Part shown: positions 1 to 64,000 of the stretch, piece after piece | How the letters are laid out: every line of letters starts with the position of its first letter | How positions within the stretch are numbered: the first letter of the stretch is position 1 | Origin: Solirubrobacterales bacterium | GTDB lineage: Bacteria; Actinomycetota; Thermoleophilia; Solirubrobacterales; JACPNS01 | Assembly (NCBI GenBank): GCA_016185345.1 | Contig: JACPNS010000021.1 | Location: 62,001-126,000 of the forward strand | Length of the DNA stretch: 64,000 bases | Reading direction: 5' to 3' | The notes under the pieces: model-generated | Database searches by the model: none | The model's input: the letters and a program-made list of their open reading frames with translations, nothing else | Told to the model about the DNA's origin: nothing | Translations under genes and position numbers: made by a program

Positions 1-1271
1 GTGGGGGTGGTCTGCGCTCCGCGACCACTCGTCGCGACGGACTGGTCGCGGCAACCGACGTCGCACCCACGATCCTCAAGCGGCTCAACGTCGATCCGCC
101 CGAGGACATGCAGGGACAGCCGATCGAGGGCGCGCCGCGCATGACAGCACCCGAGCTCAACGAAATGAGTGCCCGCCTCTCGCTGGTCTCCGGCCGTCGC
201 GTTCCGCTCGGGCGCAGCGTGATCCTGATTGGCGGAATCGTCATCATCCTGCTGTTGCTGGCCGGCCGTCTGACCGGGCGCTACGCGGAAATTTCGCGGC
301 TCACCCAGCGGCTGGTCGGACTCGCAGTGTTGTGGCTCCCGGTCATGCTTTTGATCACCGCGGCGATGCGACCGTCGCGAGCGTTGGAGGCGGATCTTGC
401 GATAGTCGGCTCGCTGTCACTCGCGCTCGTGACCGACCGACTGGTGAAGTGGCCGCGCGCACTGTTTGTTCCCGTGCTGTTCGTAGTGATTGCCCATGGC
501 CTCGACTTCCTGATCTTCGACGGCCAGTTGACGGGCGAGTCGTTGCTCGGTTCCAACCCGCTCTACGGAGCACGCTTCTTCGGAGTTGGGAACGAACTTG
601 AAGCGGTGATCGCGGTGAGCAGCGTCATGGGCGTCGGCGCATTTCTCAGCGATAGCGGAATCAAACACCCGGCCCGCTGGTTTGCGGCTGCCGGCGCGGT
701 GCTCGCACTGTTCCTCGGTGCGGGGCGCCTCGGCGCAGACGTCGGCGGAGTGATCTTCATCGGCGGCGCGTTCGGAATCGCAGCGCTCTACGTCGCAAGA
801 ATGAAGTTCACGCCGCTGCGCGTCGCGGCGCTGGTCGCGTTGCCCTTCATCGCCCTCGGTCTGATCGGTTTGCTCGACGCAGCAACCGGCGGCGAGTCCC
901 ATCTGACCCGAACGGTCTTCAAGGCCAACGGCCTCGGCGATCTCTGGAAGGTCGCCGACCGACGCTTCAGCGCCAGCGTCGAGGGCGCTAAGTCTGACGG
1001 CATCTGGGTGGTTGTGCTGATCGCGCTGGCCGTGCTGATCTGGGGCTGGGCCAAGCGAGAACAGCTGTTCTCGCGCCTGACCGACAGGGGCGAGGTCGCC
1101 GCCGTGCGCCGTCCATTCCGCGCCGGCATGGTCGGCGCGCTCGGCGGGACCGTGATCGGCGCGCTGGCCAACGATTCTGGCCCCGCGATCCTGATCATCG
1201 GAACGATCTACATCTGTATGGGCCTCTTGTACATGCGCGGCAAGCCAATTTCGGGCACAATCAAAGATTGA
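1..1271 (+). CDS. Integral membrane protein with sulfatase/alkaline-phosphatase-like remnant at its visible N-terminus (5' partial)
   Basis: The reading frame is open from base 3, so the gene starts upstream of the window. The ATG at 108 is internal. The first visible residues include DGLVAATDVAPTILKRLNV, which resembles the C-terminal end of alkaline-phosphatase/sulfatase-superfamily domains (VAPTLL...LG). After about 60 residues there follow roughly ten hydrophobic segments, with a conserved-looking stretch SNPLYGARFFGVGNELEA near the middle. The likely architecture is therefore an extracytoplasmic phosphatase-superfamily domain followed by a polytopic membrane domain. The substrate cannot be told from this part. 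The gene ends at TGA with no obvious terminator. The membrane-protein call is firm; the phosphatase-superfamily call is an inference from a short stretch. Confidence 0.6.
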   Translation, partial: GGGLRSATTRRDGLVAATDVAPTILKRLNVDPPEDMQGQPIEGAPRMTAPELNEMSARLSLVSGRRVPLGRSVILIGGIVIILLLLAGRLTGRYAEISRLTQRLVGLAVLWLPVMLLITAAMRPSRALEADLAIVGSLSLALVTDRLVKWPRALFVPVLFVVIAHGLDFLIFDGQLTGESLLGSNPLYGARFFGVGNELEAVIAVSSVMGVGAFLSDSGIKHPARWFAAAGAVLALFLGAGRLGADVGGVIFIGGAFGIAALYVARMKFTPLRVAALVALPFIALGLIGLLDAATGGESHLTRTVFKANGLGDLWKVADRRFSASVEGAKSDGIWVVVLIALAVLIWGWAKREQLFSRLTDRGEVAAVRRPFRAGMVGALGGTVIGALANDSGPAILIIGTIYICMGLLYMRGKPISGTIKD

Positions 1272-1644
1272 ATGCAACGCAGCCGACCCCCGATGCCGAG
1301 CCGCGTCGGATCGTCAGAGCGCTGTCGAATACTTTTTGGCGAAGAAGACTCAGGGACGCTTCCGATCGGCGCCGGGGCGATGCGCCGCGGACACCGCAAT
1401 ATTGACGGCCAACCGCGGCGTGAGGGTTTTAGACATCTGGACAAGCGCGCGCATACGACTCGTGGCTTAGTCTCTGGTCCGCCACACAAGAGCCACAGGC
1501 ACCACGCAAACACCCACCATTGCGAGGACGTGTTGGCTTGCGACGCGCGATAATGCGTATTGCTCGCGAGCCGGGCAAAAGTATTCACCCAAGAGATTGT
1601 CCGGGCTCGATCCGGAACGCCTAAAAGAGGAGACGGTCAAAGAG
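1272..1644. other. Non-coding stretch upstream of glnN
   Basis: This stretch separates the first gene from glnN. Short open frames on both strands have no recognisable product, and I see no RNA gene. A GATAAT hexamer at 1549-1554 has no -35 box at a proper distance. AT-richer bases and a purine-rich segment at 1625-1634 lie just before the glnN ATG. It probably carries the glnN promoter and 5' leader. Confidence 0.4.
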
Positions 1645-3783
1645 ATGTCAAACCTTCGACAGCACGCCATCGTTGGCACACAGTGGAAGCAGCGCAACGG
1701 CGGTGGCTCCCTTGCCAATGAGGACGAGGTCTACAACGAACTCGTGTTCACCGACAAGATCGCCAAAGAGCTGATGGACGCTGGCTCGTACGACCAGTAC
1801 AAGGCGGCCCTCTCGGCTGGCGAGGCAATCAGCCCCGCAGTCGCTGACTCCGTCGCCGCCGCAATGCTCGAATGGGCACTCAGCAAGGGTGCGACGCACT
1901 ACACCCACTGGTTCCAGCCGCTTACCGGTCGTACCGCCGAGAAGCACGACTCATTCTTCGAGCCGAAGGACGGCACGACCAAGTCGAAGTTCCGCGGCAA
2001 GGAACTGATCCAGGCAGAGCCCGACGCTTCCTCGTTCCCGAACGGCGGCCTTCGTGGCACGTTCGAGGCTCGCGGATACACCGCCTGGGACCCGACATCC
2101 CCCGCCTTCATCATCGAGAACCCGAACGGCTCGACCCTCTGCATCCCGACGGCATTCACTTCGTGGACGGGCGAGGCGCTGGACAACAAGATCCCGGTGC
2201 TGCGCTCGATGCGCGCACTCTCCGACGCGGCAGTTCGCGCGTTAAAGCTGTTCGGAAAGACCGACGTCGAGCACGTCTACACGACTGCCGGCCCGGAGCA
2301 GGAGTATTTCCTGATTCCCGAGCAGTACTTCTACGAACGCCCGGACCTGGTCACGACCGGTCGAACCCTCTTCGGCTCCAAGCCGCCCAAGGGCCAGGAG
2401 CTCGACGACCACTACTTCGGCTCGATCCCCGAGCGAGTTCTCGCGTTCATGATGGAGTTCGAGAGCGAGCTGGCCAAGCTCGGCGTGCCGATCAAGACCC
2501 GTCACAACGAAGTTGCTCCGGCCCAGTACGAGGTCGCTCCGATGTTCGAGAGCAGCAACCTCGCCTGCGACCACCAGCAGCTGACGATGCAGACGATCCA
2601 GAACACGGCCCGTCACTACGGCCTGGTCGCCCTGCTCCACGAAAAGCCGTTCGCTGGAATCAATGGATCCGGCAAGCACAACAACTGGTCGATGGGCACC
2701 GACACCGGTGAGAACCTTCTCGACCCCGGCGACAACCCGCACGACAACCTCCAGTTCCTGTTCTTCTGCACGGCGATCCTCGCCGCGGTCAAGAAGCACC
2801 AGGGCCTTCTGCGCGCAACCGTCGCCTCAGCCGGAAACGACCACCGCCTGGGCGCAAACGAGGCCCCGCCGGCGATCATCTCGGTCTACCTCTCCGACCA
2901 GCTGCAGGACGTATACGGTCAGATCGAGAAGGGCGAGCTCATCTCCTCGACGAGCGGTTCGATCCTCGACCTCGGCTCACCGGTACTCCCGCCGCTGGCC
3001 GCCGACCCGGGCGACCGCAACCGCACCAGCCCGTTCGCGTTCACCGGTAACCGCTTCGAGTTCCGTGCGCTGGGCTCGGCGCAGTCGATCAGTGACCCGA
3101 ACACGGTGCTGAACACGATCACGGCCGAGGCGCTAGATGACCTCACCACCAAGCTCGAAGCAGCGATGGAGGGTGGTAAGTCGGTCGACGAGGCGCTCCT
3201 CCCAGTGCTCCAGGAGGCCTTCGCCGATGTCAAGTCGATCGTCTTCAACGGCGACGGTTACTCCGAGGAGTGGCACGAAGAGGCCGAGAAGCGCGGCCTG
3301 CTCAACCTCAAGACGACCCCGGTCGCGCTGAAACAGTGGATCGACGGCGTCACGCTCGAGACCTTCGACAAGTACGACGTCCTGACCGAGCGCGAGCTCC
3401 ACTCGCGTTACGAGGTGTTCGTTGAGCAGTACGTGATCAAGACCAACATCGAGGCAGAGACCACGTTCGACATCGCCAAGACATCGATCCTGCCAGCCGC
3501 GATCCAGTACTACAACGAGATCCAGACCTCTGGGCTGGGCCTGTCGACCGCGAGCGGACTGAGCGAGGCACTCGTCGCGTTGTCCACCGCGATCAACGAA
3601 CTCGGTGAAGCCAACCTCGACGAGAACCACCCGACGGATCTCGCCGAAGAGGCCGACTACATGTGCGACACGGTCCTGGGCAAGATGCTTGCCGTCCGCG
3701 AGGCGGCGGACGAGCTCGAGCGCATCGTGCCCGACAACCTCTGGCCGCTGCCCAAGTACCGCGAGATTCTCTTCGTCAAGTAG
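1645..3783 (+). CDS. glnN: Glutamine synthetase type III (GlnN)
   Basis: It makes glutamine from glutamate, ammonia and ATP in the cytoplasm. With 712 residues it matches the long GSIII class (about 700-730 aa) rather than GSI/GSII (about 350-480 aa). Visible GSIII/GS signatures are [38 protein letters not shown] and [13 protein letters not shown] chose the ATG at 1645 because a GAGGAG lies just upstream (about 1627-1632). The frame extends back to a TTG at 1597, but those 16 residues look non-family. A strong hairpin terminator follows at 3842-3876. The ammonium transporter and PII gene lie 8 kb away, which supports a nitrogen-assimilation setting, but this gene is its own transcription unit. 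Confidence 0.95.
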
Positions 3784-3841
3784 AGACTCTCGCGGCAACG
3801 CCGCGCCCGAGACCTGAGTACCGGTTCGTCTGGGCTCAATG

Positions 3842-3876
3842 CAAAGACCCCGCCTATCCCCGTGGCGGGGTCTTTG
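3842..3876 (+). terminator. Intrinsic terminator after glnN
   Basis: Perfect 13-bp inverted repeat (arms 3842-3854 and 3864-3876) with a 9-nt loop, beginning CAAAGACCCCGCC. Its A-run/T-run flanks lie within the arms. It sits 58 bp after the glnN stop and before the next gene's start. Confidence 0.85.
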
Positions 3877-3907
3877 TTCGTCTCACTCCTCTCACTGATC
3901 TGAAGCC

Positions 3908-4294
3908 ATGGTTGACTCCGCCCGACTCGTCGCATTCGTTCCAGCCAGGGACATCAAGCGCGCCAGAGACTTCTACGTCGACGTGCTCGGATGCGGCCTG
4001 ATTGAAGTCACTCCGCATGCGTGCGTCGTGGTTGTGGGGAACACCGAGCTGCGGATCACGCACGTCGAGTACTTCGAGCCACAGCCGTTCACGGTGCTCG
4101 GCTTCGAGGTGGGCGACGTCCACGAAGAAGTGAGGCGCCTACGCGGGCTTGGCGTTGAGTTCCGCGAGTACGCCGCGATTCAGCAGGAAGAGGACGATGT
4201 CTGGGAGGTGCCGGGCGGCGGTCAGGTCGCGTGGTTTCTGGACCCGGACGGCAACACACTCTCCGTGCAGAGGACCGAGGCGGCTCACGCGTAG
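3908..4294 (+). CDS. VOC-superfamily (glyoxalase/bleomycin-resistance fold) protein
   Basis: 128-residue single-domain protein. The pattern FVPARDIKRARDFYVDVLG at the start and WFLDPDGNTLSV near the end are the usual halves of a betaalphabetabetabeta VOC module. The C-terminal Glu metal ligand expected in glyoxalase I is not evident, and the substrate cannot be predicted. Its start ATG lies 31 bp after the glnN terminator. Its 3' end overlaps the convergent fructosamine-kinase-like gene by 10 bp. The fold call is firm and the function open. Confidence 0.75.
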   Translation: MVDSARLVAFVPARDIKRARDFYVDVLGCGLIEVTPHACVVVVGNTELRITHVEYFEPQPFTVLGFEVGDVHEEVRRLRGLGVEFREYAAIQQEEDDVWEVPGGGQVAWFLDPDGNTLSVQRTEAAHA

Positions 4295-5178
4295 TGTCGG
4301 CCGATTGCGCGAGCCTGTGCCACGTACGAACCGCCGAACAGGCACACGTGCAGGAGGATCATTGCGAGCTGCCAGAGCTGCTCGCGATCCTCGTGTCCGG
4401 TCGCGCGGGGGAAGACCTCGTCGTAGGCGTCGAAGCAGCGTTGGCCAGGTCCACCGAAGACCGTGAGAAGCGCAAGGTCGACTTCGCGGTGGCCGCCGTG
4501 GGCGACGGGGTCGATCAGATAGGGCGTTCCGCTGGCGCCAGGAAGAATGTTCCCTGACCAGAGGTCTCCATGGGTGCGGGCGACCGGCTCGACAGGCCCG
4601 GCGATCTCTGGGAGCCGCTCGGCGACGCGCTCGATCAAACGCACGTCTTCCGAGCTGAAGGCGCCGCGTTCATGGGAGAGTCGGGCGAGGGGGAGCAGGC
4701 GGTTTTCAGCGTAGAACTCGGCCCACGTGTCGCGCGGATCGTTTGAGAGACTGAGCTGGTTGAAGCGCATCGGCGCGTTCGAGTACCCGCCGCCGCGTAC
4801 GGGCGTGGCGCCGAACTCCGGCGCGCCGGTAGCGTGAATCGTCGCGAGGCCGCGGCCAAGGACTTCCTCGCCGCCCGTCTCGAGCGGTCCTCGTTCGATC
4901 CATTCGAGCGCGAGTAGCCGCGGGCCGTCATCATCGTCACAGAGTCCGACGACAGCCGGCACAGCGACGCCACCTGGCTCCCCAAGCCACTCGAGGCCAG
5001 CGGCCTCGTCGCTGAACATCCCCGTCTGGGCAGTTGGGCTGGACTTGACGAAGACGGTGCCGTCGGCGGTCTCGGCGCGGTAGGCATCGTTGATGTCTCC
5101 GCCCGCCGTCAGGGCTACGGACTCGACCTTCAGCCCGAGCCTCGACTCAAGCGCGGCGCGGATCTCCTCCGCCGCCAT
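4285..5178 (-). CDS. Fructosamine/ketosamine 3-kinase-like protein
   Basis: 297 residues, the normal size for the bacterial FN3K family (aminoglycoside-phosphotransferase fold). Visible features are TAGGDINDAYRAETADG and VFVKSS (ATP-binding lysine) near the N-terminus and RTHGDLWSGNIL (catalytic loop) with YLIDPVAHGGHREVDLA (DxD/Mg region) in the C-lobe. Family members phosphorylate C3 of ribulosamines, erythrulosamines or fructosamines on proteins so that the sugar adduct falls off. The gene starts 3 bp after the stop of the LMW phosphatase gene, so the two are almost certainly co-transcribed, with the phosphatase first. See the finding on a deglycation pair. Confidence 0.85.
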   Translation of the reverse strand: MAAEEIRAALESRLGLKVESVALTAGGDINDAYRAETADGTVFVKSSPTAQTGMFSDEAAGLEWLGEPGGVAVPAVVGLCDDDDGPRLLALEWIERGPLETGGEEVLGRGLATIHATGAPEFGATPVRGGGYSNAPMRFNQLSLSNDPRDTWAEFYAENRLLPLARLSHERGAFSSEDVRLIERVAERLPEIAGPVEPVARTHGDLWSGNILPGASGTPYLIDPVAHGGHREVDLALLTVFGGPGQRCFDAYDEVFPRATGHEDREQLWQLAMILLHVCLFGGSYVAQARAIGRHYA

Positions 5179-5181
5179 CGA

Positions 5182-5673
5182 TCAGGCCTTCTGGCTCAAG
5201 ACTTCGTCGAGCAGTCCGCGACACGCGGCCTCGACCAGATCGATCACTTCGTCGAAGCCGTTCGGACCGCCGTAATAGGGGTCCGGGACGTCGAGATCGT
5301 CCGGGGTCGACAACGGATCAAACTCGCGCAGCAGGCGGATCTTCGCTTCAAGTTCGTCTGTCGGCGCGATCGCCTGCAGGTCGCGCAAGTTCATCCGATC
5401 GGCGACGAGGATCAGGTCGTAGTGGTCGAAATCCGCGCTCGAGACCTGGCGGGCCTTCCCACCGATCGAGATGCCGCGCGCGGCGGCGTGGGCAACGCTG
5501 CGGCGATCGGGCTCTTCGCCCAGGTGCCAGCTACCGGTGCCCGCGCTGTCGATCTCGAAGCGGTGCTTCAAGCCTTCCTGCTCGACGAGATGCCGCATCA
5601 CGCCTTCGCCCGTAGGCGAACGACAGATATTTCCGAGACACACAAAAAGCAGCTTGATCGGCTCGGTTTCCAT
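5182..5673 (-). CDS. Low-molecular-weight protein-tyrosine-phosphatase family protein
   Basis: 163 residues. The N-terminal P-loop VCLGNICRSPTGEGVM carries the C-X5-R signature (Cys12, Arg18), and DPYYGG near the C-terminus holds the general-acid Asp, so it should be active. The start ATG at 5673 fits the family N-terminus (IKLLFVCLGN). It is the first gene of a two-gene unit with the downstream FN3K-like gene. In that context its substrate may be a phosphorylated sugar amine rather than phosphotyrosine, which is an inference from the gene pairing. Confidence 0.9.
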   Translation of the reverse strand: METEPIKLLFVCLGNICRSPTGEGVMRHLVEQEGLKHRFEIDSAGTGSWHLGEEPDRRSVAHAAARGISIGGKARQVSSADFDHYDLILVADRMNLRDLQAIAPTDELEAKIRLLREFDPLSTPDDLDVPDPYYGGPNGFDEVIDLVEAACRGLLDEVLSQKA

Positions 5674-5704
5674 GCGGGGGATTCAATCAGCTGTCCCTCC
5701 GGCG

Positions 5705-5885
5705 ACTGTCGGTCACAAACGACGCCGCACGCGCGCGGCGGCGCGCGCGTCGAGGAACTCGGCCTGCCTCCGACTGTCACCGCCAGCAGGACCAGGGGAA
5801 GTATCAGTCAATCGCATTGGCGACAGTCGGGGTCAAAGCCTTGGGCTCCGATTACCCCGGCCGCGCCTTTTCTAATCACTGTCGG
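5705..5885. repeat. Short ACTGTCGG-type repeats in an intergenic region
   Basis: Four occurrences of ACTGTC(GG) or its complement lie in the 218-bp gap between the O-methyltransferase and phosphatase genes: at 5705, about 5772, 5822-5830 (inverted) and 5878. Two of them share the longer context GGCGAC(T/A)GTCGG followed by TCA(C/A)AAA. A GC-rich alternating GCGCG block sits at about 5730-5750. These could be operator sites or degenerate repeats; no protein is known for them here. Confidence 0.35.
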
Positions 5886-5891
5886 CTGCAT

Positions 5892-6557
5892 TTAGACGAT
5901 GGCGACCGTAAAGCCATCCCAGCCTTTATGTCCGACCGTCTGAATGGTCGTCGCCTGGACCGTGGGGTCGGATTTTAGGTTCACGTGCAGCCGCCGGTTG
6001 CCACGCGTTTGTTCGTCACTGGAAGCGGGGTCGGCGAGCGTGCCGCCGCGCACCACGTTGTCGACGATGATCATCGCGCCAGGCCGTGAGAGCGTGCGCG
6101 CGAGGGCGAAGTACTCGGGGCTGTTCTGCTTGTCGGCGTCGATAAATACGAAGTCGAAAGGCGCCGGTGGCTCGTCGAGCATCGCCTCGAGCAGTTCAAG
6201 CGCCGGGCCGACCTGGATCTCGACGCGATCCGACAGGCCGGCCGCCACAAGATTCTCGGCCGCGACTTCAGCATGGTGGGGGACAAGCTCAAGGGTTGTG
6301 ACCGATCCCGACTCGCCGACCGCGCGGGCCAGTCCGATCGTGCCGTATCCGCCCAAAGTGCCCACCTCAAGCACGCGCCGCGCGCCGCCGAATCGAACGA
6401 GTATTGCCAGGAACTCGGCCTGCGCGCGCGAGACGTCGATCGCAGGAAGACCACCCTCGGCGTTTCGCTGGAGCGCTGCGACGAGCTCCGCGTCGTGGCC
6501 GATCAGCTGCTCGACGATGTAGTCGTCCGTTGTCTTCCAGGCTTCTTGATCGCGCAT
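5892..6557 (-). CDS. SAM-dependent O-methyltransferase (class I, family 3 type)
   Basis: 221 residues, matching the catechol/caffeoyl-CoA O-methyltransferase size class. Visible motifs are LEVGTLGGYGTIGLARAV (SAM motif I), VTTLELVPHHAEVAAENL (acidic residue contacting ribose), FDFVFIDADKQNSPEYF (metal/catalytic Asp) and IIVDNVVRGG. The acceptor substrate cannot be told. It lies 9 bp beyond the start of the minus-strand PIN gene's stop side, so it may be co-transcribed with the toxin-antitoxin pair, though functionally unrelated. Confidence 0.85.
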   Translation of the reverse strand: MRDQEAWKTTDDYIVEQLIGHDAELVAALQRNAEGGLPAIDVSRAQAEFLAILVRFGGARRVLEVGTLGGYGTIGLARAVGESGSVTTLELVPHHAEVAAENLVAAGLSDRVEIQVGPALELLEAMLDEPPAPFDFVFIDADKQNSPEYFALARTLSRPGAMIIVDNVVRGGTLADPASSDEQTRGNRRLHVNLKSDPTVQATTIQTVGHKGWDGFTVAIV

Positions 6558-6566
6558 TGCCTCACC

Positions 6567-7010
6567 CTAAACAGCGGCGGCGAGCAGCTGGTCCACGCGA
6601 TCGAGGCCCGCGAGGAACTCTTCGGCGGTGACGATCGTCAAGTCGCGCACATATGAGCGCACAAGCTCGGGCTCTGCCGTCACACAGAAGCGCGCACCAC
6701 CGATCTGGGCCACGGCCGCGAGCAGGTCGTCGTGGCGGTTGGCAGTGAGATGGGGGAGGTCGTACGGATCTGCCACAAAGAGCGTCGCCGTCGCGAGCCG
6801 GTCGACGAACTCCGCGGCGCGTCCGGCTGCCGCCTGTTTCTCAAATGCCTTCCTGCGCAGAACTCCATCCAACTCGGCGAACTGGCGTGGGCTGGAGACC
6901 AGCTCGAACTCGCCCTCTCGGTGGGCTTCGAGCAGGGCGTGGGCAGGGGAGTAGTCGGGTCCGAGAAACCCGGCCACCAGCACGTTCGTGTCGAGTACGG
7001 CCCGAATCAC
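6567..7010 (-). CDS. PIN-domain ribonuclease, probable toxin of a toxin-antitoxin pair
   Basis: 147 residues beginning MIRAVLDTNVLVAGFLG, the first catalytic Asp of PIN nucleases. Further acidic residues appear in PRQFAELDGVLRRK, NRHDDLLAAVAQ and VTAEPELV, the usual positions for the Mg-binding cluster, although the last is AEPE rather than the common GDxD. It overlaps the upstream ribbon-helix-helix gene by 4 bp, a typical antitoxin-toxin arrangement. The family resembles the COG1569-type PIN toxins. Predicted role: RNA cleavage when the antitoxin is degraded. Confidence 0.8.
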   Translation of the reverse strand: MIRAVLDTNVLVAGFLGPDYSPAHALLEAHREGEFELVSSPRQFAELDGVLRRKAFEKQAAAGRAAEFVDRLATATLFVADPYDLPHLTANRHDDLLAAVAQIGGARFCVTAEPELVRSYVRDLTIVTAEEFLAGLDRVDQLLAAAV

Positions 7011-7249
7011 CGCGTGATCGGATTTGTGCGGCGGTATGCGCGCACTTCGTCGAGCGCAGCCTGCATCGCCTGGTCCGCCGTGAGCGTCGTCAACGCACGC
7101 GACTGCGCGGCCGACTCGATCCCGAGCGCCACGCGCAGGGCGCGCTCGACTACTGCCGATTCCTTTTCGTTCTGCCGCGCGGCCGCAACCTTCAACGCCC
7201 GATGCACGACTGGATCGACATATGCCGTCAATTTGGCTTTTGTAGACAT
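7007..7249 (-). CDS. Ribbon-helix-helix antitoxin partner of the PIN protein
   Basis: 80 residues from the ATG at 7249. KAKLTAYVDPVVHRALKVAA followed by NEKESAVVERALRVAL is a beta-strand plus two helices typical of CopG/RHH DNA-binding proteins. The C-terminal tail would bind the PIN toxin. A longer frame from 7270 is possible but adds only seven non-family residues. The ATG lies within a 10-bp palindrome, ATGACGTCAT, which could be the autoregulatory operator. Divergent metH starts only 40 bp away. Confidence 0.75.
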   Translation of the reverse strand: MSTKAKLTAYVDPVVHRALKVAAARQNEKESAVVERALRVALGIESAAQSRALTTLTADQAMQAALDEVRAYRRTNPITR

Positions 7250-7257
7250 GACGTCAT
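7248..7257. promoter_or_regulatory. 10-bp palindrome at the antitoxin start, candidate operator
   Basis: ATGACGTCAT is a perfect palindrome that includes the antitoxin start codon and lies in the 40-bp gap to metH. RHH antitoxins commonly bind such short palindromes. A TTGACA hexamer at 7259-7264 faces metH, but no -10 box lies at a usual distance, so promoter placement stays open. Confidence 0.35.
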
Positions 7258-7289
7258 ATTGACACACCACATGCTTTACGCTGCCACAT

Positions 7290-10200
7290 ATGCGCGATTA
7301 CCTCAAGACAGTCTCAGAACGCGTCGTCGTTTTCGACGGCGGAATGGGCGCCACGCTCGAAGCCTTCGACCTCTCACTCAAGGACGACTACAAGCTCCCC
7401 GGCCGTGCCCACGAAGCCCTGATCCTCAATCGTCCGGAAGTGATCGAAGGCGTCCACCGCAGCATGGTCGAAGCCGGCGCGATGGTCGTAGAAACAGACA
7501 CATTCCAGGCATCGCGCCTGAAGCTCAGCGAATGGGAGTTCGCCGACGGCACCACGCTCGCCGAACACACCCACGAGATCAACGTCAAGGCAGCGCAGAT
7601 CGCGCGCGCAGCAGCTGGCGAAGACTTGTTTGTCGCCGGATCGATCGGCCCGACCGGAATGCTCCCGGCGTCAATGGAGCCTGGCCTCTCCGAGATCACC
7701 TTCGCCGAGCTTGCCGAGACTTTCCGCGAGCAGACCGTCGGCCTGCTTGAGGGCGGCGTCGACCTGATCATCATCGAAACCGCGCAGGACATTCTTGAAG
7801 TCAAGGCGGCGATCTTCGGAGCGCGCCAGGCGATGAAGGAATCCGACCGCCGCGTGCCGATCCAGACTTCGATCACGCTGCTGCCGAACGGCGGCAAGAT
7901 GCTGCTCGGAACAGACGTTGACGCCGCACTCACCACGCTCGAAGCGCTGAAGGTCGATGTGATCGGCCTGAACTGCTCGACCGGCCCGAACGACATGCGT
8001 GACGCGATCCGCTTCCTCGGCGAGAACTCAGCCGTCCCGGTCCACTGCATCCCCAACGCCGGTCTCCCGATCCAAGGCGACGACGGCGAAACCATCTTCC
8101 CCGAAGAGCCCGAGCCGCTGGCCGAAGCACTCGGCGAGTTCATCGAGCAGTATGGAATCAGCATCGTCGGTGGCTGCTGCGGCACCACGCCGGCGCACAT
8201 CAAGGCGATCGCCGAGCGCTGCGCCGACCTGCCCGTCAAGCCCCGCCCCGCCCCGCGCCCGCCGCGTGTCTCCTCGATGATCGGCGCGACCGACCTTGTC
8301 CAGACTCCGGCCCCCACGCTCGTGGGCGAGCGCGTCAACTCGCAGGGCTCGCGCGCTGCAAAGGAAATGCTGCTGGCCGACGACTACGACGGCCTCGTCC
8401 AGGTCGCAGAGAACCAGGTCGAGGGCGGCGCGCACGTGCTGGACCTCTGCGTCGCAGTGACCGAGCGCCCAGATGACGAAGCAGAGCAAATGCGCGAGGT
8501 CGCCAAGCGCGTCTCGTTGACCCAGCCCGCGCCGCTGCAGATCGACTCAACCGAACCCGACGTGATCAAGCTCGCACTCGAGCAGACCCCGGGCCGCGCG
8601 ATCGTCAACTCGATCAACCTCGAGGCCGGTCGCGACAAGCTCGACACCGTTGTGCCGCTGGCGATCGAGCACGGCGCCGCTGTGATCGCGCTGACGATCG
8701 ATGAAGTCGGGATGGCAAAGACCGTCGAGCGCAAGGTCGAGATCGCCCAGCGCATCCACGAACTTGCCTGCGGCGAACACGGCCTCGACGAAGAGGTGCT
8801 GATCTTTGACCTCCTGACCTTCACGCTCACCACCGGTGACGAGGAGTGGCGCCCGTCCGCGATCGCGACGATCGAGGGCATCCGCGAACTCAAGAAGGCA
8901 CTGCCGAACGTCAAGACCTCACTCGGCGTCTCGAACGTCTCGTTCGGCGTCGGCCAGCCGGCCCGCGCCGTGCTGAACTCCGTCTTCCTGCACCACTGCG
9001 TCGAGGCCGGGCTTGACCTCGCGATGGTCAACCCAAACCACATCACGCCTTACGGCGAGATCTCCGACGAAGAGCGCAAGCTCGCCGACGACCTCGTATT
9101 TGACCGCTCCGAAGACGCCCTGCAGAAGTTCATCGAGCACTTCGAGGGCAAGGGCGAAGAGGACGTCAACGAAGCCGCAGACCCGACCGAGGGCATGGAG
9201 CCAGAAGAGGCCCTGCACTGGCACATCCTGCGCCGCAAGAAGGATGGCGTCGAGGACTGGATCGACAAGTGCAACGAGAAGATCGGCGCAGTGCCGACGC
9301 TCAATGAGGTCTTGCTCCCGGCGATGAAGGAAGTCGGCGACAAGTTCGGCGCCGGCGAACTGATCCTGCCTTTCGTGCTGCAGAGCGCCGAGGTCATGAA
9401 GAAGGCCGTCGCGCGCCTGGAGAATTACCTCGACCGGATCGAGGGCTACACCAAGGGCACAGTTGTGCTCGCGACCGTTTTCGGCGACGTCCACGACATC
9501 GGCAAGTCGCTGGTCAAAACGATCCTCACCAACAACGGCTACACCGTGGTGGACCTCGGAAAGCAGGTTCCGGTCGGAGACATCGTTGACGCGGCCAAGG
9601 AGAACGACGCGACCGCGATCGGACTCTCCGCGCTGCTCGTCTCCACTTCCAAACAAATGCCGCTCGCCGTCCAGGAGCTGCACCGCCAGGAGCTGCCGTT
9701 CCCCGTGTTGCTGGGTGGCGCGGCAATCAACCGCAAGTTCGGTTACCGCGCTTCATATGTGAACGGCAAGGTCGACGACACGATCTACGAGCCCGGTGTT
9801 TTCTACTGCAAGGATGCCTTCGAGGGTCTCTCAGTGATGGACCAGCTCGTCGAGCCCGAGGATCGCGAGATCCTGATCACCAAGACGGCCGAGGCCGCAG
9901 CTGAACTGCGCAAGGAAAAGGAAGTCGTGGACACGGGCCCACCGGTCACAGACGACTCGGTCCGCTCCGCGGTGCAGACCGATCTGCCCGTGCCAGAGCC
10001 GCCGTTCTGGGGCCAGCAGGAGATCGAAGTGCCGCTCGAGGAGGTCTACAACTTCCTCGACACGCACGTGCTCTACAAGCTGCACTGGGGCGGCCGCGGC
10101 ATGAGCCCCGAGGATTACCGCAAGCTCCTCCAGGACGACTTCCAGCCGCGCCTCGAGCGCATGTGGAATGAGCAGACCTACCTGCACCCGCGCGCAAAGC

Positions 10201-10895
10201 TTGGCTACTTTCCTTGCTACTCCGTGGGCAACGAGATCTTCGTGATCGACCCCGAGGACCGCAGCAAGCCGGTCAGCGAGGCGCGCGTGATCAACAAGCT
10301 CTACTCACCGCGCCAGCCGCGTCACGATCGAATCGCACTCTCTGACTTTTACAAGCCCAAGGAAGTGGTCGAGGAGACCGGCGTCTACGACGTCGTCGCG
10401 CTCCAGGCCGTAACTGTTGGTGACGAGGTCACCGAGTTGATGGCGCAGCTCGAAGAGAACGGCGAGTTCGCCGAACAGCTCTTCGTGCACGGCCTCGGCG
10501 TTCAGACCGCAGAGGGCACGTCCGAGTGGCTGCACGACAAGGTCCGTCGTGACCTGGGCGCTGAAGAGGGTCAGGGCCGCCGCTACTCATGGGGCTACCC
10601 GGCCATTCCCGAGCAGTCCGAGCACGAGAAGGTCTTCGATCTGCTCGACGCTCCGTCGATCGGCATGCGCCTTTCAGGTGGATTCGCGGTCGAGCCCGAG
10701 CAGTCAACGGTTGCGATCATCGCCTACCACCCGCAGGCCGTCTACTACGGCACCAGGAGCGGCCGTTTGCCCGCTCCGGGCGTCAAAATGCCCGACCAGC
10801 TGATCAAGGGCACAGAACGCGACCCAGCTGTGCGAGCCGTTCTTCTTGAAGACCCGCGCGAAGGTGCAATTGAGGACGAGTTCGATGACAGCTGA
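7290..10895 (+). CDS. metH: Cobalamin-dependent methionine synthase
   Basis: 1201 residues, full length for MetH. It transfers a methyl group from 5-methyltetrahydrofolate to homocysteine via cobalamin. Domains in order: homocysteine-binding barrel (about 1-310) with zinc ligands in GLNCSTGP and GGCCGTTPAHIKA; pterin-binding barrel (about 330-600); helical cap (about 660-740); B12-binding domain with the base-off histidine motif DVHDIGKS; C-terminal SAM-dependent reactivation domain (about 880-1190) with GYPAIPEQSEHEKVF and YHPQAVYYG. The ATG at 7290 fits the family N-terminus. It is transcribed divergently from the toxin-antitoxin genes with only 40 bp between starts. That leaves no room for a cobalamin riboswitch, and I see none. 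A hairpin follows at 10924-10953. Confidence 0.97.
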   Translation: MRDYLKTVSERVVVFDGGMGATLEAFDLSLKDDYKLPGRAHEALILNRPEVIEGVHRSMVEAGAMVVETDTFQASRLKLSEWEFADGTTLAEHTHEINVKAAQIARAAAGEDLFVAGSIGPTGMLPASMEPGLSEITFAELAETFREQTVGLLEGGVDLIIIETAQDILEVKAAIFGARQAMKESDRRVPIQTSITLLPNGGKMLLGTDVDAALTTLEALKVDVIGLNCSTGPNDMRDAIRFLGENSAVPVHCIPNAGLPIQGDDGETIFPEEPEPLAEALGEFIEQYGISIVGGCCGTTPAHIKAIAERCADLPVKPRPAPRPPRVSSMIGATDLVQTPAPTLVGERVNSQGSRAAKEMLLADDYDGLVQVAENQVEGGAHVLDLCVAVTERPDDEAEQMREVAKRVSLTQPAPLQIDSTEPDVIKLALEQTPGRAIVNSINLEAGRDKLDTVVPLAIEHGAAVIALTIDEVGMAKTVERKVEIAQRIHELACGEHGLDEEVLIFDLLTFTLTTGDEEWRPSAIATIEGIRELKKALPNVKTSLGVSNVSFGVGQPARAVLNSVFLHHCVEAGLDLAMVNPNHITPYGEISDEERKLADDLVFDRSEDALQKFIEHFEGKGEEDVNEAADPTEGMEPEEALHWHILRRKKDGVEDWIDKCNEKIGAVPTLNEVLLPAMKEVGDKFGAGELILPFVLQSAEVMKKAVARLENYLDRIEGYTKGTVVLATVFGDVHDIGKSLVKTILTNNGYTVVDLGKQVPVGDIVDAAKENDATAIGLSALLVSTSKQMPLAVQELHRQELPFPVLLGGAAINRKFGYRASYVNGKVDDTIYEPGVFYCKDAFEGLSVMDQLVEPEDREILITKTAEAAAELRKEKEVVDTGPPVTDDSVRSAVQTDLPVPEPPFWGQQEIEVPLEEVYNFLDTHVLYKLHWGGRGMSPEDYRKLLQDDFQPRLERMWNEQTYLHPRAKLGYFPCYSVGNEIFVIDPEDRSKPVSEARVINKLYSPRQPRHDRIALSDFYKPKEVVEETGVYDVVALQAVTVGDEVTELMAQLEENGEFAEQLFVHGLGVQTAEGTSEWLHDKVRRDLGAEEGQGRRYSWGYPAIPEQSEHEKVFDLLDAPSIGMRLSGGFAVEPEQSTVAIIAYHPQAVYYGTRSGRLPAPGVKMPDQLIKGTERDPAVRAVLLEDPREGAIEDEFDDS

Positions 10896-10923
10896 GCCCC
10901 GTCAGCAATAGTTCGTAAAACCC

Positions 10924-10953
10924 CTGAAAGCCGCACAGACATGCGGCTTTCAG
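10924..10953 (+). terminator. Hairpin terminator after metH
   Basis: Perfect 12-bp arms CTGAAAGCCGCA / TGCGGCTTTCAG (10924-10935, 10942-10953) with a 6-nt loop, 28 bp past the metH stop. It lacks a clear T-run, so it may terminate weakly or work from either side. Confidence 0.65.
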
Positions 10954-11115
10954 CTATGTGGTTAGCCATTGTCCAAAGGTCATAAACGATCTTTCGCCAT
11001 CGGTACAAGAAAGCGTGTGGGCGCCACCCATACCTTGAGCCTTGTATTCACGAAACCACTGCCTGGAGCCACGGCGCCAGCGCTCGCAATTGACCGGAAG
11101 GGGCATGCGAACAAC

Positions 11116-12606
11116 ATGAAACGCAAAGTTTTCATCATCGGACTGGGGATCATGGCGCTCGCTGCGCTGGCTTACCCAGCCATCGGAATGGCTGCAGAGA
11201 ATCTGCACACGATTCCCGACAGAGGGGCCGGCGGACCAGCTTTCGCCATCAACACGCTCTGGGTGTACATCGCAGCCATCCTCGTTATTTTCATGCAGGT
11301 CGGCTTCATGTTCTTGGAGATCGGCTTCTCGCGTGGTAAGAACGCCGGAACGATCGTCGCGAAGATCCTTGTGAACTTCTCGATTGCCGCGCTGGCTTAC
11401 TACCTCGTCGGTTTCGCGTTCGCTTTCGGTTCCAACGGCGGCAACGTCGACCTGATCGGTAACGCGGGATTCCTGCTCACAAATGTCGGCGACCAAACGG
11501 TCACGTTCCCTGCGATGGGCTTCTCAAACGCCCAGATCGAAGCGAAGTGGCTCTTCCAGTTCTCGTTCGCGGCAGTCTCGCTGGCGATCGTCTGGGGATC
11601 GACGCTCGAGCGCATCAAGTTCGGCGTTTACATAATCTACGCGGTCATCTTCGCGGCATTCATCTACCCGATCGGCTCGCACTGGGTCTTCGGTGGTGGA
11701 TGGCTTCAGGCCAACCTCGGTATGCAGGACTTCGCGGGTTCGACCGCCGTCCACCTCATCGGTGCAACTGGCGCCCTCGCTGTACTGCTTCTGCTTGGAC
11801 CGCGTAAGGGCAAGTTTGGTGCCGACGGAAAGCCGCGCGCGATCCCCGGCCACAACATGCCGCTGTTCGGACTTGCCGCACTCGTGCTGCTGGTCGGATG
11901 GCTGGGATTCAATCCGGGATCGGGACTCGGCGCGATCGACGGTCGCTTCGCTGAGGTTGCAATGGTCACGATCATCGCTGCCGCTTCCGGAGTGATCGGA
12001 GCGCTCATCACAGGCCTGGTCATGCAGAAGACAATTGACATCGGCATGATCGGAAACGGTCTGATTGCCGCTCTGGTTGCCATCACTGCAGGCTCCGGCT
12101 ATGTCGAGAACTGGGCGGCCGTGCCGATCGGCTTCATCGGCGGCGTCATCGTCGTTGTTGGCGTGATCATGATCGAGAAGAAGCTCGACGACCCGGTTGG
12201 TGTGCTCTCCGCACATGGTCTGGCAGGGATCTGGGGCACACTCGCGTGTGGTCTGTTCACCGTCCCGGCCCTGGCTGAGTACAACGCAGTTGGAGAGGGC
12301 GGCCTGTTCTACACCGGTAGCTTCAAGCAGCTCGGCGTTCAGGCGCTCGGTGTTGTCGCAGTGTTCGCGTTTGTCTTCGTGACATCGCTGATCGTCTTCG
12401 CGATCATCAAGGCGACCTACGGCCTGCGCGTCAGCGAAGCTGAAGAGGACGCCGGTCTCGACATCGTCGAGCACGGTATGTACGGCTACCCGGAGCAGTT
12501 CATTCCCGCTTCGGAGCTCGTGGGAAGTGGCCTTCCGGGCTCACCGACCCACGCCTCCAGTGTCCTGTCCACACCACCCGCAGCGCCCGCCGGCGCCAAG
12601 GCATAA
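11116..12606 (+). CDS. amt: Ammonium transporter (Amt family)
   Basis: 496 residues with a signal-peptide-like N-terminus (MKRKVFIIGLGIMALAALAY...) and about 11 membrane segments. It conducts ammonium across the cell membrane. Family signatures include VGFMFLEIGFSRGKN (Amt/Rh conserved region), FAGSTAVHLIGATGALA, and LSAHGLAGIWGTLACGLF with the pore histidine. I chose the ATG at 11116; the frame runs open further upstream to 10969, but that sequence looks non-coding. glnK starts 14 bp after the stop, with a ribosome site AAGGAGG between them. This is the classic amt-glnK operon, in which PII blocks the channel when nitrogen is plentiful. Confidence 0.95.
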   Translation: MKRKVFIIGLGIMALAALAYPAIGMAAENLHTIPDRGAGGPAFAINTLWVYIAAILVIFMQVGFMFLEIGFSRGKNAGTIVAKILVNFSIAALAYYLVGFAFAFGSNGGNVDLIGNAGFLLTNVGDQTVTFPAMGFSNAQIEAKWLFQFSFAAVSLAIVWGSTLERIKFGVYIIYAVIFAAFIYPIGSHWVFGGGWLQANLGMQDFAGSTAVHLIGATGALAVLLLLGPRKGKFGADGKPRAIPGHNMPLFGLAALVLLVGWLGFNPGSGLGAIDGRFAEVAMVTIIAAASGVIGALITGLVMQKTIDIGMIGNGLIAALVAITAGSGYVENWAAVPIGFIGGVIVVVGVIMIEKKLDDPVGVLSAHGLAGIWGTLACGLFTVPALAEYNAVGEGGLFYTGSFKQLGVQALGVVAVFAFVFVTSLIVFAIIKATYGLRVSEAEEDAGLDIVEHGMYGYPEQFIPASELVGSGLPGSPTHASSVLSTPPAAPAGAKA

Positions 12607-12620
12607 GGAGGATCACGGAC

Positions 12621-12995
12621 ATGAAGAAGATCGAGGCATATGTACGCCACGAAGCATTCGAGTCGATCCGTAAGGAATTGCTCGACGCCGGTATCCCGAG
12701 CTTGACGATTGTTGACGTCAAGGGTTCGGGTCGCCAGAAGGGCATCACCGAGTCGTACCGCGGTTCGGAGCTGGTGATCCACCTACGCCCCAAGCTCAAG
12801 ATTGAGTGCGCGGTCGACGACAGCGAACTCGCGACGGTTACCGACGTGATCCTCAAGCACGCGCGCACCGGCGAAGTTGGAGACGGAAAGATCTTCGTCT
12901 TCAACATTGAGGAAGCGATCCGCATCCGAACCGGTGAGCGCGGAGCCTCCGTGCTCCAGTCACACGAGTCGGAAGAGATTCCCTCTGGGGTTTGA
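12621..12995 (+). CDS. glnK: PII nitrogen regulatory protein (GlnK/GlnB family) lacking Tyr51
   Basis: 124 residues, slightly longer than the usual 112. The N-terminal MKKIEAYVRHEAFESIRKEL, the KGSGRQKG segment before the T-loop and LKHARTGEVGDGKIFVF (ATP-binding B/C-loop) are clear. The T-loop reads GITESYRGSELVIHL: Tyr46 is kept, but residue 51, the uridylylation/adenylylation tyrosine in most proteobacterial and actinobacterial PII proteins, is Leu. Residue 49 is Ser, as in cyanobacterial PII, where Ser49 is phosphorylated. It senses ATP/ADP/2-oxoglutarate and should gate the adjacent Amt. A strong terminator follows. Confidence 0.93.
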   Translation: MKKIEAYVRHEAFESIRKELLDAGIPSLTIVDVKGSGRQKGITESYRGSELVIHLRPKLKIECAVDDSELATVTDVILKHARTGEVGDGKIFVFNIEEAIRIRTGERGASVLQSHESEEIPSGV

Positions 12996-13027
12996 ATCAC
13001 CCCCTCCTGGATGGTGGATGGATGGAG

Positions 13028-13057
13028 CGCCTCGGACCTTTTGGTCCGGGGCGTTTT
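13028..13057 (+). terminator. Intrinsic terminator after amt-glnK
   Basis: 11-bp GC-rich stem with one G-T pair (13028-13038 / 13043-13053), TTTT loop, then TTTT at 13054-13057. It lies 33 bp past the glnK stop. Confidence 0.9.
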
Positions 13058-13162
13058 CATTTGCCGTTAAAGGGCGCCGAAGCGGCTGACCAATTTTCAG
13101 TAACTAAAGAAACTCTCTGGTACGCCGATCAACTCAGTGGATTTGCCGCGTACGACCGCCGC

Positions 13163-13168
13163 TATATT
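13163..13168 (+). promoter_or_regulatory. Candidate -10 box for korAB
   Basis: TATATT lies about 32 bp before the korA ATG in an otherwise GC-rich stretch. No good -35 hexamer is seen at 16-18 bp upstream. There is no convincing ribosome-binding site before the ATG, so transcripts may have a very short leader. Confidence 0.3.
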
Positions 13169-13199
13169 CGGTCGGCAGGCACCTTGACTTGCATCTTCG

Positions 13200-14933
13200 A
13201 TGGCCCTCCCTGACATAACTCTTCAGCTCGCCGGCGAATCCGGCGAAGGCGTCATCTCTGGTGGCGACATCCTCACTGCAGGAGCCGCGCGGGCTGGCTA
13301 CTGGGGCCTGACCTTCCGCACTTACCCCGCCGAGATCAAGGGCGGGCCCTGCATGTTCCAGCTGCGCATCGGCGCCGACCGGATTCGCTCGATCGGAAAC
13401 GAGACCGGGCTGCTCGTCTGTTTCAACCAAGAGGGCTTCGACCTCCAGCACGGAACGGTTGGCCCGGAGGGCATCGTGATCGCCGACGCCGAGTCGTGCA
13501 AGGTGACCGACGAATTCGCCGGGCGCTCCTTTGAAGTTGCCTTCAGCCAGATCGCCGAAGAGGCCGGTGGATCACGCCGCGGCAAGAACATGGTGATCGT
13601 CGGCATGACCTGCGGCCTCCTGGATGTCGACACAGAACAGATCGAGAACTTGATCCTCAAGCGTTATGCGCACAAGGGCGACGTCGGCGAGTCCAACATT
13701 GCGTCGCTTCGCGCCGGCGTGATCCACGCCCGCGAGAACCTTCCCGACGTCTGCAACATCCAGCACCCCAAAGAGCCCGAGCGTGAACGCATCCTGCTTT
13801 CAGGAAACCAGGCGATCGTCGCCGGCGCTCTCCACGCAGGTCTCACCTACTACGCGGGCTACCCGATCACGCCGGCGTCTGACATCCTGGAATCCCTCGC
13901 CGCGCGCCTTCCGCGCATGAACGGTGTCGCGATTCAGACCGAGGACGAGATTGCCGCGCTGGCGTCTGTGCTCGGCGCAAGCTTCACTGGCGCGAAGGCG
14001 ATGACCGCGACGTCCGGACCCGGCCTTTCTCTTATGGCAGAACTGATCGGCCTGGCAGGCACGGCCGAGATTCCCTCGGTGATCATCGACGCACAGCGCG
14101 CTGGGCCATCAACCGGTATGCCGACCAAGACCGAGCAGAGCGACCTGAATCAGGCCGTCTACGGTTCACACGGCGAAGCGCCGCGTGTCGTGATCGCGCC
14201 GACCACGGTCGACGACTGCCTCGTCTGCACAGTCGACGCCTTCAATGCCGCCGAGACTTATCAAGTCCCGGTCATCCTGCTTTCTGACCAGTCGCTGAGC
14301 CACCGCCTGGAAACGGTGGACCGCCCAGACCTATCGACGATCGCGGTCGAGAACCGCGTCACGCCGAACGGCAGCGCGGGGGACCAGCGTTACCAACGCT
14401 ACGAGCTGACCGAATCCGGCGTCTCGCCGATGGCGATCCCCGGTGCACCGGGCGCGTACGTCTCTACCGGCATCGAACACGACGAACTCGGTCACCCCGG
14501 CTACACGCCAGAGCTACACATTGCGATGCAGGACAAGCGCTTCAAGAAGCTCGACCCGCTCCGCGAGACCGGTCGCGTAACTGTTTCCGGACCGGAGCAG
14601 GCCAGGGTCGGAATCCTCGGCTGGGGCTCGACCGAGGGCGCAGCAGTCGAGGCGGCAGAGATGCTGCGCGAGCGCGGAGTCAGCGCCGCCACTTTCTACC
14701 CGCGCATCCTTGCGCCACTTCCGATCCGCCGGATCCAGGACTGGGCCGAGGGCATGGAAACGATCTTCGTGCCCGAGGTTAACTACACCGGCCAGTTCGC
14801 GCGGATCCTTCGTGCAGACTGCGGTATTGAAGTAGTCGCGCAGTCGCAGATCACTGGGTATCCGTTCACCGCGGCGGACATCGCGGACTTCATCGCGGAG
14901 CGCGTACCGTCGCCCGCCACGGCGACGGCCTAA
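13200..14933 (+). CDS. korA: 2-oxoacid:ferredoxin oxidoreductase, fused gamma-alpha subunit
   Basis: 577 residues. The N-terminal gamma domain (about 1-190) shows GESGEGVISGGDIL and TYPAEIKGGPCMFQLR. The alpha domain (from about 200) has GNQAIVAGALHAGLTYYAGYP, the YPITPAS motif, and TATSGPGLSLMAELIGLAGT, followed by the transketolase C-terminal region. With KorB it oxidatively decarboxylates 2-oxoglutarate (or another 2-oxoacid) using CoA and ferredoxin, TPP and an Fe-S cluster. The fused order is the common KorA type of Actinobacteria. korB starts 14 bp downstream after an AAAGGAG site. Substrate choice (2-oxoglutarate versus pyruvate) is inferred from architecture only. Confidence 0.9.
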   Translation: MALPDITLQLAGESGEGVISGGDILTAGAARAGYWGLTFRTYPAEIKGGPCMFQLRIGADRIRSIGNETGLLVCFNQEGFDLQHGTVGPEGIVIADAESCKVTDEFAGRSFEVAFSQIAEEAGGSRRGKNMVIVGMTCGLLDVDTEQIENLILKRYAHKGDVGESNIASLRAGVIHARENLPDVCNIQHPKEPERERILLSGNQAIVAGALHAGLTYYAGYPITPASDILESLAARLPRMNGVAIQTEDEIAALASVLGASFTGAKAMTATSGPGLSLMAELIGLAGTAEIPSVIIDAQRAGPSTGMPTKTEQSDLNQAVYGSHGEAPRVVIAPTTVDDCLVCTVDAFNAAETYQVPVILLSDQSLSHRLETVDRPDLSTIAVENRVTPNGSAGDQRYQRYELTESGVSPMAIPGAPGAYVSTGIEHDELGHPGYTPELHIAMQDKRFKKLDPLRETGRVTVSGPEQARVGILGWGSTEGAAVEAAEMLRERGVSAATFYPRILAPLPIRRIQDWAEGMETIFVPEVNYTGQFARILRADCGIEVVAQSQITGYPFTAADIADFIAERVPSPATATA

Positions 14934-14947
14934 AAGGAGCAACGAAG

Positions 14948-15796
14948 ATGACCACCAACCCAAAGGATTTCAAGTCAGATCTCAAGCCGATCTGGTGCCC
15001 GGGTTGCGGCGACTTCGGCGTACTTGCTGCCGCATACCGCGCGTTCGCCGAGCTCGATCTTGACCCGGACCGCACGGTCGTCGTCTCTGGAATCGGCTGC
15101 TCAAGCCGCTTCCCAGGCTTCGTCACAACCTACGGGTACCACGGCGTGCACGGCCGCGCGTTACCCACGGCAATGGGCGTGAAGATGGCCAACCCTGAAC
15201 TAGACGTGATTGCTGTCGGCGGCGACGGCGACGGATTCGCGATCGGCGGGGGCCACTTCCCGCACGCCGCGCGCCGCAACGTCGACATCACATACATCGT
15301 GATGGACAACGAGATCTACGGCCTGACCAAAGGCCAGGTCTCACCAACCTCGCTGCACCAACAGAAGTCACCGAGCTCGCCCTACGGAAACATGGAGCAG
15401 CCGCTGAACACGATGGCCACGGCGATTGCGGCCGACGCGTCGTTTGTCGCGCGCGGAGCGTCCTTCCGCCCGAAGGAGCTGACCGAGCTCGTCATCGCGG
15501 GCATGCGCAACCCCGGCTTCTCGTTCATCGACGCCTACTCGCCTTGCACCGCCTTCAACAACCGCACGCAGATCTGGAAGGACGAGGTCTCTCAGCTCGA
15601 CGAGAATCACGACCCGGGCGATCGGGCGGCGGCGTTTGCGCAGGCGCTCGAGGACCCGATGGCGCTCGGAATCTTCTACAAGCACGAACGCACGACGATG
15701 GCTCAGCACCTCCAGGCACTGAAGGACAACTCAGAGCCGACGACGCCGGACGCGCTGCTCGACAGCTACGCGCTCGACGTAAAAGTTGCCAGCTAG
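14948..15796 (+). CDS. korB: 2-oxoacid:ferredoxin oxidoreductase, beta subunit
   Basis: 282 residues. WCPGCGDFGVL supplies two Fe-S cysteines, and VVSGIGCSSRFPGF a third. The TPP-pyrophosphate motif is GGDGDGFAIGGGHFPHAARR, with DNEIYGLTKGQVSPTS after it. It pairs with the gamma-alpha subunit just upstream in a two-gene operon. Its last bases overlap the convergent lipoprotein gene by 4 bp. Confidence 0.92.
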   Translation: MTTNPKDFKSDLKPIWCPGCGDFGVLAAAYRAFAELDLDPDRTVVVSGIGCSSRFPGFVTTYGYHGVHGRALPTAMGVKMANPELDVIAVGGDGDGFAIGGGHFPHAARRNVDITYIVMDNEIYGLTKGQVSPTSLHQQKSPSSPYGNMEQPLNTMATAIAADASFVARGASFRPKELTELVIAGMRNPGFSFIDAYSPCTAFNNRTQIWKDEVSQLDENHDPGDRAAAFAQALEDPMALGIFYKHERTTMAQHLQALKDNSEPTTPDALLDSYALDVKVAS

Positions 15797-16359
15797 TTCT
15801 CGTTGAAGAACTTCTTGTCGAACTGTGGCGTCGGGTCGATCGCGATCATTCGCGTGTCCGCGGCCGGTGCGTCATTGCCGTCGAGGATTTCGGCCTTGCC
15901 GAAAAGGTCGCCGGCCAGCTTGTAGCCGACTTCGTGTGTGCCGCGACGAAGCGGGGTGACGTCAAGCTTGTAAGTCTTCACGGCTCCCGCGGCGAGCGGC
16001 CCCAGGTTGAAACTGCTTGAGAGCGCCGAGTTGTACGGCGTGGTCTGCGCGTAGTCGACCTCTGATGTGAGCCAGATCGGACGCACTTCAGAAGCTGCGC
16101 CGATCTGCTTCACGCGCATCCGCAGCCCTTCGATCGTGACTATCAGCTGCGGAATCGCCGTCGTGTCGGTGTTGCGAATCTTCAAAACGAAGTCCGTGGG
16201 GGTGCCCAGGAACTGGCGTTTCGGGAACTTCCACTCTTCGACAGTGACGCTCCAACTGCCGCTTTGCGCGTTGCTGTTCTGAGCCTCCCCGCCGCCGCAA
16301 CCGGCGAGCGTGATCGCGACGGCGACGAGTAACGCCACCACCAAAGAATGGGCGGGCAT
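15793..16359 (-). CDS. Putative lipoprotein of unknown function
   Basis: 188 residues from the ATG at 16359, chosen because it gives a clean lipoprotein signal (MPAHSLVVALLVAVAITLAGC) with the lipobox LAGC followed by glycines. An upstream ATG would add 17 polar residues. The mature part looks like an all-beta domain (WSVTVEEWKFPKRQF, VLKIRNTD, GPLAAGAVKTYKLDVTPLR), reminiscent of an immunoglobulin-like or DUF4352-like fold with VTIEG-type strands. I do not recognise a family. It is divergent from the Mce operon, so it may share its regulatory region and its envelope setting. Confidence 0.65.
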   Translation of the reverse strand: MPAHSLVVALLVAVAITLAGCGGGEAQNSNAQSGSWSVTVEEWKFPKRQFLGTPTDFVLKIRNTDTTAIPQLIVTIEGLRMRVKQIGAASEVRPIWLTSEVDYAQTTPYNSALSSSFNLGPLAAGAVKTYKLDVTPLRRGTHEVGYKLAGDLFGKAEILDGNDAPAADTRMIAIDPTPQFDKKFFNEN

Positions 16360-16543
16360 GCGCCACGCAGAAATTTGCTCAGACTCCTCCACAGTCAAGA
16401 CCGCTCGCAAGATACCACCAGCTCAAGCAGCAAACCGCGCAAATCCCGATGTTTGTGCAGGATTTGGAGACGAAATAGGAAACTCGCCTAGATATGATCT
16501 GCATTCGGAATTTGGGGACCTGACCCGCTGTGTTGCATAGGAG

Positions 16544-16561
16544 CAGACACGTCGGTGTCTG
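16544..16561 (+). promoter_or_regulatory. Hairpin in the Mce operon leader
   Basis: CAGACAC-GTCG-GTGTCTG, a perfect 7-bp inverted repeat, lies about 55 bp before the first permease gene. A TATGAT at 16493-16498 could be the operon's -10. The palindrome could be a repressor site or leader hairpin; nothing is known of it. Confidence 0.4.
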
Positions 16562-16615
16562 GGCAACTGCTGGGATAGCGAAAAGGATGGCTGCTTTGGA
16601 AGCTGCCGTGGGTAA

Positions 16616-17431
16616 TTGTGGGGCGACGCTTTGAACTATGCGTCGAAGGGGTATGACGCTGTAAGAGAGTTTCTCGTCGAGATCGGCGAGATGGTGATCC
16701 TCGGTGGAAAAACCTTGGTCTCCGCGGCCAGGCCTCCGTACCCGTACGGTGGCGAGTTTGTCCAGCAGTTTCTCTTCGCGCTCAAACTCTGCTGGTTCCC
16801 GCTGGTCGTCTCCACGATCGCGCTCGGCTACGGAGCGCCCGGGCTGCAGGCAGCGAACATCTTTACGATCCTCGGATCGATCGACCGTCTCGGCGGATTC
16901 TTTGTGCTTGCGTCGATCCGTGAATTCGCCCCGTTCGTCACCGCAATCGTCATGGCCGGCGTCGCCGGGACGGCAATCACTGCAGACCTCGGCGCGCGCA
17001 AGATCCGTGACGAACTCGACGCTCTCGCGGTGCTGGGCGTGGACGCAGTCAAGAACCTCGTCGTCCCGCGCTTCTTTGCACTGATGATCCTCACTGGCCT
17101 GTTCGACGTCTTCGCGCTGATGCTCGGCGTTTCGGGCGGAGTGATCGCAACACTCGTCAATGGCGCTCCGCTCGGTCCGTTCTGGGCAACCTTCTTCACC
17201 AACGCGTCGGTCACAGACCTCTGGGGGTCGATAGTCAAGACCACCGTCTTCGGAGCGATCATCGCGATCGTCTGCTGTTACAAGGGAATGAATGCGAAGG
17301 GCGGCGCCGAGGGAGTCGGCCGCGCCGTCAATCAGGCGGTCGTCATCGCCTTCATCGGCGTATTTGCATTCAACATCGTCTTCACGCAGGCGCTTTTGGC
17401 CACCAATCCCGAGATCACGCAGATCAGGTAG
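16616..17431 (+). CDS. MlaE/YrbE-family ABC transporter permease, first of the Mce operon
   Basis: 271 residues from a TTG start; an in-frame stop lies just before it, and the next in-frame ATG (16691) would shorten the protein by 25 residues, so the start is uncertain. Five or six membrane segments are seen, with the family core REFAPFVTAIVMAGVAGTAITADLGARKIRDELDAL, the EQ-loop-like segment that contacts the ATPase, followed by LAVLGVDAVKNLVVPRF. It forms, with the next protein, the membrane channel of a Mce importer. Confidence 0.9.
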   Translation: MWGDALNYASKGYDAVREFLVEIGEMVILGGKTLVSAARPPYPYGGEFVQQFLFALKLCWFPLVVSTIALGYGAPGLQAANIFTILGSIDRLGGFFVLASIREFAPFVTAIVMAGVAGTAITADLGARKIRDELDALAVLGVDAVKNLVVPRFFALMILTGLFDVFALMLGVSGGVIATLVNGAPLGPFWATFFTNASVTDLWGSIVKTTVFGAIIAIVCCYKGMNAKGGAEGVGRAVNQAVVIAFIGVFAFNIVFTQALLATNPEITQIR

Positions 17432-17437
17432 ACGGCG

Positions 17438-18235
17438 ATGGTCGACGCACGCAACCGGGTTGAACAGTGGATCGAGGATTTCGGTCGCGTCGTGAAGTTC
17501 GGCTCGGAAGTTGTCGTGGACATCTTCAACGGCCGCGTCATGACCTTCTTCGGCGAGACGCTGCGCCAGGCAGGCGTGCTGATCATCGGCTCCGCGGTCG
17601 TGATCTGGACACTGATGTTCTTCGTCGGCCTGCAGTGCGGAATTGAAGGGGCGTATTCGCTTCGTGCGTTCGGCGCGCCCGCCTATGCCGGAGTCTTCAC
17701 CGCTTGGTGCGACCTGCGAGAGATCGCCCCGTACGCATTCGGCTACATGATGTGCGCCAAGGTTGGTACGGGAATCGTCGCCGAGATCGGCTCAATGCGC
17801 ATCAATGACGAAATCGACGCGCTCGAGGTCATGGGCATCGACTCCGTGCTCTTCCTTGCCTCAACGCGCCTGCTCGCCGCATGGCTCGTGCTTCCGTTTC
17901 TCTACGTCACCGGCGTCGCCGGTGCGTTCCTCGCGTCATACCTGGCGGTGGTCCAGCAGGTCGGAGATGTCTCGAGCGGTTCGTACTCGCTGATCTTCTG
18001 GCTGTTCCAGAACCCACCAGACCTCTTGTTCAGCGTCATCAAGGCGATGACGATGGCCACGTTCATCGTGATCATCGCCTGTTACTACGGCTACAACGTC
18101 ACGGGTGGCCCTGTTGGCGTGGGTACCGCGACCGCCAAGTCGATGGTTGCGAACATCGTTGTTGTCCATCTTGTGGGAATGATGGGCACCGTCTTCTTCT
18201 GGGGGGCGAACCCACGCGCTCCTATTGGAGGTTGA
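17438..18235 (+). CDS. MlaE/YrbE-family ABC transporter permease, second of the Mce operon
   Basis: 265 residues with the same fold: LREIAPYAFGYMMCAKVGTG, then IGSMRINDEIDALEVMGIDS as coupling segment, then three hydrophobic segments. It starts 6 bp after the first permease, so translation is probably coupled. The heterodimer of the two permeases would sit under the hexameric MCE proteins. About 100 bp without a gene follow before the ATPase. Confidence 0.9.
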   Translation: MVDARNRVEQWIEDFGRVVKFGSEVVVDIFNGRVMTFFGETLRQAGVLIIGSAVVIWTLMFFVGLQCGIEGAYSLRAFGAPAYAGVFTAWCDLREIAPYAFGYMMCAKVGTGIVAEIGSMRINDEIDALEVMGIDSVLFLASTRLLAAWLVLPFLYVTGVAGAFLASYLAVVQQVGDVSSGSYSLIFWLFQNPPDLLFSVIKAMTMATFIVIIACYYGYNVTGGPVGVGTATAKSMVANIVVVHLVGMMGTVFFWGANPRAPIGG

Positions 18236-18338
18236 CGGTGCCCTATCCCAAAACGCAAAATTGTGCTTGGTTTGAGAAGCGAAGCGTTCGCTTGATCATC
18301 GGGTTTGAATGCGCGATCATTGAAAGGTGGCGTCAGCC

Positions 18339-19379
18339 ATGACGGAGGACAATTTCGGGCCAGGTCAGGATGCGGATCGGGATGATCGGGAGGCCCGCAG
18401 CGAGGATGCTGTGACGGAAGCTCAGAACTATGGGGACGGCGATCGATTTGTCGACCCGCAAACAGGCGAATCTTTTCCGACGGCGCTGCCGCCGGAGCGG
18501 CGACCCGTCGAACCGACCGTCCACCTGGACGAGTTCGGCAACCGCATTCCTCCGAATGCGCCCGGCTATGAGCACGCCGGACCCTACGACTTTCACTCGC
18601 AGACGGTTCGCGATCACGGCGCCCAGCGCAGCGCGATCCAGTTCGTCGACGTGCACAAGGCTTTTGGTCGGAACAAGGTCCTCAACGGCCTGAACCTCGA
18701 CATTCCAGAAGACCAGATCTCGATGATCCTCGGACCGTCAGGTACGGGTAAGTCGGTCTGCATCAAGCACATGGTCGGATTGCTCTACCCCGACCAGGGC
18801 GACGTCCTCGTGCACGGCGAATCAGTTCCCGCAATGGCAGACGACCGGCTCTTTGAGGTGCGCAAGAAATTCGGCGTGCTCTTCCAGGACGGCGCGCTCT
18901 TCGGATCGATGAACCTCTTCGACAACGTGGCCTTCCCGCTGCGTCAACACACCGACAAGTCCGAGGCGGACGTGACGGAGATCGTCAGCCGTCGCCTCCA
19001 GGAGGTCGGACTGGGCAACGACGGCGACAAGATGCCGAACGAGCTCTCTGGCGGAATGCGCAAGCGCGCTGGATTTGCCCGCGCGCTGGTGCTCGACCCA
19101 GACATCGTGCTCTTCGACGAGCCGGACTCAGGCCTCGACCCGGTCCGCACGGCGCTGCTGTGTGACCTGATCCAGGAGATCCACAACGAAAACGGCGGCG
19201 CGTACGTGGTCATCACCCACGACATTCTTTCTGCGCGCCGAGTAGCCGAACACATCGCGCTGCTCTGGAAGGGCCGCATCGTCGACGCCGGCCCGGCTCA
19301 GGAGTTGTTCAACTCCGAGAACCCGTTCGTAAAACAGTTCTTGACGGGCGACGCCGCTGGTCCCTTGGGCATGGAGTAG
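18339..19379 (+). CDS. Mce-associated ABC transporter ATPase (MceG/Mkl type) with acidic N-terminal extension
   Basis: 346 residues. The ATPase core begins near residue 95 (IQFVDVHKAFGRNKVLNGL) and shows Walker A GPSGTGKS, signature LSGGMRKRAGFARAL, Walker B IVLFDEPDSGLD and the switch histidine VITHD. The first 95 residues are acidic, rich in Asp/Glu/Pro and without predicted structure, which is longer than usual for MlaF/Mkl. The ATG at 18339 is preceded by AAAGG; a GTG 12 bp upstream is the alternative. In mycobacteria the Mce ATPase is encoded away from mce loci. Here it lies between the permeases and the MCE genes. Confidence 0.92.
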   Translation: MTEDNFGPGQDADRDDREARSEDAVTEAQNYGDGDRFVDPQTGESFPTALPPERRPVEPTVHLDEFGNRIPPNAPGYEHAGPYDFHSQTVRDHGAQRSAIQFVDVHKAFGRNKVLNGLNLDIPEDQISMILGPSGTGKSVCIKHMVGLLYPDQGDVLVHGESVPAMADDRLFEVRKKFGVLFQDGALFGSMNLFDNVAFPLRQHTDKSEADVTEIVSRRLQEVGLGNDGDKMPNELSGGMRKRAGFARALVLDPDIVLFDEPDSGLDPVRTALLCDLIQEIHNENGGAYVVITHDILSARRVAEHIALLWKGRIVDAGPAQELFNSENPFVKQFLTGDAAGPLGME

Positions 19380-19438
19380 ACCGCAGCAAAGTGAACCGAA
19401 AATCTTGTCAGTCATCGCGGGCCAGTGCGGCCTTCACC

Positions 19439-19460
19439 AGCGCCCCCTCGGAGGGGCGCT
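19439..19460 (+). terminator. GC-rich hairpin between the ATPase and the first MCE gene
   Basis: AGCGCCCC-CTCGGA-GGGGCGCT, a perfect 8-bp stem with 6-nt loop, lies 60 bp after the ATPase stop. No T-run follows, so it is more likely to lower readthrough, or to protect the upstream mRNA, than to be a full terminator. Confidence 0.45.
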
Positions 19461-19512
19461 TGGCGCGTCTACGGGCGGTCAGTCCTGGCCGGCCTCAGGC
19501 GGGCGATTGCGC

Positions 19513-20880
19513 GTGGTAACCAAGCAGCAAAGGCAGATCGCTATAGCGGCACTGGTGGCCGCACTGCTGATCGTCATCTGGCTGGTCATGCAGAGCGGTG
19601 GCTACGTCGTGAACGCACGCTTTGAGACCGGCGGGCAGCTCGTCAAGGGTGCAAATGTGACCGTTGGCGGCAAGGCGATCGGCAAGGTCGAATCGATCAC
19701 GCTGACCGAAGACAATCAGGCCAATGTGAAGATGAAGATCAACGACGACTCGCTTGATCCGCTGCACCGCGGAACTACGGCGACGATCCGTCAGTTCTCA
19801 CTGTCTGGTGTTGCAAACCGATTTGTGGCGCTTGCGCCCGGGCCGAACAACGCCGCGAAGATTCCGAACGAAGGCATCATCGCGACCGACGACACCGAGT
19901 CGCCGGTGGACCTTGACCAGCTGCTGAACAGCTTTACGCCGAAGGTCACCCGGGGCCTCCAGGGATTCATCAAGGGCAGCGCGACGCAGTACAAGGATGA
20001 TCCTTCAACTCCGCTGAATGAGACGACCTACGGAAACCAGGCGCTGCGGTACATCGCTCCGTTCTTTGATGCTGGGGCGCGGCTTGCGGCCTCGGTCGCC
20101 AAAGATGACGAAACACTGGCGTCATTCCTGGTTGTTTCGGACCGTGCGACGACCACGCTTGCTGCTCAAAAGGAGCAGATCAAAGCGATGTTCACGAACT
20201 TGACGAGGTTTACGACGGCCGTTTCCGCGGAGTCGGAAGAGCTTGACAAAGCACTGGCTGTTCTGCCGGAGACGCTGCAACAGGGCACTGTCGCCTTCAG
20301 GCAACTGCGACCAACGTTCGACGCCCTGGAGAACCTGTCCGACAAGTCCGATCCGATCGGTAAGAACGGGGGGGACGGACTCGCGGAATTATTCATCAAA
20401 TTGAAGCCGCTGATTGACAACTCGGAGCCGACCCTCGGCTACCTGCGCGAGCTAGTCAATCAGGGCGGCAAAAACAACGACCTCACCGACCTGTTCGCCG
20501 GCCAACCGTCGCTTACAAAGAAGGCCAAGACCGCGTTCCCCAACTCCACGAGCGCGATGCAGACCGGGCAGATCGTCCTGCAGTTCCTGCGTCCGTACAC
20601 CCCGGAGCTGACCAGCTGGTTCTCGCGCTTTGGACAGATTGCCGCCAACTATGACGCGAACGGCCACTACGTGCGTGTCGCCACGCAATCGGGTGCATTC
20701 AAGCTGAATGGAAGTGGTCAGCTGACCCCGAGTGGAAACAATTCGCTCGATCAGTACGGCAAGACGGGCACTTCTCGATGCCCAGGAACTGGCGCGCAGA
20801 ACGCCGGAGATGGCTCCAACCCGTTTACGGCTGGCGGAACTCTCGACTGTGACCCCTCGATTCAGCTGCCTGGCCCCTAG
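19513..20880 (+). CDS. MCE-family protein 1
   Basis: 455 residues from the GTG at 19513. The frame is open back to 19405, but the family start is the basic-hydrophobic anchor QRQIAIAALVAALLIVIWLV. The MCE domain follows: FETGGQLVKGANVTVGGKAIGKVESITL, then TTATIRQFSLSGVANRFVAL. The C-terminal half is largely helical, as expected for the needle or tunnel part of Mce proteins. Six such proteins in one operon are expected to form a heterohexamer that carries hydrophobic substrates (lipids or sterols) across the periplasm-like space. Confidence 0.88.
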   Translation: MVTKQQRQIAIAALVAALLIVIWLVMQSGGYVVNARFETGGQLVKGANVTVGGKAIGKVESITLTEDNQANVKMKINDDSLDPLHRGTTATIRQFSLSGVANRFVALAPGPNNAAKIPNEGIIATDDTESPVDLDQLLNSFTPKVTRGLQGFIKGSATQYKDDPSTPLNETTYGNQALRYIAPFFDAGARLAASVAKDDETLASFLVVSDRATTTLAAQKEQIKAMFTNLTRFTTAVSAESEELDKALAVLPETLQQGTVAFRQLRPTFDALENLSDKSDPIGKNGGDGLAELFIKLKPLIDNSEPTLGYLRELVNQGGKNNDLTDLFAGQPSLTKKAKTAFPNSTSAMQTGQIVLQFLRPYTPELTSWFSRFGQIAANYDANGHYVRVATQSGAFKLNGSGQLTPSGNNSLDQYGKTGTSRCPGTGAQNAGDGSNPFTAGGTLDCDPSIQLPGP

Positions 20881-20883
20881 GCG

Positions 20884-22278
20884 ATGAGCATGCGAAACCA
20901 GACCTCCGAAATCGTCACAGCAGCGTCGCCGCGCCGTATTTCGGTGCGGGGTCGCCGCGTCATCGCTCTGGCAATCGTCGTCGCCGCCGCAGCGGTCGTC
21001 GTTGTCTCTTCAGTGGGCGCGGGTAACGGCGACGGATACCGGATCCGCGCGGTCTTTGTCAACGCATCGGGGATCACCAAGGGCGCTGATGTGCGCGTGG
21101 CCGGTGCAAACGTCGGCTCGATCACCGGAATCTACGTCGGCAGGAACAACCTCGCGTCCGTGATCCTCGATGTCACGGACCCGGCGTTCCAGCCCTTCTA
21201 TAGCGACGCCAAGTGCCGAATCAGACTCCAGTCACTCATCGGCGAAAAGTTCGTCGACTGCGATCCGGGTATTCCGACGAAACCACCACTCCCAGCGGAC
21301 CCATCGGATGCCGAGCGGGTAATCCTCGGGCCGAGCAAAACCAGTTCTCCGGTCGATCCAGATGAGCTACTCGACGCCATGCGTGAACCGCAACGCGAAC
21401 GTTTCCGGGTGATCATCAACGAGCTCGGCATCACATTGACCGGTCGCGGTCAGGACCTTCAGGACATTCTCAATCGCTTTGACCCAACGTTCTTGAACGT
21501 CAACAAGATTCTCAAAATCCTCGCCGAGGAGAACAAGAATCTCGTTCGCCTTGCTGAGGACGGCGATCGGTCGCTGAAGTCACTGGCCGAGAATCGCGAC
21601 CGTATCGTCGGTCTTTTCAAGAACGCGGACAAAGCTTCCAGGGCGACCAACGCCAAACAGCAGCAGCTTGCCGAGACGCTCGCTCGACTACCTGCGTTCC
21701 TTGACGAACTTGAGAAAACCGCTCCAGTACTGGAAAACTTTGCGAATCAAGCTGCGCCTGTCGCGGCGTCGACCCGCGCTGCGTCCGCTGATCTTTCCCA
21801 ATTCGTTACCGGAACGAAAAAGTTCGTCGATTCCGCCAACCCGGCCCTGAAGCGATTCGGCGTGACAGCAGATGTCTTCCGCGCGCAGATCCCGGCCTTG
21901 CAACCGGTGGCAGAGACGTTGAACACGATTGGTGACAACCGGTCGTCGGTCACGAACTTGAAAAAGCTGCTCAAGAGCTTCGGCGACGATCAGAATGGCT
22001 ACGCGAACCTGGCGTCAATGGCGATTGGGCTCGCGGGAGCAGGCAACGGAAAAAACTCTTTCGGGCACTTCCTGCGTTCGGCCGCGGTGCTTCAGGGGAG
22101 TTGCCTGAACTACGTCCAAACGAGCAACTCGGGATGCATGGCGAATTTCTCCGAGGACCGCTCGGCAACCAACAGCGAACCCTCCGAGAAGCTGACAGCG
22201 CCGCCGACGAAGTCGAGCGCCTCAAGCCTTGCTTCCGATACGGCGGCACTCGACTATTTGCTCGGGGGTGACAACTAG
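20884..22278 (+). CDS. MCE-family protein 2
   Basis: 464 residues. Anchor segment VIALAIVVAAAAVVVVSSVG, then the MCE domain VFVNASGITKGADVRVAGAN with VGSITGIYV and CRIRLQSLIGEKFVDCDPG. A long helical region follows (LTGRGQDLQDILNRFDP to LARLPAFLDELEKTAPV), typical of mycobacterial Mce proteins. It starts 3 bp after the previous stop; an alternative ATG lies two codons on. Its TAG stop shares its G with the GTG of the next gene. Confidence 0.88.
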   Translation: MSMRNQTSEIVTAASPRRISVRGRRVIALAIVVAAAAVVVVSSVGAGNGDGYRIRAVFVNASGITKGADVRVAGANVGSITGIYVGRNNLASVILDVTDPAFQPFYSDAKCRIRLQSLIGEKFVDCDPGIPTKPPLPADPSDAERVILGPSKTSSPVDPDELLDAMREPQRERFRVIINELGITLTGRGQDLQDILNRFDPTFLNVNKILKILAEENKNLVRLAEDGDRSLKSLAENRDRIVGLFKNADKASRATNAKQQQLAETLARLPAFLDELEKTAPVLENFANQAAPVAASTRAASADLSQFVTGTKKFVDSANPALKRFGVTADVFRAQIPALQPVAETLNTIGDNRSSVTNLKKLLKSFGDDQNGYANLASMAIGLAGAGNGKNSFGHFLRSAAVLQGSCLNYVQTSNSGCMANFSEDRSATNSEPSEKLTAPPTKSSASSLASDTAALDYLLGGDN

Positions 22279-23753
22279 TGCGCCGCCAGGGAGTCGCTGA
22301 CAACCCAGTTCTCGTTGGTGCAGGAGCGATCCTCGTGATGCTCGTGATGATCCTGCTCAGCTACAACGCCACGACCGGCCTTCCGTTCGTCCCGACGTAC
22401 AACATCACCGCTGAAATCCCCAACGGGGCGGCCTTGGTTAAGGGCAATGAAGTCCGGATCGGAGGCGCGCGCGTCGGCATCGTCCGATCAATTACCCCGA
22501 TTGAAGAGAACGGTAAGTACCGAGCCCAGATCGCCCTGAAGCTGGACAAGAATATCGGTCCGATTCCCGTCAATTCTGAAGTCGAGGTCCGCCCAAAGTC
22601 TACGATCGGGCTCAAGTATGTTGAATTGACGCTGGGCGACTCCTCGCAAACGATCGCCAACGGCGGAGGACTGCCACTTGCACAATCGACCGTGGCGACT
22701 GAATTCGAGGACCTGCTCAATACTTTCGACAAGCGGGTCCGCGAGGGTAACAAGCGGTCGCTTCAGGAGTTTGGCAACGCGTTTGCCGGCCGCGGAGCGG
22801 ACCTGAACACTGCGTTCGGCGAGCTTGGCCCGCTTTTTCAGAACCTTGAACCAGTCGCCCGGACAATTTCCGACCCGGCTGCCCGCTTGGGCGACTTCAT
22901 AGCCGCGCTTGCACAGGCGGCACGGGACACCGCTGTCACCGGGGACCAAGCAGGTGAGGTGTTTGCGAACGCAGACGTCACTTTTGCCGCATTCGCGGCC
23001 GCATCCGACGGCATCCAGCAGAGCCTTCAGGAATCACCATCGACTCTCGCTGTGCTCACGGAGACTTTTCCTGCCGAGCGCCAGTACTTCCGCCAGCTCA
23101 CTGGCCTGGTCGAGAAGTTCCAACCCGGGGCCCCGTACCTTCCTGCAGTATCGGCCAACCTCGCGGATATCACGCGAAATGGACCTGTGGCGTTTGACAA
23201 GCTCTACAAAACCACGCCGGCATTCAACACGACGTTCACGAAGCTCGGCGCATTTGCAGGAGACCAGCAGGTACGTCTCGGGCTCAACGGCTTGAAGAAC
23301 TTCGTTGTGACGATCAATGCACCGCTGAAGTACATCACTCCGGCGCAGACCACGTGCAACTATTTCGGCCTGTTTGCGCGCAATATCGCGTCGACGGTCT
23401 CATCGCGTGACAACGGAGTTGGCTGGCTGCGATTTGGAATCATTGCTGGCTGGCCTGGTCCTTCGCCGCGAACAAACAGTGAGGTTGGGCCTGCCAGCGG
23501 AATCGCCAACTTCGCTCAACCGAGCCTGGCCAACCAGGACGCGACGGACTTCCTCCAGTCGAATCCATACCCGACCACGGGCCAGAACAACGTCTGTGGT
23601 GCCGGAAACGAAGTCACCAAGGGTAAGAACGTCAACACTGGTGTAGGCACTCTGCCCAAGAGCCCCACGCTCCAGCAGCCAGGCAAAATCAAGAGCGGAA
23701 AGACGACCGAGGACACACAAGCGATCGGCTCTGACCAGGTGCGAACGAAATGA
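22278..23753 (+). CDS. MCE-family protein 3
   Basis: 491 residues, GTG start overlapping the previous TAG (TAGTG). Hydrophobic anchor LVGAGAILVMLVMILLSYNA, MCE domain EIPNGAALVKGNEVRIGGAR, VEVRPKSTIGLKYVELTLG, then a helical domain and a Pro/Asn-rich C-terminal tail (NPYPTTGQNNVCGAGNEV). It lies in the centre of the set of six and overlaps the next gene by 4 bp. Confidence 0.88.
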   Translation: MRRQGVADNPVLVGAGAILVMLVMILLSYNATTGLPFVPTYNITAEIPNGAALVKGNEVRIGGARVGIVRSITPIEENGKYRAQIALKLDKNIGPIPVNSEVEVRPKSTIGLKYVELTLGDSSQTIANGGGLPLAQSTVATEFEDLLNTFDKRVREGNKRSLQEFGNAFAGRGADLNTAFGELGPLFQNLEPVARTISDPAARLGDFIAALAQAARDTAVTGDQAGEVFANADVTFAAFAAASDGIQQSLQESPSTLAVLTETFPAERQYFRQLTGLVEKFQPGAPYLPAVSANLADITRNGPVAFDKLYKTTPAFNTTFTKLGAFAGDQQVRLGLNGLKNFVVTINAPLKYITPAQTTCNYFGLFARNIASTVSSRDNGVGWLRFGIIAGWPGPSPRTNSEVGPASGIANFAQPSLANQDATDFLQSNPYPTTGQNNVCGAGNEVTKGKNVNTGVGTLPKSPTLQQPGKIKSGKTTEDTQAIGSDQVRTK

Positions 23754-25174
23754 CCTTGCACCACGGAGCAAACCAAGGAATGTCGCTGCGTAAGGCCGGC
23801 CTCGTGGGGATCGTCACCATTTCGGTACTCGTGTACTTCGCGTTCTCGAAAAACATCCCGTTCACCAATGGCTACCAGGTAACTGCCTACTTCACGAATG
23901 CGGCGAACATTCAGCCCAAGGCGCAAGTGCGCATCGCTGGCGTGAAGGTCGGCACGGTTGCGAAGGTCGAGCGCGGAGACGGTTCGACAACGAAGGTCGT
24001 CATGAGTCTGGACGAAAAGGCCCTGCCGATAAGACGGGACGCCGCCGCCCGAATCCGGTTCCGCATCTTCCTTGAGGGAAACCCGTTCGTCGACCTCTCC
24101 CCAGGTACTCCAGGTTCGCCAGAGATCAAATCCGGCGGTTCGATTCCGGTTGCCCAGACCGCTGGACCTGTGCAGTTGGACCAGGTGCTGAGCGCGGTGA
24201 ACAGCGACGCTCGCAAAGGTCTTGAGAACGTTTTCACCGAAATCGGCACGGCGCTCAACACCAAGGGCACCGCAGAAGAAAACAAGACGCAGGACAACGA
24301 AGTCAAGGATTTGACAGGGGCGCAGGCCCTGAACAGGGCATTCCGCTATGGCCCTGAAGGATTCAAGGGCGGTGCCCGAATCCTCGACGCACTGATCGGC
24401 TACAACGACAATGATCAGCTGACGATTCTCCGCGGATTCCGGGACTTCAACACCGCGATCAATGATCGCGAGACGCAGATTGTGCCCCTGATCGCAGACT
24501 TCGCAACCACGATGGGCGCTTTTGCCGACGATGAGCAGGCACTGCGCCAGGCGACTGCGCAGTTTTCGCGGCTCGCCTACAGCTCACTCCCGACTCTGGT
24601 TCAGCTCAACCGGCTGCTGCCCCAGCTCACGCGCTGGTCGAACACGATCGCACCGAATCTCGACGAGATCCCGGCCACGGTTCGAGCCGCCTACCCGTGG
24701 ATCGAGCAGACCAACCTCTTGTTCGGCAGAGACGAGCTGGGTGGCACGGCTCCACTGGCTCAATCGACTGTCGAGAACTTCGCCAAGACCCAAGCCGCGT
24801 CGCAAAGTCTGCTGCCGCAGCTGGACAACATCTCGAAATGCTGGAACAAGAACTGGTTCCCAACCCTCAACTCGGTTGTGCCCGATGGATCGAACACCTC
24901 CGGCAAGGAGAATTACAAGGAATTCTGGTACTCGCTGGTCGGCTTCAACAGTTCGGCACAGAACTTCAATGCCAACGGCCCATACTTGAGACTTGGAGCC
25001 GGGTCGGACTCGGAGGTGAAGACGCCCTCAAAAACTTTGACCGGCAATGCAGCGCTCCCGGAAACCGGCGTGAATCCGTTGCTGCCAGCCAAGAATCCGG
25101 TGGTCCAGACTTCGACACCGTGTTTCAAGAACACGAGACCAAACCTTGCGCCGACAAAGGGGAGCACCCCGTAG
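23750..25174 (+). CDS. MCE-family protein 4
   Basis: 474 residues. Anchor LRKAGLVGIVTISVLVYFAF; MCE domain YFTNAANIQPKAQVRIAGVK with VGTVAKVERG and AARIRFRIFLEGNPFVDLSPG. The helical region ends in a long polar tail with several prolines. ATG overlaps the previous stop (ATGA), and its TAG overlaps the next GTG. Confidence 0.88.
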   Translation: MTLHHGANQGMSLRKAGLVGIVTISVLVYFAFSKNIPFTNGYQVTAYFTNAANIQPKAQVRIAGVKVGTVAKVERGDGSTTKVVMSLDEKALPIRRDAAARIRFRIFLEGNPFVDLSPGTPGSPEIKSGGSIPVAQTAGPVQLDQVLSAVNSDARKGLENVFTEIGTALNTKGTAEENKTQDNEVKDLTGAQALNRAFRYGPEGFKGGARILDALIGYNDNDQLTILRGFRDFNTAINDRETQIVPLIADFATTMGAFADDEQALRQATAQFSRLAYSSLPTLVQLNRLLPQLTRWSNTIAPNLDEIPATVRAAYPWIEQTNLLFGRDELGGTAPLAQSTVENFAKTQAASQSLLPQLDNISKCWNKNWFPTLNSVVPDGSNTSGKENYKEFWYSLVGFNSSAQNFNANGPYLRLGAGSDSEVKTPSKTLTGNAALPETGVNPLLPAKNPVVQTSTPCFKNTRPNLAPTKGSTP

Positions 25175-26493
25175 TGCATGGTCTACGCAAATCCCTTAAG
25201 CGTTACGGCGTGCACCTTGCTGCGATCGTAATTCTCGTCATTGCGTCGCTCGGAATTGCGGGGTACATACTGTCGAACCAACGCCTGTACCTACCGGCCT
25301 GGGTGCCGGTGGTCGGCACCGATTTCTACGTTGTGAACGCCCAGTTCACTAGTGCTCAGGCCGTCACACCCGGACAGGGTCAGACGGTCAACATAGCCGG
25401 GGTGCCCGTTGGCGAGATCGGAAACGTCACGCTGAAGAACGGTTCCGCAAACGTCGAGCTCAAGATACGACGCGCGCACTCGCCGATCTACAAAAACGCG
25501 ACGATGCTCCTGCGCCCGAAGACGCCGCTCTCTGACATGTACATCGACATGAAGCCCGGAAGCCCGAGCGCAGGCAAGATCGAGGAGGGCGGGACCGTTC
25601 CCCAGGCGAACACCAAGCCAACCGTGAACTTTGATGAGTTCCTCTCGGTTCTCGACGCAGACACTCGGGACTACCTCCAAAATCTCCTGGCCGCCGCGGG
25701 GCAGGGTCTTGACGGTCAAGCGAGCAACCTCCGACAGGGATTGAAGCGTTTCCCGACCACCGGCAAGTACGGGACTCGGATTGTCAAGCAACTTCAGACC
25801 CGCCGCAAGAACATCAAACGGGCGATTACAAATCTTGCCCTCCTGGCCAAGGCGCTGGGTGACAACTCAGACATCTTTGCCTCGTTGATCGACTCATCGA
25901 GCGTGACTTTCCGAACTTGGGCGAGCCAGCAAGAATCAATCCGACAGATCATTCAAAAGGCCCCCGCCGCGTTCGGTGGGACTGCAGACGCTGTGGAAGC
26001 GGCGCAGCCAGTCGTCGAAGACACAGCGGTGGCGTTCAGAAATCTTCAGCCGCTCGCAAAGGATTTGGGCATCTCGCTCAAGAGTCTGCGTCCCTTTTTC
26101 CGCGATCAGACGAAGGTCACTCGCGAGCAGTTCCGACCGCTGGCGCGTGAGTCCAAACCGCTGCTGGAACGGCTCAACCCAGCGGCTTCGAATCTCGCCA
26201 AGTTGACACCGGATGCGACAGCGGCGACCAAGTCCTTCAACAATCTTCTGAATATTGTGGGATACAACCCCAAGGGATCTGAAGAGGGTTACCTCTACTG
26301 GCTCTCTTGGTTCAACCACATCTCGAGCTCGAGTTACAACCGACAGGATGCCAATGGCATTCTCGGTGCGGGGGCGATCGTCGGAAGTGACTGTGACTTC
26401 GCCGCGACGAATGCTCCGCTCAGAGGTGGAAATGCGATGCTTCGACTCGTGGTTGGTCTTGCCGATCTTCCGGTCGGAAAGGTGTGCCGGTAG
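25174..26493 (+). CDS. MCE-family protein 5
   Basis: 439 residues from the GTG at 25174, chosen because it overlaps the previous TAG like its neighbours and gives the family anchor (HLAAIVILVIASLGIAGYIL). The frame is open much further upstream, but that lies inside the previous gene. MCE domain: AQFTSAQAVTPGQGQTVNIA, VPVGEIGNVTLKNG and MLLRPKTPLSDMYIDMKPG. I see no lipobox, although in mycobacterial sets one member is a lipoprotein. Confidence 0.87.
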   Translation: MHGLRKSLKRYGVHLAAIVILVIASLGIAGYILSNQRLYLPAWVPVVGTDFYVVNAQFTSAQAVTPGQGQTVNIAGVPVGEIGNVTLKNGSANVELKIRRAHSPIYKNATMLLRPKTPLSDMYIDMKPGSPSAGKIEEGGTVPQANTKPTVNFDEFLSVLDADTRDYLQNLLAAAGQGLDGQASNLRQGLKRFPTTGKYGTRIVKQLQTRRKNIKRAITNLALLAKALGDNSDIFASLIDSSSVTFRTWASQQESIRQIIQKAPAAFGGTADAVEAAQPVVEDTAVAFRNLQPLAKDLGISLKSLRPFFRDQTKVTREQFRPLARESKPLLERLNPAASNLAKLTPDATAATKSFNNLLNIVGYNPKGSEEGYLYWLSWFNHISSSSYNRQDANGILGAGAIVGSDCDFAATNAPLRGGNAMLRLVVGLADLPVGKVCR

Positions 26494-28079
26494 TGATCAA
26501 GCGCGCACCAAGTCCGGCTCAACTGATCTCGATGATCGCGTTCGCTTTCTCATGCTTTGCGCTGATTCTTTTCCTCTGGGTTTCGTTTGGGGGGCCGGTG
26601 CCGCTGAAGCCCCAGGGCTATCGGGTGAACGTCACCTTCAGCGAGGCTGTTCAGCTCGCGACCGAGGCCGACGTGCGGATTTCGGGCGTTCCGGTCGGAA
26701 AAGTAAAGAAGGTCAAGCCAGAGCAGGGTCGTACTGAGGCGACGCTTGAGATCCAGCCACGCTACGCCCCGCTTCCCAACGACGTGAAAGCGATCCTTCG
26801 AAGCAAGACTCTTCTGGGCGAGACTTTTGTCGAACTGTCGCCCGGCACCGATGGCACGTCGACGATTCCCGAGGGCGGTTCGATTTCGGCCGCCCAGGTG
26901 TCGAATCAGGTTCAACTGGACGAGGTGATTCGAACATTTGATCCGGTCACTCGTCGCGCTTTCGGCAACTGGCTCATCGGGCAGTCCGACGCAGTCAAGG
27001 GCAGCGGCGATCAGTTGAATCAGGCGTTTGGTGTGCTTCCGATGTTCTTCACGGACACCAACAGTCTGATGAGCACTTTGCGCCGTCAGGACAAGGCTTT
27101 GTCGCGATTGTTCGCGAACACCGCGGACATTTTCGAGGCAATCGACAGTCGCCCGGGACAGCTGACCCAGCTGATTCTGACATCCAATCGGCTCCTGCGC
27201 GTAACGGCAAGCCGGAGTCAACAACTTACCGACACGTTCAACAGATTCCCGGAGTTTCTCCGCCAAATTCGCGAGACGACCAAGCAGTTCCAGGACTTCT
27301 CCGACGGCACTCAAGAGCTGATCGCCAATTCCGGTGAATTTGCCGACGCCTCGTCGCCGATCATGAAGAAGTCGGTCAGAGTTACAAACGACGCCCGTCT
27401 ACTCGTCAACAGCCTCGAGCCGATGCTGGACAAGGCCGATTCGGGACTGCCGGCGACCAATCAGTTCCTGGACCTCGCCAGACCAACGATCGCTCAGCTC
27501 GACCCATTCTTGGCCAACCTGAATCCGGTGCTTCAGTTCGTCGGCGAGTATAAGCGCGAGTTGACTGCGTTTGCGGCGAACGATGCCGCCGCCTCGCAAG
27601 CACAGTTCACCGCTGCGACTCCGAACGTCGGAAGCTCAAACTGGGGTCACTATCTCCGCACTTTCATCACACTTTCCCCGGACAATCTGGCGTACTACCC
27701 GAAGAAGACGACGAAAACGCGATCAAATGCGTATCCGGTCCCAGGTTGGTACGACCGACTGGCACAGGGGCTCCAGGTCTTTGACTCGGGCGCGTGCGGC
27801 ACAATTCCGGTCCCTGCGCTCGACCCGGACATAACGCTTTATCCCGACAAATGGGCGCGACTGCTCACGGATATCAATCAAATCGCCTATGCCGGCGACT
27901 ACACAGCTAACCCGACTGCGCCGGTAGGTGCGTCTTCGGCGACGGCGAACCTCGCCCAAAGCCCGAGCAACGCCGCGCAGCTCCCCGCTCCGAACTGCGA
28001 CCAGCAAACCGCCATGTCGTTCCAGGGCCAATCGCTCCAGTTCCCGCAGGTAAACGAATCCTCGAACGCGAATCCCTAG
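26493..28079 (+). CDS. MCE-family protein 6
   Basis: 528 residues from the GTG at 26493 (TAGTG overlap with the previous stop); a GTG three codons earlier is possible. Anchor ISMIAFAFSCFALILFLWVS, MCE domain TFSEAVQLATEADVRISGVP, VGKVKKVKPEQG and AILRSKTLLGETFVELSPGT. A long coiled/helical domain and a Gln/Asn/Ser-rich tail follow. It is the last of the six; the RND protein begins 37 bp later. Confidence 0.88.
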   Translation: MIKRAPSPAQLISMIAFAFSCFALILFLWVSFGGPVPLKPQGYRVNVTFSEAVQLATEADVRISGVPVGKVKKVKPEQGRTEATLEIQPRYAPLPNDVKAILRSKTLLGETFVELSPGTDGTSTIPEGGSISAAQVSNQVQLDEVIRTFDPVTRRAFGNWLIGQSDAVKGSGDQLNQAFGVLPMFFTDTNSLMSTLRRQDKALSRLFANTADIFEAIDSRPGQLTQLILTSNRLLRVTASRSQQLTDTFNRFPEFLRQIRETTKQFQDFSDGTQELIANSGEFADASSPIMKKSVRVTNDARLLVNSLEPMLDKADSGLPATNQFLDLARPTIAQLDPFLANLNPVLQFVGEYKRELTAFAANDAAASQAQFTAATPNVGSSNWGHYLRTFITLSPDNLAYYPKKTTKTRSNAYPVPGWYDRLAQGLQVFDSGACGTIPVPALDPDITLYPDKWARLLTDINQIAYAGDYTANPTAPVGASSATANLAQSPSNAAQLPAPNCDQQTAMSFQGQSLQFPQVNESSNANP

Positions 28080-28116
28080 GCCGCTGGCCTGAAATACCGG
28101 CACCTCCGCACACGCC

Positions 28117-30660
28117 GTGAACCTTCCAGACTTTTACCGTCGCGCCACCGAGCGAGCTGCGCGCAGCTCTTTGAAGAAGCCGCCGATCGTGATTGCGATC
28201 GCCGGTCTGCTTGCGGTTGGCGCGGCATTGCTCGCGCTGAATCTCACGCCTGACACCGGCGTCGAGTCGATCACCGGCACAAAATCCGAGACCTACAAAT
28301 CCACCCAGGTCTGGGCCAAGAACTTCGGTGGCGATCCAATCGTCGTTGTTGCCAAGGGCAAAGTCGCAGAGCTGGCCCTGGGCCCGGATCTTGGCGTGAT
28401 GCTCGGCCTCGAGGGTTGTCTCTCGGGAAAGATCCCGACGAAGGCGCTCGCCGCCCAACCCAAGGTCTGCAAAGAGATCGCGAAGCTCAAACCGGCGGTC
28501 GCGGTCTATGGGCCCGGCACGTTCGTGAACACTGCCGTGATCTCAATTCAAGAGACGATCACAAAACTTTCCAAGCAGGCTCTCAAGCAGGGCAAAGAGG
28601 CCGGCAAGGCCGCGGCTGAAGTCGCGCGCCGTTCAGGCAAGGGCAAGCAGGCGCAGCAGAAGGCCCGCAAGGCAGCTGACGATGCAACTCGTCTTCAGCT
28701 TCTCACGTACGCGCTCAAGCTTGGAACGCAGTACAACCTTGGCATTGGCAGCCAGCCGAGCCTGAACAACCCCGAGTTCATCGCCCGCCTGATCTTTGAT
28801 CCGATCAACGGCTCGGACGAGCCAAAAGGCAAATGGTCCTACATCTTCCCGAGCAAGAATGCAGCGATCATCCAGGTTCGCCTTCGCCCGGGCCTCTCGT
28901 CTGCGCAGCGCGCAGAAGCCGTCGACCTGGTCAAGCGCGCGACGGCCGACAACAAGTACGCCCTCGCAAAGGGTCAGTACTTCGTGACCGGCGCTCCGGT
29001 GGTGCTGGCCGAGGTCGAGGATTCGATCCAGCGCGCGATCGTCATCCTGCTGATCGCCGCGCTGATCGTCATGGCGATCGCACTGCTCGTCGTCTTCCCG
29101 GCGGAGCTTCGCCTGCTTCCGTTGATGCTCGCTCTGATGGCAGCGGCTGGCACCTACGGTTTGCTCGCGCTCACTGGATCATCGATCGGCGTAGGGGCGG
29201 TGGCGGTTTTGCCGGTCCTTGTTGGCCTTGCCGTTGACTACGCGATTCAGTTCCACGCGCGGGCCGATCGGGCCATGCAATCTGGCGCTAGTCCGCCGGA
29301 GGCGGTCATGCAGGCTGCGACCAGCGGAGGCCCGCCTGTGCTCGCGGCAGCGACCGCGACGATCGCCGCGCTCCTGGCCCTGATTCTCAGCCCAATCCCG
29401 CTGATCCGCGGCTTCGGACTTCTACTCGTGATCGGCGTCGCGCTGGCGATTGTCATCGTGCTCACCGCTGGCTTCGCAACTCTCGGTTGGGCCGGCGGCG
29501 CGTCAAAGCGCACCAAGCGCCGTCAGCCAGCCGAAACCGTCGCGGGGTGGATGCGGCTCAGAAAACTCTTCAACCGCACAGCCGCGAACCCGCGCAAGAC
29601 CGTCCAAGTCGCGCTTGCCGTTGCGCTGGTCGGCTGGGTCGCTGGCCTTCTCTCGCCGGTGACAACCGACATCCAGCAGCTCGTTCCCGGAAACCTCGGA
29701 GCCGTAGAAGACGCCAGAGAATTCCAGAAGCTTTCCGGCACGAGCGGCACGGTGGACGTACTTGTCCAGTCGAAGGATGTGACCGATCCGAAGGCCGTCA
29801 AGTGGATGATCGATTTCCAGAAGGCAGCGCTCGTCAAGGCCGGCTACAAGGGCGAGGCTCCGACCTGCGCCAAGTCAGAGCTCTGCCCGGCGCTCTCGCT
29901 CGCCGGTCTCTTCGAGGGGCAGAAGCTGACTCAGGCCAACGTACGCCGGACACTCACCCAGGTCGGCGACTTCTCCCGCGGGGCAGTCACGCCCGACCGC
30001 AAGATGGCGACGATCGCATTCGGCCTGCGCGAGGAAGCGCTGAACGATCAGAAGAAATCGATCGACCAGTTGCGCGACCGCATCGAGGACAAACCACCGC
30101 CAGCGGGAACCACGGCAACTGTCGTCGGCCTGAACGCGCAGGCGGCCGACGCGAGCGGTGCGCTCAGCAATCCCTTCAGGCGTCTGTTGATGGCGCTCGT
30201 CGCGTTGGGCCTCCTTCTGCTGGTCGTGCGAGGCGTCTCGGCCACGTGGCGCAAGTCCTACCCGCCAGTGCTTTCAGTTGCCGCGGCAGGCGGAATCTCC
30301 GCGCTCCTGCTTTTTATCCTTCGCATCGATCTGAACCCGATGTCCGCCGCGCTCGGCGTCTTTATCATCGCTATTGCGGGCGAATTCACGTTGCTGATCC
30401 ATATGCAGTACCTGCGTGAACGCAAGGACTCGGCGCAGATCGAAGTGATCGAAGCTTTCCGCCGGGCCTACAAGACGATCGGTCCAGCAGTCTTCGCCTC
30501 CGGCGTGACCGCCATCGCCGGCTTCGCCGCCCTGGCAGTCAGCGACATCAACATGCTGCGCGGCTTTGCGATCGTCGCAGTGGTCGACCTCGCGGTTGCG
30601 CTGCTCAGCACCGTCGTGCTGCTGCCCGCGATCACGGCCTGGCTCGAAGAAGAGAAATGA
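28117..30660 (+). CDS. MMPL/RND-superfamily transporter at the end of the Mce operon
   Basis: 847 residues from GTG. Two-fold repeat of an RND half: TM1 (about 25-45), a large extracytoplasmic domain, then a block of TM helices with LPVLVGLAVDYAIQFHARADRAM; the second half repeats this (LLFILRIDLNPMSAALGVFIIAIAGEFTLLIH). The layout resembles MmpL/HpnN-type lipid transporters, which use the proton gradient. Position behind the MCE genes suggests that it hands lipid to, or takes it from, the Mce complex. Gly/Lys-rich stretch KQGKEAGKAAAEVARRSGKG lies in the first outer domain. Its stop overlaps the next gene by 4 bp (ATGA). Confidence 0.88.
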   Translation: MNLPDFYRRATERAARSSLKKPPIVIAIAGLLAVGAALLALNLTPDTGVESITGTKSETYKSTQVWAKNFGGDPIVVVAKGKVAELALGPDLGVMLGLEGCLSGKIPTKALAAQPKVCKEIAKLKPAVAVYGPGTFVNTAVISIQETITKLSKQALKQGKEAGKAAAEVARRSGKGKQAQQKARKAADDATRLQLLTYALKLGTQYNLGIGSQPSLNNPEFIARLIFDPINGSDEPKGKWSYIFPSKNAAIIQVRLRPGLSSAQRAEAVDLVKRATADNKYALAKGQYFVTGAPVVLAEVEDSIQRAIVILLIAALIVMAIALLVVFPAELRLLPLMLALMAAAGTYGLLALTGSSIGVGAVAVLPVLVGLAVDYAIQFHARADRAMQSGASPPEAVMQAATSGGPPVLAAATATIAALLALILSPIPLIRGFGLLLVIGVALAIVIVLTAGFATLGWAGGASKRTKRRQPAETVAGWMRLRKLFNRTAANPRKTVQVALAVALVGWVAGLLSPVTTDIQQLVPGNLGAVEDAREFQKLSGTSGTVDVLVQSKDVTDPKAVKWMIDFQKAALVKAGYKGEAPTCAKSELCPALSLAGLFEGQKLTQANVRRTLTQVGDFSRGAVTPDRKMATIAFGLREEALNDQKKSIDQLRDRIEDKPPPAGTTATVVGLNAQAADASGALSNPFRRLLMALVALGLLLLVVRGVSATWRKSYPPVLSVAAAGGISALLLFILRIDLNPMSAALGVFIIAIAGEFTLLIHMQYLRERKDSAQIEVIEAFRRAYKTIGPAVFASGVTAIAGFAALAVSDINMLRGFAIVAVVDLAVALLSTVVLLPAITAWLEEEK

Positions 30661-31259
30661 CCACTTTCTGGAAGGCTCTCCTCGCGCTGCTGACGGTAGG
30701 AGCCGCCATCTCGCTCGTGGTGCTCTTCATGGGAAATCGGCCGGTCGGCTCGGAGAATCTGATCGGCAAGCCGCTTCCAGACTTCTCCGCGCCGCTCGCA
30801 TCCGGGACAGAGACCGCTGACGCCAACATCTACACCGCGGCGCAGGCCGAGCAAGCGAAGTCAACCGCTGCCTGCGACGTCGAGTTTCCCGACGCCTTCA
30901 ACTCCTGCCGCGACTTGACCGGCAGCTCGATCATCTCCTTTTGGAACACTGGCAAACAGGAATGCGTGCAAGAGATCTCGACTCTCGATGATTTCGCGGC
31001 GGCGAACTCCGACGTGAGCGTGGTCGCCGTCGCGTTTGACCAGACCGAGGAAGTCGTCCGTAAGTTCGTCGGCGACCAGGACTGGAAGATCCCCGTGGCG
31101 ATCGACCGCGATGGCGCCGCCGCCGCGCTCTACTCAGTCGCGGGCTGCCCAAGTACGTATTTTGCGCGCGATGGCGAGATCACCGGGGTTAAGCTCGGCG
31201 TACTCACCGCCGCGCAACTCGAAGAGGGACTCGTCGGGTCCGGCGGCTCGACCAACTAA
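30657..31259 (+). CDS. Membrane-anchored thioredoxin-fold (TlpA/AhpC-like) protein lacking the CXXC nucleophile
   Basis: 200 residues: TM anchor (5-25), then a TlpA-like fold. GKPLPDFSAP is the usual entry strand; IISFWNTGKQEC stands where WASWCxxC is expected, so the first Cys is Lys100 and only the second (Cys103) remains. The cis-proline loop is GCPSTYF (Cys164-Pro165). Two further cysteines, Cys73 and Cys84, lie in a family-unusual insertion. It therefore cannot act as a normal CXXC reductase. Translationally coupled to the RND gene and abutting the following small membrane gene. Confidence 0.75.
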   Translation: MTTFWKALLALLTVGAAISLVVLFMGNRPVGSENLIGKPLPDFSAPLASGTETADANIYTAAQAEQAKSTAACDVEFPDAFNSCRDLTGSSIISFWNTGKQECVQEISTLDDFAAANSDVSVVAVAFDQTEEVVRKFVGDQDWKIPVAIDRDGAAAALYSVAGCPSTYFARDGEITGVKLGVLTAAQLEEGLVGSGGSTN

Positions 31260-31748
31260 ATGGGCAAGCGATCACGACAGAAGGCAGCGCCTCGGCAGCG
31301 AAATGCAGATCCGCAGTCGCGCAGGGCGCGTCTGCGCGAGCGCGCTGATGTCGCCAGCCGGGCCGCCGAGAAGCAGATAAAGCAGCGCCCGGCAGCGCCC
31401 TGGGATCCGTTTCCGCTGACCGAGCTTGCGGTGTTCTCGGGGATTGTGCTGCTTGTCGTCGGCCTGTTCGTCCCGGGCGACACCGGGAGGGGCCTGGTTG
31501 TCGCCGGCGTCGTGCTGGCATCTATCGGGGGCTTGGAGACCGCGATAAGAGAGCACTTTGGTGGCTTCCGGTCGCATGCAGGGCTGCTGTCGGGGATCGG
31601 AGCGCTTGCGACCCTGATTGCCACCACGTCACTGTTGGGGATATCTCCGGCGATCGGTGCAGGTACTGCGATCGCCGTGTTCGGACTTTTGTTCCCAACG
31701 CTGCGATCATCGTTTATCCGCAGGTCCGGTGGACGCGGCGTAATCTAA
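31260..31748 (+). CDS. Small membrane protein, unknown function
   Basis: 162 residues starting directly after the TlpA-like stop, so it belongs to the same operon. The first 45 residues are strongly basic (GKRSRQKAAPRQRNADPQSR). Then come four hydrophobic segments (LAVFSGIVLLVVGLFV, GLVVAGVVLASIGGL, and two after residue 105). No family recognised. As last gene of the Mce unit it may be an accessory part of the transporter. Confidence 0.65.
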   Translation: MGKRSRQKAAPRQRNADPQSRRARLRERADVASRAAEKQIKQRPAAPWDPFPLTELAVFSGIVLLVVGLFVPGDTGRGLVVAGVVLASIGGLETAIREHFGGFRSHAGLLSGIGALATLIATTSLLGISPAIGAGTAIAVFGLLFPTLRSSFIRRSGGRGVI

Positions 31749-31829
31749 ATGAGAACGTATTCGAGTTACGCTATTTTCGACGTTCGTTGTACGCGCTGTC
31801 AATAGGTGACTTAAGGGAAGCTGAGCCAG

Positions 31830-32234
31830 ATGGCCGATGGGCAAGTGATAGGCGGATACCCGCCAGAGGTGAAATCCGGGCGCATGCGTGCCCGGGGCAT
31901 CGGCATGTTCATCATCGGAATGACAATGTGGGTCGGCGTTCCAGGCGGCTGGCTCTACATCGGCTCGATGGTCAAGGCCGAGAGCGATTCGCTTGGCCTC
32001 GCGCTAGCCGTCATGGGGATTGGCGCGATCGTCATGGTCGTCGGCCTGGTCAAGGCGCTCGGGACTCTCAATCGTAATTGGATCGAGGAGTTCGTGGCGC
32101 TCAACGATCGCCGGCCGCAGCGCACTCCGCTCGAGCCGATCCTCGTGATCAGCGCGTTCTTGGCTCTTGCGGTCTTCGGGCTCTGGTTCGCGTTCTTTGC
32201 CGGCGCCGGCGGACCTGTCGCCGCACCGCAGTAG
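31830..32234 (+). CDS. Small membrane protein, unknown function
   Basis: 134 residues with three hydrophobic segments (GIGMFIIGMTMWVGVPGGWLY, LALAVMGIGAIVMVVGLVKA, PILVISAFLALAVFGLWFAFF). Start ATG at 31830 follows AGGGAAG about 10 bp upstream. An 80-bp gap separates it from the previous gene, so it may have its own promoter. No family recognised. Confidence 0.6.
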   Translation: MADGQVIGGYPPEVKSGRMRARGIGMFIIGMTMWVGVPGGWLYIGSMVKAESDSLGLALAVMGIGAIVMVVGLVKALGTLNRNWIEEFVALNDRRPQRTPLEPILVISAFLALAVFGLWFAFFAGAGGPVAAPQ

Positions 32235-32240
32235 CGGCCT

Positions 32241-32756
32241 CTACTCGACGACGATCCCGGGACCGTCGGTGGCGATTTCAAGGATGTTGCCGTCCGGGTC
32301 GCGGAAGTAGATCGAGCTGTAGTACGTGCGGTTGATCGGCTCGGTCGCCTGCACGCCGTGTTCGTTCAAGTGCTTGTGCCAGGCGTGGAGCTCATCGAGT
32401 GAACCCGCGCGAAGGGCGAAGTGGTGGACCACGCCGACGCCGATCGCGCCCTGGTCCATGTTCGAATACTCCATGAACGTGACGATCGAGCCCGGCGAGG
32501 CCTCGCTGTCGCCGAAGTAGAAGTGGCGCGCGCCTGGATCGTCCTCGTTGGTCGTGCGCTTGATCAGCGTCATGCCGAGCAGGTCGCGGTAGAAGCTGAC
32601 CGTGCGATCGAGGCTCGAGCAGATCGCGGTGACGTGGTGAATACCACCGAGCTTGAGCTGCAGCGGCTCAGCGGCCTCCGAGGTCGTTTCACCTGGTGCA
32701 GGGGACACCTCTGGGGCCTTGACTGCGTCGGTCGTCTCTGTGGGGTCTCCGGTCAC
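32241..32756 (-). CDS. VOC-superfamily protein (ring-cleavage dioxygenase/glyoxalase-like)
   Basis: 171 residues from the GTG at 32756. The frame continues upstream, but those residues lie antisense to the mihF end and look non-coding. A 30-residue Pro/Thr/Glu leader precedes the domain: LGGIHHVTAICSSLDRTVSF, FYRDLLGMTLIKRTTNEDDP, VVHHFALRAGSLDELHAWHK, IYFRDPDGNILEIATDGPG. His in IHHVTA and VVHHFAL plus Glu in LEIATD give a complete 2-His-1-carboxylate metal site, so it is probably an active metalloenzyme; the substrate is unknown. Confidence 0.75.
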   Translation of the reverse strand: MTGDPTETTDAVKAPEVSPAPGETTSEAAEPLQLKLGGIHHVTAICSSLDRTVSFYRDLLGMTLIKRTTNEDDPGARHFYFGDSEASPGSIVTFMEYSNMDQGAIGVGVVHHFALRAGSLDELHAWHKHLNEHGVQATEPINRTYYSSIYFRDPDGNILEIATDGPGIVVE

Positions 32757-32817
32757 GAGGGAGAGCCTAACCGGGCGGGCGCCGCGTGGCGCCCGCCCGG
32801 GGGCTACAGATCGGTTC

Positions 32818-33198
32818 TCAGGCAGCGGCGCGGTAGACGACGGATGCTGCGAGGTCAGGTGCTGGGCGGGCAGTGGTGAGCACTTCCGCCATCGCCGAGC
32901 GCTGACGCTCGGTGAGGGACCGGATCGTCTTGGTCTCGTTGAGACCGATCGAGTCCATGAACTTGGCGCAACGGGTCGTGCCCCATCGCTTCTGGCTTGT
33001 AAGGAGTTCGTAGAGCTCCATGCCGGCGATTTCATCCGACGGGTCCAGCAAGACATCTGCAACCGCGACGTCGCCCTTGGCGATGCGACGTTTGAGTTCC
33101 GCGCGGGCCAGGCGAATGCGGTTGGCCTGCTCCAGCGCACGCATGTTCTGGCCGCCGGCGGGGGTGTTGTTGGTAGGGACTGAGCTTGATTTGTTCAC
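32818..33198 (-). CDS. mihF: Actinobacterial integration host factor (mIHF-like)
   Basis: 126 residues, GTG start with a very strong ribosome site GGGAGGT upstream. The core ANRIRLARAELKRRIAKGDV, LLTSQKRWGTTRCAKFM (helix-two-turn-helix region) and LTERQRSAMAEVLTT line up with mycobacterial mIHF, an essential nucleoid protein that bends DNA. The N-terminal 20 residues (Ser/Asn/Thr-rich) are longer than in the mycobacterial protein. Unlike in many Actinobacteria, gmk (guanylate kinase) is not seen next to it; a VOC gene lies downstream and a long non-coding stretch upstream. Confidence 0.87.
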   Translation of the reverse strand: MNKSSSVPTNNTPAGGQNMRALEQANRIRLARAELKRRIAKGDVAVADVLLDPSDEIAGMELYELLTSQKRWGTTRCAKFMDSIGLNETKTIRSLTERQRSAMAEVLTTARPAPDLAASVVYRAAA

Positions 33199-33398
33199 TT
33201 GATTCGTACCTCCCGTAGTACGAGAAATTTGATTGGGTCACACGCTTCACAGCAGTTCTGTCACGGCGTAGGAAAGCCTCCACCAGTCGAGGGCGCAGAG
33301 ACGTACCGGCTCCCCGCCGGCTAAATCCTGCATCTCGATGAATGGTCCCCTTGGCAAATCCGAGAGACCGTGTCAGCGAGGAGAACCTTACGTCGGAA

Positions 33399-33416
33399 TG
33401 TCACGGATTTGTGACA
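33399..33416. promoter_or_regulatory. Inverted repeat TGTCAC-N6-GTGACA, candidate operator
   Basis: Perfect 6-bp arms, 6-bp spacer, typical size for a dimeric regulator site, about 200 bp upstream of the mihF start. It is not the CRP consensus (TGTGA-N6-TCACA). A second perfect palindrome, GCGAAC-N6-GTTCGC, lies at 33442-33459. Confidence 0.4.
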
Positions 33417-33585
33417 AGGCTGTTTTTAATTCCCGCTCAGAGCGAACATTTTCGTTCGCGGAAGGCTTGTGAAATTATGGACAAAGTGTTTCCGTCCGAT
33501 GGTGTGTCCAATCGCACAAATTTGAAACTCTGATGACTATTGAGTAACTTCGGGGCTTTGTCGCCCGGGTTAGGTACTGGCTGGC

Positions 33586-33682
33586 AGGGGGGTTGATCGC
33601 GTGGTCTGGATTGCCACGTCGATGGCGCCGAGGGGTGGCTGATGGGGGCAGGTTCAGACCATTGAAGATTTCTGGCTTACGC
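33586..33682 (+). repeat. Dispersed repeat, copy A
   Basis: Shares with copies at 54291-54432 (same strand) and 54495-54555 (opposite strand) the core TCGCGTGGTC-GG, GTCGAT, GGCG and GATGGGGG, and with copy B also GAAGATTT(C/T)TGGCTT at its right end. It ends next to the stop of the serine-palmitoyltransferase-like gene. Confidence 0.5.
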
Positions 33683-33686
33683 ACGG

Positions 33687-34979
33687 CTAGGTGCCGGATT
33701 TGGTCATGGCGGGGTGTTTGGCTGCCACGGCCAGGATGGACTCGATCGCCCGATCCAGGTGTGCGCGATCATGTGTCGCCATTACGCTCGTACGCAGTAA
33801 CGCAGCACCACGTGGCACCGCCGGGTACATCGCCACGTTCGCATAGAGCCCGAGGTCGTAGAGCTCCTTCCAAACCAAGCCAGCCTCCCAGTCCTCGCCG
33901 ACCACAATCGGGACGATCGGCGTGTAGGGCTTCATCCCGTAACACGCGCCCAGCTCCGTGCCGGGGTCCACAACGCGGATTCCAGCATCGTTCAGCTCGG
34001 TCCAGAGGTATTCGGCATTTTCGAGCAGGCGCGCCATCAGGGCCTTGCCATCGTCCGTCTTGGCGATCTTCACAGCAGCAAGCGCGGATCCGATCGCAGC
34101 GGGCACCGCGCTGGCGGTAAAGAGAAACGACCGAGCATTCAGCCGCAGGTAGTCAACGATGTCGGCGTCGCCGGCGATAAATCCACCGCAGCTCGCCAAA
34201 GACTTCGAAAAAGTCCCCATCCGGAGGTCGACATCATCCTCGATGCCAAGCAGTTCGCTGGCCCCGACGCCGCGAGCCCCCAACACACCAACGCCATGCG
34301 CCTCGTCGACCATCAGACGCGCGCCATAAGACTTCGTGAGCTCAGCAATCCGCGGCAGATCGGCAATGTCGCCTTCCATCGAGTAGACGCCGTCCACGAC
34401 CACGAGGACGCCGCCGCCGTCGGTCTGAGCGCGGTCCAACATCGACTCGAGCTTGTCCAGTCGGCCGTGACGGTAAGGGCGGACCTTCGCGCCAGAGAGC
34501 TGGATGCCGTCGAGCAATGAAGCGTGGTCGCCAGCGTCACAAATGACGGTGTCGCCGGCCTGGAGCATCGCGCTCAGAACGCCGACGTTCGCCTGGTACC
34601 CGGTGGTGAAAACAATCGAGTCGCCGGTTCCGTACCACTCGGCGATTTCTCGCTCAAGCTCGGTGTGGATGTCGATAGTGCCGTTCAGAAGGCGCGAACC
34701 CGTAAGCGCCGTGCCGTACTTCTCGAGCGCGTCGCGCGCGCCCCGAATCACCCGCTCGTCCCCAGTCAGCCCGAGGTAGTTGTTAGAGCCGAGCATCACG
34801 CGCTCTTTGCCCTCCATCCGCACGACTGGGCCGGCTGGCCCTTCGAGCAGACGGAAGAACGGCAGCATGTCGTGCTCGCGTGCAGCAGCGATGATCGCGG
34901 CACGCTCGTGATTGCGAGCGCGCTCGAAGAGGTCTACCGCCGGACCGGTATGGGCAGGTTGTGTACTTGTAGAGTCCAC
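33687..34979 (-). CDS. Alpha-oxoamine synthase, probably serine palmitoyltransferase type
   Basis: 430 residues, PLP-dependent fold type I. Visible: MLGSNNYLGLTGDERVIRGA, YGTALTGSRLLNGTIDIHTE, DAGDHASLLDGIQLSGA, LMVDEAHGVGVLGARGVG and the PLP-lysine segment MGTFSKSLASCGGFIAGD. The family condenses an amino acid with an acyl-CoA or acyl-ACP (BioF, KBL, HemA, SPT). The long N-terminal segment (FERARNHERAAIIAAAREHD, then LPFFRLLEG) and the FSKSLAS-GGF pattern recall bacterial serine palmitoyltransferases more than BioF, and no biotin genes lie nearby. The ATG lies only 3 bp from the divergent GNAT gene's start, so promoters must lie inside the genes. Confidence 0.8.
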   Translation of the reverse strand: MDSTSTQPAHTGPAVDLFERARNHERAAIIAAAREHDMLPFFRLLEGPAGPVVRMEGKERVMLGSNNYLGLTGDERVIRGARDALEKYGTALTGSRLLNGTIDIHTELEREIAEWYGTGDSIVFTTGYQANVGVLSAMLQAGDTVICDAGDHASLLDGIQLSGAKVRPYRHGRLDKLESMLDRAQTDGGGVLVVVDGVYSMEGDIADLPRIAELTKSYGARLMVDEAHGVGVLGARGVGASELLGIEDDVDLRMGTFSKSLASCGGFIAGDADIVDYLRLNARSFLFTASAVPAAIGSALAAVKIAKTDDGKALMARLLENAEYLWTELNDAGIRVVDPGTELGACYGMKPYTPIVPIVVGEDWEAGLVWKELYDLGLYANVAMYPAVPRGAALLRTSVMATHDRAHLDRAIESILAVAAKHPAMTKSGT

Positions 34980-34982
34980 CGC

Positions 34983-36110
34983 GTGAGCGATCCTATCGAC
35001 GTCTCGGCGGTACGCGGCAAAGGTGATCTGAAGACCTTCGTCGACTTCCCGTACGAGCTATACGAAAAGTCAAGCAACTGGGTTCCGCCCTTGAAGATGG
35101 ACATCAAGGACCAGCTCAACCAGAAGAAGAATCCATGGTTCGAGCATGCCGAGGCCGAGTTCTTTCTGGCGCGGCGAGGAGGCAAGGTCGTCGGCCGCAT
35201 CAGCGCCCACGTCGACCGGAATTTCAACGAGTTCCAAGGCAATGACTGGGGCCTGTTCGGCTGGTTTGAGTGCATCGACGACGAGGCAGTCGCGACCGCC
35301 TTGTATGACCGCGCAGGCGCATGGTTGAAGGACCGAGGTCGTGACCGCATGGTCGGGCCGTTCAGCTACACCACCAACGACGAGTGCGGCGTCCTGATCG
35401 ATGGGTTTGAGATCGCACCGGCGATTCTGGAACCGTGGAACTACGCCTACTACCCAGGTCTTTTCGACGGCGCAGGCTTCGAGAAGGCGATGGATCTCCT
35501 GATGTACAAGATGGAGATCGCGGACAAGGAAAAGGTTCGCCCGGCGGTCCACATCGCCGCCGGACGGGTCGATGAGTCGAGCTACAGGTTCAAGCGATTC
35601 TCGCGGCTGACGCTGAACTCGGATGTCGATCGCTTCCTGGACATCTACAACGAGTCGTGGGAGAAGAACTGGGGCTTCGTGCCGCTGACCGAGAAGGAAG
35701 TGCGACACTACGCAAAGACCCTGCTTCCGGTGCTCGACAAGAACTGGGCATTTGTGATCATCGGGTCCGACGGAGACAACGCCGGCGCCGCGCTGACGCT
35801 TCCCGACTACAACCAGGTTTTGAAACGGCTCGACGGCCGCCTGCTGCCATTTGGCTGGGTGAAGTTCCTCTGGTATCGCCGAAAGATTGACCGCATCCGG
35901 GTCTTCGCGCTTGGCGTCAAGCCGAAATACCGCACAACGGGGCTGGCAGCAAAGCTCTACATCGAACACCTCGATGCGGCAGAGCGCACGGGAGTCGTCG
36001 GCGGAACGATGGGGTGGATCCTGGAGAACAACAAGCCGATGAACAAGTCGGCTGAAGCGCTTGGCGCGAGCGTGATCAAGCGGTTTCGGCTCTACGAGCG
36101 GATGCTGTAG
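34983..36110 (+). CDS. GNAT-fold acyltransferase, candidate bacterial ceramide synthase
   Basis: 375 residues from the GTG at 34983; the open frame extends far upstream but there runs antisense to the neighbouring gene. Visible: WVPPLKMDIKDQLN, NPWFEHAEAEFFLARRGGKV, VGRISAHVDRNFNEF, WGLFGWFECIDDEAVATALY, MVGPFSYTTNDECGVLIDGF, and a C-terminal acetyl-CoA-site-like region VFALGVKPKYRTTGLAAKLY. The pattern fits the large GNAT-like family to which the Caulobacter ceramide synthase bCerS belongs, as far as I recall it. Together with the divergent SPT-like gene this suggests N-acylation of a sphingoid base; a different acyl acceptor is possible. Confidence 0.65.
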   Translation: MSDPIDVSAVRGKGDLKTFVDFPYELYEKSSNWVPPLKMDIKDQLNQKKNPWFEHAEAEFFLARRGGKVVGRISAHVDRNFNEFQGNDWGLFGWFECIDDEAVATALYDRAGAWLKDRGRDRMVGPFSYTTNDECGVLIDGFEIAPAILEPWNYAYYPGLFDGAGFEKAMDLLMYKMEIADKEKVRPAVHIAAGRVDESSYRFKRFSRLTLNSDVDRFLDIYNESWEKNWGFVPLTEKEVRHYAKTLLPVLDKNWAFVIIGSDGDNAGAALTLPDYNQVLKRLDGRLLPFGWVKFLWYRRKIDRIRVFALGVKPKYRTTGLAAKLYIEHLDAAERTGVVGGTMGWILENNKPMNKSAEALGASVIKRFRLYERML

Positions 36111-36156
36111 CCCAACGAGCGGTTTCAGGGATCCGAACCGCCGTTAGACTGCGGGA

Positions 36157-36561
36157 ATGGCTTTCTCATCACGATTTGGGCGCGCGAGCGCCGTCCACGA
36201 GGCCCCGGAAGTCTCCGAGCAGCCCACGGGTGAAGAGATCGTGATTGACGCCGAGGCGACAGAGGTCGCCGAGGCCCCGAGCAGCTCTCCGATTCGCCGT
36301 GCTTCTGCGGTGCCCGAGGCGACCGACACTCACGCGGTGAGCAAGCGGTCAGAGCGGGAAATTGCCGTTCGAAACGTGGCCGTTGCCACTGCCGGTGGCC
36401 TGGTCGCCGGTGCGGCAACGATCGCCGTGGCGGCCGTCGCGAAGTCCGCCGCCAAAAACGCCGCTGCGCCCACACCGGGCCTCTCGCGCCGACGCAAGAA
36501 GGACATCATGCAGTCGCAATCCTTCTTGGTTGACGTACATCTGCTCAAGCCCGGCCGCTAA
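36157..36561 (+). CDS. Hypothetical protein with acidic N-terminus and one membrane segment
   Basis: 134 residues. An acidic, Pro/Ser-rich N-terminal half contains a short internal repeat (GRASAVHEAPEV and RRASAVPEATDT). A hydrophobic stretch AVATAGGLVAGAATIAVAAVA follows basic residues, then a basic segment and the C-terminal motif SQSFLVDVHLLKPGR. No family recognised. It may be co-transcribed with the GNAT gene 46 bp upstream. A weak CCGC/GCGG hairpin with six T follows the stop. Confidence 0.6.
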   Translation: MAFSSRFGRASAVHEAPEVSEQPTGEEIVIDAEATEVAEAPSSSPIRRASAVPEATDTHAVSKRSEREIAVRNVAVATAGGLVAGAATIAVAAVAKSAAKNAAAPTPGLSRRRKKDIMQSQSFLVDVHLLKPGR

Positions 36562-36576
36562 ACGCAGCGCGGTTTT

Positions 36577-37866
36577 TTACTTCACCCGGCGCGTTGCGAT
36601 GCTGCGTGACGCCTTGCCGTCGGGGGACCAGCTGGTCACCGTGGTGCGAAGTCTTGCGCCCACGAGGATCTTTCCGATCGAGGTCAGCTTGACCGAGCGC
36701 TGACCCGCGAAGAGGGTGTAACCCGCGTAGGCGATCAGCTTCTTGCCAAAACGGATCTCGACGGTTCCTGCACACATCGCGGTGCCACTCGCGCGGCAGA
36801 CGACTGGCACGCGGAAGTAGCGACCCTTGCGAGTGATGGCTCCCTTGCCGAGTGTGGCTCGACGAGCGCGGATCGCCGGATCGACCAGCGAGTCGCTGCC
36901 GGCAGATCCGTCGCTCCCCGATGATCCAGTTGCGCCCGTCGCGCCGCCAGTTCCAGTCGCACCGGTGGCTCCGCCGTCACCGGTAGCTCCAGTGGGACCA
37001 TTGGCGGCCACGGCTGGTGTGGTGCTCGAAACGTTGTCGATGAAGTATCCGTAACCCATCAGCGCTGCGGAATCCCCGCCCGCGTCAAACGAAGTGCGAA
37101 AGAGCATCGAGTCGACCGTCGGCACTTCGCTCGGGACCTGGCGGAAGTAGTCCTCCCAGCTGTGCACGCCACTTGGCGGGGTCACGTCGTTGCCGTCGAT
37201 CCTGAGCGTCACGACGTCGTTGCTAGGGCCGTCCACGAAGACGAGTTTCATCGTGACGCGGTGGGGGACGCTGTTGTCAAGCGTTGTCACGGGATGCGTC
37301 GTGAATGCTGGGTCGCCTGCGTGGTAGTCGCTCCAAGACACCTCGATGCCGCTCGGCGTGTCCACAAATCGCAGATTCCCCATGCGCGCGCCATCGCCGC
37401 GGTCAGGGGCCACTGCGAGGAAGAGTCCCGGCTGGTGCACGCCCGGTTTCGCGCTCGCGATCGTGAATGATCCCTGGAACATGTTCTGGCGCTCACCGCC
37501 GGACTTTCCGAGCGACTCGGCGCCGGTCTCGCCGGCCTCGTTCGGCGTGGACGGGCTGAAGGTCTGGTTGCCGAAACCGCCGCTGAACTGCCCATTGCTG
37601 ATGCGTAGGGCGCGCTGACCGAAGGCGTTGCTGTAGGCGTAGGTAGGAGCAGGGATGACCGACGAGAGGTTCGTTACGAAGTGATCCAGGTACCCGCCGG
37701 CAGCGCCGGCGCTCTCCCAGCCGAGGACGTTGTCAATCGTCCCGGTCGAGTAGTTGGGCGCTTCGATCGAGGACGTGACCGTGTCTGCGCCCGCGAGGGT
37801 CGGAACGGCGAATATGGATACGAGCGCCGCAATGAGTGCAGCGCGGCCAACCTTGACACGAGTCAT
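36577..37866 (-). CDS. Secreted protein with jelly-roll-like domain and collagen-like linker
   Basis: 429 residues with a signal peptide (RAALIAALVSIFAVPTLAGA). The first 270 residues look like a beta-sandwich (LamG/concanavalin-like: SIEAPNYSTGTIDNVLGW, DNSVPHRVTMKLVF). Residues about 285-322 are Gly-X-X triplets (GPTGATGDGGATGATG), a collagen-like spacer. A C-terminal all-beta domain with a probable disulfide (VVCRASGTAMCAGTVEIRF) follows. A surface or cell-wall role is likely; the ligand is unknown. Confidence 0.7.
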   Translation of the reverse strand: MTRVKVGRAALIAALVSIFAVPTLAGADTVTSSIEAPNYSTGTIDNVLGWESAGAAGGYLDHFVTNLSSVIPAPTYAYSNAFGQRALRISNGQFSGGFGNQTFSPSTPNEAGETGAESLGKSGGERQNMFQGSFTIASAKPGVHQPGLFLAVAPDRGDGARMGNLRFVDTPSGIEVSWSDYHAGDPAFTTHPVTTLDNSVPHRVTMKLVFVDGPSNDVVTLRIDGNDVTPPSGVHSWEDYFRQVPSEVPTVDSMLFRTSFDAGGDSAALMGYGYFIDNVSSTTPAVAANGPTGATGDGGATGATGTGGATGATGSSGSDGSAGSDSLVDPAIRARRATLGKGAITRKGRYFRVPVVCRASGTAMCAGTVEIRFGKKLIAYAGYTLFAGQRSVKLTSIGKILVGARLRTTVTSWSPDGKASRSIATRRVK

Positions 37867-38013
37867 CGAAAAGGGTCCCTTTTATTCAGATGGAACGCCG
37901 ACCGGTGTCTGCCCCGGGACGGCGCGTTCACCAACTATCGGCAGCTACCCGCAGCCTCCTGAGGACCAAAAACCTGCAAATGAGCGTTGGCTGCGCGAGT
38001 ACTGGGTTCAGTA

Positions 38014-39096
38014 CTACTTCGTCGGCCCTGGTCCCGCGTCCGGCACCACGCCCGCCAGCAGATCATTCGTGATCGCGTCGGTATAAGTCGTGTCGCTCTT
38101 GCTGAGCTCGCCGTTGTCGCGCATCCACTTGCCGTAGGCGGCCCACTTCGCGGGGTCCTGCCAGCCAAAGGGGTTGTCGCCGATATTGGTCTGCGCGAGA
38201 ACCGGCAACGTGACCTTCAGGCTCGCCATGTTGAATTTGCGGTCGGCAGCAGTCTTCTCCAGGTCTGGGTACTTCGCGGCGATTGCGTTGAACGCTGCGG
38301 TCGGATCAGCTACCGCTTGCTCGGTGCCCTCCTGGAGCCCGGCGATGAAACGTCGGTAGGTTTCAACGCGCTCGCCATCCTTCAGGCGTTCGGTGTTTGC
38401 GATCAGCACGAGTTCGTCATAAGTCGGCGATCCTGCCTTGTCAACCGGGATGATGGTCGGCTTCAGCCCGGCCTGCCGGAGTTGCACGCCCTCGACATTC
38501 CAATAGCCGGTGATCGAGGCATCTACGCGCCCGGCGGCCAGCACCTTCGGCAGGTCGTAGCCGACGTCGATCTGCTTGACGCTTGTCGGTGCGACGCCGC
38601 TCTTCTCAAGGATCGTGTTCAGCGTGTTCGACGGGCCATCGCCAGAGACGCCGACGGTTTTGCCCTTCAGGCCCTTGATCGACCGGATCTTTGACTTCTT
38701 CAGCCACATCAACGAGTTGAGCGGGCGGTTGACAATCGCTGCGATCGATTTGATGCCCGCGCCCTTGTCCTGCGCCGCGAGCACGTAGCTGGCGTACGAG
38801 ATTCCGAGGTCCACGCGGCCTGCCTCGACCTGCTTGATCACGCCCGCAGGATCCGACGGCACCTTCGGGTCGACCACGAGCGCGCGCTTCTTGAATGCGC
38901 CCTTGGCGATGCCGGTGTAGATCCCGGCGTGGTTGGCGTTCGGCTGCCAGTCGAGCATCAGGTTGATCTGATCCGGGCGGACGTCATCGGGCGTAGTCGG
39001 TTCGGCCTTCTCGCCGCAGCCGACGATCACGACGGCAAGCGCTGCGATGGCGAGAATCGAGAGGACGCGAATCAGATGCTTTGTCGGACGGGTCAA
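38014..39096 (-). CDS. thiY: Thiamine-precursor ABC transporter, substrate-binding lipoprotein (ThiY/THI5-like)
   Basis: 360 residues from a TTG at 39096, chosen because GAGGAG sits at ideal distance just upstream; a start at 39153 would overlap the permease and add 19 polar residues before the signal. Lipobox region VVIVGCGEK, then INLMLDWQPNANHAGIYTGI, the hallmark of NMT1/THI5-like pyrimidine (HMP) binding proteins, and QVEAGRVDLGISYASYVL. It should bind a hydroxymethylpyrimidine or formylaminopyrimidine for thiamine synthesis. Last gene of a TPP-riboswitch operon. Confidence 0.87.
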   Translation of the reverse strand: MTRPTKHLIRVLSILAIAALAVVIVGCGEKAEPTTPDDVRPDQINLMLDWQPNANHAGIYTGIAKGAFKKRALVVDPKVPSDPAGVIKQVEAGRVDLGISYASYVLAAQDKGAGIKSIAAIVNRPLNSLMWLKKSKIRSIKGLKGKTVGVSGDGPSNTLNTILEKSGVAPTSVKQIDVGYDLPKVLAAGRVDASITGYWNVEGVQLRQAGLKPTIIPVDKAGSPTYDELVLIANTERLKDGERVETYRRFIAGLQEGTEQAVADPTAAFNAIAAKYPDLEKTAADRKFNMASLKVTLPVLAQTNIGDNPFGWQDPAKWAAYGKWMRDNGELSKSDTTYTDAITNDLLAGVVPDAGPGPTK

Positions 39097-39122
39097 GGGT
39101 TTCTCCTCAGGTGGTTGTGCGA

Positions 39123-39902
39123 TCAACGTTGATTTGCCGCGTGGCGTTCCCACGGAACGATGCGGCGTTCGAGCAGTGCGGTGAGGCCATAGAGCGCCAG
39201 CGAGCCGGCGGTGAGAATCAAGATTGCGGCGTAGACGCGGGACGTGTCAAACGTCGACGTCCCGCGGGCGATCAGGTAGCCGAGACCGGCGTCAGCTCCC
39301 GCGTACTCGGCGAAGACGGCTGCGATGAATGCCCAGGTGGCGGCGATACGGACTCCCCCGAGCAGCCGTGGCAGTGCGGCTGGGAATTCTGCGAGCCGGA
39401 GGATTCGCGCGCGTCCGGCTCCGAGCGAGCTCATCAGCTCGACGAGTTGGGGATCGGAGCTGCGCAGGCCGTCGAAAGTCCCGATCAGCACCGGGAAGAA
39501 GCAGGCGATTGCGACGATCAGGATCTTCGTCGAGAGGCCAAAGCCGAAGGCGATCACGAGCAGCGGTGCGAGCACCACTGTGGGAACTGCCTGGGATGCC
39601 ACTACGACAGGCAACGTCGCGTCGCGCAGAAAGGGGGAGTGGTGAAGGACGACGCCGAGCGCCACGCCGAACGCGCATGCGGCCGCAAGCCCGAGCAGCG
39701 CTTCGCGAGCGGTCACCCAGGTGGCGTCCCAGAGGATGTCGGTCTCGCTGGTCAGCGTGCGCGCGACGTCCCACGGCCCCGAGACAACGAGGCTGCTCAG
39801 TCCGCCGTAACGAACGAAGATTTCCCAGATCGCGATCAGCAGAACGAACGCGACTACCGGGCTGATCCACCGCATCAGGCGGCCGCGTGGCTGCTCTTTC
39901 AA
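39123..39902 (-). CDS. thiX: Thiamine-precursor ABC transporter, permease
   Basis: 259 residues, six hydrophobic segments, BPD-type permease (SsuC/TauC/ThiX group). The EAA loop appears as ELMSSLGAGRARILRLAEFP. Conserved PLLVIAFGFGLSTKI and FPVLIGTFDGLRSSDPQLVE match the family. It overlaps the ATPase gene by 4 bp. The substrate is inferred from the riboswitch and the binding protein. Confidence 0.88.
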   Translation of the reverse strand: MKEQPRGRLMRWISPVVAFVLLIAIWEIFVRYGGLSSLVVSGPWDVARTLTSETDILWDATWVTAREALLGLAAACAFGVALGVVLHHSPFLRDATLPVVVASQAVPTVVLAPLLVIAFGFGLSTKILIVAIACFFPVLIGTFDGLRSSDPQLVELMSSLGAGRARILRLAEFPAALPRLLGGVRIAATWAFIAAVFAEYAGADAGLGYLIARGTSTFDTSRVYAAILILTAGSLALYGLTALLERRIVPWERHAANQR

Positions 39903-40708
39903 GAGAGCGCCTCCAGGGCTTCGGCCTTGAGCCCTGCGAATTCGAGCGACGTCACCCAGTCGGTGCGACTCGTCTCGAGTGGGCGCCTCACGATGATCTC
40001 TGCGGCGATGCGGCCGGGTCGCGGCGTGACGATGACCATGCGATCGGCGAGAGTCAGCGCCTCTTCAACGTCGTGGGTCACGAGCAGCAGCGTGCGCGGT
40101 TCGCTGGCGAGCGCTTCGAGCAGCCACTCCTGCATCTGCGCGCGGGTGATCGAATCGAGCGCGCCGAAGGGTTCGTCCAGTGCCAGCAGTGGGCGACCGG
40201 TCAAAACGGTGCGCAAAAATGCGACTCGCTGGCGCATGCCTCCCGAGAGCTGCCAGGTGCGCGAGTTCTCAAACGACTCGAGGCCGAAGCGCTCGAACAG
40301 CGGCGCCGCGCGGCGGGCAGCCTCGGCCGAGGAAACGCCCTGAGCCTCGAGCGCCAAGGCCGCGTTTCGTAGCGCGCTGCGCCAGGGCACGAGCAGATCA
40401 CGCTGCGGCATGAGCGCGACGGGTTCATCGACGGTGACCGTTCCGGAGGTCGGCTCGATCAGGCCGGCGGTGAGAGCCAGAAGACTCGACTTGCCGCAAC
40501 CGGATGGACCGACCACGGCAACGTGCTCGCCGCTCAACACGCTGAGCGAGAAGTCGTCGAGCGCGACGGTGGACTTGCTGCGCGAGCCGTAGGTGAGCCC
40601 AACCGCGTCGAAACGCACGGCCTTCGCCGACTGCGTGGGTGCCGTGAATGGGGCCGGTCGCTGCGCCGGTGCAACGACTGCCATCGGGGATGGCTCTGGC
40701 AAATCCAT
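39899..40708 (-). CDS. thiZ: Thiamine-precursor ABC transporter, ATPase
   Basis: 269 residues. Walker A GPSGCGKSS, signature LSGGMRQRVAFLRTVL, Walker B LLALDEPFGALD, switch LLVTHDVEEAL. Preceded by about 30 Pro/Ala-rich residues (VVAPAQRPAPFTAPTQSAKA). It is the first gene behind the TPP riboswitch, whose 3' helix overlaps its ribosome-binding site (AAGGA). Confidence 0.9.
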   Translation of the reverse strand: MDLPEPSPMAVVAPAQRPAPFTAPTQSAKAVRFDAVGLTYGSRSKSTVALDDFSLSVLSGEHVAVVGPSGCGKSSLLALTAGLIEPTSGTVTVDEPVALMPQRDLLVPWRSALRNAALALEAQGVSSAEAARRAAPLFERFGLESFENSRTWQLSGGMRQRVAFLRTVLTGRPLLALDEPFGALDSITRAQMQEWLLEALASEPRTLLLVTHDVEEALTLADRMVIVTPRPGRIAAEIIVRRPLETSRTDWVTSLEFAGLKAEALEALS

Positions 40709-40712
40709 ACTG

Positions 40713-40824
40713 CTGCTTCCTTCGCGGGAATTACCCCACAGGTTCTAAGGGTCCGTGACGGCCGCAGTCAAATGCACTGCGAATCCACGATCTCAGCCCG
40801 CTTTGCTGCGAGCTCCCCTGACAA
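40713..40824 (-). promoter_or_regulatory. TPP riboswitch (THI element)
   Basis: Read on the minus strand, the conserved blocks appear in order: CAGGGGAGC (P1/P2), GGGCTGAGAT (pyrimidine-sensor core), a P3 hairpin CGCAGT...ACTGCG, then ACCCTTAGAACCTG and GGGTAATTCCCGCGAAGGAAGC (pyrophosphate-sensor helices). It ends 4 bp before the thiZ ATG, so it probably hides the ribosome site when TPP is bound. Confidence 0.93.
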
Positions 40825-40962
40825 CGGGTAGTGCTCTTGCCAGTCTACAAAAGATCCAGAACACTCTCGATGGGCCACGAAGCGATGGCGCTCTACACCG
40901 AAACCCGGTCAGTGTGTGCTCAGCGCTGAGACTTCAGTTGATCTGCGTCGGACGATGAGAGC

Positions 40963-42426
40963 TCATCGACCGCGGACGGCGGTGAGTTCGCGGACGAAAT
41001 CCTCGAGCTGCTTGCTGGTCCAGCACTCGAACACGCCGTCGCAGAATTGCTCATACACGCCGATCACGGAGTCGCCGTAGTTCCAATAGAGCCGCGGCTC
41101 CGGGTTGAGCCAGAAATTCCGCCCGGCCTTCTCGGAGATCCTGCCGAACAGGTCTGCGCGCGGCTCACGGCCGTTGGTACGCGCGTCGCCGAGGACGATC
41201 ACGGTCGATCGCGGATCGAGGTCGGCGGCGACCTGGTCGTAGAAGTCAACCCAGACGCGCCCGTAGTCGGTGTAGCCCGAGATGTCGGCGACGCCGGCGG
41301 TGTTCGAAATCTTCTCGGATGCCGCCTTGAACGAGCGCTCGTGCTCGAACACGTCGGTGACTTCAGCAACGCGTTCGATGAAGACAAAGGTGCGCAGGCG
41401 TTTGAAGCTGTCGTGCAGCGCGTGCAGGATCGAGAGGAAGAAGACGCTGGCGCTCGTCACACTCGTTGATACGTCGCAGAGCACGTAGAGCTCGGGCCGG
41501 CGCGGCCGGCGCGGCCGGTAACGGAGATCCAGCGGAACGCCGCCGGTCTCGAGCGACGCGCGCATCGTGCCGCGGACGTCAATCGGCCCGCTGCGTTCGT
41601 GGCCGCGGGTTTCAAGGCCTTGTGTTGCCATCGCTCGCTTGAGCATTTTCACGGACCTGTGCACTGCCGCGAGGTCCTGTGTGCCGCTCGAGGGCAGCGC
41701 GCGATTCAGCTCGTTGAGCGGCCGCGCGGTCGGCAGGTTGCCGGTCTCGAAGATCATCCGTGCTTCGAGCTCGCGCCGCACGTGCTGCTCGAATTTCTGC
41801 AGTTGCTTGCGCAGATCCTCGCCCTCTGCGCCAGGCGGCAGGTCCTGCGAGCGCAGCTCAAGCTGACGCCGAACGCGCTGCACGTCAACGCCGATCACGC
41901 CGCTGCTCGCTCCGCCGGCGAGCGTCATGATCGCCAGCCTTGCGAGGTCTCTCAGCGTGTCGTCGTTGCCGTTTTCGAGCGCTTCCATGATCGCTTCACG
42001 CAGCGCGTCAACATCGATCTGGGCGTCGCCCTCGCCGCTCCCTTCGCCCTGCTGTTCGTCGTACTCGCCCTGGCGAGGCGCACCGTCGGTGTGCTTGTTG
42101 ACCTGCTCGCCACTCGCGTGCTCGCGAGCTGCCTCGGCCTCGGTCGCACGGAAGAAATATCGATCAAAGACCGCGGCGAAGAGCGTGCGGTCCTCTTGAG
42201 ACTTGGCGATGGTTGTAGACATCGCCTCGCGGAATGCGGCGCGATCGGTCCAGTCAACGGCTCCCAGCGCGTCAAAGGCATCGAGCAGTTCCGACGTGCC
42301 AACCGCCATGCCCTCATCGCGCAGCTCGCGCGCGAAGTCAACCACCAGCGGGCCAACGCCCCCCGAGGTGCTTTCGCTCGGACCGCCGGTCGTGAACCGC
42401 GCCCACGCGGGTACGCCGGGGTTCAC
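40963..42426 (-). CDS. VWA-domain protein, CoxE-like
   Basis: 487 residues. The C-terminal von Willebrand A domain shows the MIDAS motif CDVSTSVTSASVFFLSIL (DxSxS) and VIVLGDARTNGREPRADLF. The N-terminal part (VDFARELRDEGMAVGTSELL, FDRYFFRATE) is typical of the CoxE/YehP group, with an acidic Gln/Glu-rich linker after it. It starts 9 bp after the MoxR ATPase. Such MoxR-VWA pairs act as chaperone/insertase units that mature metal or cofactor enzymes. Here the PQQ-dehydrogenase-like protein upstream is a possible client. Confidence 0.88.
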   Translation of the reverse strand: MNPGVPAWARFTTGGPSESTSGGVGPLVVDFARELRDEGMAVGTSELLDAFDALGAVDWTDRAAFREAMSTTIAKSQEDRTLFAAVFDRYFFRATEAEAAREHASGEQVNKHTDGAPRQGEYDEQQGEGSGEGDAQIDVDALREAIMEALENGNDDTLRDLARLAIMTLAGGASSGVIGVDVQRVRRQLELRSQDLPPGAEGEDLRKQLQKFEQHVRRELEARMIFETGNLPTARPLNELNRALPSSGTQDLAAVHRSVKMLKRAMATQGLETRGHERSGPIDVRGTMRASLETGGVPLDLRYRPRRPRRPELYVLCDVSTSVTSASVFFLSILHALHDSFKRLRTFVFIERVAEVTDVFEHERSFKAASEKISNTAGVADISGYTDYGRVWVDFYDQVAADLDPRSTVIVLGDARTNGREPRADLFGRISEKAGRNFWLNPEPRLYWNYGDSVIGVYEQFCDGVFECWTSKQLEDFVRELTAVRGR

Positions 42427-42435
42427 GCGAAGCCC

Positions 42436-43383
42436 TTAAGCCGTCCGCGGGCCGGTGATCGTGGCCGGCGACTTGTCGAGCTTGAGCCCGACGCGCTCGG
42501 CGACGAGATCCAAGTCCGTGCGGTGCTTGACGATGATGCTCATCGTGTCCTCGAAGGTCTTGCGGTCGATCCGATCGGCACCGAGCAGCAAGAGCGTTCG
42601 CGCCCAGTCAATCGACTCGCTGATGCTCGGCGGCTTCTTCACGTCGAGCTCGCGAACCATGCGAATGACTTGAACCAGGCGGGTGACGATCTTCTCATCG
42701 AGGTCCGGCACGTGCATGCGAACAATCTCGATCTCGCGCTCGTTCTCTGGGTAGTCGAGCCAGAGGTAGAGGCAGCGCCGCTTGAGCGCCTCGGTCAGCT
42801 CACGGGAGTCATTGCTGGTCAGCAGCACGATCGGGTGGGTGGTTGCTTCCACGACACCCAGCTCGGGGATCGAGACCTGGAAGTCAGAGAGGATCTCGAG
42901 CAGCAGCGCCTCGAACTCGTGGTCGGTCTTGTCGATCTCGTCGATCAGCAGGACGACCGGCTCGGGCGAGGCGATCGCCTGGAGCAGCGGGCGGGTAAGG
43001 AGAAACTCCTCGGAAAAGATGTTGTCCTGCACTGAGTCCCAGGAGCCGCCCTCGGCCTCGACCGCGGCACCGCTCTGAATCCGCAGCAGTTGCTTCTTGT
43101 AGTTCCACTCGTAGAGGGCCTTCGCCTCGTCGACGCCCTCGTAACACTGCAGGCGGATCAGCTCGCGGCCGGTGAAGCGGGCGAGCGCCTTGGCGAGTTC
43201 GGTCTTGCCGACGCCAGCGGGACCTTCGACGAGCACCGGTTTGCCGAGCTTTACGGCCAGGTAGCTGACCAAAGACGTCGTTTCGTCGGGTAGGTATCCG
43301 ACCGAGTGAAGGCCCGCGCCGACGGCCTCGGGTGAGCTGAGCTCGACCGCGTCGTCGGCACCAGGGCTGGGGTAAATAGCCAT
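42436..43383 (-). CDS. MoxR-family AAA+ ATPase
   Basis: 315 residues from the ATG at 43383; an upstream in-frame start would add 39 non-family residues. Walker A GPAGVGKTELAKALA, Walker B PVVLLIDEIDKTD, sensor 1 ILLTSND-like VLLTSNDSRELTEALKRRCL with the arginine finger. The N-terminal pattern and length are those of CoxD/MoxR ATPases. It is paired with the VWA gene 9 bp downstream. Confidence 0.92.
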   Translation of the reverse strand: MAIYPSPGADDAVELSSPEAVGAGLHSVGYLPDETTSLVSYLAVKLGKPVLVEGPAGVGKTELAKALARFTGRELIRLQCYEGVDEAKALYEWNYKKQLLRIQSGAAVEAEGGSWDSVQDNIFSEEFLLTRPLLQAIASPEPVVLLIDEIDKTDHEFEALLLEILSDFQVSIPELGVVEATTHPIVLLTSNDSRELTEALKRRCLYLWLDYPENEREIEIVRMHVPDLDEKIVTRLVQVIRMVRELDVKKPPSISESIDWARTLLLLGADRIDRKTFEDTMSIIVKHRTDLDLVAERVGLKLDKSPATITGPRTA

Positions 43384-43418
43384 CAGCCGATGGTATCCCT
43401 GTGCTTGAGTGGGTTGGA

Positions 43419-43862
43419 TCAGGCCGCGTAGTCGTGCTCGTACCAGCGCGGACCTTCGTTCCAGCGGATGATCATCCCCGCCAGAAAGAGCGCCACGCAA
43501 CCGAGAACGATGATGATCTGGCTACGCGCTTCGGCGCCATCGAAGAATGTGTTCCCGAGCGCGATCACGGCCACCCAGAGTCCGCCGACCGCCAGCAGTG
43601 TCCCGTCGGCAAACGGACTCGCGAACTGCTCAGACTCCACGTACCGGGCGATCATGCGCAGGCAGGCGACGGCGACGAGCAACTGCGCCGACTCGATCCA
43701 ACCGAAGTCCGGAAAGCTCAGTACCGAGCCGATCATCACGATCACCGCGCCGGCAAGCGCCAGGCGCCGCCAGCTGTCGAGCTGGCGGAAGTGCGTGAAC
43801 GGCAGCAGGAGGATGCGCAGTCCGCGTTCGTGTTCAGGTCGCTTCTCGGGCTCTGGGCTCAT
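43419..43862 (-). CDS. Membrane protein, unknown function
   Basis: 147 residues with four hydrophobic segments (LALAGAVIVMIGSVLSF, QLLVAVACLRMIARYV, LLAVGGLWVAVIAL, IIIVLGCVALFLAGMII) and a polar, charged N-terminus. No family recognised. It lies 35 bp before moxR and 14 bp after the PQQ-dehydrogenase-like gene, so it is probably part of the same operon. Confidence 0.6.
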   Translation of the reverse strand: MSPEPEKRPEHERGLRILLLPFTHFRQLDSWRRLALAGAVIVMIGSVLSFPDFGWIESAQLLVAVACLRMIARYVESEQFASPFADGTLLAVGGLWVAVIALGNTFFDGAEARSQIIIVLGCVALFLAGMIIRWNEGPRWYEHDYAA

Positions 43863-43876
43863 GCGCGCATCGTCGA

Positions 43877-45070
43877 TCAGGTGCCGGGTAGCGCCAGTCG
43901 CGAAATCTTTGAGCCGCTACTCATGTAGAGGTAGCGACCATTGGCGACCAGGTCCCAGCCGGTGCGACCCCTGGCGGTCGAAATCTTGCTCCGCTTTCGC
44001 GATTTGATGTCGTACTGCACAAGTGAGCTCTCGGCGAAGAGGCCATAGAAGACGTCGTTGCGCCATGACCCTGCCTGTTTGGACTTCGGGATCGCGACTC
44101 CAGAAGGCGTGCCGGCGAGCTTGAGGATCGGCGCGCCGTCACCGGCCCCCGAGCAGTCCGTGCGCGGTGGCTCCCAGCCGTAGTTAACGCCGGCTTTAAC
44201 CAGGTTGATCTCATCGCAGGAGTCGCCGGCCTCGGCCACCCACATGCGGCCGGCGCGGTCCCAGTCGAACGAGTATGGATTGCGCAGACCGCAGGCGAAG
44301 ATCCGCCCGTCCTCAATCTTGCGCCCAGAGGAGTTGTCGGCGTTGCCGCACGTCGTCGGGTTGCCGGTCGCGCCCTTGTTCGTACTGCTCGGGTCGAGAC
44401 GCAGAATCTTGCCGAAGGGAACCGAGAGGTTCTGAGCGCGTCCCGGTCCACTGGCGGGATCGTCGTTCTCGCCGAGGTCGCCGAGGCCGAGGTAAAGCGC
44501 GCCGTCGGGTCCGAAGTGGAGTCCGCCACCCACGTGGTTTGGGGCATCGGACGGGTGGCCGCTGGAAAAAATCAGTCTGTCGGCCTTTAGCCTCGAGCCC
44601 GAAGGCTTGAAGCGCCAGATGCAGTGCGCGTTGATCTCACCGCTGCTGGATGCGTTGGTCGGATCGGGGCAGCCATTGCGTGAGGTTGTGTAGTACGCAA
44701 AGACGTTGCCCTTGCTGTCTCCAGCGAGACCAAGCAGGCCCGGCTCGCCGCCGCCCGCAACGCCAAGCGTCGCAAGCGTGGTCTTCTTGCCACGCGCGAG
44801 GCGCATGATCCTGCCGTTGTCCTTCTCGGCGTACATCAGGCGACCCTTGTTGTCGAACGCGAGTCCAACCGCTGCGTTGAGTCCGCTGGCGTAGGTCGTG
44901 GCCTTCGCTGCCGCGATGGTGGCCGGCGCGCTTGAAGGCGCGGCGACCGATTCGCTGGCGTTGCCATTCGAGCAGGCCCAGAGTGCGATGGCAGCAAGCA
45001 CGACAAGTGCGCCGCCCAGAGCCTTGCGGCCACGATCGATCGAATGGAGTCTTGTCAGTTTCAGATTCAT
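43877..45070 (-). CDS. PQQ-dependent sugar dehydrogenase-like lipoprotein (glucose/sorbosone dehydrogenase family)
   Basis: 397 residues from the ATG at 45070; an ATG seven codons upstream is possible. Basic N-terminus and lipoprotein-like signal (ALVVLAAIALWACSNG). Beta-propeller family marks: GLAFDNKGRLMYAEKDNGRI, NHVGGGLHFGPDGALYLGLG (catalytic-site His), LSVPFGKILRLDPSS, CGLRNPYSFDWDRAGRMWVA, AGVNYGWEPPRTD. It should oxidise a sugar or alcohol outside the membrane with PQQ or work as a structural propeller; the family contains both. A decayed second copy lies upstream. Confidence 0.85.
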   Translation of the reverse strand: MNLKLTRLHSIDRGRKALGGALVVLAAIALWACSNGNASESVAAPSSAPATIAAAKATTYASGLNAAVGLAFDNKGRLMYAEKDNGRIMRLARGKKTTLATLGVAGGGEPGLLGLAGDSKGNVFAYYTTSRNGCPDPTNASSSGEINAHCIWRFKPSGSRLKADRLIFSSGHPSDAPNHVGGGLHFGPDGALYLGLGDLGENDDPASGPGRAQNLSVPFGKILRLDPSSTNKGATGNPTTCGNADNSSGRKIEDGRIFACGLRNPYSFDWDRAGRMWVAEAGDSCDEINLVKAGVNYGWEPPRTDCSGAGDGAPILKLAGTPSGVAIPKSKQAGSWRNDVFYGLFAESSLVQYDIKSRKRSKISTARGRTGWDLVANGRYLYMSSGSKISRLALPGT

Positions 45071-45114
45071 GATCACCGCAGGTTGAGGCACGAAATCTCA
45101 TCGCCGTTTGCCAT

Positions 45115-45480
45115 CTACAGATATTGACCGCTTGCGACCAGCGACCGTCCAGCTTGTCCTCTCGTTCCGGACACGGTGCCCAACTCCTTTTTGCCCTCGC
45201 AGTCGGTCCGCGGTGGTTGCCAGCCGAAGTTGACGCCGTCCTTCACGCAGTTGATCTCGTCGCACTTGTCGCCGACGTCGGCGACCCACAGCCGGCCGGA
45301 GCGGTCCCAGTCGAAGCTGTATGGATTGCGAAAGCCGCAGGCGTAGATTCGCTTGTCGACGCGGAGAAGATCAACCTTTCGGGCTTGATTTGGATCCCGA
45401 TGGCTTGAATCGCTTGACGCAGAGGGCATTGATAGGGGCCTGGGTCGCTCTTGGAGGCGGTCGGATCGGGACAGCCGCTC
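45115..45480 (-). pseudogene. Decayed copy of the PQQ-dehydrogenase-like gene
   Basis: Three pieces in different frames align in order with the neighbour. GCPDPT-like residues lie near 45470, INALCVKRFKPSGSK (neighbour: INAHCIWRFKPSGSR) near 45400-45440, and IYACGFRNPYSFDWDRSGRL to VNFGWQPPRTDCEGKKELG at 45175-45350. GQAGRSLVASGQYL (neighbour: GRTGWDLVANGRYL) ends it. The N-terminal half and about 100 and 50 residues between the blocks are missing. It looks like a tandem duplication remnant. Confidence 0.8.
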
Positions 45481-45505
45481 GGCGCCGATCAGCGCAGCGC
45501 GACGA

Positions 45506-45895
45506 TCAGTCAATTGGAATTTCTTCCATCTCAGAATCGACTTCACGGCGGTTGTCGATCCGCTCGATCATCGCGGTGATCACGTCGCGCAGCACGACCA
45601 GAAGATCGCGCAATGCCCTCTCGAGTTGGCGCCGCGTTTCGGGTGCGAGTGAGTCCCCGGCAACGCTGGCCAGGCTCTCAAGAATCCTGGTGATGCCGTC
45701 CACCAGACCGCGATCAAATCCGGGTTGGCGTGCGCGAGCGCCGGCACCAGCACCTGCGTAGTCCTCGTAAGGGTCGTAGCCACCGGAGGTCGGACCTTTC
45801 TCAGTCTCCGCGCGGTCGCGGATGAGGTCGTCGAAGTCGTCAAATCCTCCGGCACCGTTTCCGTGGCTGCCGCCCTTACGCGTTCCGGAGCTCAC
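45506..45895 (-). CDS. Hypothetical acidic protein coupled to ArsA-family ATPase
   Basis: 129 residues from GTG. A Gly/Asp/Ala-rich disordered N-terminal half (GGFDDFDDLIRDRAETEKG) precedes an amphipathic helical part (LERALRDLLVVLRDVITAMI) and an acidic tail (SEMEEIPID). Its start overlaps the ArsA-family stop (GTGA), so it is translated with it. The helix could bind the ATPase's hydrophobic groove; this is inferred from coupling only. Confidence 0.6.
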   Translation of the reverse strand: MSSGTRKGGSHGNGAGGFDDFDDLIRDRAETEKGPTSGGYDPYEDYAGAGAGARARQPGFDRGLVDGITRILESLASVAGDSLAPETRRQLERALRDLLVVLRDVITAMIERIDNRREVDSEMEEIPID

Positions 45896-47100
45896 GAAAT
45901 GGCCTCCGCCGCGCGCTCGGCGCGCACAAACTCGATCCGCAGGCGGCCATCTTCGACCTTCGCGCCGCTCGGCTTGAAGCCGGTCATCGAGTTGGGCAGC
46001 ATGATTGTGCGCTTCTGGTCGCCGACGCGAACGACAACTTCAAGTCCAATTTTGTTCAATCCGATGTCCCCCTTCTCCACGAATGGAAGCGACAACAGCA
46101 GGTGCGCGTTGTCGTCCTCGATGACAATTTCCTGAATGATTGTGTCAAACAGGACCTTGGATGCTTCGGCGCCATCTTCGAACAGCTTGTCTCCCAGGCG
46201 CGTGAGCATCGCCGTGCCGATCACCTCTTCATCAAAGTACGGCGCAGTCCGCACGGGTACCGGAGAGAACGAGTCGCGCACGCTTACAAGGTTTTCCTGC
46301 TGGGCCTCGCGCCAGCTCGCGAAGTAGCCCTCCGCGGTCTCTTCGGGGAAAAGGCGGTTGACGATCACCGCGTCGGTCAGGTAGCCATACAAGTTCAAGT
46401 AGGTGAAAGTGCGCATCGCCTCACTGATGACCATCTTGTCGGGCGTCATCACCAGTCGCAGGCTGGTATTCGTGTGGTCGCGCAGAATGTCGTTCATCGC
46501 CACGAGGCTGCCGACGAGGCGTTCGACCTCGTTGTAGACCTGTTTGTCCGGAAGCGGGATGTCAAGGAACGCTTTCGCAACCGGGCGCGCGGCGCTGATC
46601 AGGCGGCGCTCCCAGGGGAAGACCTTCTCGATCCACCATTGCGCCACATCGGGAAAGCTCAGCAACCGCAGGGTCTCGCCGGTCGGCGCGCAGTCAACGA
46701 CGATCACGTCGTACTCGCCGGAGTCGTGGTGGTCCTTGATCTGCAGCAGCGCGAACAGCTCGTCGAAGCCCGGTGGCACCGTCAGTTCCTCGGCCGTGAT
46801 GCGCTCGAGCCCGCGATCGGAAAGCAGATCGGTCAGCCAGCTCTGCACGGCCGACCAGTGACGTTCCATCTCTTCGTTTGCCTGTACCTGCTGGGCAAAT
46901 AGATTGGGCTCGACTTCGAGCGGCTTGGCGCCGAGCGGCACGTCGAGCGAGTCGGCGAGGCTGTGCGCCGGGTCGGTGCTCGTGACGATTGTGCGCATGC
47001 CGCTGCGAGCGCAGGCAAGTGCAGTCGCCGTAGCAACGCTTGTCTTGCCGACGCCGCCCTTGCCCGTGTACAAGATCGTGCGCGGTGTCACCTGCGGCAT
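45892..47100 (-). CDS. ArsA/Get3-family ATPase
   Basis: 402 residues. Deviant Walker A GKGGVGKTSVATATAL, switch I region STDPAHSLADSLDVPLG, switch II IVVDCAPTGETLRLLSFPD. Methionine-rich helical segment after residue 200 matches the client groove of the family. No arsenite efflux gene (arsB) or regulator is nearby, so arsenic resistance is unlikely; a Get3-like role in membrane-protein or lipid handling is the alternative. The next gene downstream is a small acidic protein overlapping by 4 bp. Confidence 0.87.
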   Translation of the reverse strand: MPQVTPRTILYTGKGGVGKTSVATATALACARSGMRTIVTSTDPAHSLADSLDVPLGAKPLEVEPNLFAQQVQANEEMERHWSAVQSWLTDLLSDRGLERITAEELTVPPGFDELFALLQIKDHHDSGEYDVIVVDCAPTGETLRLLSFPDVAQWWIEKVFPWERRLISAARPVAKAFLDIPLPDKQVYNEVERLVGSLVAMNDILRDHTNTSLRLVMTPDKMVISEAMRTFTYLNLYGYLTDAVIVNRLFPEETAEGYFASWREAQQENLVSVRDSFSPVPVRTAPYFDEEVIGTAMLTRLGDKLFEDGAEASKVLFDTIIQEIVIEDDNAHLLLSLPFVEKGDIGLNKIGLEVVVRVGDQKRTIMLPNSMTGFKPSGAKVEDGRLRIEFVRAERAAEAIS

Positions 47101-47139
47101 TATTCCACGCGCAGGCGCTCTCCCCGCGGGAGCAGGGTG

Positions 47140-48288
47140 CTACTTGTAGCTGCGGAACTTGTCGCGCGTGTCGCAGAACACATTTTCTTTCGTGTTCTTG
47201 CAGAGCTTGTCAAGGAAGTAGATCGTGAGGTCGTGGTAGAGCGAGTTCGAGCGCTCACCGCGCAGCGAATAGAGCGACCACGAGCCGGTGTCGAACTTCG
47301 GCGTCTCGACCTTTGCCGCGGCGACGCCCTTTCTGTACAAGCGACGGGCATTCCTGTTGCTGTCGATGACCGCGTAGTCCCGCAGCCCGTCGAGCGCGCC
47401 GAGGAACATGTTCAGGATGATCAGGCGTGGCGATCCCGAGTATCCGAGGAAGTGGAATCCGCCGTCACGTACGACGCGAACGCCAAGCGGCGCAGCCTGA
47501 CTGAACGAACGAACCCCCAGACGAGCTGCGCGCAACATCGAGCGGTTGTTCATGCGGTACCCAACTCGCGCGAGCGATTGAATCGCAGTGCCCTGCGCGA
47601 GAGAGCTGACCCACGGCGCCGGGCTGCCGGCGAAGTCAAAGTAGTACTCCCAGGTGAGCGCGCCTTTGCGCTTGACGCCCCAGCGGATCAACTCGCGTGC
47701 AAAGCTCCGCTGCGCGCGACGCGACGGTGGGGTGTCGACGGTCCAGATCGCGTTGAGCTTGGCGAAGTTGCTCAGCGGGTGGAACTGCCAGCCGGTTCCG
47801 GCAAAGTACTGAAAGATGATGCGGCTGCTGCCAAACCGCCGGTCGGTTCCCGCGGCCGCCGGGCCGTTGTGGCGAAACCATCTGGTGTTGTTCGAAAGCG
47901 TGGTGAAGAGCGGCACCAAACGGTCCTCGTTGATCTTGCGCCTGCTTGCCAGGTTCTGGATCATCCGCAGCTGCCACCTCATCGGTCCGCGGCGAAGCTT
48001 CACGGCATTCCGGCGCGCGCGGGCCTTGCGCGACCTGCCCTTGATCGGCTTGTTCAGGATCGCCGACCGGACGCGGGCCTTCTTGTAGACGCGCAGCGCC
48101 CAGCTCGCACGCGATCGACTGATTTCGCCGCGGTTGGCAAGCGATTTGAGCGAGCGCTCGACGGGACCGGCGGCGTCTGCCCGCGCTGCCCCGAGCGCAA
48201 GCGCGCCAGCGACAAACAGCGAGGCGAAGGCGCAGACCAGCAAAAGCCGGCTGACGCGAGGGCGCGACGATCCGGAAAGAACATTCAT
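47140..48288 (-). CDS. Secreted D-glucuronyl C5-epimerase-family protein, copy 1
   Basis: 382 residues with a signal peptide (LLLVCAFASLFVAGALALGA). The C-terminal 200 residues fit the glucuronyl C5-epimerase C-terminal (alpha/alpha) domain: FHFLGYSGSPRLIILNMFLG, DGLRDYAVID, FDTGSWSLYSLRGERSNSLY, YHDLTIYFL. The family converts glucuronate to iduronate residues in polysaccharides or has related sugar-chain roles. An N-terminal basic helical region (RGEISRSRASWALRVYKKA) resembles that of copy 2. Confidence 0.8.
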   Translation of the reverse strand: MNVLSGSSRPRVSRLLLVCAFASLFVAGALALGAARADAAGPVERSLKSLANRGEISRSRASWALRVYKKARVRSAILNKPIKGRSRKARARRNAVKLRRGPMRWQLRMIQNLASRRKINEDRLVPLFTTLSNNTRWFRHNGPAAAGTDRRFGSSRIIFQYFAGTGWQFHPLSNFAKLNAIWTVDTPPSRRAQRSFARELIRWGVKRKGALTWEYYFDFAGSPAPWVSSLAQGTAIQSLARVGYRMNNRSMLRAARLGVRSFSQAAPLGVRVVRDGGFHFLGYSGSPRLIILNMFLGALDGLRDYAVIDSNRNARRLYRKGVAAAKVETPKFDTGSWSLYSLRGERSNSLYHDLTIYFLDKLCKNTKENVFCDTRDKFRSYK

Positions 48289-48289
48289 T

Positions 48290-48317
48290 TAGATCACTTC
48301 GAGTAGATCACTTCGAG
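48290..48317. repeat. 14-bp tandem direct repeat at the junction of the two epimerase genes
   Basis: TAGATCACTTCGAG occurs twice in tandem (48290-48303, 48304-48317). The second copy contains the stop codon and last two codons of the upstream (minus-strand) paralogue, so the first copy is a duplicate of that gene end. Confidence 0.8.
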
Positions 48318-49615
48318 ACTTGGGCGGAGTTTCCCGCGAGGTCCTTCGCAACGATCGTGACAGCCTTTGAACTGCCCTTCTTGACACTGAAAACGCGCTT
48401 GCCGCGGCCGACCTTTGCAATCGATGTACCTCCGCCGGGCGTACGCAGAGTTATCGTCGAAACCTTTGAGAGCATGAAGGTCACGTAGATGCGACCCTTG
48501 CGGACCTTCTTGGAAATTCCGGTGACCGTCGGCTTCGTGGTCAGGTAGCTGGTGAGGCGCGCCTGGAGCTCGCAGAAGACCGCTTCACTGGTGTCCTCGC
48601 ACATGCGGAACATGAACTCGATCAGCTCGCGGTGGTAGTTCAGGTTCGACTCTGCTCCGCCCAGCGAGTAGAGCGACCAGGCGCCGGTATCCGACTGTGG
48701 GAGCTCGACCCGAGCCGCGACAAGCCCGCGCTCGTAGATCGCTCGTGCCTGGCCGTCTCCGGTGATTTCCGCGTAGTCGTGCAGCCCATCCAGCGACTGG
48801 GCGAAGATGTTGAAGATGTACAACCGCGGGCTGCCCGAGTAGCCCAGGAAGTGCAGACCGCCGTTGCGGTTGACCTTCAGGCCGGTCGGGGCCGCCACGT
48901 CAAATGCGCGTGAACCGGCCGTCGCCGCCGATGTGATGTTTGGATCCTTCAGCATGTTGCCGCTGCGGGCGAGCGACTGGATCGCGGTGCCCTGTGAGAT
49001 CGAGCTGATGAACGGAGCCGAGCTCCCTGAAAATGGGAAGTAATACTCCCAGGTGAGGGCCCCGCCACGATTGACACCGAAGCTGATCAGTTCATATGCG
49101 AAGCGGCTGAGGCCGCGCTGGGCGCCGACGGTCTTCGCCTGGGTCCAGTTGGCATTCAACTTCGAGAAGTTCGCCAGGGGATGAAACTGCCAGCCCCAGC
49201 CACTGAAGTACTGGTAGTAGATGAGACTCTCACCAAAGCGCGAGCGCGAACCGGCCGCTGCGGGCCCTCTGGTCCTGAACCAGTCGACGTTCAACTGCAA
49301 CTGGGTGAACAACGGCATGACCCGATCACCCTTGATGCGGTTCTTCCTGGCCAGCGATTCGATCGTGCGCAGCTGATTGGTCAGCGGCAGTCGGCGCGAG
49401 CCGGAGAGGCGATCACGCAGCGATCGGGCGTCTTCGTAGCTCTTCCGGGCGGCGCTTGCCCTTGCAGGATCAACCAGGCCTGCGTTCTGCAGATTGGTCA
49501 GCGACGCGGAAACGGTCGCGGCCTGGGCGCGGTCGGTTGCGAAAAGCAGTGTGATGGCGGCGAGGGCGAGGATGATCGCCAGTCGCGCATTTCTGTGAAT
49601 GGGGGAGAGCTGCAT
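48308..49615 (-). CDS. Secreted D-glucuronyl C5-epimerase-family protein, copy 2, with extra C-terminal domain
   Basis: 435 residues; signal peptide (RLAIILALAAITLLFATDRAQA). It shares with copy 1 the order LHFLGYSGSPRLYIFNIFAQ, DGLHDYAEITGDG, SDTGAWSLYSLGGAESNLNY, YHRELIEFMFRMCEDTSEAV, plus the N-terminal helical region. It carries an additional 70-residue C-terminal beta domain (GRIYVTFMLSKVSTITLRTP, KAVTIVAKDLAGNSAQVSK), Ig-like, absent from copy 1. Tandem paralogues with 19 bp between them; likely one operon acting on a cell-surface glycan. Confidence 0.8.
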   Translation of the reverse strand: MQLSPIHRNARLAIILALAAITLLFATDRAQAATVSASLTNLQNAGLVDPARASAARKSYEDARSLRDRLSGSRRLPLTNQLRTIESLARKNRIKGDRVMPLFTQLQLNVDWFRTRGPAAAGSRSRFGESLIYYQYFSGWGWQFHPLANFSKLNANWTQAKTVGAQRGLSRFAYELISFGVNRGGALTWEYYFPFSGSSAPFISSISQGTAIQSLARSGNMLKDPNITSAATAGSRAFDVAAPTGLKVNRNGGLHFLGYSGSPRLYIFNIFAQSLDGLHDYAEITGDGQARAIYERGLVAARVELPQSDTGAWSLYSLGGAESNLNYHRELIEFMFRMCEDTSEAVFCELQARLTSYLTTKPTVTGISKKVRKGRIYVTFMLSKVSTITLRTPGGGTSIAKVGRGKRVFSVKKGSSKAVTIVAKDLAGNSAQVSK

Positions 49616-49705
49616 CTGTAGAAGTTAAAACGCCGGGCCGACGCTAGTTGCGCTGTGCTTAAGCGTCAATTCCGGGCATCTGTGCGGTGGTAGATTCGCC
49701 GGGTT

Positions 49706-50668
49706 GTGCCGGAGGAACCACTAGCGAAGAAAGCACGTCGATCGCCACTGCCCTGGATCATTGGTCCCGTGGTCGCGTTCGTCTTGCTCGTGGGGTTGAT
49801 CCTCGCGACCGGCACGCCCAGTTCCGCGCAGCTGATGAAGCGCGCAGCAAGCAGCTTCGGCGAAGTCAGCCGGGGCAACTTCCAGTTCAAGATCTCGATC
49901 ACGCCGCAGGGCTCGGCCGGGGCGGCGCCGTCGTCGATCGAGCTGAAGGGGCCGTTCGAGATCGTCCCCGGCAAGCCATTGCCCAAGGCGAAGATCACCT
50001 ACACGGTCAGTTCCGGCGGTCGCAGTCAGGTGACGACCCTGCTGACCACTGGCGACAAGGCCTACACCGTGATCAAGGGCCAGGCCTACGAGTTGCCGGC
50101 GAGCGCGACCAAGGACTTGAAGTCCGCAACCAAGGAGCTTGCGAAGCCCAGTGAGGGCAAGGGCCTCACCGGTATCAAGCTCAACTTCGACAAGTGGTTG
50201 ATCGACCCGCAGGTCGCCGCCGGTCGCGACATCGACGGCACCGCCACATGGCGCACAACTGCGGGCGTGAACGTGGTCGAAGCGTTGAAGGACCTCGTCG
50301 CGTCATCCGGCGCGCTGGGCGGAATCACCGGCGGATCTGTTCCCGCCCTGAAGGAATCAGACCTTGCCGAGGTCCGGAAGGGCATCAAGAATGCCTCGGT
50401 CGTGGTCTACGTCGGCCGCTACGACCGGGTCGTCCGGCTGCTCGATCTCACGATGGACTTCTCGACCGCCGGCGCGACTGGCTCCACGAGCGCGATCGGC
50501 GGAATCAGCGGCGGGCGTATGAACATGCTCGTCGGAATCTCAAGCCCGAACCAGCCCGTCAACGTCGATCCCCCAAAGAATCCGCTGCCATACAGTGCGC
50601 TCCAGTCGTTGGTTCAGAGCCAGTCCTCGCAGACCGGAACGACGCTCGATGACGGCCTGGGTCAGTAA
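49706..50668 (+). CDS. LppX/LprG-like envelope protein, membrane anchored
   Basis: 320 residues from GTG. One N-terminal membrane anchor (LPWIIGPVVAFVLLVGLILA) without a lipobox cysteine. The rest is an extended beta/alpha domain with SFGEVSRGNFQFKISITPQG, TTLLTTGDKAYTVIKGQAYE and ATWRTTAGVNVVEALKDLV, resembling the LppX/LprG (LolA-like) fold that binds lipids. It is followed 13 bp later by a lipoprotein paralogue. Possible lipid carrier between membrane and outer envelope; inference from fold. Confidence 0.65.
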   Translation: MPEEPLAKKARRSPLPWIIGPVVAFVLLVGLILATGTPSSAQLMKRAASSFGEVSRGNFQFKISITPQGSAGAAPSSIELKGPFEIVPGKPLPKAKITYTVSSGGRSQVTTLLTTGDKAYTVIKGQAYELPASATKDLKSATKELAKPSEGKGLTGIKLNFDKWLIDPQVAAGRDIDGTATWRTTAGVNVVEALKDLVASSGALGGITGGSVPALKESDLAEVRKGIKNASVVVYVGRYDRVVRLLDLTMDFSTAGATGSTSAIGGISGGRMNMLVGISSPNQPVNVDPPKNPLPYSALQSLVQSQSSQTGTTLDDGLGQ

Positions 50669-50681
50669 GCTGCGCCGCTCT

Positions 50682-51473
50682 ATGAACTCTTTTTTCAGGA
50701 AATCACTTTTTGCCGTCCTCGCCATCGCCCTGGTGGTTTTCGCTGCCGGATGTGGTGGGTCCAAAAAGCCCACCGAGGCACCCGACGCTGTCCTCAAGAG
50801 CGCGCTGGCCAAGACCGCCGGAATCAACAGCGGCATGGCCGAAGTCAAGGCCTCGCTCGCCTTGGGCAGCCTCCCGGGGTCGCTGTCAATCCAGGGCGGA
50901 GGGCCGTTCGACACCGAGGCCAAGGGCGGCGCCGCGACGGATCTTCAGTTCTCGGTTGACGTCGCGGGAACGCAGCAGAACTTCGGCATCCTCGCGGTTG
51001 GTGGCAAGAATTACCTGACCGTCGACGGCAAGGCACTTGAGCAGAAGGGTGACGGTGCAGCGCTGGGGCCCGACCAGGTTGCCGGCTTCCTCAACGGACT
51101 CGGCGACAACCTGACAAACGTCAAGAGAGCCGGCGAGAACAAGTACACCGCCACAGTTGACGTGAAGAAGCTTCTCGAGTCGAGCAAAGCGGGGGACAAC
51201 CTCTCCAAGCTCTCGATCCCGGGCCTTGGCTCAGGCGAACAGTTGTCCAAGTCGGTGAGCACCGCTGACATCACCGTCACGGTTGATGAGGGTGGCTACG
51301 CGCAGGTGCTCGACATCGACCTGCCGATCACGACCTCCGGCAATCAGGGTGGAGTCCGCGCGACGATCACGCTGACAGACATCGACCAGCCGCAGACAAT
51401 TGATCAGCCCACGAACGTCGTTGGTGACGCTTCTGAGCTCGGTGGCATCGGCGCCGCGCTGGCAGGTCAATAG
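50682..51473 (+). CDS. LppX/LprG-like lipoprotein
   Basis: 263 residues from the ATG at 50682; the frame runs upstream into the previous gene but only this start yields the lipoprotein signal SLFAVLAIALVVFAAGCGGS. Mature domain: DAVLKSALAKTAGINSGMAE, ATDLQFSVDVAGTQQNFGIL, VGGKNYLTVDGKALEQ, KLSIPGLGSGEQLSKSVST, ADITVTVDEGGYAQVLDIDL. Typical of the LppX_LprAFG family that binds triacylglycerol or other apolar lipids. Paralogue of its upstream neighbour. Confidence 0.78.
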   Translation: MNSFFRKSLFAVLAIALVVFAAGCGGSKKPTEAPDAVLKSALAKTAGINSGMAEVKASLALGSLPGSLSIQGGGPFDTEAKGGAATDLQFSVDVAGTQQNFGILAVGGKNYLTVDGKALEQKGDGAALGPDQVAGFLNGLGDNLTNVKRAGENKYTATVDVKKLLESSKAGDNLSKLSIPGLGSGEQLSKSVSTADITVTVDEGGYAQVLDIDLPITTSGNQGGVRATITLTDIDQPQTIDQPTNVVGDASELGGIGAALAGQ

Positions 51474-51478
51474 GCTCG

Positions 51479-52588
51479 TTGGTTTTGAAGCGGTTTCTTT
51501 TTTCGTCTGACGGCTGGCCGTATCTGCTCAGCCCGTTCGTCGCCGCTGCGATCGTCCTCGAGTTCGGGGGCGGCAGCGCGACGTTGATCTTCGCGGTCGC
51601 CGCGATTGGGCTGATCCCCGCCGCGGCCGTGATGGGTCGTGCCACGGAGGAGCTTGCCGCACGCTCGGGCCCCGGCATCGGTGGTCTGCTGAACGTGACG
51701 TTCGGCAACTTTCCCGAACTGATCATCGCGATCCTGGCGTTGAACGCTGGACTGCAAGAGCTGGTGAAGGCGTCGCTGGTCGGCTCGATCATCGGCAACA
51801 TTCTGCTCGTGATGGGCGCCTCGATGTTTGTCGGTGGCCTCAAGCGCAAGGAGCAGACCTTCAACCAGACCGCGGCGAGCGTGCAGTCCTCGATGCTCGT
51901 CCTCGCGATGGCCGCGCTGTTCATGCCCGCGGTGTACGAGCTCGTTGATGGCAGCGGTCTGCCCGATCCTGGCGCCGCGATTGTCAACTACGACTCGTCC
52001 GTGGAGAAACTCTCCGCGATCGCGGGAGGTTTTCTTCTGCTCAGCTATGTGGGCGGATTGATCTTCTCACTGGTGACCCACAAGGATCTCTTCAATCAGG
52101 GCCATGACGAGGAGATGGCCCAGAACGCATGGACGATCAAGCGATCGATTGGCGTGCTGGCCGGCGCGAGTATCGTCGTCGGTCTGATGAGCGAGATCCT
52201 CGTCGGGTCAATCGAGGAGGCGTCAGCGGCGATCGGGCTCTCTGAGTTCTTCGTCGGTGTCTTCGTGGTTGCGATCGTGGGAAATGCCGCCGAACATTGG
52301 GTTGCCGTGCTCGTTGCATACAAGGACAAGATGGATCTCGCGGTCAACATCGCGATCGGGTCGGCCGCTCAGATTGCGCTGTTCGTCGCCCCGGTGCTCG
52401 TGTTTCTCTCATTCTTCATCGGGCCGAACCCGATGCCGCTGGTCTTCAACGGATTTGAACTTGCCGGATTGCTGATCGCTCTCGTGATCGCCAACGTGAT
52501 CACCTCCGACGGGAGATCCACATGGTTTGAGGGTCTCCAGCTGCTTTCGCTTTATGCCGTGATCGGCGTGGCCTTTTACTTCGCCTAA
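51479..52588 (+). CDS. Calcium/cation-proton exchanger (CaCA/CAX family)
   Basis: 369 residues, TTG start, about 11 hydrophobic segments in two repeats. Repeat signatures of the exchanger core: GGLLNVTFGNFPELIIAILA (alpha-1, with the acidic residue) and VGVFVVAIVGNAAEHWVAVL (alpha-2, GNAAEH). An acidic-region loop follows residue 155. It should export Ca2+ in exchange for H+. It starts 5 bp after the lipoprotein gene, so it is probably co-transcribed. Confidence 0.92.
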   Translation: MVLKRFLFSSDGWPYLLSPFVAAAIVLEFGGGSATLIFAVAAIGLIPAAAVMGRATEELAARSGPGIGGLLNVTFGNFPELIIAILALNAGLQELVKASLVGSIIGNILLVMGASMFVGGLKRKEQTFNQTAASVQSSMLVLAMAALFMPAVYELVDGSGLPDPGAAIVNYDSSVEKLSAIAGGFLLLSYVGGLIFSLVTHKDLFNQGHDEEMAQNAWTIKRSIGVLAGASIVVGLMSEILVGSIEEASAAIGLSEFFVGVFVVAIVGNAAEHWVAVLVAYKDKMDLAVNIAIGSAAQIALFVAPVLVFLSFFIGPNPMPLVFNGFELAGLLIALVIANVITSDGRSTWFEGLQLLSLYAVIGVAFYFA

Positions 52589-52617
52589 GGCGCATGGGAA
52601 AGGCGTTTTTGGGTTTC

Positions 52618-52631
52618 CGCACGAACGTGCG
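52618..52631. promoter_or_regulatory. Palindrome upstream of the acyl-CoA dehydrogenase gene, candidate operator
   Basis: CGCACG-AA-CGTGCG, a perfect 6-bp-arm palindrome, lies about 125 bp before the gene start and about 20 bp before a possible -10 box TACACT (52652-52657). It could bind a TetR/FadR-type regulator of fatty-acid use. Confidence 0.35.
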
Positions 52632-52755
52632 TACACCCGCGTTTTCTCGCTACACTTCGGGCCACCTTACGGGCCTTGACGCGCAACCATCGAATCCGCC
52701 GTCGACGCAAGTTTTTCTCCCACGATCTGATCAAACCAACCAGGAGTCACCTGAC

Positions 52756-53919
52756 GTGTCCATCAACTTTCAGCTTTCCGACGAGCAGAAGCTCATGCAG
52801 GAGACCGCCAAGGATTTCGCCGTCAACGAGATCCGCCCGGTAGCCGAGCACCACGACCGCGACTCAATCTTCCCGCGTGAGATCATCAACAAGGCTTGGG
52901 AGCTGGGCCTGATGAACACAACGATCCCCGAGGCGTACGGCGGAGCAGAACTCGACTTCCTCTCCGGCAGCATCATCGAGGAGCAGCTTTCGTGGGGTTG
53001 CAGCGGTATCGCCACCTCGATCTTCACCAACGGCCTGGCTTCAATGCCGGTCGAGCTCGGCGGATCTGAAGAGATCAAGAAGAAGTACCTCTCGCAGCTC
53101 GTCGAAGAGCCCAAGCTCGCATCGTTCTGCCTGACTGAGCCCGAGGCCGGTTCTGACGTCGCCTCAATGAAGACCACAGCCATCAAGAAGGGCGACAAGT
53201 ACGTCCTCAACGGCTCCAAGTGCTTCATCACCAACGGCTCGCACGCCGACTGGTACACCGTTTACGCCAAGACCGATCCAGACGCGGGCCACCGCGGCAT
53301 CAGCGCCTTCGTAGTTGAGAAGGACTGGGGCGTAGTCGTGGACAAGAAGGAAGACAAGCTCGGTCAGCGCGCGTCAGACACCGCGATGGTCAGCTTCTCT
53401 GACGTTGAGGTCCCCGCAGAGAACCTGCTCGGCGAAGAGAACGCCGGCTTCAAGCTCGCGATGATGACCCTCGACCGCACCCGCCCGGGCGTGGCAGCGA
53501 TGGCAACCGGCATTCAGCAGGCTTCGCTCGACGCAGCAGTTGACTACGCGAAGGAGCGCATCCAGTTTGGCGTGCCGATCGCGATGCACCAGGCAATCCA
53601 GTTCATGATCGCCGACATGGCAACCAAGCTCGAGGCCTCGCGCCTGCTCTACATGAAGAGCGCGTGGCTCCTGGACAACGGCCTGCGCAACTCGCTGGTC
53701 GCCTCACACGCCAAGCGCTTCGCCGCAGACTCCGCCATGGAGACCGCAGTTGACGCCGTCCAGGTCTTCGGAGGCTACGGCTTCATCAAGGAGTACCCGG
53801 TCGAGAAGTTCATGCGTGACGCGAAGATCATGCAGTTGTACGAAGGCACGAGCCAGATCCAGCGCCTCGTCATCGCCAAGGAGACTCTCGCTCCTTCGCG
53901 CGACACGGTTGCTGTCTAG
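52756..53919 (+). CDS. Acyl-CoA dehydrogenase 1
   Basis: 387 residues from the GTG at 52756 with AGGAG 9 bp upstream. N-terminal FQLSDEQKLMQETAKDFAVN; FAD/substrate site FCLTEPEAGSDVASMKTTA; catalytic-base helix and GKRKQFG-like KERIQFGVPIAMHQAIQFMI; C-terminal VFGGYGFIKEYPVEKFMRDA followed by QLYEGTSQIQRLVIA, which includes the catalytic Glu. It oxidises a medium or short-chain acyl-CoA to the enoyl-CoA, handing electrons to ETF. A UUCG-capped terminator follows. Confidence 0.93.
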   Translation: MSINFQLSDEQKLMQETAKDFAVNEIRPVAEHHDRDSIFPREIINKAWELGLMNTTIPEAYGGAELDFLSGSIIEEQLSWGCSGIATSIFTNGLASMPVELGGSEEIKKKYLSQLVEEPKLASFCLTEPEAGSDVASMKTTAIKKGDKYVLNGSKCFITNGSHADWYTVYAKTDPDAGHRGISAFVVEKDWGVVVDKKEDKLGQRASDTAMVSFSDVEVPAENLLGEENAGFKLAMMTLDRTRPGVAAMATGIQQASLDAAVDYAKERIQFGVPIAMHQAIQFMIADMATKLEASRLLYMKSAWLLDNGLRNSLVASHAKRFAADSAMETAVDAVQVFGGYGFIKEYPVEKFMRDAKIMQLYEGTSQIQRLVIAKETLAPSRDTVAV

Positions 53920-53947
53920 TTCGCGACTCGCATCTGGGTTTGATCAG

Positions 53948-53976
53948 GGGCGGTCCTTCGGGGCCGCCCTTTTTTT
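53948..53976 (+). terminator. Intrinsic terminator after acyl-CoA dehydrogenase 1
   Basis: 9-bp GC-rich stem (53948-53956 / 53961-53969, one G-T pair) capped by TTCG, then seven T's. It lies 28 bp past the stop. Confidence 0.95.
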
Positions 53977-54087
53977 CGCGAGCCTCAGGACGATTGGGCA
54001 ACCAAGACGCCGATCGCTACGGGGAGTACTTCGAGCAGTCCGAAGAGTCCCAGAAACGCGACGTAAAGCAACGGCTTTGATCCCAAC

Positions 54088-54255
54088 TCACTCGGCGACG
54101 AACGCGATTCCAAGATCGAGGGCCTGCAGCGCTGGCTTAGGCACCCCGCTTTCATTGAGGCGTTCTATGTGTCGTAGGCGCCTCCGTAGTGACGGGCTGG
54201 ACCATGCGACGAATGTGAGCGCAGTGACGATCTGGAGCGCCGAGGGAGTCACCAC
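54088..54255 (-). pseudogene. Short ORF or remnant of a membrane protein gene
   Basis: From a GTG pair at 54253-54255 the frame reads LQIVTALTFVAWSSPSLRRR, then LRHIERLNESGVPKPALQAL, DLGIAFVAE, stop: a hydrophobic segment and a charged helix that look like protein rather than noise. An in-frame stop lies upstream inside the repeat copy at 54291, so the N-terminus of a longer gene may have been cut by the repeat. No family recognised. Confidence 0.3.
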
Positions 54256-54290
54256 CCCGAATCCTCGCGTCCGGACCGGCGGCCGAGTTG

Positions 54291-54432
54291 CCTGGGCGGT
54301 TCAGGATTGCTCGCGTGGTCCGGGTTTCTTTGTCGATTCCGGCGATGGGGGTGGCTTGGCTTAGGTATGCGGGGTTTCTTCCACAGTCCACCCCGCCGGG
54401 GCAGACTGCGGAAGATTTTTGGCTTTGCTATG
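54291..54432 (+). repeat. Dispersed repeat, copy B
   Basis: Left part GGATTGCTCGCGTGGTC, then TTTCTTTGTCGATTCCGGCG and ATGGGGGTGGCTT (54304-54357); right part GGGGCAGAC...GAAGATTTTTGGCTT (54398-54425). Compared with copy A it has about 55 extra bases between the parts. The left part is matched by copy C in reverse. Confidence 0.6.
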
Positions 54433-54494
54433 CGGATCTCCGACTTCCCACCCCGCTCACGGCCCGCGCCCGACGTCGATCCCACCCAAACGCC

Positions 54495-54555
54495 ATCACC
54501 TCATCGCCGCAATCGACAAAGAATCCCCAGCCACGCGAACAATCCCGCAGCCCCG
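54495..54555 (-). repeat. Dispersed repeat, copy C (inverted relative to B)
   Basis: On the minus strand it reads GGGATTGTTCGCGTGGC, then GGATTCTTTGTCGATTGCGG and CGATGAGGTGATGG, about 80% like the left part of copy B. The two form inverted arms about 145 bp apart. It ends about 24 bp before the DsbA-like start codon. Confidence 0.65.
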
Positions 54556-54578
54556 CCCGCCCGATCTATCCTCACCCC

Positions 54579-55166
54579 ATGCCCCAAGAAGTCACCTTCT
54601 TCTACGACCTCGGCTCCCCCTACGCCTACATCACGGCCGACCGAATCGACGAGCAGTTCGACACATCAATCACCGTCGACTGGGTCCCGGTCCTGCTCGG
54701 CGGAATCTTCAACGCCACCGGCCGCAGCTCCTGGGCTGAAACCGGCGCGCGCGCCGACGGCATCGCCGAGATCGCACAACGCGCGGCCGCATACGGCATG
54801 CCGGCCTTCCGCTACCCCGAGCCTTGGCCCAACAACGGCCTCACCGCCATGCGCGTCGCCACATGGGCGCACAGCGCGGGCGCCGGCCGCCGCTTTGCCC
54901 GCGCGGGCTTCGAGGTCCAGTTCAACGATGGCCTTGCGCTCAGCGAACAGGACAACATCGAACTCGCCGCCCACCGCGCTGGTCTTGACCCCCAGTTCGC
55001 ACTTGAAGCCGCGCAGGATCAGACCGTCAAGCAGGCACTGATCGACAACACCCAGGCGGCGATCGACGTCGGCGCCATCGGCGTCCCTACGATCGTGGTC
55101 GGCAACCAGGCGTTCTGGGGCGACGACAAACTGCACGAGGCAGTTGCCGCGGCGACCGGGCTGTAG
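54579..55166 (+). CDS. DsbA-family oxidoreductase/isomerase (2-hydroxychromene-2-carboxylate isomerase-like)
   Basis: 195 residues from the ATG at 54579; the open frame extends into the repeat region upstream. N-terminal TFFYDLGSPYAYITADRIDE has Ser-Pro-Tyr in place of the CXXC of DsbA, as in the glutathione-dependent HCCA isomerase and FrnE-like groups. The C-terminal GAIGVPTIVVGNQAFWGDDK is the cis-Pro loop. It may act on a thiol adduct or in aromatic breakdown. It precedes the PadR gene by 33 bp. Confidence 0.82.
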   Translation: MPQEVTFFYDLGSPYAYITADRIDEQFDTSITVDWVPVLLGGIFNATGRSSWAETGARADGIAEIAQRAAAYGMPAFRYPEPWPNNGLTAMRVATWAHSAGAGRRFARAGFEVQFNDGLALSEQDNIELAAHRAGLDPQFALEAAQDQTVKQALIDNTQAAIDVGAIGVPTIVVGNQAFWGDDKLHEAVAAATGL

Positions 55167-55198
55167 TCCGAACCGGCCCTGGGCGTATCCTCCCTGGC

Positions 55199-55687
55199 GT
55201 GGCCGCCAAGTCTCCCAAGCGATTGCCGAAGGACGCCGTCGCCAAGGCCGCGGGGGAGGCGACCGAGCAGTATCTGCGCGAGCAGCGCGAGGCCGCCGCG
55301 GGGCCTGAAGCTCCCGTCACGATTCGCAAGCGCGCGGCAAGTGACCCGCTTGCCAACGAACTCCGCAAGCAGCTCCTGCCGCTGCTCGTGCTGCATTTCG
55401 CCAAGCAGGAGCCGACTTACGGCAATCAGCTGATCGACCGCATCACCACGCTCACAGGCGGCGTGCTCACAGTGAATCCCAACACGATGTATCCACTGCT
55501 CAGAGACTTCGAGGCCAAGGGCCTGATCGAAGGGCACTGGGAGCATCCAGAGCGCCGCAGCCGCCGTTTCTACTCGCTCACGCCCGCTGGCGACGCCGAA
55601 CTCGAGCGCCTGACCCCCGGCGCGCATGAGGCTCTCGACGCGCTCGACAGCACGATCGGCCAGATAAAGGGCGAACTCGGCGCCTGA
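55199..55687 (+). CDS. PadR-family transcriptional regulator
   Basis: 162 residues from GTG. After a 50-residue Lys/Ala/Glu-rich leader comes the winged helix: LLPLLVLHFAKQEPTYGNQL, LTVNPNTMYPLLRDFEAKGL, WEHPERRSRRFYSLTPAGDA. The short C-terminal helix would dimerise. It may control the surrounding fatty-acid/aromatic genes; the N-terminal extension is unusual for PadR. Confidence 0.85.
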   Translation: MAAKSPKRLPKDAVAKAAGEATEQYLREQREAAAGPEAPVTIRKRAASDPLANELRKQLLPLLVLHFAKQEPTYGNQLIDRITTLTGGVLTVNPNTMYPLLRDFEAKGLIEGHWEHPERRSRRFYSLTPAGDAELERLTPGAHEALDALDSTIGQIKGELGA

Positions 55688-55780
55688 GCGATTAATCTTC
55701 TGGTTATTGGAACCTACGCGCATCGGAAGCGCGTGCCGTCCCCCATGACGGCTGGTTCACCCTGAAAGGCAGATTTTCCC

Positions 55781-56947
55781 ATGGCAGTAGTGGCACCGGC
55801 CGGTTCACGGCCCCTGTACGAAGACGAGCACCAGGATTACCGCGCGAGCTTTCGCCAGTTCCTCCAGGCCGAAGTGGCCCCGCACCACGAGAAGTGGGGC
55901 GAGGAGCACCTCGTGTCCCGCGAACTCTTCACGAAGGCCGGCGAGAACGGCTTCATCGCGATGGCGGTCGACGAGGAGTACGGCGGATTCGGTGTGGACG
56001 ACTGGCGTTTCAACGCGGTGCTCGCCGAGGAAGCCGCGTACGCGGGCGTCCAGGCATCGTGGATGGGCCCGTCGGTACACACTGACCTCGGACTTCCATA
56101 CATCCGCGCCGCCGCCAACGACGAGCAGAAAGCTCGCTGGTATCCGAAGATCGCGTCAGGCGAAAGCATCCTCGCCCTCGCGATGACTGAACCAGGAACT
56201 GGATCCGACCTCTCCGCCATCAGCACAACTGCTGTGCGCGACGGTGACGACTACATCGTCAACGGCTCCAAGACGTTCATCAGCAACGGCATCCTCGCCG
56301 ATCAGGTCGTGACCGCGGTCCGCACCGGCGATGACCCGCACCAGGGCCTTTCGATGATCGTCATCGACCGCGACACGGAGGGATTCGAGCGCGGAGCCCA
56401 GATTCACAAGCGAGGCCAGCACCAGAACGACACGGCCGAGCTCTTCTTCAACGATGCGCGCGTCCCGGTCGAAAACCTGCTCAGCGAAGAGGGCACCGGC
56501 TTCAGTCAGCTGATGGCCCATCTGATCCCCGAGCGCCTCGGCCTTGCCGTCGGCTCGATCGCGGCCTGCGAAGCAGTCCTCGACCTCACGCTCGAGTACG
56601 CCAAGGAGCGCAAGGCCTTCGGTCGCCCGATCGGCTCGTTCCAGAACTCACGTTTCGTACTCGCAGAGGCGCAGACCAAGGTGACGATCACCCGCACGTG
56701 GATGGACACCGTCGTCCAGAAGTACGTCGACGGAACCTGCACTGTGCAGGAAGCCGCAATGGCCAAGTACTGGACCACGGACCTGATGTCAGAGGTCGCA
56801 GACGTCTGCGTCCAGATGTTTGGCGGGTACGGCTACACCACTGAGTACAAGGTCAGCGAGTACTGGGCTGACGCGCGCGTGAACCGCATTTACGCGGGCA
56901 CCAACGAGATCATGAAGGAACTGATCGGTCGTTCAATGGGCCTCTAG
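55781..56947 (+). CDS. Acyl-CoA dehydrogenase 2
   Basis: 388 residues. Marks: LALAMTEPGTGSDLSAISTT, NGSKTFISNGILADQVVTAV, ERKAFGRPIGSFQNSRFVLA, MFGGYGYTTEYKVSEYWADA, NRIYAGTNEIMKELIGRSMG with the catalytic Glu and FAD site. Most like long-chain or branched-chain acyl-CoA dehydrogenases. It is followed 11 bp later by the fused beta-oxidation enzyme, so the two probably form an operon. Confidence 0.93.
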   Translation: MAVVAPAGSRPLYEDEHQDYRASFRQFLQAEVAPHHEKWGEEHLVSRELFTKAGENGFIAMAVDEEYGGFGVDDWRFNAVLAEEAAYAGVQASWMGPSVHTDLGLPYIRAAANDEQKARWYPKIASGESILALAMTEPGTGSDLSAISTTAVRDGDDYIVNGSKTFISNGILADQVVTAVRTGDDPHQGLSMIVIDRDTEGFERGAQIHKRGQHQNDTAELFFNDARVPVENLLSEEGTGFSQLMAHLIPERLGLAVGSIAACEAVLDLTLEYAKERKAFGRPIGSFQNSRFVLAEAQTKVTITRTWMDTVVQKYVDGTCTVQEAAMAKYWTTDLMSEVADVCVQMFGGYGYTTEYKVSEYWADARVNRIYAGTNEIMKELIGRSMGL

Positions 56948-56958
56948 GCTTCCGAGCC

Positions 56959-58920
56959 ATGAATGTCACCAAAGCAGCCGTAGTTGGCGCGGGCACGATG
57001 GGCGGCGAAATCGCCTTTGTGATCGCTTCGGCCGGCATCCCAGTCCTGCTCAAAGACGTTGACCAGAAGTTTGTCGACCACGGAATTGACAAGGCGACCG
57101 AGCTGCTCGATCGCGCCATCAAGAAGGAAAAGCTCGACGCGGCCGGCAAGACCGCAGTCCTCGAGCTGATCACCGGAACGCTCGACTACGACGGTTTCGG
57201 GGACGTTGACTTCGTGATCGAGGCCGTGCCCGAGCGCATGTCGATCAAGCGATCGGTCTTTGCTGATCTCGATGCCGCCACGCCTGGTCACGCGATTCTC
57301 GCCAGCAACACGAGCGCGCTGTCGATCGATGAGATCGGCGCAGCCACCACCCGCCCCGACAAGGTCGTCGGATTCCACTTCTTCTACCCGGCCAGCTTCA
57401 GCAAGCTCGTCGAGGTGATCGAAGGTGCCCAGACCTCGCCCGAAACCACGACAGCTTCGGTCAACTTCGCGCAGACGATCAAGAAGTCACCGATCAGTTG
57501 CGCAGACGCGCCGGGTTTCGTCGTCAACCGCATCCTCACTGCGAGTCTCGGCGAGATGTTCCGCGCCGCCGACGAGCACGACCTCTCACCTGCCCAGATG
57601 GACGCTGCGGTGGTCAGCCTGAAGACCGCGCCCGCGGGCCCGGCCACGCTGACCGACACGCTCGGTCTCGACACCGTCCTGCACGTGATGGAGCACCTCA
57701 ACGCCGAGCTCGGCGACACGTTCTATGTCGCGCCCAAGCTCAAGGAGCTGGTCGAGGCAGGCAAACTCGGCGCCAAGACGGGCAGCGGCTTCTACGACCC
57801 GGCCGGACAGCCGGGCGAACTACCCGAGATCGATCAGGGCACTGCTGGTGAGCTGGCGCTGCGCAGCGGACTCCGCGCTCTGGTCGAATCGATTCTGATC
57901 ATCGAAGAGGCAGTCGGCAACGCCCGCGAAGTGGACCTCGGAATGATGATGGGAGCCGGGATCGTGCCGGGACCGCTCGCTCAGGCCGACGCGATGGGCC
58001 TCGACAATGCCCTGGCGGCGCTGAGCCACGCTGAGACGCAATGGGGCGAGGGATTCAAGCCGCCGACGCTGCTCAAGCGACTCGTGGCGCAGGGCCGCAC
58101 AGGGAAGGCCGCAGGGCAGGGCTTCTTCGCCTACCCGCAGCCTGCCGAGGGCGAGCAGGCGGAAGTCGTACTGTTCGAGAAGCGCGGGCCCGTCGGTATC
58201 GCCTGGCTCAAGGCAGAGCCGGTCAACCCGATTTCGGCCGAGCTCGTGCGCGACCTCGAGAACGTCTACGAGCGCGCCGAGGCCGACCTGGAGATCAAGA
58301 GCCTCGTGATCGCCAGTGCGAACACCGCGATCTTCAGCGCCGGTGCAAACCTCAAAGCGTTCGCCGCCTTCGGCCCTGACGACGTGGCGAACGCGATCGA
58401 TGCAACCAACGCAATCTTCCGCAAGCTTGAAACCGGCCGCCTCACCACGATCGCGGCGGTCAACGGCGGCGCATTCGGCGGCGGCTGCGAGCTCGCCATG
58501 AGCGCCAACGTGCGCCTCGCAGGCGAATCCGCAACCTTCGGTCAGCCGGAGATCAATCTTGGAATCATTCCGGGTTTCGGCGGATCGCAGCGACTGCCGC
58601 GCCTGGTCGGCAAGGCAGCGGCCTTCGAGATCATCGCCGGCGGCGACAACATCAGCGCATGGCGTGCGCTCGAGATCGGACTGGTCAGCGAAGTTCTGCC
58701 CGACCACGAGCTCTTCGACGCAGCGATCGCGCTCGGCGAGAAGCTCGCCGCGCAGCCGCAGTCAGCAATCCAGCAGATCAAGGGTCTGCTTGACGACCCG
58801 ACGCTCGAGGCGGGAATCGCGCGTGAGCGCGACGCATTCGTTGCAGCGGTCGATTCGCCCGACGGGCGCGAGGGCGTCGCAGCCTTCCTGCAGAAGCGCG
58901 CGCCGAAGTTCACGCAATGA
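56959..58920 (+). CDS. Fused 3-hydroxyacyl-CoA dehydrogenase / enoyl-CoA hydratase (HAD-ECH order)
   Basis: 653 residues. N-terminal NAD-binding domain VVGAGTMGGEIAFVIASAGI, with SNTSALSIDEIGAATTRPDK and VVGFHFFYPASFSKLVEVI; then the two C-terminal HAD helical domains (VNRILTASLGEMFRAA, LRALVESILIIEEAVGNAR). Enoyl-CoA hydratase domain from about 405: oxyanion hole FSAGANLKAF, GAFGGGCELAMSANVRLAGE, FGQPEINLGIIPGFGGSQRL with both catalytic Glu. It performs the second and third beta-oxidation steps. The order HAD then ECH is that of FadN-type proteins, opposite to E. coli FadB. Its stop overlaps the sirtuin ATG. Confidence 0.93.
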   Translation: MNVTKAAVVGAGTMGGEIAFVIASAGIPVLLKDVDQKFVDHGIDKATELLDRAIKKEKLDAAGKTAVLELITGTLDYDGFGDVDFVIEAVPERMSIKRSVFADLDAATPGHAILASNTSALSIDEIGAATTRPDKVVGFHFFYPASFSKLVEVIEGAQTSPETTTASVNFAQTIKKSPISCADAPGFVVNRILTASLGEMFRAADEHDLSPAQMDAAVVSLKTAPAGPATLTDTLGLDTVLHVMEHLNAELGDTFYVAPKLKELVEAGKLGAKTGSGFYDPAGQPGELPEIDQGTAGELALRSGLRALVESILIIEEAVGNAREVDLGMMMGAGIVPGPLAQADAMGLDNALAALSHAETQWGEGFKPPTLLKRLVAQGRTGKAAGQGFFAYPQPAEGEQAEVVLFEKRGPVGIAWLKAEPVNPISAELVRDLENVYERAEADLEIKSLVIASANTAIFSAGANLKAFAAFGPDDVANAIDATNAIFRKLETGRLTTIAAVNGGAFGGGCELAMSANVRLAGESATFGQPEINLGIIPGFGGSQRLPRLVGKAAAFEIIAGGDNISAWRALEIGLVSEVLPDHELFDAAIALGEKLAAQPQSAIQQIKGLLDDPTLEAGIARERDAFVAAVDSPDGREGVAAFLQKRAPKFTQ

Positions 58921-59684
58921 GCCCGAGCGACTCCGTCGCCACGCTCGCCCAAGCCCTCGTAAGCGCCCGTAGCGCCATCGTCCTGACGGGCGCGGGCGTT
59001 TCCGTACCGAGCGGCATCCCTGACTTCCGCACGCCGGAGACGGGGATGTGGGCCAACGTGGACCCGATGGAGGTCGCGCACATCGACACGTTCACCTACG
59101 ACCCAGAGCGCTTCTGGTCGTTCTACGGCGAGCGCTTTGCCTCGCTGGGTGACAAACGCCCCAACGGTGCACACGAAGTGCTCGTCGAGCTGGAGAAACG
59201 TGGCCTGGTCGACGCCGTGATCACCCAGAACATCGACCGCCTGCACCACATGGCAGGCACGCACGATCTGATCGAAGTTCACGGTTCGATCGAGACCTCG
59301 CACTGCCTTGCCTGCGGAGCCGAGTACGAGCTCGAGTGGGTCCGCGATCAGGCCGCCGAGCACGGAATCCCTCGCTGCATCGAATGCGAGACCAAGCCTG
59401 CGCTCAAGCCCGACGTCGTGCTCTTCGGCGAGATGCTTCCCGACGAGGCGATTCAGCGAGCGTTCGAGCTCGCTGCCGGCGCGGACCTGCTGATCGCAAT
59501 CGGCAGCTCGCTGGTTGTTCACCCGGTCGCCGGCCTGCCGACGATCACGCTCAAGAGCGGGGGAGAGGTCGCGCTGGTTACAAACGGTCCGACGCCGTTC
59601 GACCGTGAGGCGTTTGCAAAGCTGGACGGAGACGTCGAGGAAGAGCTGGCCGCGCTGCTCGCCGCCGTCAACGGACTTACTTAG
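58917..59684 (+). CDS. SIR2-family NAD-dependent protein deacylase (sirtuin)
   Basis: 255 residues. GAGVSVPSGIPDFR (NAD), TQNIDRLHHMAGTHDLIEVH (QNID and catalytic His), zinc cysteines CLACG and CIEC, VLFGEMLPDEA, IGSSLVVHPVAGLP. It removes acyl groups from lysines. The ATGA overlap with the beta-oxidation fusion gene suggests that it serves to reverse acylation of proteins by acyl-CoA intermediates. Its stop overlaps the convergent hydrolase's stop by 4 bp. Confidence 0.93.
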   Translation: MSPSDSVATLAQALVSARSAIVLTGAGVSVPSGIPDFRTPETGMWANVDPMEVAHIDTFTYDPERFWSFYGERFASLGDKRPNGAHEVLVELEKRGLVDAVITQNIDRLHHMAGTHDLIEVHGSIETSHCLACGAEYELEWVRDQAAEHGIPRCIECETKPALKPDVVLFGEMLPDEAIQRAFELAAGADLLIAIGSSLVVHPVAGLPTITLKSGGEVALVTNGPTPFDREAFAKLDGDVEEELAALLAAVNGLT

Positions 59685-61960
59685 TCTGAGGCCCTGGCGT
59701 TCTTTTTGACCTTGATCGCGTAAGCCGAAGGCTGCGTCGGTACTTCCGGGTTATCGATTTCGCCGAGGCGATCGAAGACGCGGTACCAGTCCTTCCTGGA
59801 AATACGTGAACCCTTGGAGCCTGCGGCGACCTTTCCGTTGGTCTTGATACCACCACCCGGTTTGAAGCCGATATGGACGTGGTTGGCGTGATCGCCCATG
59901 GCGAGGGTTGACCCACCGAGATCAAACAGTGAGATGATCTGGTCTGGGACGAGGACGCCCTGCAGTGTCATTACCTTTCGCACGACTTCCTCCATCAGGC
60001 CACCCGGTTTGTTGTTGGCGATCAACGGCTTGCCGTTGATGGTCGGGATGTCGACTGCGGCCCCAAACGTGTGCTGAGAGACGTTCCCGGAGCTGGTCAT
60101 GATTCCGCTTCGACCGCTCTTGAGGGAGCTGACGGTCGGACTGTAGCCCTCACTGTCGAGGAAGGCGAGCACGGCCAACACGCGACGGTCGATCTGGCCG
60201 CCTTCGATGTCAGCGCGACCGTTGGCGTCGAGCTGAATCGACTTCTTCTTCAGGACGTACGCTTCGAGTTGCTCCTTGCTCATCAGCAGGATCTGACCGA
60301 TCGTGCGGTCGCCACCCTTGCTGACGAGAGCGTTCATGCCGATCGCGCGGTACATCGCCGTTGAGTCGAGCAACTTCCAACCATCGAGGATCGGCTTCGG
60401 GTCTATTACCGGGGCGCCACTGCCCGCAGGGCGAACCTGAAAGTTGAGGTACGGGGTGCGCCCGCCCGGTGCCTCGCCGAGACGGCCCACGATCGTGCCG
60501 CCGATCAACTTCGAGTCCTTCTTGAGCGGCTTGAGAACGACGTCTTCCTTCTTCAGGCCGTACGGACGGGCAAAGTAGTTGTCAAACGTCTCGTAGGCGC
60601 CCATCGCCTGACCGGCGGTGCCGTCGTAGTCGCCGCTGCCTGCGCTGCGCTCGCGGTCGGGATTCGCGTAGATGCGCTCCTTGGTCGATACGCGCGGGCC
60701 GACCTTCTTGTCGGGGTCTGCGACGGCCCTGGCCTCGGCAGCTGCGGCTTCGGCGCTGCTCTGCTCGCCCTTGCGCCGCGGCACGGGATAGACCTGTGAG
60801 ATCGAACCGAGGTTGGAGTACTTGTAGCGGTTGCCGTAGCTGTCCTCGAGCACCATGAAGTTTCCGTCGGCCTTGGACCTGCCAAGTTTCACGACCGTCG
60901 AATCCTGGACCGCGATCGCCGGTGCGTTCTCACGTGAGTAAATCTTGATGCCGTTGCGTCGACCCGAACCCTCGACCACAGATGCAGCGTTGCCGGACTT
61001 GACACGCTTGTTCTTCGTGCTGACCTGACCGGCGTATGACGCGCGTGCGTAAACGGGAAAGTGCCCCTGAGTGAGACCAGTTAGCGAATCGATCAGAACG
61101 TCTGGCACGCCGGCGATCAGCCTCGCGCGAAGCATGACCTGGTCGACGTACCACTGCGCGCGGTTGTAAGCAAAAATCGAGCGTTCTATGTCGTCTTGGG
61201 CACCGGCGGCCTTGAGGTACTTGGCCGCGGAAAAGATTGCGTCCACCGGGTTGTAAGGATCCTTCACGCCGTCGTCGTTGGCGTCGACTCCGTACATCTC
61301 CCAGGTCGGGGGCATGAACTGCATCCAACCGAGCGCGCCAGCCGAGGAGACATTCAGATTACGACCGTAGTTGGTCTCGATCTCGTTGATCGAAGCGAGA
61401 ATTTCCCAGCGGATGCCGTACTGCGTTCCAGCTGCCTGGTAAATCGGAAGAAGGAAGGGCGGGATCTGAAACTGCTTGAGGACGAGGTTGGGAACGCTGA
61501 TCGGACCGCTGCCCGCTTCCCCGCCGAGGTCGAGCGGTTCGTCGACGGTCGTCACGGAGCCGCCGTTGGAGCCGCCGCCGGATCCGCCGCTGTCGACCGA
61601 GGCCCCGTCGTCGCGACTCGAGGACTTCTTCTTGGTCCTGGCCGAGGACTTCTTCTTGGTCTTGGCCGAGGACTTCTTCTTCGAGTCGCCGGTGGAGGTC
61701 TCTTCGCTCGATCCAGTTGAGCCGCTGCCGGTGGAGCCGCTTTCCGATGAGGGCGTCTTGGTCCTGGGTACCGTCGAGCCAGGGTTGCTGGTCTCGGCCG
61801 GGGCCGTGTTGTCAGAACCGTCCGGGACAATGCCGGGGCTCTCGCCCGAACTGGCGGTGGGTTCGGCGTAGGCAGTGAAGGATCCATAGAGGACGCCGAG
61901 CAGCCCGCAGAGCACCGCCACGATGACAATCGACGTCCTATTGGAAGATGATCTCTTCAC
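59681..61960 (-). CDS. Three-domain peptidoglycan hydrolase: lytic transglycosylase, degenerate LytM (M23), M15-like peptidase
   Basis: 759 residues from GTG. Membrane anchor (IVIVAVLCGLLGVLYGSFTA), then a 120-residue Ser/Lys/Gly linker with three Lys-rich repeats. MltB/SLT-type domain about 160-290: INEIETNYGRN (catalytic Glu), GALGWMQFMPPTWEMYG. A LytM-like region (AIAVQDSTVVKLGRSKADGN, YKYSNLGS, PYLNFQVRP) lacks the zinc histidines. C-terminal M15/VanY-like domain: SQHTFGAAVDIPTI and DHANHVHIGF keep the HxxxxxxD and HxH metal site. It should cleave both glycan strands and peptides. Confidence 0.87.
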   Translation of the reverse strand: MKRSSSNRTSIVIVAVLCGLLGVLYGSFTAYAEPTASSGESPGIVPDGSDNTAPAETSNPGSTVPRTKTPSSESGSTGSGSTGSSEETSTGDSKKKSSAKTKKKSSARTKKKSSSRDDGASVDSGGSGGGSNGGSVTTVDEPLDLGGEAGSGPISVPNLVLKQFQIPPFLLPIYQAAGTQYGIRWEILASINEIETNYGRNLNVSSAGALGWMQFMPPTWEMYGVDANDDGVKDPYNPVDAIFSAAKYLKAAGAQDDIERSIFAYNRAQWYVDQVMLRARLIAGVPDVLIDSLTGLTQGHFPVYARASYAGQVSTKNKRVKSGNAASVVEGSGRRNGIKIYSRENAPAIAVQDSTVVKLGRSKADGNFMVLEDSYGNRYKYSNLGSISQVYPVPRRKGEQSSAEAAAAEARAVADPDKKVGPRVSTKERIYANPDRERSAGSGDYDGTAGQAMGAYETFDNYFARPYGLKKEDVVLKPLKKDSKLIGGTIVGRLGEAPGGRTPYLNFQVRPAGSGAPVIDPKPILDGWKLLDSTAMYRAIGMNALVSKGGDRTIGQILLMSKEQLEAYVLKKKSIQLDANGRADIEGGQIDRRVLAVLAFLDSEGYSPTVSSLKSGRSGIMTSSGNVSQHTFGAAVDIPTINGKPLIANNKPGGLMEEVVRKVMTLQGVLVPDQIISLFDLGGSTLAMGDHANHVHIGFKPGGGIKTNGKVAAGSKGSRISRKDWYRVFDRLGEIDNPEVPTQPSAYAIKVKKNARASD

Positions 61961-62414
61961 GAATTGAAACCCTTAGACATGCAACCCTCGGACATGCTCA
62001 GTAAAACCGGCCCATCGCCTATCCATTCGGCGAGCCGCGCGAAACTCCCCATGCGCGAAAACCGGACGTGCGAAAGATAGCGGTTGAGCGGGGAGTAGTC
62101 CATACTTACTACCGCGTTTGCAACGCGGCATTCGGACGTGGGGGAGCTGTGTTTATCACTGAGCTGCATGCGCTTTGTTGAACGTAGAAAGTTCGCTGGA
62201 TCGGCGGAGGTCGATCCGTTCCAGTCGCGAAACATCCGGTCTCGCTCTGGAACTCGCTTAGAACACCCATCGACAAATCCGTTGACGACCTTAATCGCCA
62301 GAATTTGAATTGGGTGTGAAGTTTCGGAGAAGCTTGTCTCCAGTGTGTCGCTCAAAGGGGTGGTATAAGTCTTGACTTGAGGGTTATGGTTGGCCTTCAC
62401 CGATCATTTCTCGT
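61961..62414. other. Long leader region of the peptidoglycan hydrolase gene and intergenic space
   Basis: 454 bp between divergent genes with no supported ORF; a 147-codon minus-strand frame has no protein-like composition. The minus-strand side (62045-62128) can fold into several hairpins. The rest holds promoters for both genes. Comparison with the c-di-AMP (ydaO) riboswitch consensus, common before such hydrolases, gave no match by eye. Confidence 0.5.
62045..62128 (-). promoter_or_regulatory. Candidate structured 5' leader of the peptidoglycan hydrolase
   Basis: Nested pairings: CCGCGTT-TGC-AACGCGG (62112-62128); GTAGT/ACTAC (62095-62099, 62108-62112); CTCCCC/GGGGAG (62045-62050, 62090-62095) enclosing AACCG/CGGTT (62060-62064, 62081-62085). 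A further TCGCC/GGCGA hairpin lies just downstream, near 62016-62034. Some pairings share bases and could be alternatives, as in switches. Confidence 0.35.
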
Positions 62415-62762
62415 ATGATTCCCGGATCGATGGCAGACAAACGCGACACGAGGCACGATTCAGGCGACTCAGAGGGCATTGGCGGAATTGTCGATGAACT
62501 GGCCAGCAGTTGGCTCGTAGGAGATGCTTTAACCCGCATAGTTGAAACCGGGGAAAAGGCCTTCCGTGCCCAACAGACGGCGCTTTCGGCTCTCGGACTG
62601 CCCTCTGGCTCCCAGTTTGAAAGTCTCACGCTGCGAGTAAGGACTATTTTCCACCGCATTGAAGAGCTCGAGGACGAGCTCGACCGCGTGAGCGCTCGCG
62701 TTTCGGCGCTCGAGGCCAAGTCCAAGCCCAGGTCGGCGGCATCCAGGCGTACGACCAAGTAA
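62415..62762 (+). CDS. Hypothetical phasin-like coiled-coil protein
   Basis: 115 residues (ATG 62415 or 62430). A central helix VGDALTRIVETGEKAFRAQQ is followed by FESLTLRVRTIFHRIEELED, ELDRVSARVSALEAKSK, a heptad-rich coiled coil, then a basic tail (PRSAASRRTTK). It resembles phasin/PHA-accessory proteins in layout only. It precedes fabD by 35 bp. Confidence 0.6.
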   Translation: MIPGSMADKRDTRHDSGDSEGIGGIVDELASSWLVGDALTRIVETGEKAFRAQQTALSALGLPSGSQFESLTLRVRTIFHRIEELEDELDRVSARVSALEAKSKPRSAASRRTTK

Positions 62763-62797
62763 TAGGGTCTTTGCTCCATGACGATCGGAACTCACCA

Positions 62798-63580
62798 ATG
62801 AGGGCCGGACTGTTTCCCGGACAGGGAAGCCAGACCCCGGATATGCCAGTTGACACCGCAGGGCAGCAGCCGGCGATGTTCGCGCGCTCGATCGAAAGCT
62901 TCAACACGCACGGCGTCGAATGCGATTTCTTCATCGGCCACTCGCTCGGTTCATATGCGGCGCTCGTTGCCGCTGGCGCGATGGACGAGTCTGACGGAGA
63001 GAGAGTCGTCGCCGAGCGCGGGCTCGCCATGGCCGCCGCCGCGAGCGATCACCCCGGCGGAATGATCGCGCTACTTGGCTGTTCGCCCGAAGGCGCAGCT
63101 GAACTTGCATCCAATTTTGGCCTGACCGTGGCCAACGACAACGCCCCCGGTCAGATCGTGATTACCGGCGGGATCGCGGGAATCGAGGCGATCGAGGCCG
63201 CCGAGCCTGTCGATCCGACCGCTGGCGAAGACGCCCGCCGACTCCGGCTGAAACGCCTGCCCGTGAGTGGCGCATTTCACTCTCCGCTGATTGAGTCCGC
63301 CGCCGCGCGACTTTCGGCGGCGCTGGCGGACGTCGAGTTCGGTGATGCATCGATGGTGATCGCCAACGGCACAGCTCAGCCCTACGTTGACCCACGCCGC
63401 GAACTCGCCGAGGAGCTGCTCGGCTCGGTGCGCTTTCGCGAGTCGCTACTGAACGCCTGGGAGCTCGGCGTCCGTGAGTTCGTCGAATTCGAACCCGGTG
63501 GCGTGCTGACCGGACTGGTCAAGCGCACGTTGCCCGACGCGCGTGCAGTCAAGGTCACCGATCTGGTCGCGAGCACCTGA
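62798..63580 (+). CDS. fabD: Malonyl-CoA:ACP transacylase (FabD), with a shortened N-terminal region
   Basis: 260 residues from the ATG at 62798. LFPGQGSQTPDMP (Gln11 loop), nucleophile elbow FIGHSLGSYAALVAAGAM (Ser49), AERGLAMAAAAS (malonate-binding Arg), LPVSGAFHSPLIESAA (catalytic His) and EFEPGGVLTGLVKRTL are all present, so it should be active. Only 34 residues separate GQGSQ from GHSLG instead of about 75, so roughly 40 residues of the usual N-terminal helical part are missing. It starts a fatty-acid synthesis cluster with fabH. Confidence 0.85.
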   Translation: MRAGLFPGQGSQTPDMPVDTAGQQPAMFARSIESFNTHGVECDFFIGHSLGSYAALVAAGAMDESDGERVVAERGLAMAAAASDHPGGMIALLGCSPEGAAELASNFGLTVANDNAPGQIVITGGIAGIEAIEAAEPVDPTAGEDARRLRLKRLPVSGAFHSPLIESAAARLSAALADVEFGDASMVIANGTAQPYVDPRRELAEELLGSVRFRESLLNAWELGVREFVEFEPGGVLTGLVKRTLPDARAVKVTDLVAST

Positions 63581-63581
63581 G

Positions 63582-64000
63582 ATGTCGGGAGTGGAGACAA
63601 GCGTCGTGCCGAGGAGTACGGCAAACATCGAGTTGCGCGCAGCCGGGATGCTCGGGTACGGCTGCGCCCAGCCGAGCAAAGTCGTCACCTCTGAGGAAGT
63701 CGCCGCGCGCTACGAGCTGACGGCCGATTGGATCATCGAGCGCACCGGGGTTGAGTCGCGCCGGATCCTCGATCTCGAGAAGGGCGAGACGCTGCTCGAC
63801 CTCGTTGCCAAGTCATCGCGCGACGCGCTCGAGGTCGCAGGGCGCAGCGCCGAGGAAGTGGACATGGTCGTGGTCGCGACGATCACACCGGACAACGTCT
63901 TTCCCGCGCAATCAGTTGCGCTTGCAGAAGCGATCGGCGTGCCGCAGCGCGCAGTTGTCTATGACCTCAGCGCGGCGTGCACGGGATTCGTCACGGCGAT
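63582..64000 (+). CDS. fabH: Beta-ketoacyl-ACP synthase III (FabH), 3' partial
   Basis: At least 139 residues, running off the window end. LRAAGMLGYGCAQPSKVVTS, TADWIIERTGVESRRI, VDMVVVATITPDNVFPAQSV and YDLSAACTGFVTA with the active-site Cys of the Cys-His-Asn triad. An N-terminal extension of about 17 residues precedes the usual start. It condenses acetyl- or branched acyl-CoA with malonyl-ACP. It begins 1 bp after the fabD stop, so the two are coupled. Confidence 0.93.
   Translation, partial: MSGVETSVVPRSTANIELRAAGMLGYGCAQPSKVVTSEEVAARYELTADWIIERTGVESRRILDLEKGETLLDLVAKSSRDALEVAGRSAEEVDMVVVATITPDNVFPAQSVALAEAIGVPQRAVVYDLSAACTGFVTA

Follow-up and report, generated by a model that had tools for sequence, protein, structure and literature searches.

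A thioredoxin-fold protein family of the Solirubrobacterales that lacks the first active-site cysteine and is encoded beside an RND transporter

The Solirubrobacterales carry an order-wide family of thioredoxin-fold proteins, represented by the gene at 30657..31259 of the window (the whole 64,000-nucleotide stretch of DNA analysed here), in which the first Cys of the CxxC site is gone and another Cys stands directly before the Pro at the cis-Pro position. The feature is real: both a chance loss and a sequencing error are rejected. Across the order the gene stands beside that of an RND transporter almost without exception, and much less often near Mce genes. We read the protein, with a probability of about one half, as an extracytoplasmic protein dedicated to that transporter, either an accessory subunit or an assembly factor. 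It would derive from a ResA/TlpA-type oxidoreductase, with a disulfide lock in place of the catalytic centre. As to whether the family is redox-active, the evidence leans towards a non-redox role without deciding the question.

The gene and its operon

The operon of the window comprises two MlaE permeases, an ATPase, six Mce proteins, the RND transporter, the thioredoxin-fold protein and two small membrane proteins, in a genome of 2.43 Mb (22 contigs, 96.7% complete). Its features are as follows.

16616..17431, + strand: MlaE/YrbE permease 1 of the Mce operon (PF02405, 3.5e-53)
17438..18235, + strand: MlaE/YrbE permease 2 (PF02405, 8.3e-56)
18327..19379, + strand: ABC ATPase of the Mce (Mla-type) transporter (PF00005, 7.4e-27)
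19405-20880, 20884-22278, 22278-23753, 23750-25174, about 25174-26493 and 26484-28079, + strand: six Mce (MlaD-domain) genes (PF02470)
28117..30660, + strand: RND transporter of the MMPL/HAE3 type, the partner gene (Pfam MMPL, 7.6e-47; best NCBIfam model HAE3, below cut-off)
30657..31259, + strand: thioredoxin-fold protein without the first CxxC Cys, presumed membrane-anchored (200 aa; Cys73, Cys84, Cys103, Cys164; Pro165 at the cis-Pro position)
31260..31748, + strand: small predicted membrane protein, here DUFc, the conserved downstream neighbour (no Pfam match above cut-off)
31830..32234, + strand: small predicted membrane protein, here DUFd, the next gene in the genus

PF02470 was run on three of the six Mce genes, and the genome holds six MlaD matches; the last five Mce genes of the window occur in the same order in a sister genome (G003). 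The ATG start codon of the thioredoxin-fold gene shares bases with the RND stop codon (ATGA); an overlap of the two genes was reported in the initial annotation.

A ResA-like predicted fold

An AlphaFold2 model built from a 71-sequence alignment (mean pLDDT 93.4, pTM 0.83) consists of one long helix, residues 2-24, and a thioredoxin-type domain. The helix is presumed to be a transmembrane anchor that holds the domain outside the cell. The top structural matches (Foldseek, VIA) include ResA-type oxidoreductases, StoA and SdbA, with ResA itself matched by VIA at Z 18.1 over 130 residues (rmsd 1.7), and a sequence profile also finds ResA at 8e-14, so the fold is predicted to be ResA-like. The profile alignment sets Cys103 on the second active-site Cys of ResA, and Cys164-Pro165 on the residue before the Pro, and the Pro itself, of the ResA LPTT loop. 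What the window protein has in common with ResA, StoA and TlpA is the predicted fold, the presumed N-terminal anchor, the Pro at the cis-Pro position and the second active-site Cys. Unlike them, its family has no first active-site Cys and adds an invariant Cys before the cis-Pro together with the extra Cys73 and Cys84; against the curated NCBIfam ResA model the protein scores 52.1 bits, below the cut-off of 170.

Cysteine conservation within the family

At the CxxC site the window protein reads SFWNTGKQECVQEI, which contains Lys100 and Cys103. The initial annotation had noted Lys in place of the nucleophilic Cys, the retention of Cys103, the Cys directly before the cis-Pro and the two further Cys at 73 and 84, and had proposed an orthologue alignment to find which Cys are conserved. 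These residues are as described, and the alignment (120 order loci plus the window protein) answers the question clearly, with Cys73, Cys84, Cys103, Cys164 and Pro165 each identical in 121 of 121 sequences, Pro165 being assigned to the cis-Pro position by sequence. Position 100 is never Cys: it is Gly in 71 sequences, Ser in 7, Lys in 6 and Thr in 3. The absence of the nucleophile therefore stands, whereas the Lys is mostly a trait of the genus, to which five of its six bearers belong, and a special role for Lys100 is excluded. Orthologues with a normal CXXC, named at the outset as the sign of a chance loss or of a sequencing error at this codon, number 0 of 121, which excludes both. Nor does any of the 121 sequences have a Cys from residue 95 up to Cys103, in a loop whose length ranges from 6 to 10 residues.

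A set of 71 sequences picked for diversity, the same that underlies the AlphaFold2 model, was used for entropy and invariant columns. Its sole invariant columns are C73, C84, C103, D150, C164 and P165. Mean entropy is 2.68 bits in loop 97-102, where the nucleophile would lie, which is that of the linker (2.69 bits), against 1.16 bits in the cis-Pro loop (161-165). Cys103 alone is fixed between neighbours of 3.0-3.1 bits on each side; a working active site usually has the opposite pattern. The most conserved remaining segments are 143-153 (1.34 bits), whose FPVxxDxDG pattern is also found in ordinary relatives, and an N-terminal patch at 40-58 (1.47 bits).

Cys residues also come in even numbers. 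The domain region (residues 36-194) contains four in 78 sequences, six in 42 and eight in one, with an odd count in 0 of 121, and extra Cys between N57 and C73 are paired in 39 sequences and single in none; owing to shared ancestry, these counts are less independent than they appear. An even count is to be expected of a redox-active pair no less than of a structural one.

Extent and origin of the family

A search with the single window protein finds relatives in all five genomes of its taxonomic family (its own counted) and, at E <= 1e-5, matches in 128 of 151 order genomes, some of which are weak matches to ordinary paralogues. The 120 loci analysed, one per genome, are the best matches at E <= 1e-9, minus the window's own and those of G033 (short, at a contig edge) and G122; all 120 match the family at 119 bits or more. 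Two further genomes, G065 and G132, also carry the gene, with the four conserved Cys. Together with the window's genome, and with G033 and G122, which are counted on their matches with the loci unread, this gives 125 of 151 order genomes with the gene and 26 without. Selenocysteine was also considered for the family and rejected, the in-frame TGA of one member (G065) being its natural stop.

Family profiles run on a class sample of 149 genomes return 26 matches at E <= 8.8e-32, all within the order, the next being at 6.5e-21; a phylum sample of 296 genomes returns seven at E <= 5e-56, again all within the order, followed by one at 3.0e-23. No member was found outside the order in either sample. 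Relatives from outside the order were compared at 38 distinct loci, de-duplicated from 20 of the better class matches and 23 loci of the phylum search. All 38 keep CxxC, or UxxC with TGA read as Sec, and none has a Cys before the cis-Pro. It follows that the family lost the nucleophile and gained the pre-cis-Pro Cys, a combination which, as far as sampled, is the mark of this order's family. The literature searched yielded no description of the family, and among the open-licence papers listed none connects a thioredoxin-like protein with Mce or RND/MMPL in the order.

The constant neighbour is the RND gene

The initial annotation tied the protein to an Mce/MMPL transporter, and it is the RND half of that tie that holds across the order. 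Of the 120 loci, picked by the thioredoxin-fold protein search alone, 115 have an RND gene, recognised by a profile built from the window's own, on the same strand and no more than 1.5 kb upstream; where at least 1.5 kb of upstream sequence is available, it is directly upstream in 103 of 105, and the two exceptions (L057 and L155) have Mce there instead. The protein is thus encoded beside the transporter across the clade. Mce genes are found within 7 kb upstream at only 39 of 120 loci, or 38 of the 87 with 5 kb of room, which weakens the case for Mce as the main partner. Downstream, DUFc lies within 2.5 kb at 102 of 120 loci (96 of 110 with room) and DUFd within 4 kb at 14 of 120 order loci. 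Many loci have a B3/4-domain gene (82/120; PF03483) and an unnamed gene, GeneB (74/120; no Pfam match), between the thioredoxin-fold gene and DUFc.

Across genomes, presence of the gene follows that of Mce. PF02470 proteins occur in 135 of the 151 order genomes, and the gene in 123 of these 135 as against 2 of the 16 without Mce (Fisher p 5e-11, uncorrected for phylogeny and incompleteness). Of the 26 genomes that lack it, five carry an orthologue of the RND protein at 39-42% identity (G149, G116, G098, G014 and G088), three have just a more distant RND at 30-33% (G140, G120 and G066), and no RND at E <= 1e-40 was found in the remaining 18. The RND of G014 is in two pieces, and the contig of G088 ends too early to judge absence of the gene.

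These observations bear on the view that the gene is an unrelated passenger, its place beside the RND gene being inherited and without functional meaning. Synteny throughout an order may reflect vertical inheritance, and other neighbours, such as the B3/4-domain gene, are kept as well. However, the adjacency persists at 22-35% identity to the window protein and where the remaining locus differs, presence tracks Mce, and just 5 of the 26 genomes lacking the gene have a close RND orthologue; we consider a passenger improbable.

Cysteines of the RND partner

Four Cys are conserved in the RND protein. Among 100 sequences (99 and that of the window), all of them 700 aa or longer, with 15 shorter fragments left out, Cys101 is found in 99, Cys118 in 100, and Cys584 and Cys590 in 94 each. 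The first two lie in the first large loop of the window RND and the others in the second; from RND topology, we take both loops to be extracytoplasmic. Six RND proteins lose Cys584 and Cys590 jointly, and the thioredoxin-fold partner is still present. Five further proteins of RND/MMPL or SecD/F type in the window's genome have no Cys at matching places.

Four genomes, G149, G014, G116 and G098, have the RND protein with its Cys motifs kept and no thioredoxin-fold gene; in G149 the RND gene runs straight into the B3/4-domain gene. The putative subunit is consequently not indispensable, a strict need of the RND Cys pairs for the thioredoxin-fold protein is excluded, and an obligatory redox role is argued against. 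Among the distant RND proteins, that of G120, encoded beside Mce, has four Cys at matching motifs in the absence of the gene, and in G140 both Cys pairs and the partner gene are absent.

A proposed disulfide-locked accessory subunit

The invariant, even-numbered Cys, found together with a degenerate catalytic loop, are consistent with two disulfides, Cys73-Cys84 and Cys103-Cys164, the latter acting as a staple in place of a redox centre. That the RND neighbour is nearly fixed and the N-terminal patch conserved is consistent with a putative binding partner dedicated to the transporter. The model that we favour, a disulfide-locked accessory of the RND transporter, would work as follows. The thioredoxin-fold domain would sit outside the cell on its N-terminal helix. 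The Cys103-Cys164 disulfide would fasten the cis-Pro loop to the helix of the former active site and so make the domain a rigid binding module, and the N-terminal patch (LPxFAAPL...GDAN) would dock on the porter loops of the RND protein. The putative subunit may then stabilise or gate the transporter and, where RND and Mce share an operon, may couple it to Mce lipid traffic. Against this reading stands the cis-Pro, retained in 121 of 121 sequences; in DsbA, substitution of the cis-Pro is described as abolishing turnover (PMC13269488).

The nearest functional precedent is Rv0455c (DUF5078). Its gene invariably accompanies mmpS4-mmpL4 or mmpS5-mmpL5, and the protein, which depends on a structural disulfide, has been proposed as an MmpL accessory (PMC9042941). 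Like the window protein, which is presumed to lie outside the cytoplasm, it is small, extracytoplasmic and encoded beside an MMPL-type RND protein, in this case MmpL4/MmpL5 of siderophore export. The disulfide of Rv0455c is structural and essential, those of the window protein being predicted, and the two proteins differ otherwise: Rv0455c has a novel helical fold, is periplasmic and secreted with no anchor described in the available text, and comes from another actinobacterial class (PMC9042941). LucB, the accessory subunit of mycobacterial Mce1, is likewise a small membrane protein on a heteromeric Mce system; unlike the window protein it is membrane-helical and binds Mce1C, and the accessible part of the source mentions no thioredoxin domain (PMC9882608). 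The window protein follows RND rather than Mce, which also sets it apart from LucB.

Alternative functions

The main rival, less probable than the lock, is a redox enzyme with a relocated site, in which Cys164 would be the nucleophile and Cys103 the resolving Cys, and which would make, break or shuffle disulfides in the porter loops of the RND protein and perhaps in the Mce proteins. In a narrower form, which we regard as tentative, the nucleophile would have moved to the pre-cis-Pro residue to give a cross-site dithiol, Cys164-Cys103, serving as the private thiol-disulfide partner of a single RND type and acting on its porter-loop Cys pairs. The invariance of Cys103 and Cys164 and the kept cis-Pro speak for such an enzyme, as do the two conserved Cys pairs of its partner, their absence both from the five other proteins of the genome named above and from the RND protein of G140, a genome without the gene, and the two to four Cys in each of the six Mce proteins of the window. 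Possible electron carriers are at hand as well, since the genome encodes VKOR and a DsbD-type membrane protein. VKOR makes an oxidising exterior likely; taken together, the two may provide both an oxidising exterior and an electron source, and so favour neither a lock nor a working dithiol.

Against relocation, the four genomes named above, and G120 with its distant RND protein, keep the Cys motifs without the gene, the six RND proteins that have lost one pair retain the partner, and the sequence on either side of Cys103 is not conserved. A general role as a lock for thiol exchange is ascribed to the cis-Pro loop, the residue before the Pro being usually Val or Thr in DsbA enzymes, and the consensus given for the DsbA loop, X-[GAST]-[VT]-P, contains no Cys (PMC13269488). 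The invariant Cys before the cis-Pro thus departs from the DsbA-enzyme rule.

It is very improbable that the protein is a peroxiredoxin-like thiol peroxidase in which Cys103 is peroxidatic and Cys164 resolving. Peroxiredoxins (AhpC/TSA) belong to the same superfamily as the window protein, which has kept its Cys at the second CxxC position (in our assumption that of the peroxidatic Cys) and matches Pfam AhpC-TSA at 2e-8 and Redoxin at 3.4e-6. They match the predicted fold at Z about 15 (VIA), which ResA exceeds, and their motif is PxxxT/SxxC, whereas the residue three before Cys103 is Thr in 3 and Ser in 7 of the 121 sequences. Peroxiredoxins also have Arg at the cis-Pro position (PMC2757866), where this family has Pro throughout.

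Equally hard to credit is an SCO-like metal or cofactor carrier with Cys103 and Cys164 as ligands, opposed across the active site such that they could bind a metal. SCO copper chaperones have CxxxC and a His ligand, whereas the window family has one Cys at the site, no conserved His (column maximum 45/121, at position 141) and no His in its invariant set. Moreover, where the cis-Pro is kept, the thiols of the active site are reported to be barred from binding metal (PMC2757866, citing Su et al. 2007).

Implications

If the protein is a subunit, as we favour, the family would show a redox domain turned into a transporter part and would give access to RND/MMPL and Mce lipid transport in an actinobacterial order that has been little studied. 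A redox-active protein would instead represent a new active-site layout, joining nucleophile and cis-Pro in one dipeptide, for a redox fold that is very common. The invariant Cys-Pro signature makes both readings directly testable.

Genes downstream of the thioredoxin-fold gene

In 82 of the 120 family loci, the thioredoxin-fold gene is followed, at a distance of no more than 2.5 kb, by a gene for a protein with a B3/4 domain (PF03483), a domain that usually belongs to the beta subunit of Phe-tRNA synthetase. Another neighbour, found in 74/120 loci, is an unnamed protein, for which a Pfam search returned no match; an example of its C-terminal stretch is EPGCKHWHVRPRWGLLGYLMNWWRVRISSGCPL. The operon is also adjoined in the window by a glyoxalase-family gene, and a glyoxalase gene lies on the locus strand at most 4 kb downstream in 35/120 loci.

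Neighbouring genes
L052, 9816-10463: B3/4-domain protein (PF03483)
L049, 9915-10556: B3/4-domain protein (PF03483)
L049, 10569-11120: unnamed protein, with similar ones in other loci
Window, 32241-33140, minus strand: glyoxalase-family gene (PF00903, 3.5e-24)

The thioredoxin-fold locus is also present in four records titled Bifidobacterium breve (L074, L083, L086, and L093), labels that look wrong.

Relatives outside the order

Of the 20 loci that were read from the class, nine (L094-L102, from genomes of class family f8) encode ResA/TlpA-like proteins with an in-frame TGA at the codon for the first active-site Cys, as in the example site FWASWUPTC. Judged from sequence, these proteins are possibly selenocysteine thiol oxidoreductases.

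RND genes without the thioredoxin-fold gene

Four genomes retain the Cys-bearing RND transporter with no adjoining thioredoxin-fold gene.

RND-only loci
L283: genome G149
L284: genome G116
L285: genome G098
L287: genome G014

These absences are natural losses, of use as controls.

What the first reader, a model, noticed from the sequence alone, without database searches (positions are those of the whole stretch)
33687..36110. Divergent SPT-like and GNAT-fold genes: possible sphingolipid (ceramide) synthesis in an actinomycete
Seen: an alpha-oxoamine synthase with the FSKSLAS-GGF PLP segment and a 375-residue GNAT-like protein start 3 bp apart on opposite strands. Known: bacterial ceramide synthesis in Caulobacter uses Spt plus a GNAT-fold ceramide synthase, bCerS. 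Inference: this pair makes and N-acylates a sphingoid-type base. A third enzyme (CerR-type reductase) is not in the window. Sphingolipids are rare in Actinobacteria.
Basis: partly seen in the sequence, partly recalled or inferred. Interest (0 to 1): 0.7.

Follow-up and report, generated by a model that had tools for sequence, protein, structure and literature searches.

The report
Order-wide ceramide-synthesis genes in Solirubrobacterales
Two back-to-back genes in an actinobacterium encode the first enzymes for making ceramide-type lipids, and nearly every member of its order (but none of its sister orders) carries them with a conserved, uncharacterised small membrane protein next door, so a whole bacterial order probably makes lipids thought to be rare in its phylum.

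Summary
The synthase falls inside a 100/100 serine palmitoyltransferase (SPT) clade with the solved Sphingobacterium and Sphingomonas SPTs, outside BioF/KBL/ALAS; the genome has a separate BioF. The GNAT protein belongs to the CC_1154/YghO (bacterial ceramide synthase, CerS) family; relatives in many phyla sit beside an SPT-like synthase and a CerR-type reductase. In Solirubrobacterales SPT occurs in 144 and CerS in 145 of 151 genomes; 101 have them adjacent, always divergent. CerS is absent from 15 genomes of sister orders. Two additions: (1) a single-TM protein (36157-36561, C-terminal SFLVDVHLLK motif) is found in 135/151 genomes (0/146 in sister orders) and stays beside SPT in 18 of 24 genomes where SPT and CerS are apart (the other 6 may be contig breaks); (2) a homologue of yeast ceramide fatty-acid hydroxylase SCS7 occurs in 131/151, directly beside CerS in 12, but not in the window's genus. 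No CerR-type reductase was recognised in the host, so the last step is unassigned. Ceramide production remains inferred; no lipid data exist here.

The parts
33687..34979 (-). Serine palmitoyltransferase-like alpha-oxoamine synthase (Spt), 430 aa; PLP Lys259, His152, Asp225, His228 and Arg396 at the positions of the SPT active-site residues
   Evidence: NCBIfam SPT models 388/372 bits against bioF 338 (below the equivalog cut-offs); PDB best 3A2B SPT 329 bits against KBL 225, cysteate acyltransferase 218, BioF 170; SPT clade 100/100; residues aligned to 3A2B/2JGT
34179..34220 (-). PLP-lysine segment MGTFSKSLASCGGF; differs from the solved Sphingobacterium SPT (MGTFSKSLASLGGF) by one residue
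34983..36110 (+). Tandem-GNAT N-acyltransferase, bacterial ceramide synthase family (CerS/bCerS; E. coli YghO family), 375 aa
   Evidence: 35% identity over 99% to E. coli YghO, the CC_1154 counterpart according to PMC9386255; family linked to SPT and CerR across phyla; tree; model
34980..34982 (.). 3-bp gap between the two predicted GTG starts; divergent arrangement conserved across the order
36157..36561 (+). Small protein, 134 aa, one predicted TM segment followed by a basic patch and a conserved C-terminal motif; companion of Spt and CerS, function unknown
   Evidence: 135/151 order genomes, 50/53 in the order against 0/146 in other orders of the class, beside Spt in 18 of 24 genomes where Spt and CerS are apart
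36376..36438 (+). Predicted single TM segment of the small protein (VAVATAGGLVAGAATIAVAAV)
   Evidence: Kyte-Doolittle 1.94 over 19 residues
36514..36549 (+). C-terminal motif SQSFLVDVHLLK (S, F, V, D, V, H and L invariant in alignment A5)

Best explanation
The pair encodes the first two committed steps of bacterial (dihydro)ceramide synthesis. Step 1 (strongly inferred): the synthase condenses L-serine with a long-chain acyl thioester to 3-oxo-sphinganine. No dedicated acyl carrier protein or acyl-ACP synthetase is seen beside it, so acyl-CoA is the likelier donor. Step 2 (strongly inferred): the tandem-GNAT protein transfers a second acyl chain to the amino group, giving 3-oxo-dihydroceramide. 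Step 3 (unassigned): an unlinked reductase that is not a recognisable CerR makes dihydroceramide. In most of the order, but not in the window's genus, an SCS7/FA2H-like enzyme probably hydroxylates the N-acyl chain. The small single-TM protein 36157-36561 most likely works with Spt at the membrane, for example as anchor or activator (hypothesis). Shown here: family membership, conserved catalytic residues, order-wide co-occurrence and conserved divergent linkage. Not shown: any enzyme activity or lipid.
For: SPT: the tree places the window synthase and all Solirubrobacterales copies inside a 44-row 100/100 clade with 3A2B and 2JGT, with BioF/KBL/ALAS outside; catalytic His, Asp, His, Lys and the SPT-type NGT, GTFSKS and MATH motifs are conserved; a separate BioF with bioD/bioA neighbours is in the same genome. 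CerS: 35% identity over 99% to YghO; locus L050 reproduces the published E. coli aasR-cerR-acpR-spt + yghO cluster (PMC9386255); an SPT-like synthase lies next to CerS in most of 80 named loci, often with an SDR; grouped with the Proteobacterial CerS rows at 100/95. Linkage and co-occurrence. SCS7 homologue: PDB 4ZR1 2.7e-30, 131/151 genomes, 19-114 bp from CerS in 12.
Against: No CerR-type reductase: the best own-genome SDRs lack the C-terminal W-x-C-D signature of CerRs from linked clusters, and none of 20 order neighbourhoods has one. NCBIfam scores stay below the SPT equivalog cut-offs (388 against 640). The window's genus lacks the SCS7 homologue. The main polar lipid reported for Conexibacter woesei is phosphatidylinositol, with no mention of sphingolipids (PMC3035278). 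The amino-acid substrate could be other than serine.
Confidence: 0.82

Rival explanations
1. The pair makes an N-acylated long-chain amine that is not a classical ceramide: the synthase uses alanine, glycine or cysteate instead of serine (1-deoxy-ceramides or sulfonolipids) and the GNAT protein N-acylates that base.
For: Alpha-oxoamine synthases of one fold differ in amino-acid choice; scores are below the curated SPT cut-offs; no CerR; a cysteate acyltransferase scores 218 bits.
Against: The window protein scores 329 bits to the solved Sphingobacterium SPT against 218 to the solved cysteate enzyme and carries SPT motifs.
Confidence: 0.12
2. The pathway stops at 3-oxo-ceramide or feeds a different lipid or signal, because the reductase is truly missing.
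For: No CerR recognised in a 96.7% complete genome or in the examined SDRs of 30 relatives.
Against: Many other SDR-family proteins in the genome could serve (12 hits); spt is often not co-localised with cerR elsewhere (PMC11334938).
Confidence: 0.1
3. The synthase is BioF or KBL (biotin or threonine metabolism) and the GNAT neighbour is an unrelated acetyltransferase.
For: General family resemblance; 331-338 bits to the BioF and BioF/Kbl models.
Against: Excluded from BioF/KBL in the tree; the host has its own BioF next to bioD and bioA; conserved linkage to a CerS-family gene.
Confidence: 0.02

Closest known systems
Ceramide synthesis genes of Caulobacter crescentus (spt CC_1162, cerR CC_1164, cerS CC_1154) and E. 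coli B (yghO cluster)
   Same: Homologous Spt and CerS families; CerS rows of Proteobacteria (including E. coli YghO) group with the Solirubrobacterales CerS (100/95).
   Different: Here spt and cerS are divergent neighbours; no linked cerR, acpR or aasR; no CerR recognised; an extra small TM protein; the SPT itself lies outside the Proteobacterial SPT group.
SPT of Sphingobacterium multivorum (PDB 3A2B)
   Same: Closest solved relative, same catalytic residues and GTFSKSLAS motif.
   Different: Insert of several residues before TPIVPI in the window's genus; forms its own order-specific clade.
Rubrobacter radiotolerans and Streptomyces sp. NBC_01001 plasmid clusters
   Same: Actinomycetota with Spt + CerS-family GNAT.
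   Different: Tandem Spt-CerS-SDR operons with a CerR-type SDR, on plasmids; not sister to the Solirubrobacterales genes.
Eukaryotic small SPT subunits (ssSPT, Tsc3) and yeast SCS7
   Same: A small one-TM protein tied to Spt, and an SCS7 homologue (PDB 4ZR1, 2.7e-30), occur in the order.
   Different: No sequence relation between the small protein and ssSPT/Tsc3 was tested; this is analogy from general knowledge. The SCS7 homologue is absent from the window's genus.

Membership tests
Serine palmitoyltransferase | Clusters with characterised SPTs rather than BioF/KBL/ALAS | tested here: met
   100/100 clade with 3A2B and 2JGT
Serine palmitoyltransferase | PLP lysine, stacking His, Asp/His, carboxylate Arg and GTFSKS motif | tested here: met
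Serine palmitoyltransferase | Score above a curated NCBIfam SPT equivalog cut-off | tested here: not met
   388 of 640, 372 of 500 and 293 of 670 bits; those models cover other clades (Bacteroidota, beta- and alpha-proteobacteria), so it is called SPT-like by phylogeny, not a member of those equivalogs
Serine palmitoyltransferase | Serine + long-chain acyl thioester activity | not testable with these tools
   no assay
Bacterial ceramide synthase (CerS/bCerS, CC_1154/YghO) | Full-length homology to a family member | tested here: met
   35% identity over 99% to E. coli YghO, listed with CC_1154 in PMC9386255; Caulobacter CC_1154 itself was not compared
Bacterial ceramide synthase (CerS/bCerS, CC_1154/YghO) | Genomic association with spt | tested here: met
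   101/144 adjacent in the order; many phyla
Bacterial ceramide synthase (CerS/bCerS, CC_1154/YghO) | GNAT fold without TM segments | tested here: met
   tandem GNAT model pLDDT 93, PDB matches; hydropathy maximum 0.88
Bacterial ceramide synthase (CerS/bCerS, CC_1154/YghO) | N-acylation of a sphingoid base | not testable with these tools
   no assay
Complete Caulobacter-type ceramide pathway | CerR-type SDR present | tested here: not met
   no SDR with the CerR C-terminal signature in G000 or in the SDR loci examined from relatives
8-amino-7-oxononanoate synthase (BioF) | Clusters with BioF, next to biotin genes | tested here: not met

The most novel reading that the evidence does not exclude
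The order has its own variant of bacterial sphingolipid synthesis: a divergent spt/cerS locus with a dedicated small transmembrane protein that is a prokaryotic functional analogue of the eukaryotic small SPT subunits (recruiting or activating the otherwise soluble bacterial SPT at the membrane), and a reductase unrelated to CerR.
Probability: 0.25. Interest if true: 0.75.

Novelty: new variant of a known kind. Interest (0 to 1): 0.6.

Why it matters
Sphingolipids are described as present in many Gram-negative and only smaller groups of Gram-positive bacteria (PMC11087976). Here the gene pair is a core trait of an entire actinobacterial order with cultured members, so the claim can be checked by lipidomics. 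The locus also exposes a conserved small membrane protein that co-occurs with Spt and CerS, and an SCS7-type hydroxylase beside CerS in a dozen genomes, both useful leads on how bacterial sphingolipids are made and modified. It poses a concrete question: which enzyme replaces CerR.

Tried and rejected
BioF/KBL/ALAS identity of the synthase: rejected by tree, scores and the host's own BioF. Mis-assignment of the GNAT protein to mycothiol synthase or Eis-type tandem GNATs: only remote fold matches at 9-14% identity. CerR in the host: profiles from 5 and then 29 linked CerRs gave only SDRs lacking the C-terminal signature; the best, C5:183336, ends without it. A third enzyme as the conserved downstream gene: family 7 after CerS looks by eye like a DNA glycosylase, not a reductase. 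PDB sequence search with the GNAT protein gave only chance hits. The original bCerS paper is not held. Paper searches found no report on sphingolipids in Thermoleophilia, within an open-licence library only.

Full report
Observation. The two genes are as described. The synthase is 33687-34979 (-), 430 aa; the GNAT protein is 34983-36110 (+), 375 aa. The PLP segment is MGTFSKSLASCGGF with Lys259. Alignments to relatives begin after the first ~8 residues of the synthase and the median gap in adjacent relatives is 38 bp, so the exact 3-bp spacing may reflect start choice.

Host. The window lies in contig C21 of a 2.43-Mb, 22-contig, 96.7% complete genome. The nearest named record is a Thermoleophilaceae MAG (94% identity in the GNAT protein); other close hits are Solirubrobacterales and Patulibacter. 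I take the order to be Solirubrobacterales, class Thermoleophilia (inference).

Synthase. NCBIfam ranks two SPT models first (388, 372 bits), then bioF (338), all below the curated equivalog cut-offs. The best solved relative is Sphingobacterium SPT (329 bits), against Sphingomonas SPT 259, KBL 225, cysteate acyltransferase 218 and BioF 170. In a 54-row tree the window and eight order relatives form a 100/100 clade inside a 100/100 SPT clade of 44 rows that includes both solved SPTs; BioF, KBL and ALAS lie outside. The catalytic residues and SPT-type motifs are conserved. The same genome has a separate BioF beside bioD and bioA.

GNAT protein. It is 35% identical over 99% of its length to E. 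coli YghO, which PMC9386255 lists as the counterpart of Caulobacter CC_1154, the N-acyltransferase needed for ceramide (PMC11324152). Plasmid records show homologues in recognisable clusters: Rubrobacter (synthase, GNAT, SDR), Streptomyces, E. coli (acyl-AMP ligase, SDR, ACP, synthase, YghO), Sphingomonas, Diaphorobacter, Aureispira. Among 80 named loci from many phyla most have an SPT-like synthase near it, often with a CerR-like SDR. In the tree, Solirubrobacterales proteins form a 100/100 clade, and with one further actinobacterial sequence they are sister to the Proteobacterial CerS rows (17 rows together, 100/95). The AlphaFold model (pLDDT 93, pTM 0.90) is a tandem GNAT.

Distribution. 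In 151 genomes of the order CerS is found in 145 and SPT in 144. Of the 144, 101 have them within 400 bp and 11 within 6 kb, all divergent; 27 have them far apart or on different contigs; 5 lack CerS. Across 247 genomes of the phylum CerS homologues occur in 30, including all 7 of the order but none of 15 from other orders of the class. SPT homologues of 42% identity or more are confined to the order and two other families, apart from one 42% match in a further family whose status was not examined. The gene neighbourhood (Mce/MMPL genes, H2TH protein, NMT1-type ABC transporter, CoxE/MoxR-type genes) is conserved across the order, which suggests vertical inheritance.

Small protein. 36157-36561 encodes 134 aa with an acidic N-terminus, one predicted TM segment, a basic patch and a C-terminal motif around SFLVDVHLL. 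It is found in 135 of 151 order genomes, generally once, and in 50 of 53 order genomes against 0 of 146 other genomes of the class. Of the 27 genomes with SPT and CerS apart or on different contigs, the small protein was found in 24. In 18 of these it sits 66-204 bp from SPT, divergent from it, in place of CerS; in the other 6 it lies beside CerS while SPT is on a different contig, which may be assembly breaks. The 18 cases fall in four genera, so the tie to SPT has outlived several relocations. A role as SPT anchor or activator is my inference.

Hydroxylase. An SCS7 homologue (only PDB matches: ceramide fatty acid hydroxylase SCS7, 2.7e-30) occurs in 131 of 151 order genomes and lies 19-114 bp from CerS in 12. 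The window's genus lacks it.

Reductase. CerRs from linked clusters share a C-terminal W-x-C-D signature. Profiles of 5 and 29 CerRs found only SDRs without it in the host; relatives gave stronger SDR scores, but the C-termini examined do not carry the full signature. None of 20 order neighbourhoods has an SDR hit. CerR can be unlinked or replaced elsewhere (PMC11334938), so this leaves step 3 open without refuting the pathway.

Judgement. What is new is the order-wide, divergent arrangement, the small protein, the SCS7-type hydroxylase and the missing CerR. Ceramide synthesis in bacteria, including some Gram-positive groups, is already known (PMC11087976), so this is a new variant of a known kind.

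Noticed in passing
window 16616-30660: An Mce-type lipid ABC transport operon (two MlaE permeases, an ATPase, six MlaD/Mce proteins) followed by an MMPL-family transporter lies upstream; the Mce/MMPL end is conserved beside the SPT locus across the order. Whether it moves sphingolipids is untested.
   Followed up: partly
window 36577-37866: A 429-aa protein with a collagen-like GATGxxG stretch and no Pfam match, found in only one other of 20 order loci (L059).
   Followed up: no
L047:4704-8071: Rubrobacter radiotolerans carries a complete Spt-CerS-SDR operon on its 191-kb plasmid, next to an LTA synthase family gene; another actinobacterial candidate for ceramides.
   Followed up: partly
L088-L090 (family f48 of the phylum survey): A further actinobacterial family with 1.8-Mb genomes has an SPT homologue (44-45%) and a CerS homologue about 4 kb apart, without a CerR-like SDR nearby.
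   Followed up: no
L062-L077, neighbourhood family 7 (e.g. L068:10930-11985): A gene that looks like a DNA glycosylase follows CerS in 14 of 20 order loci but not in the window's genus.
   Followed up: no
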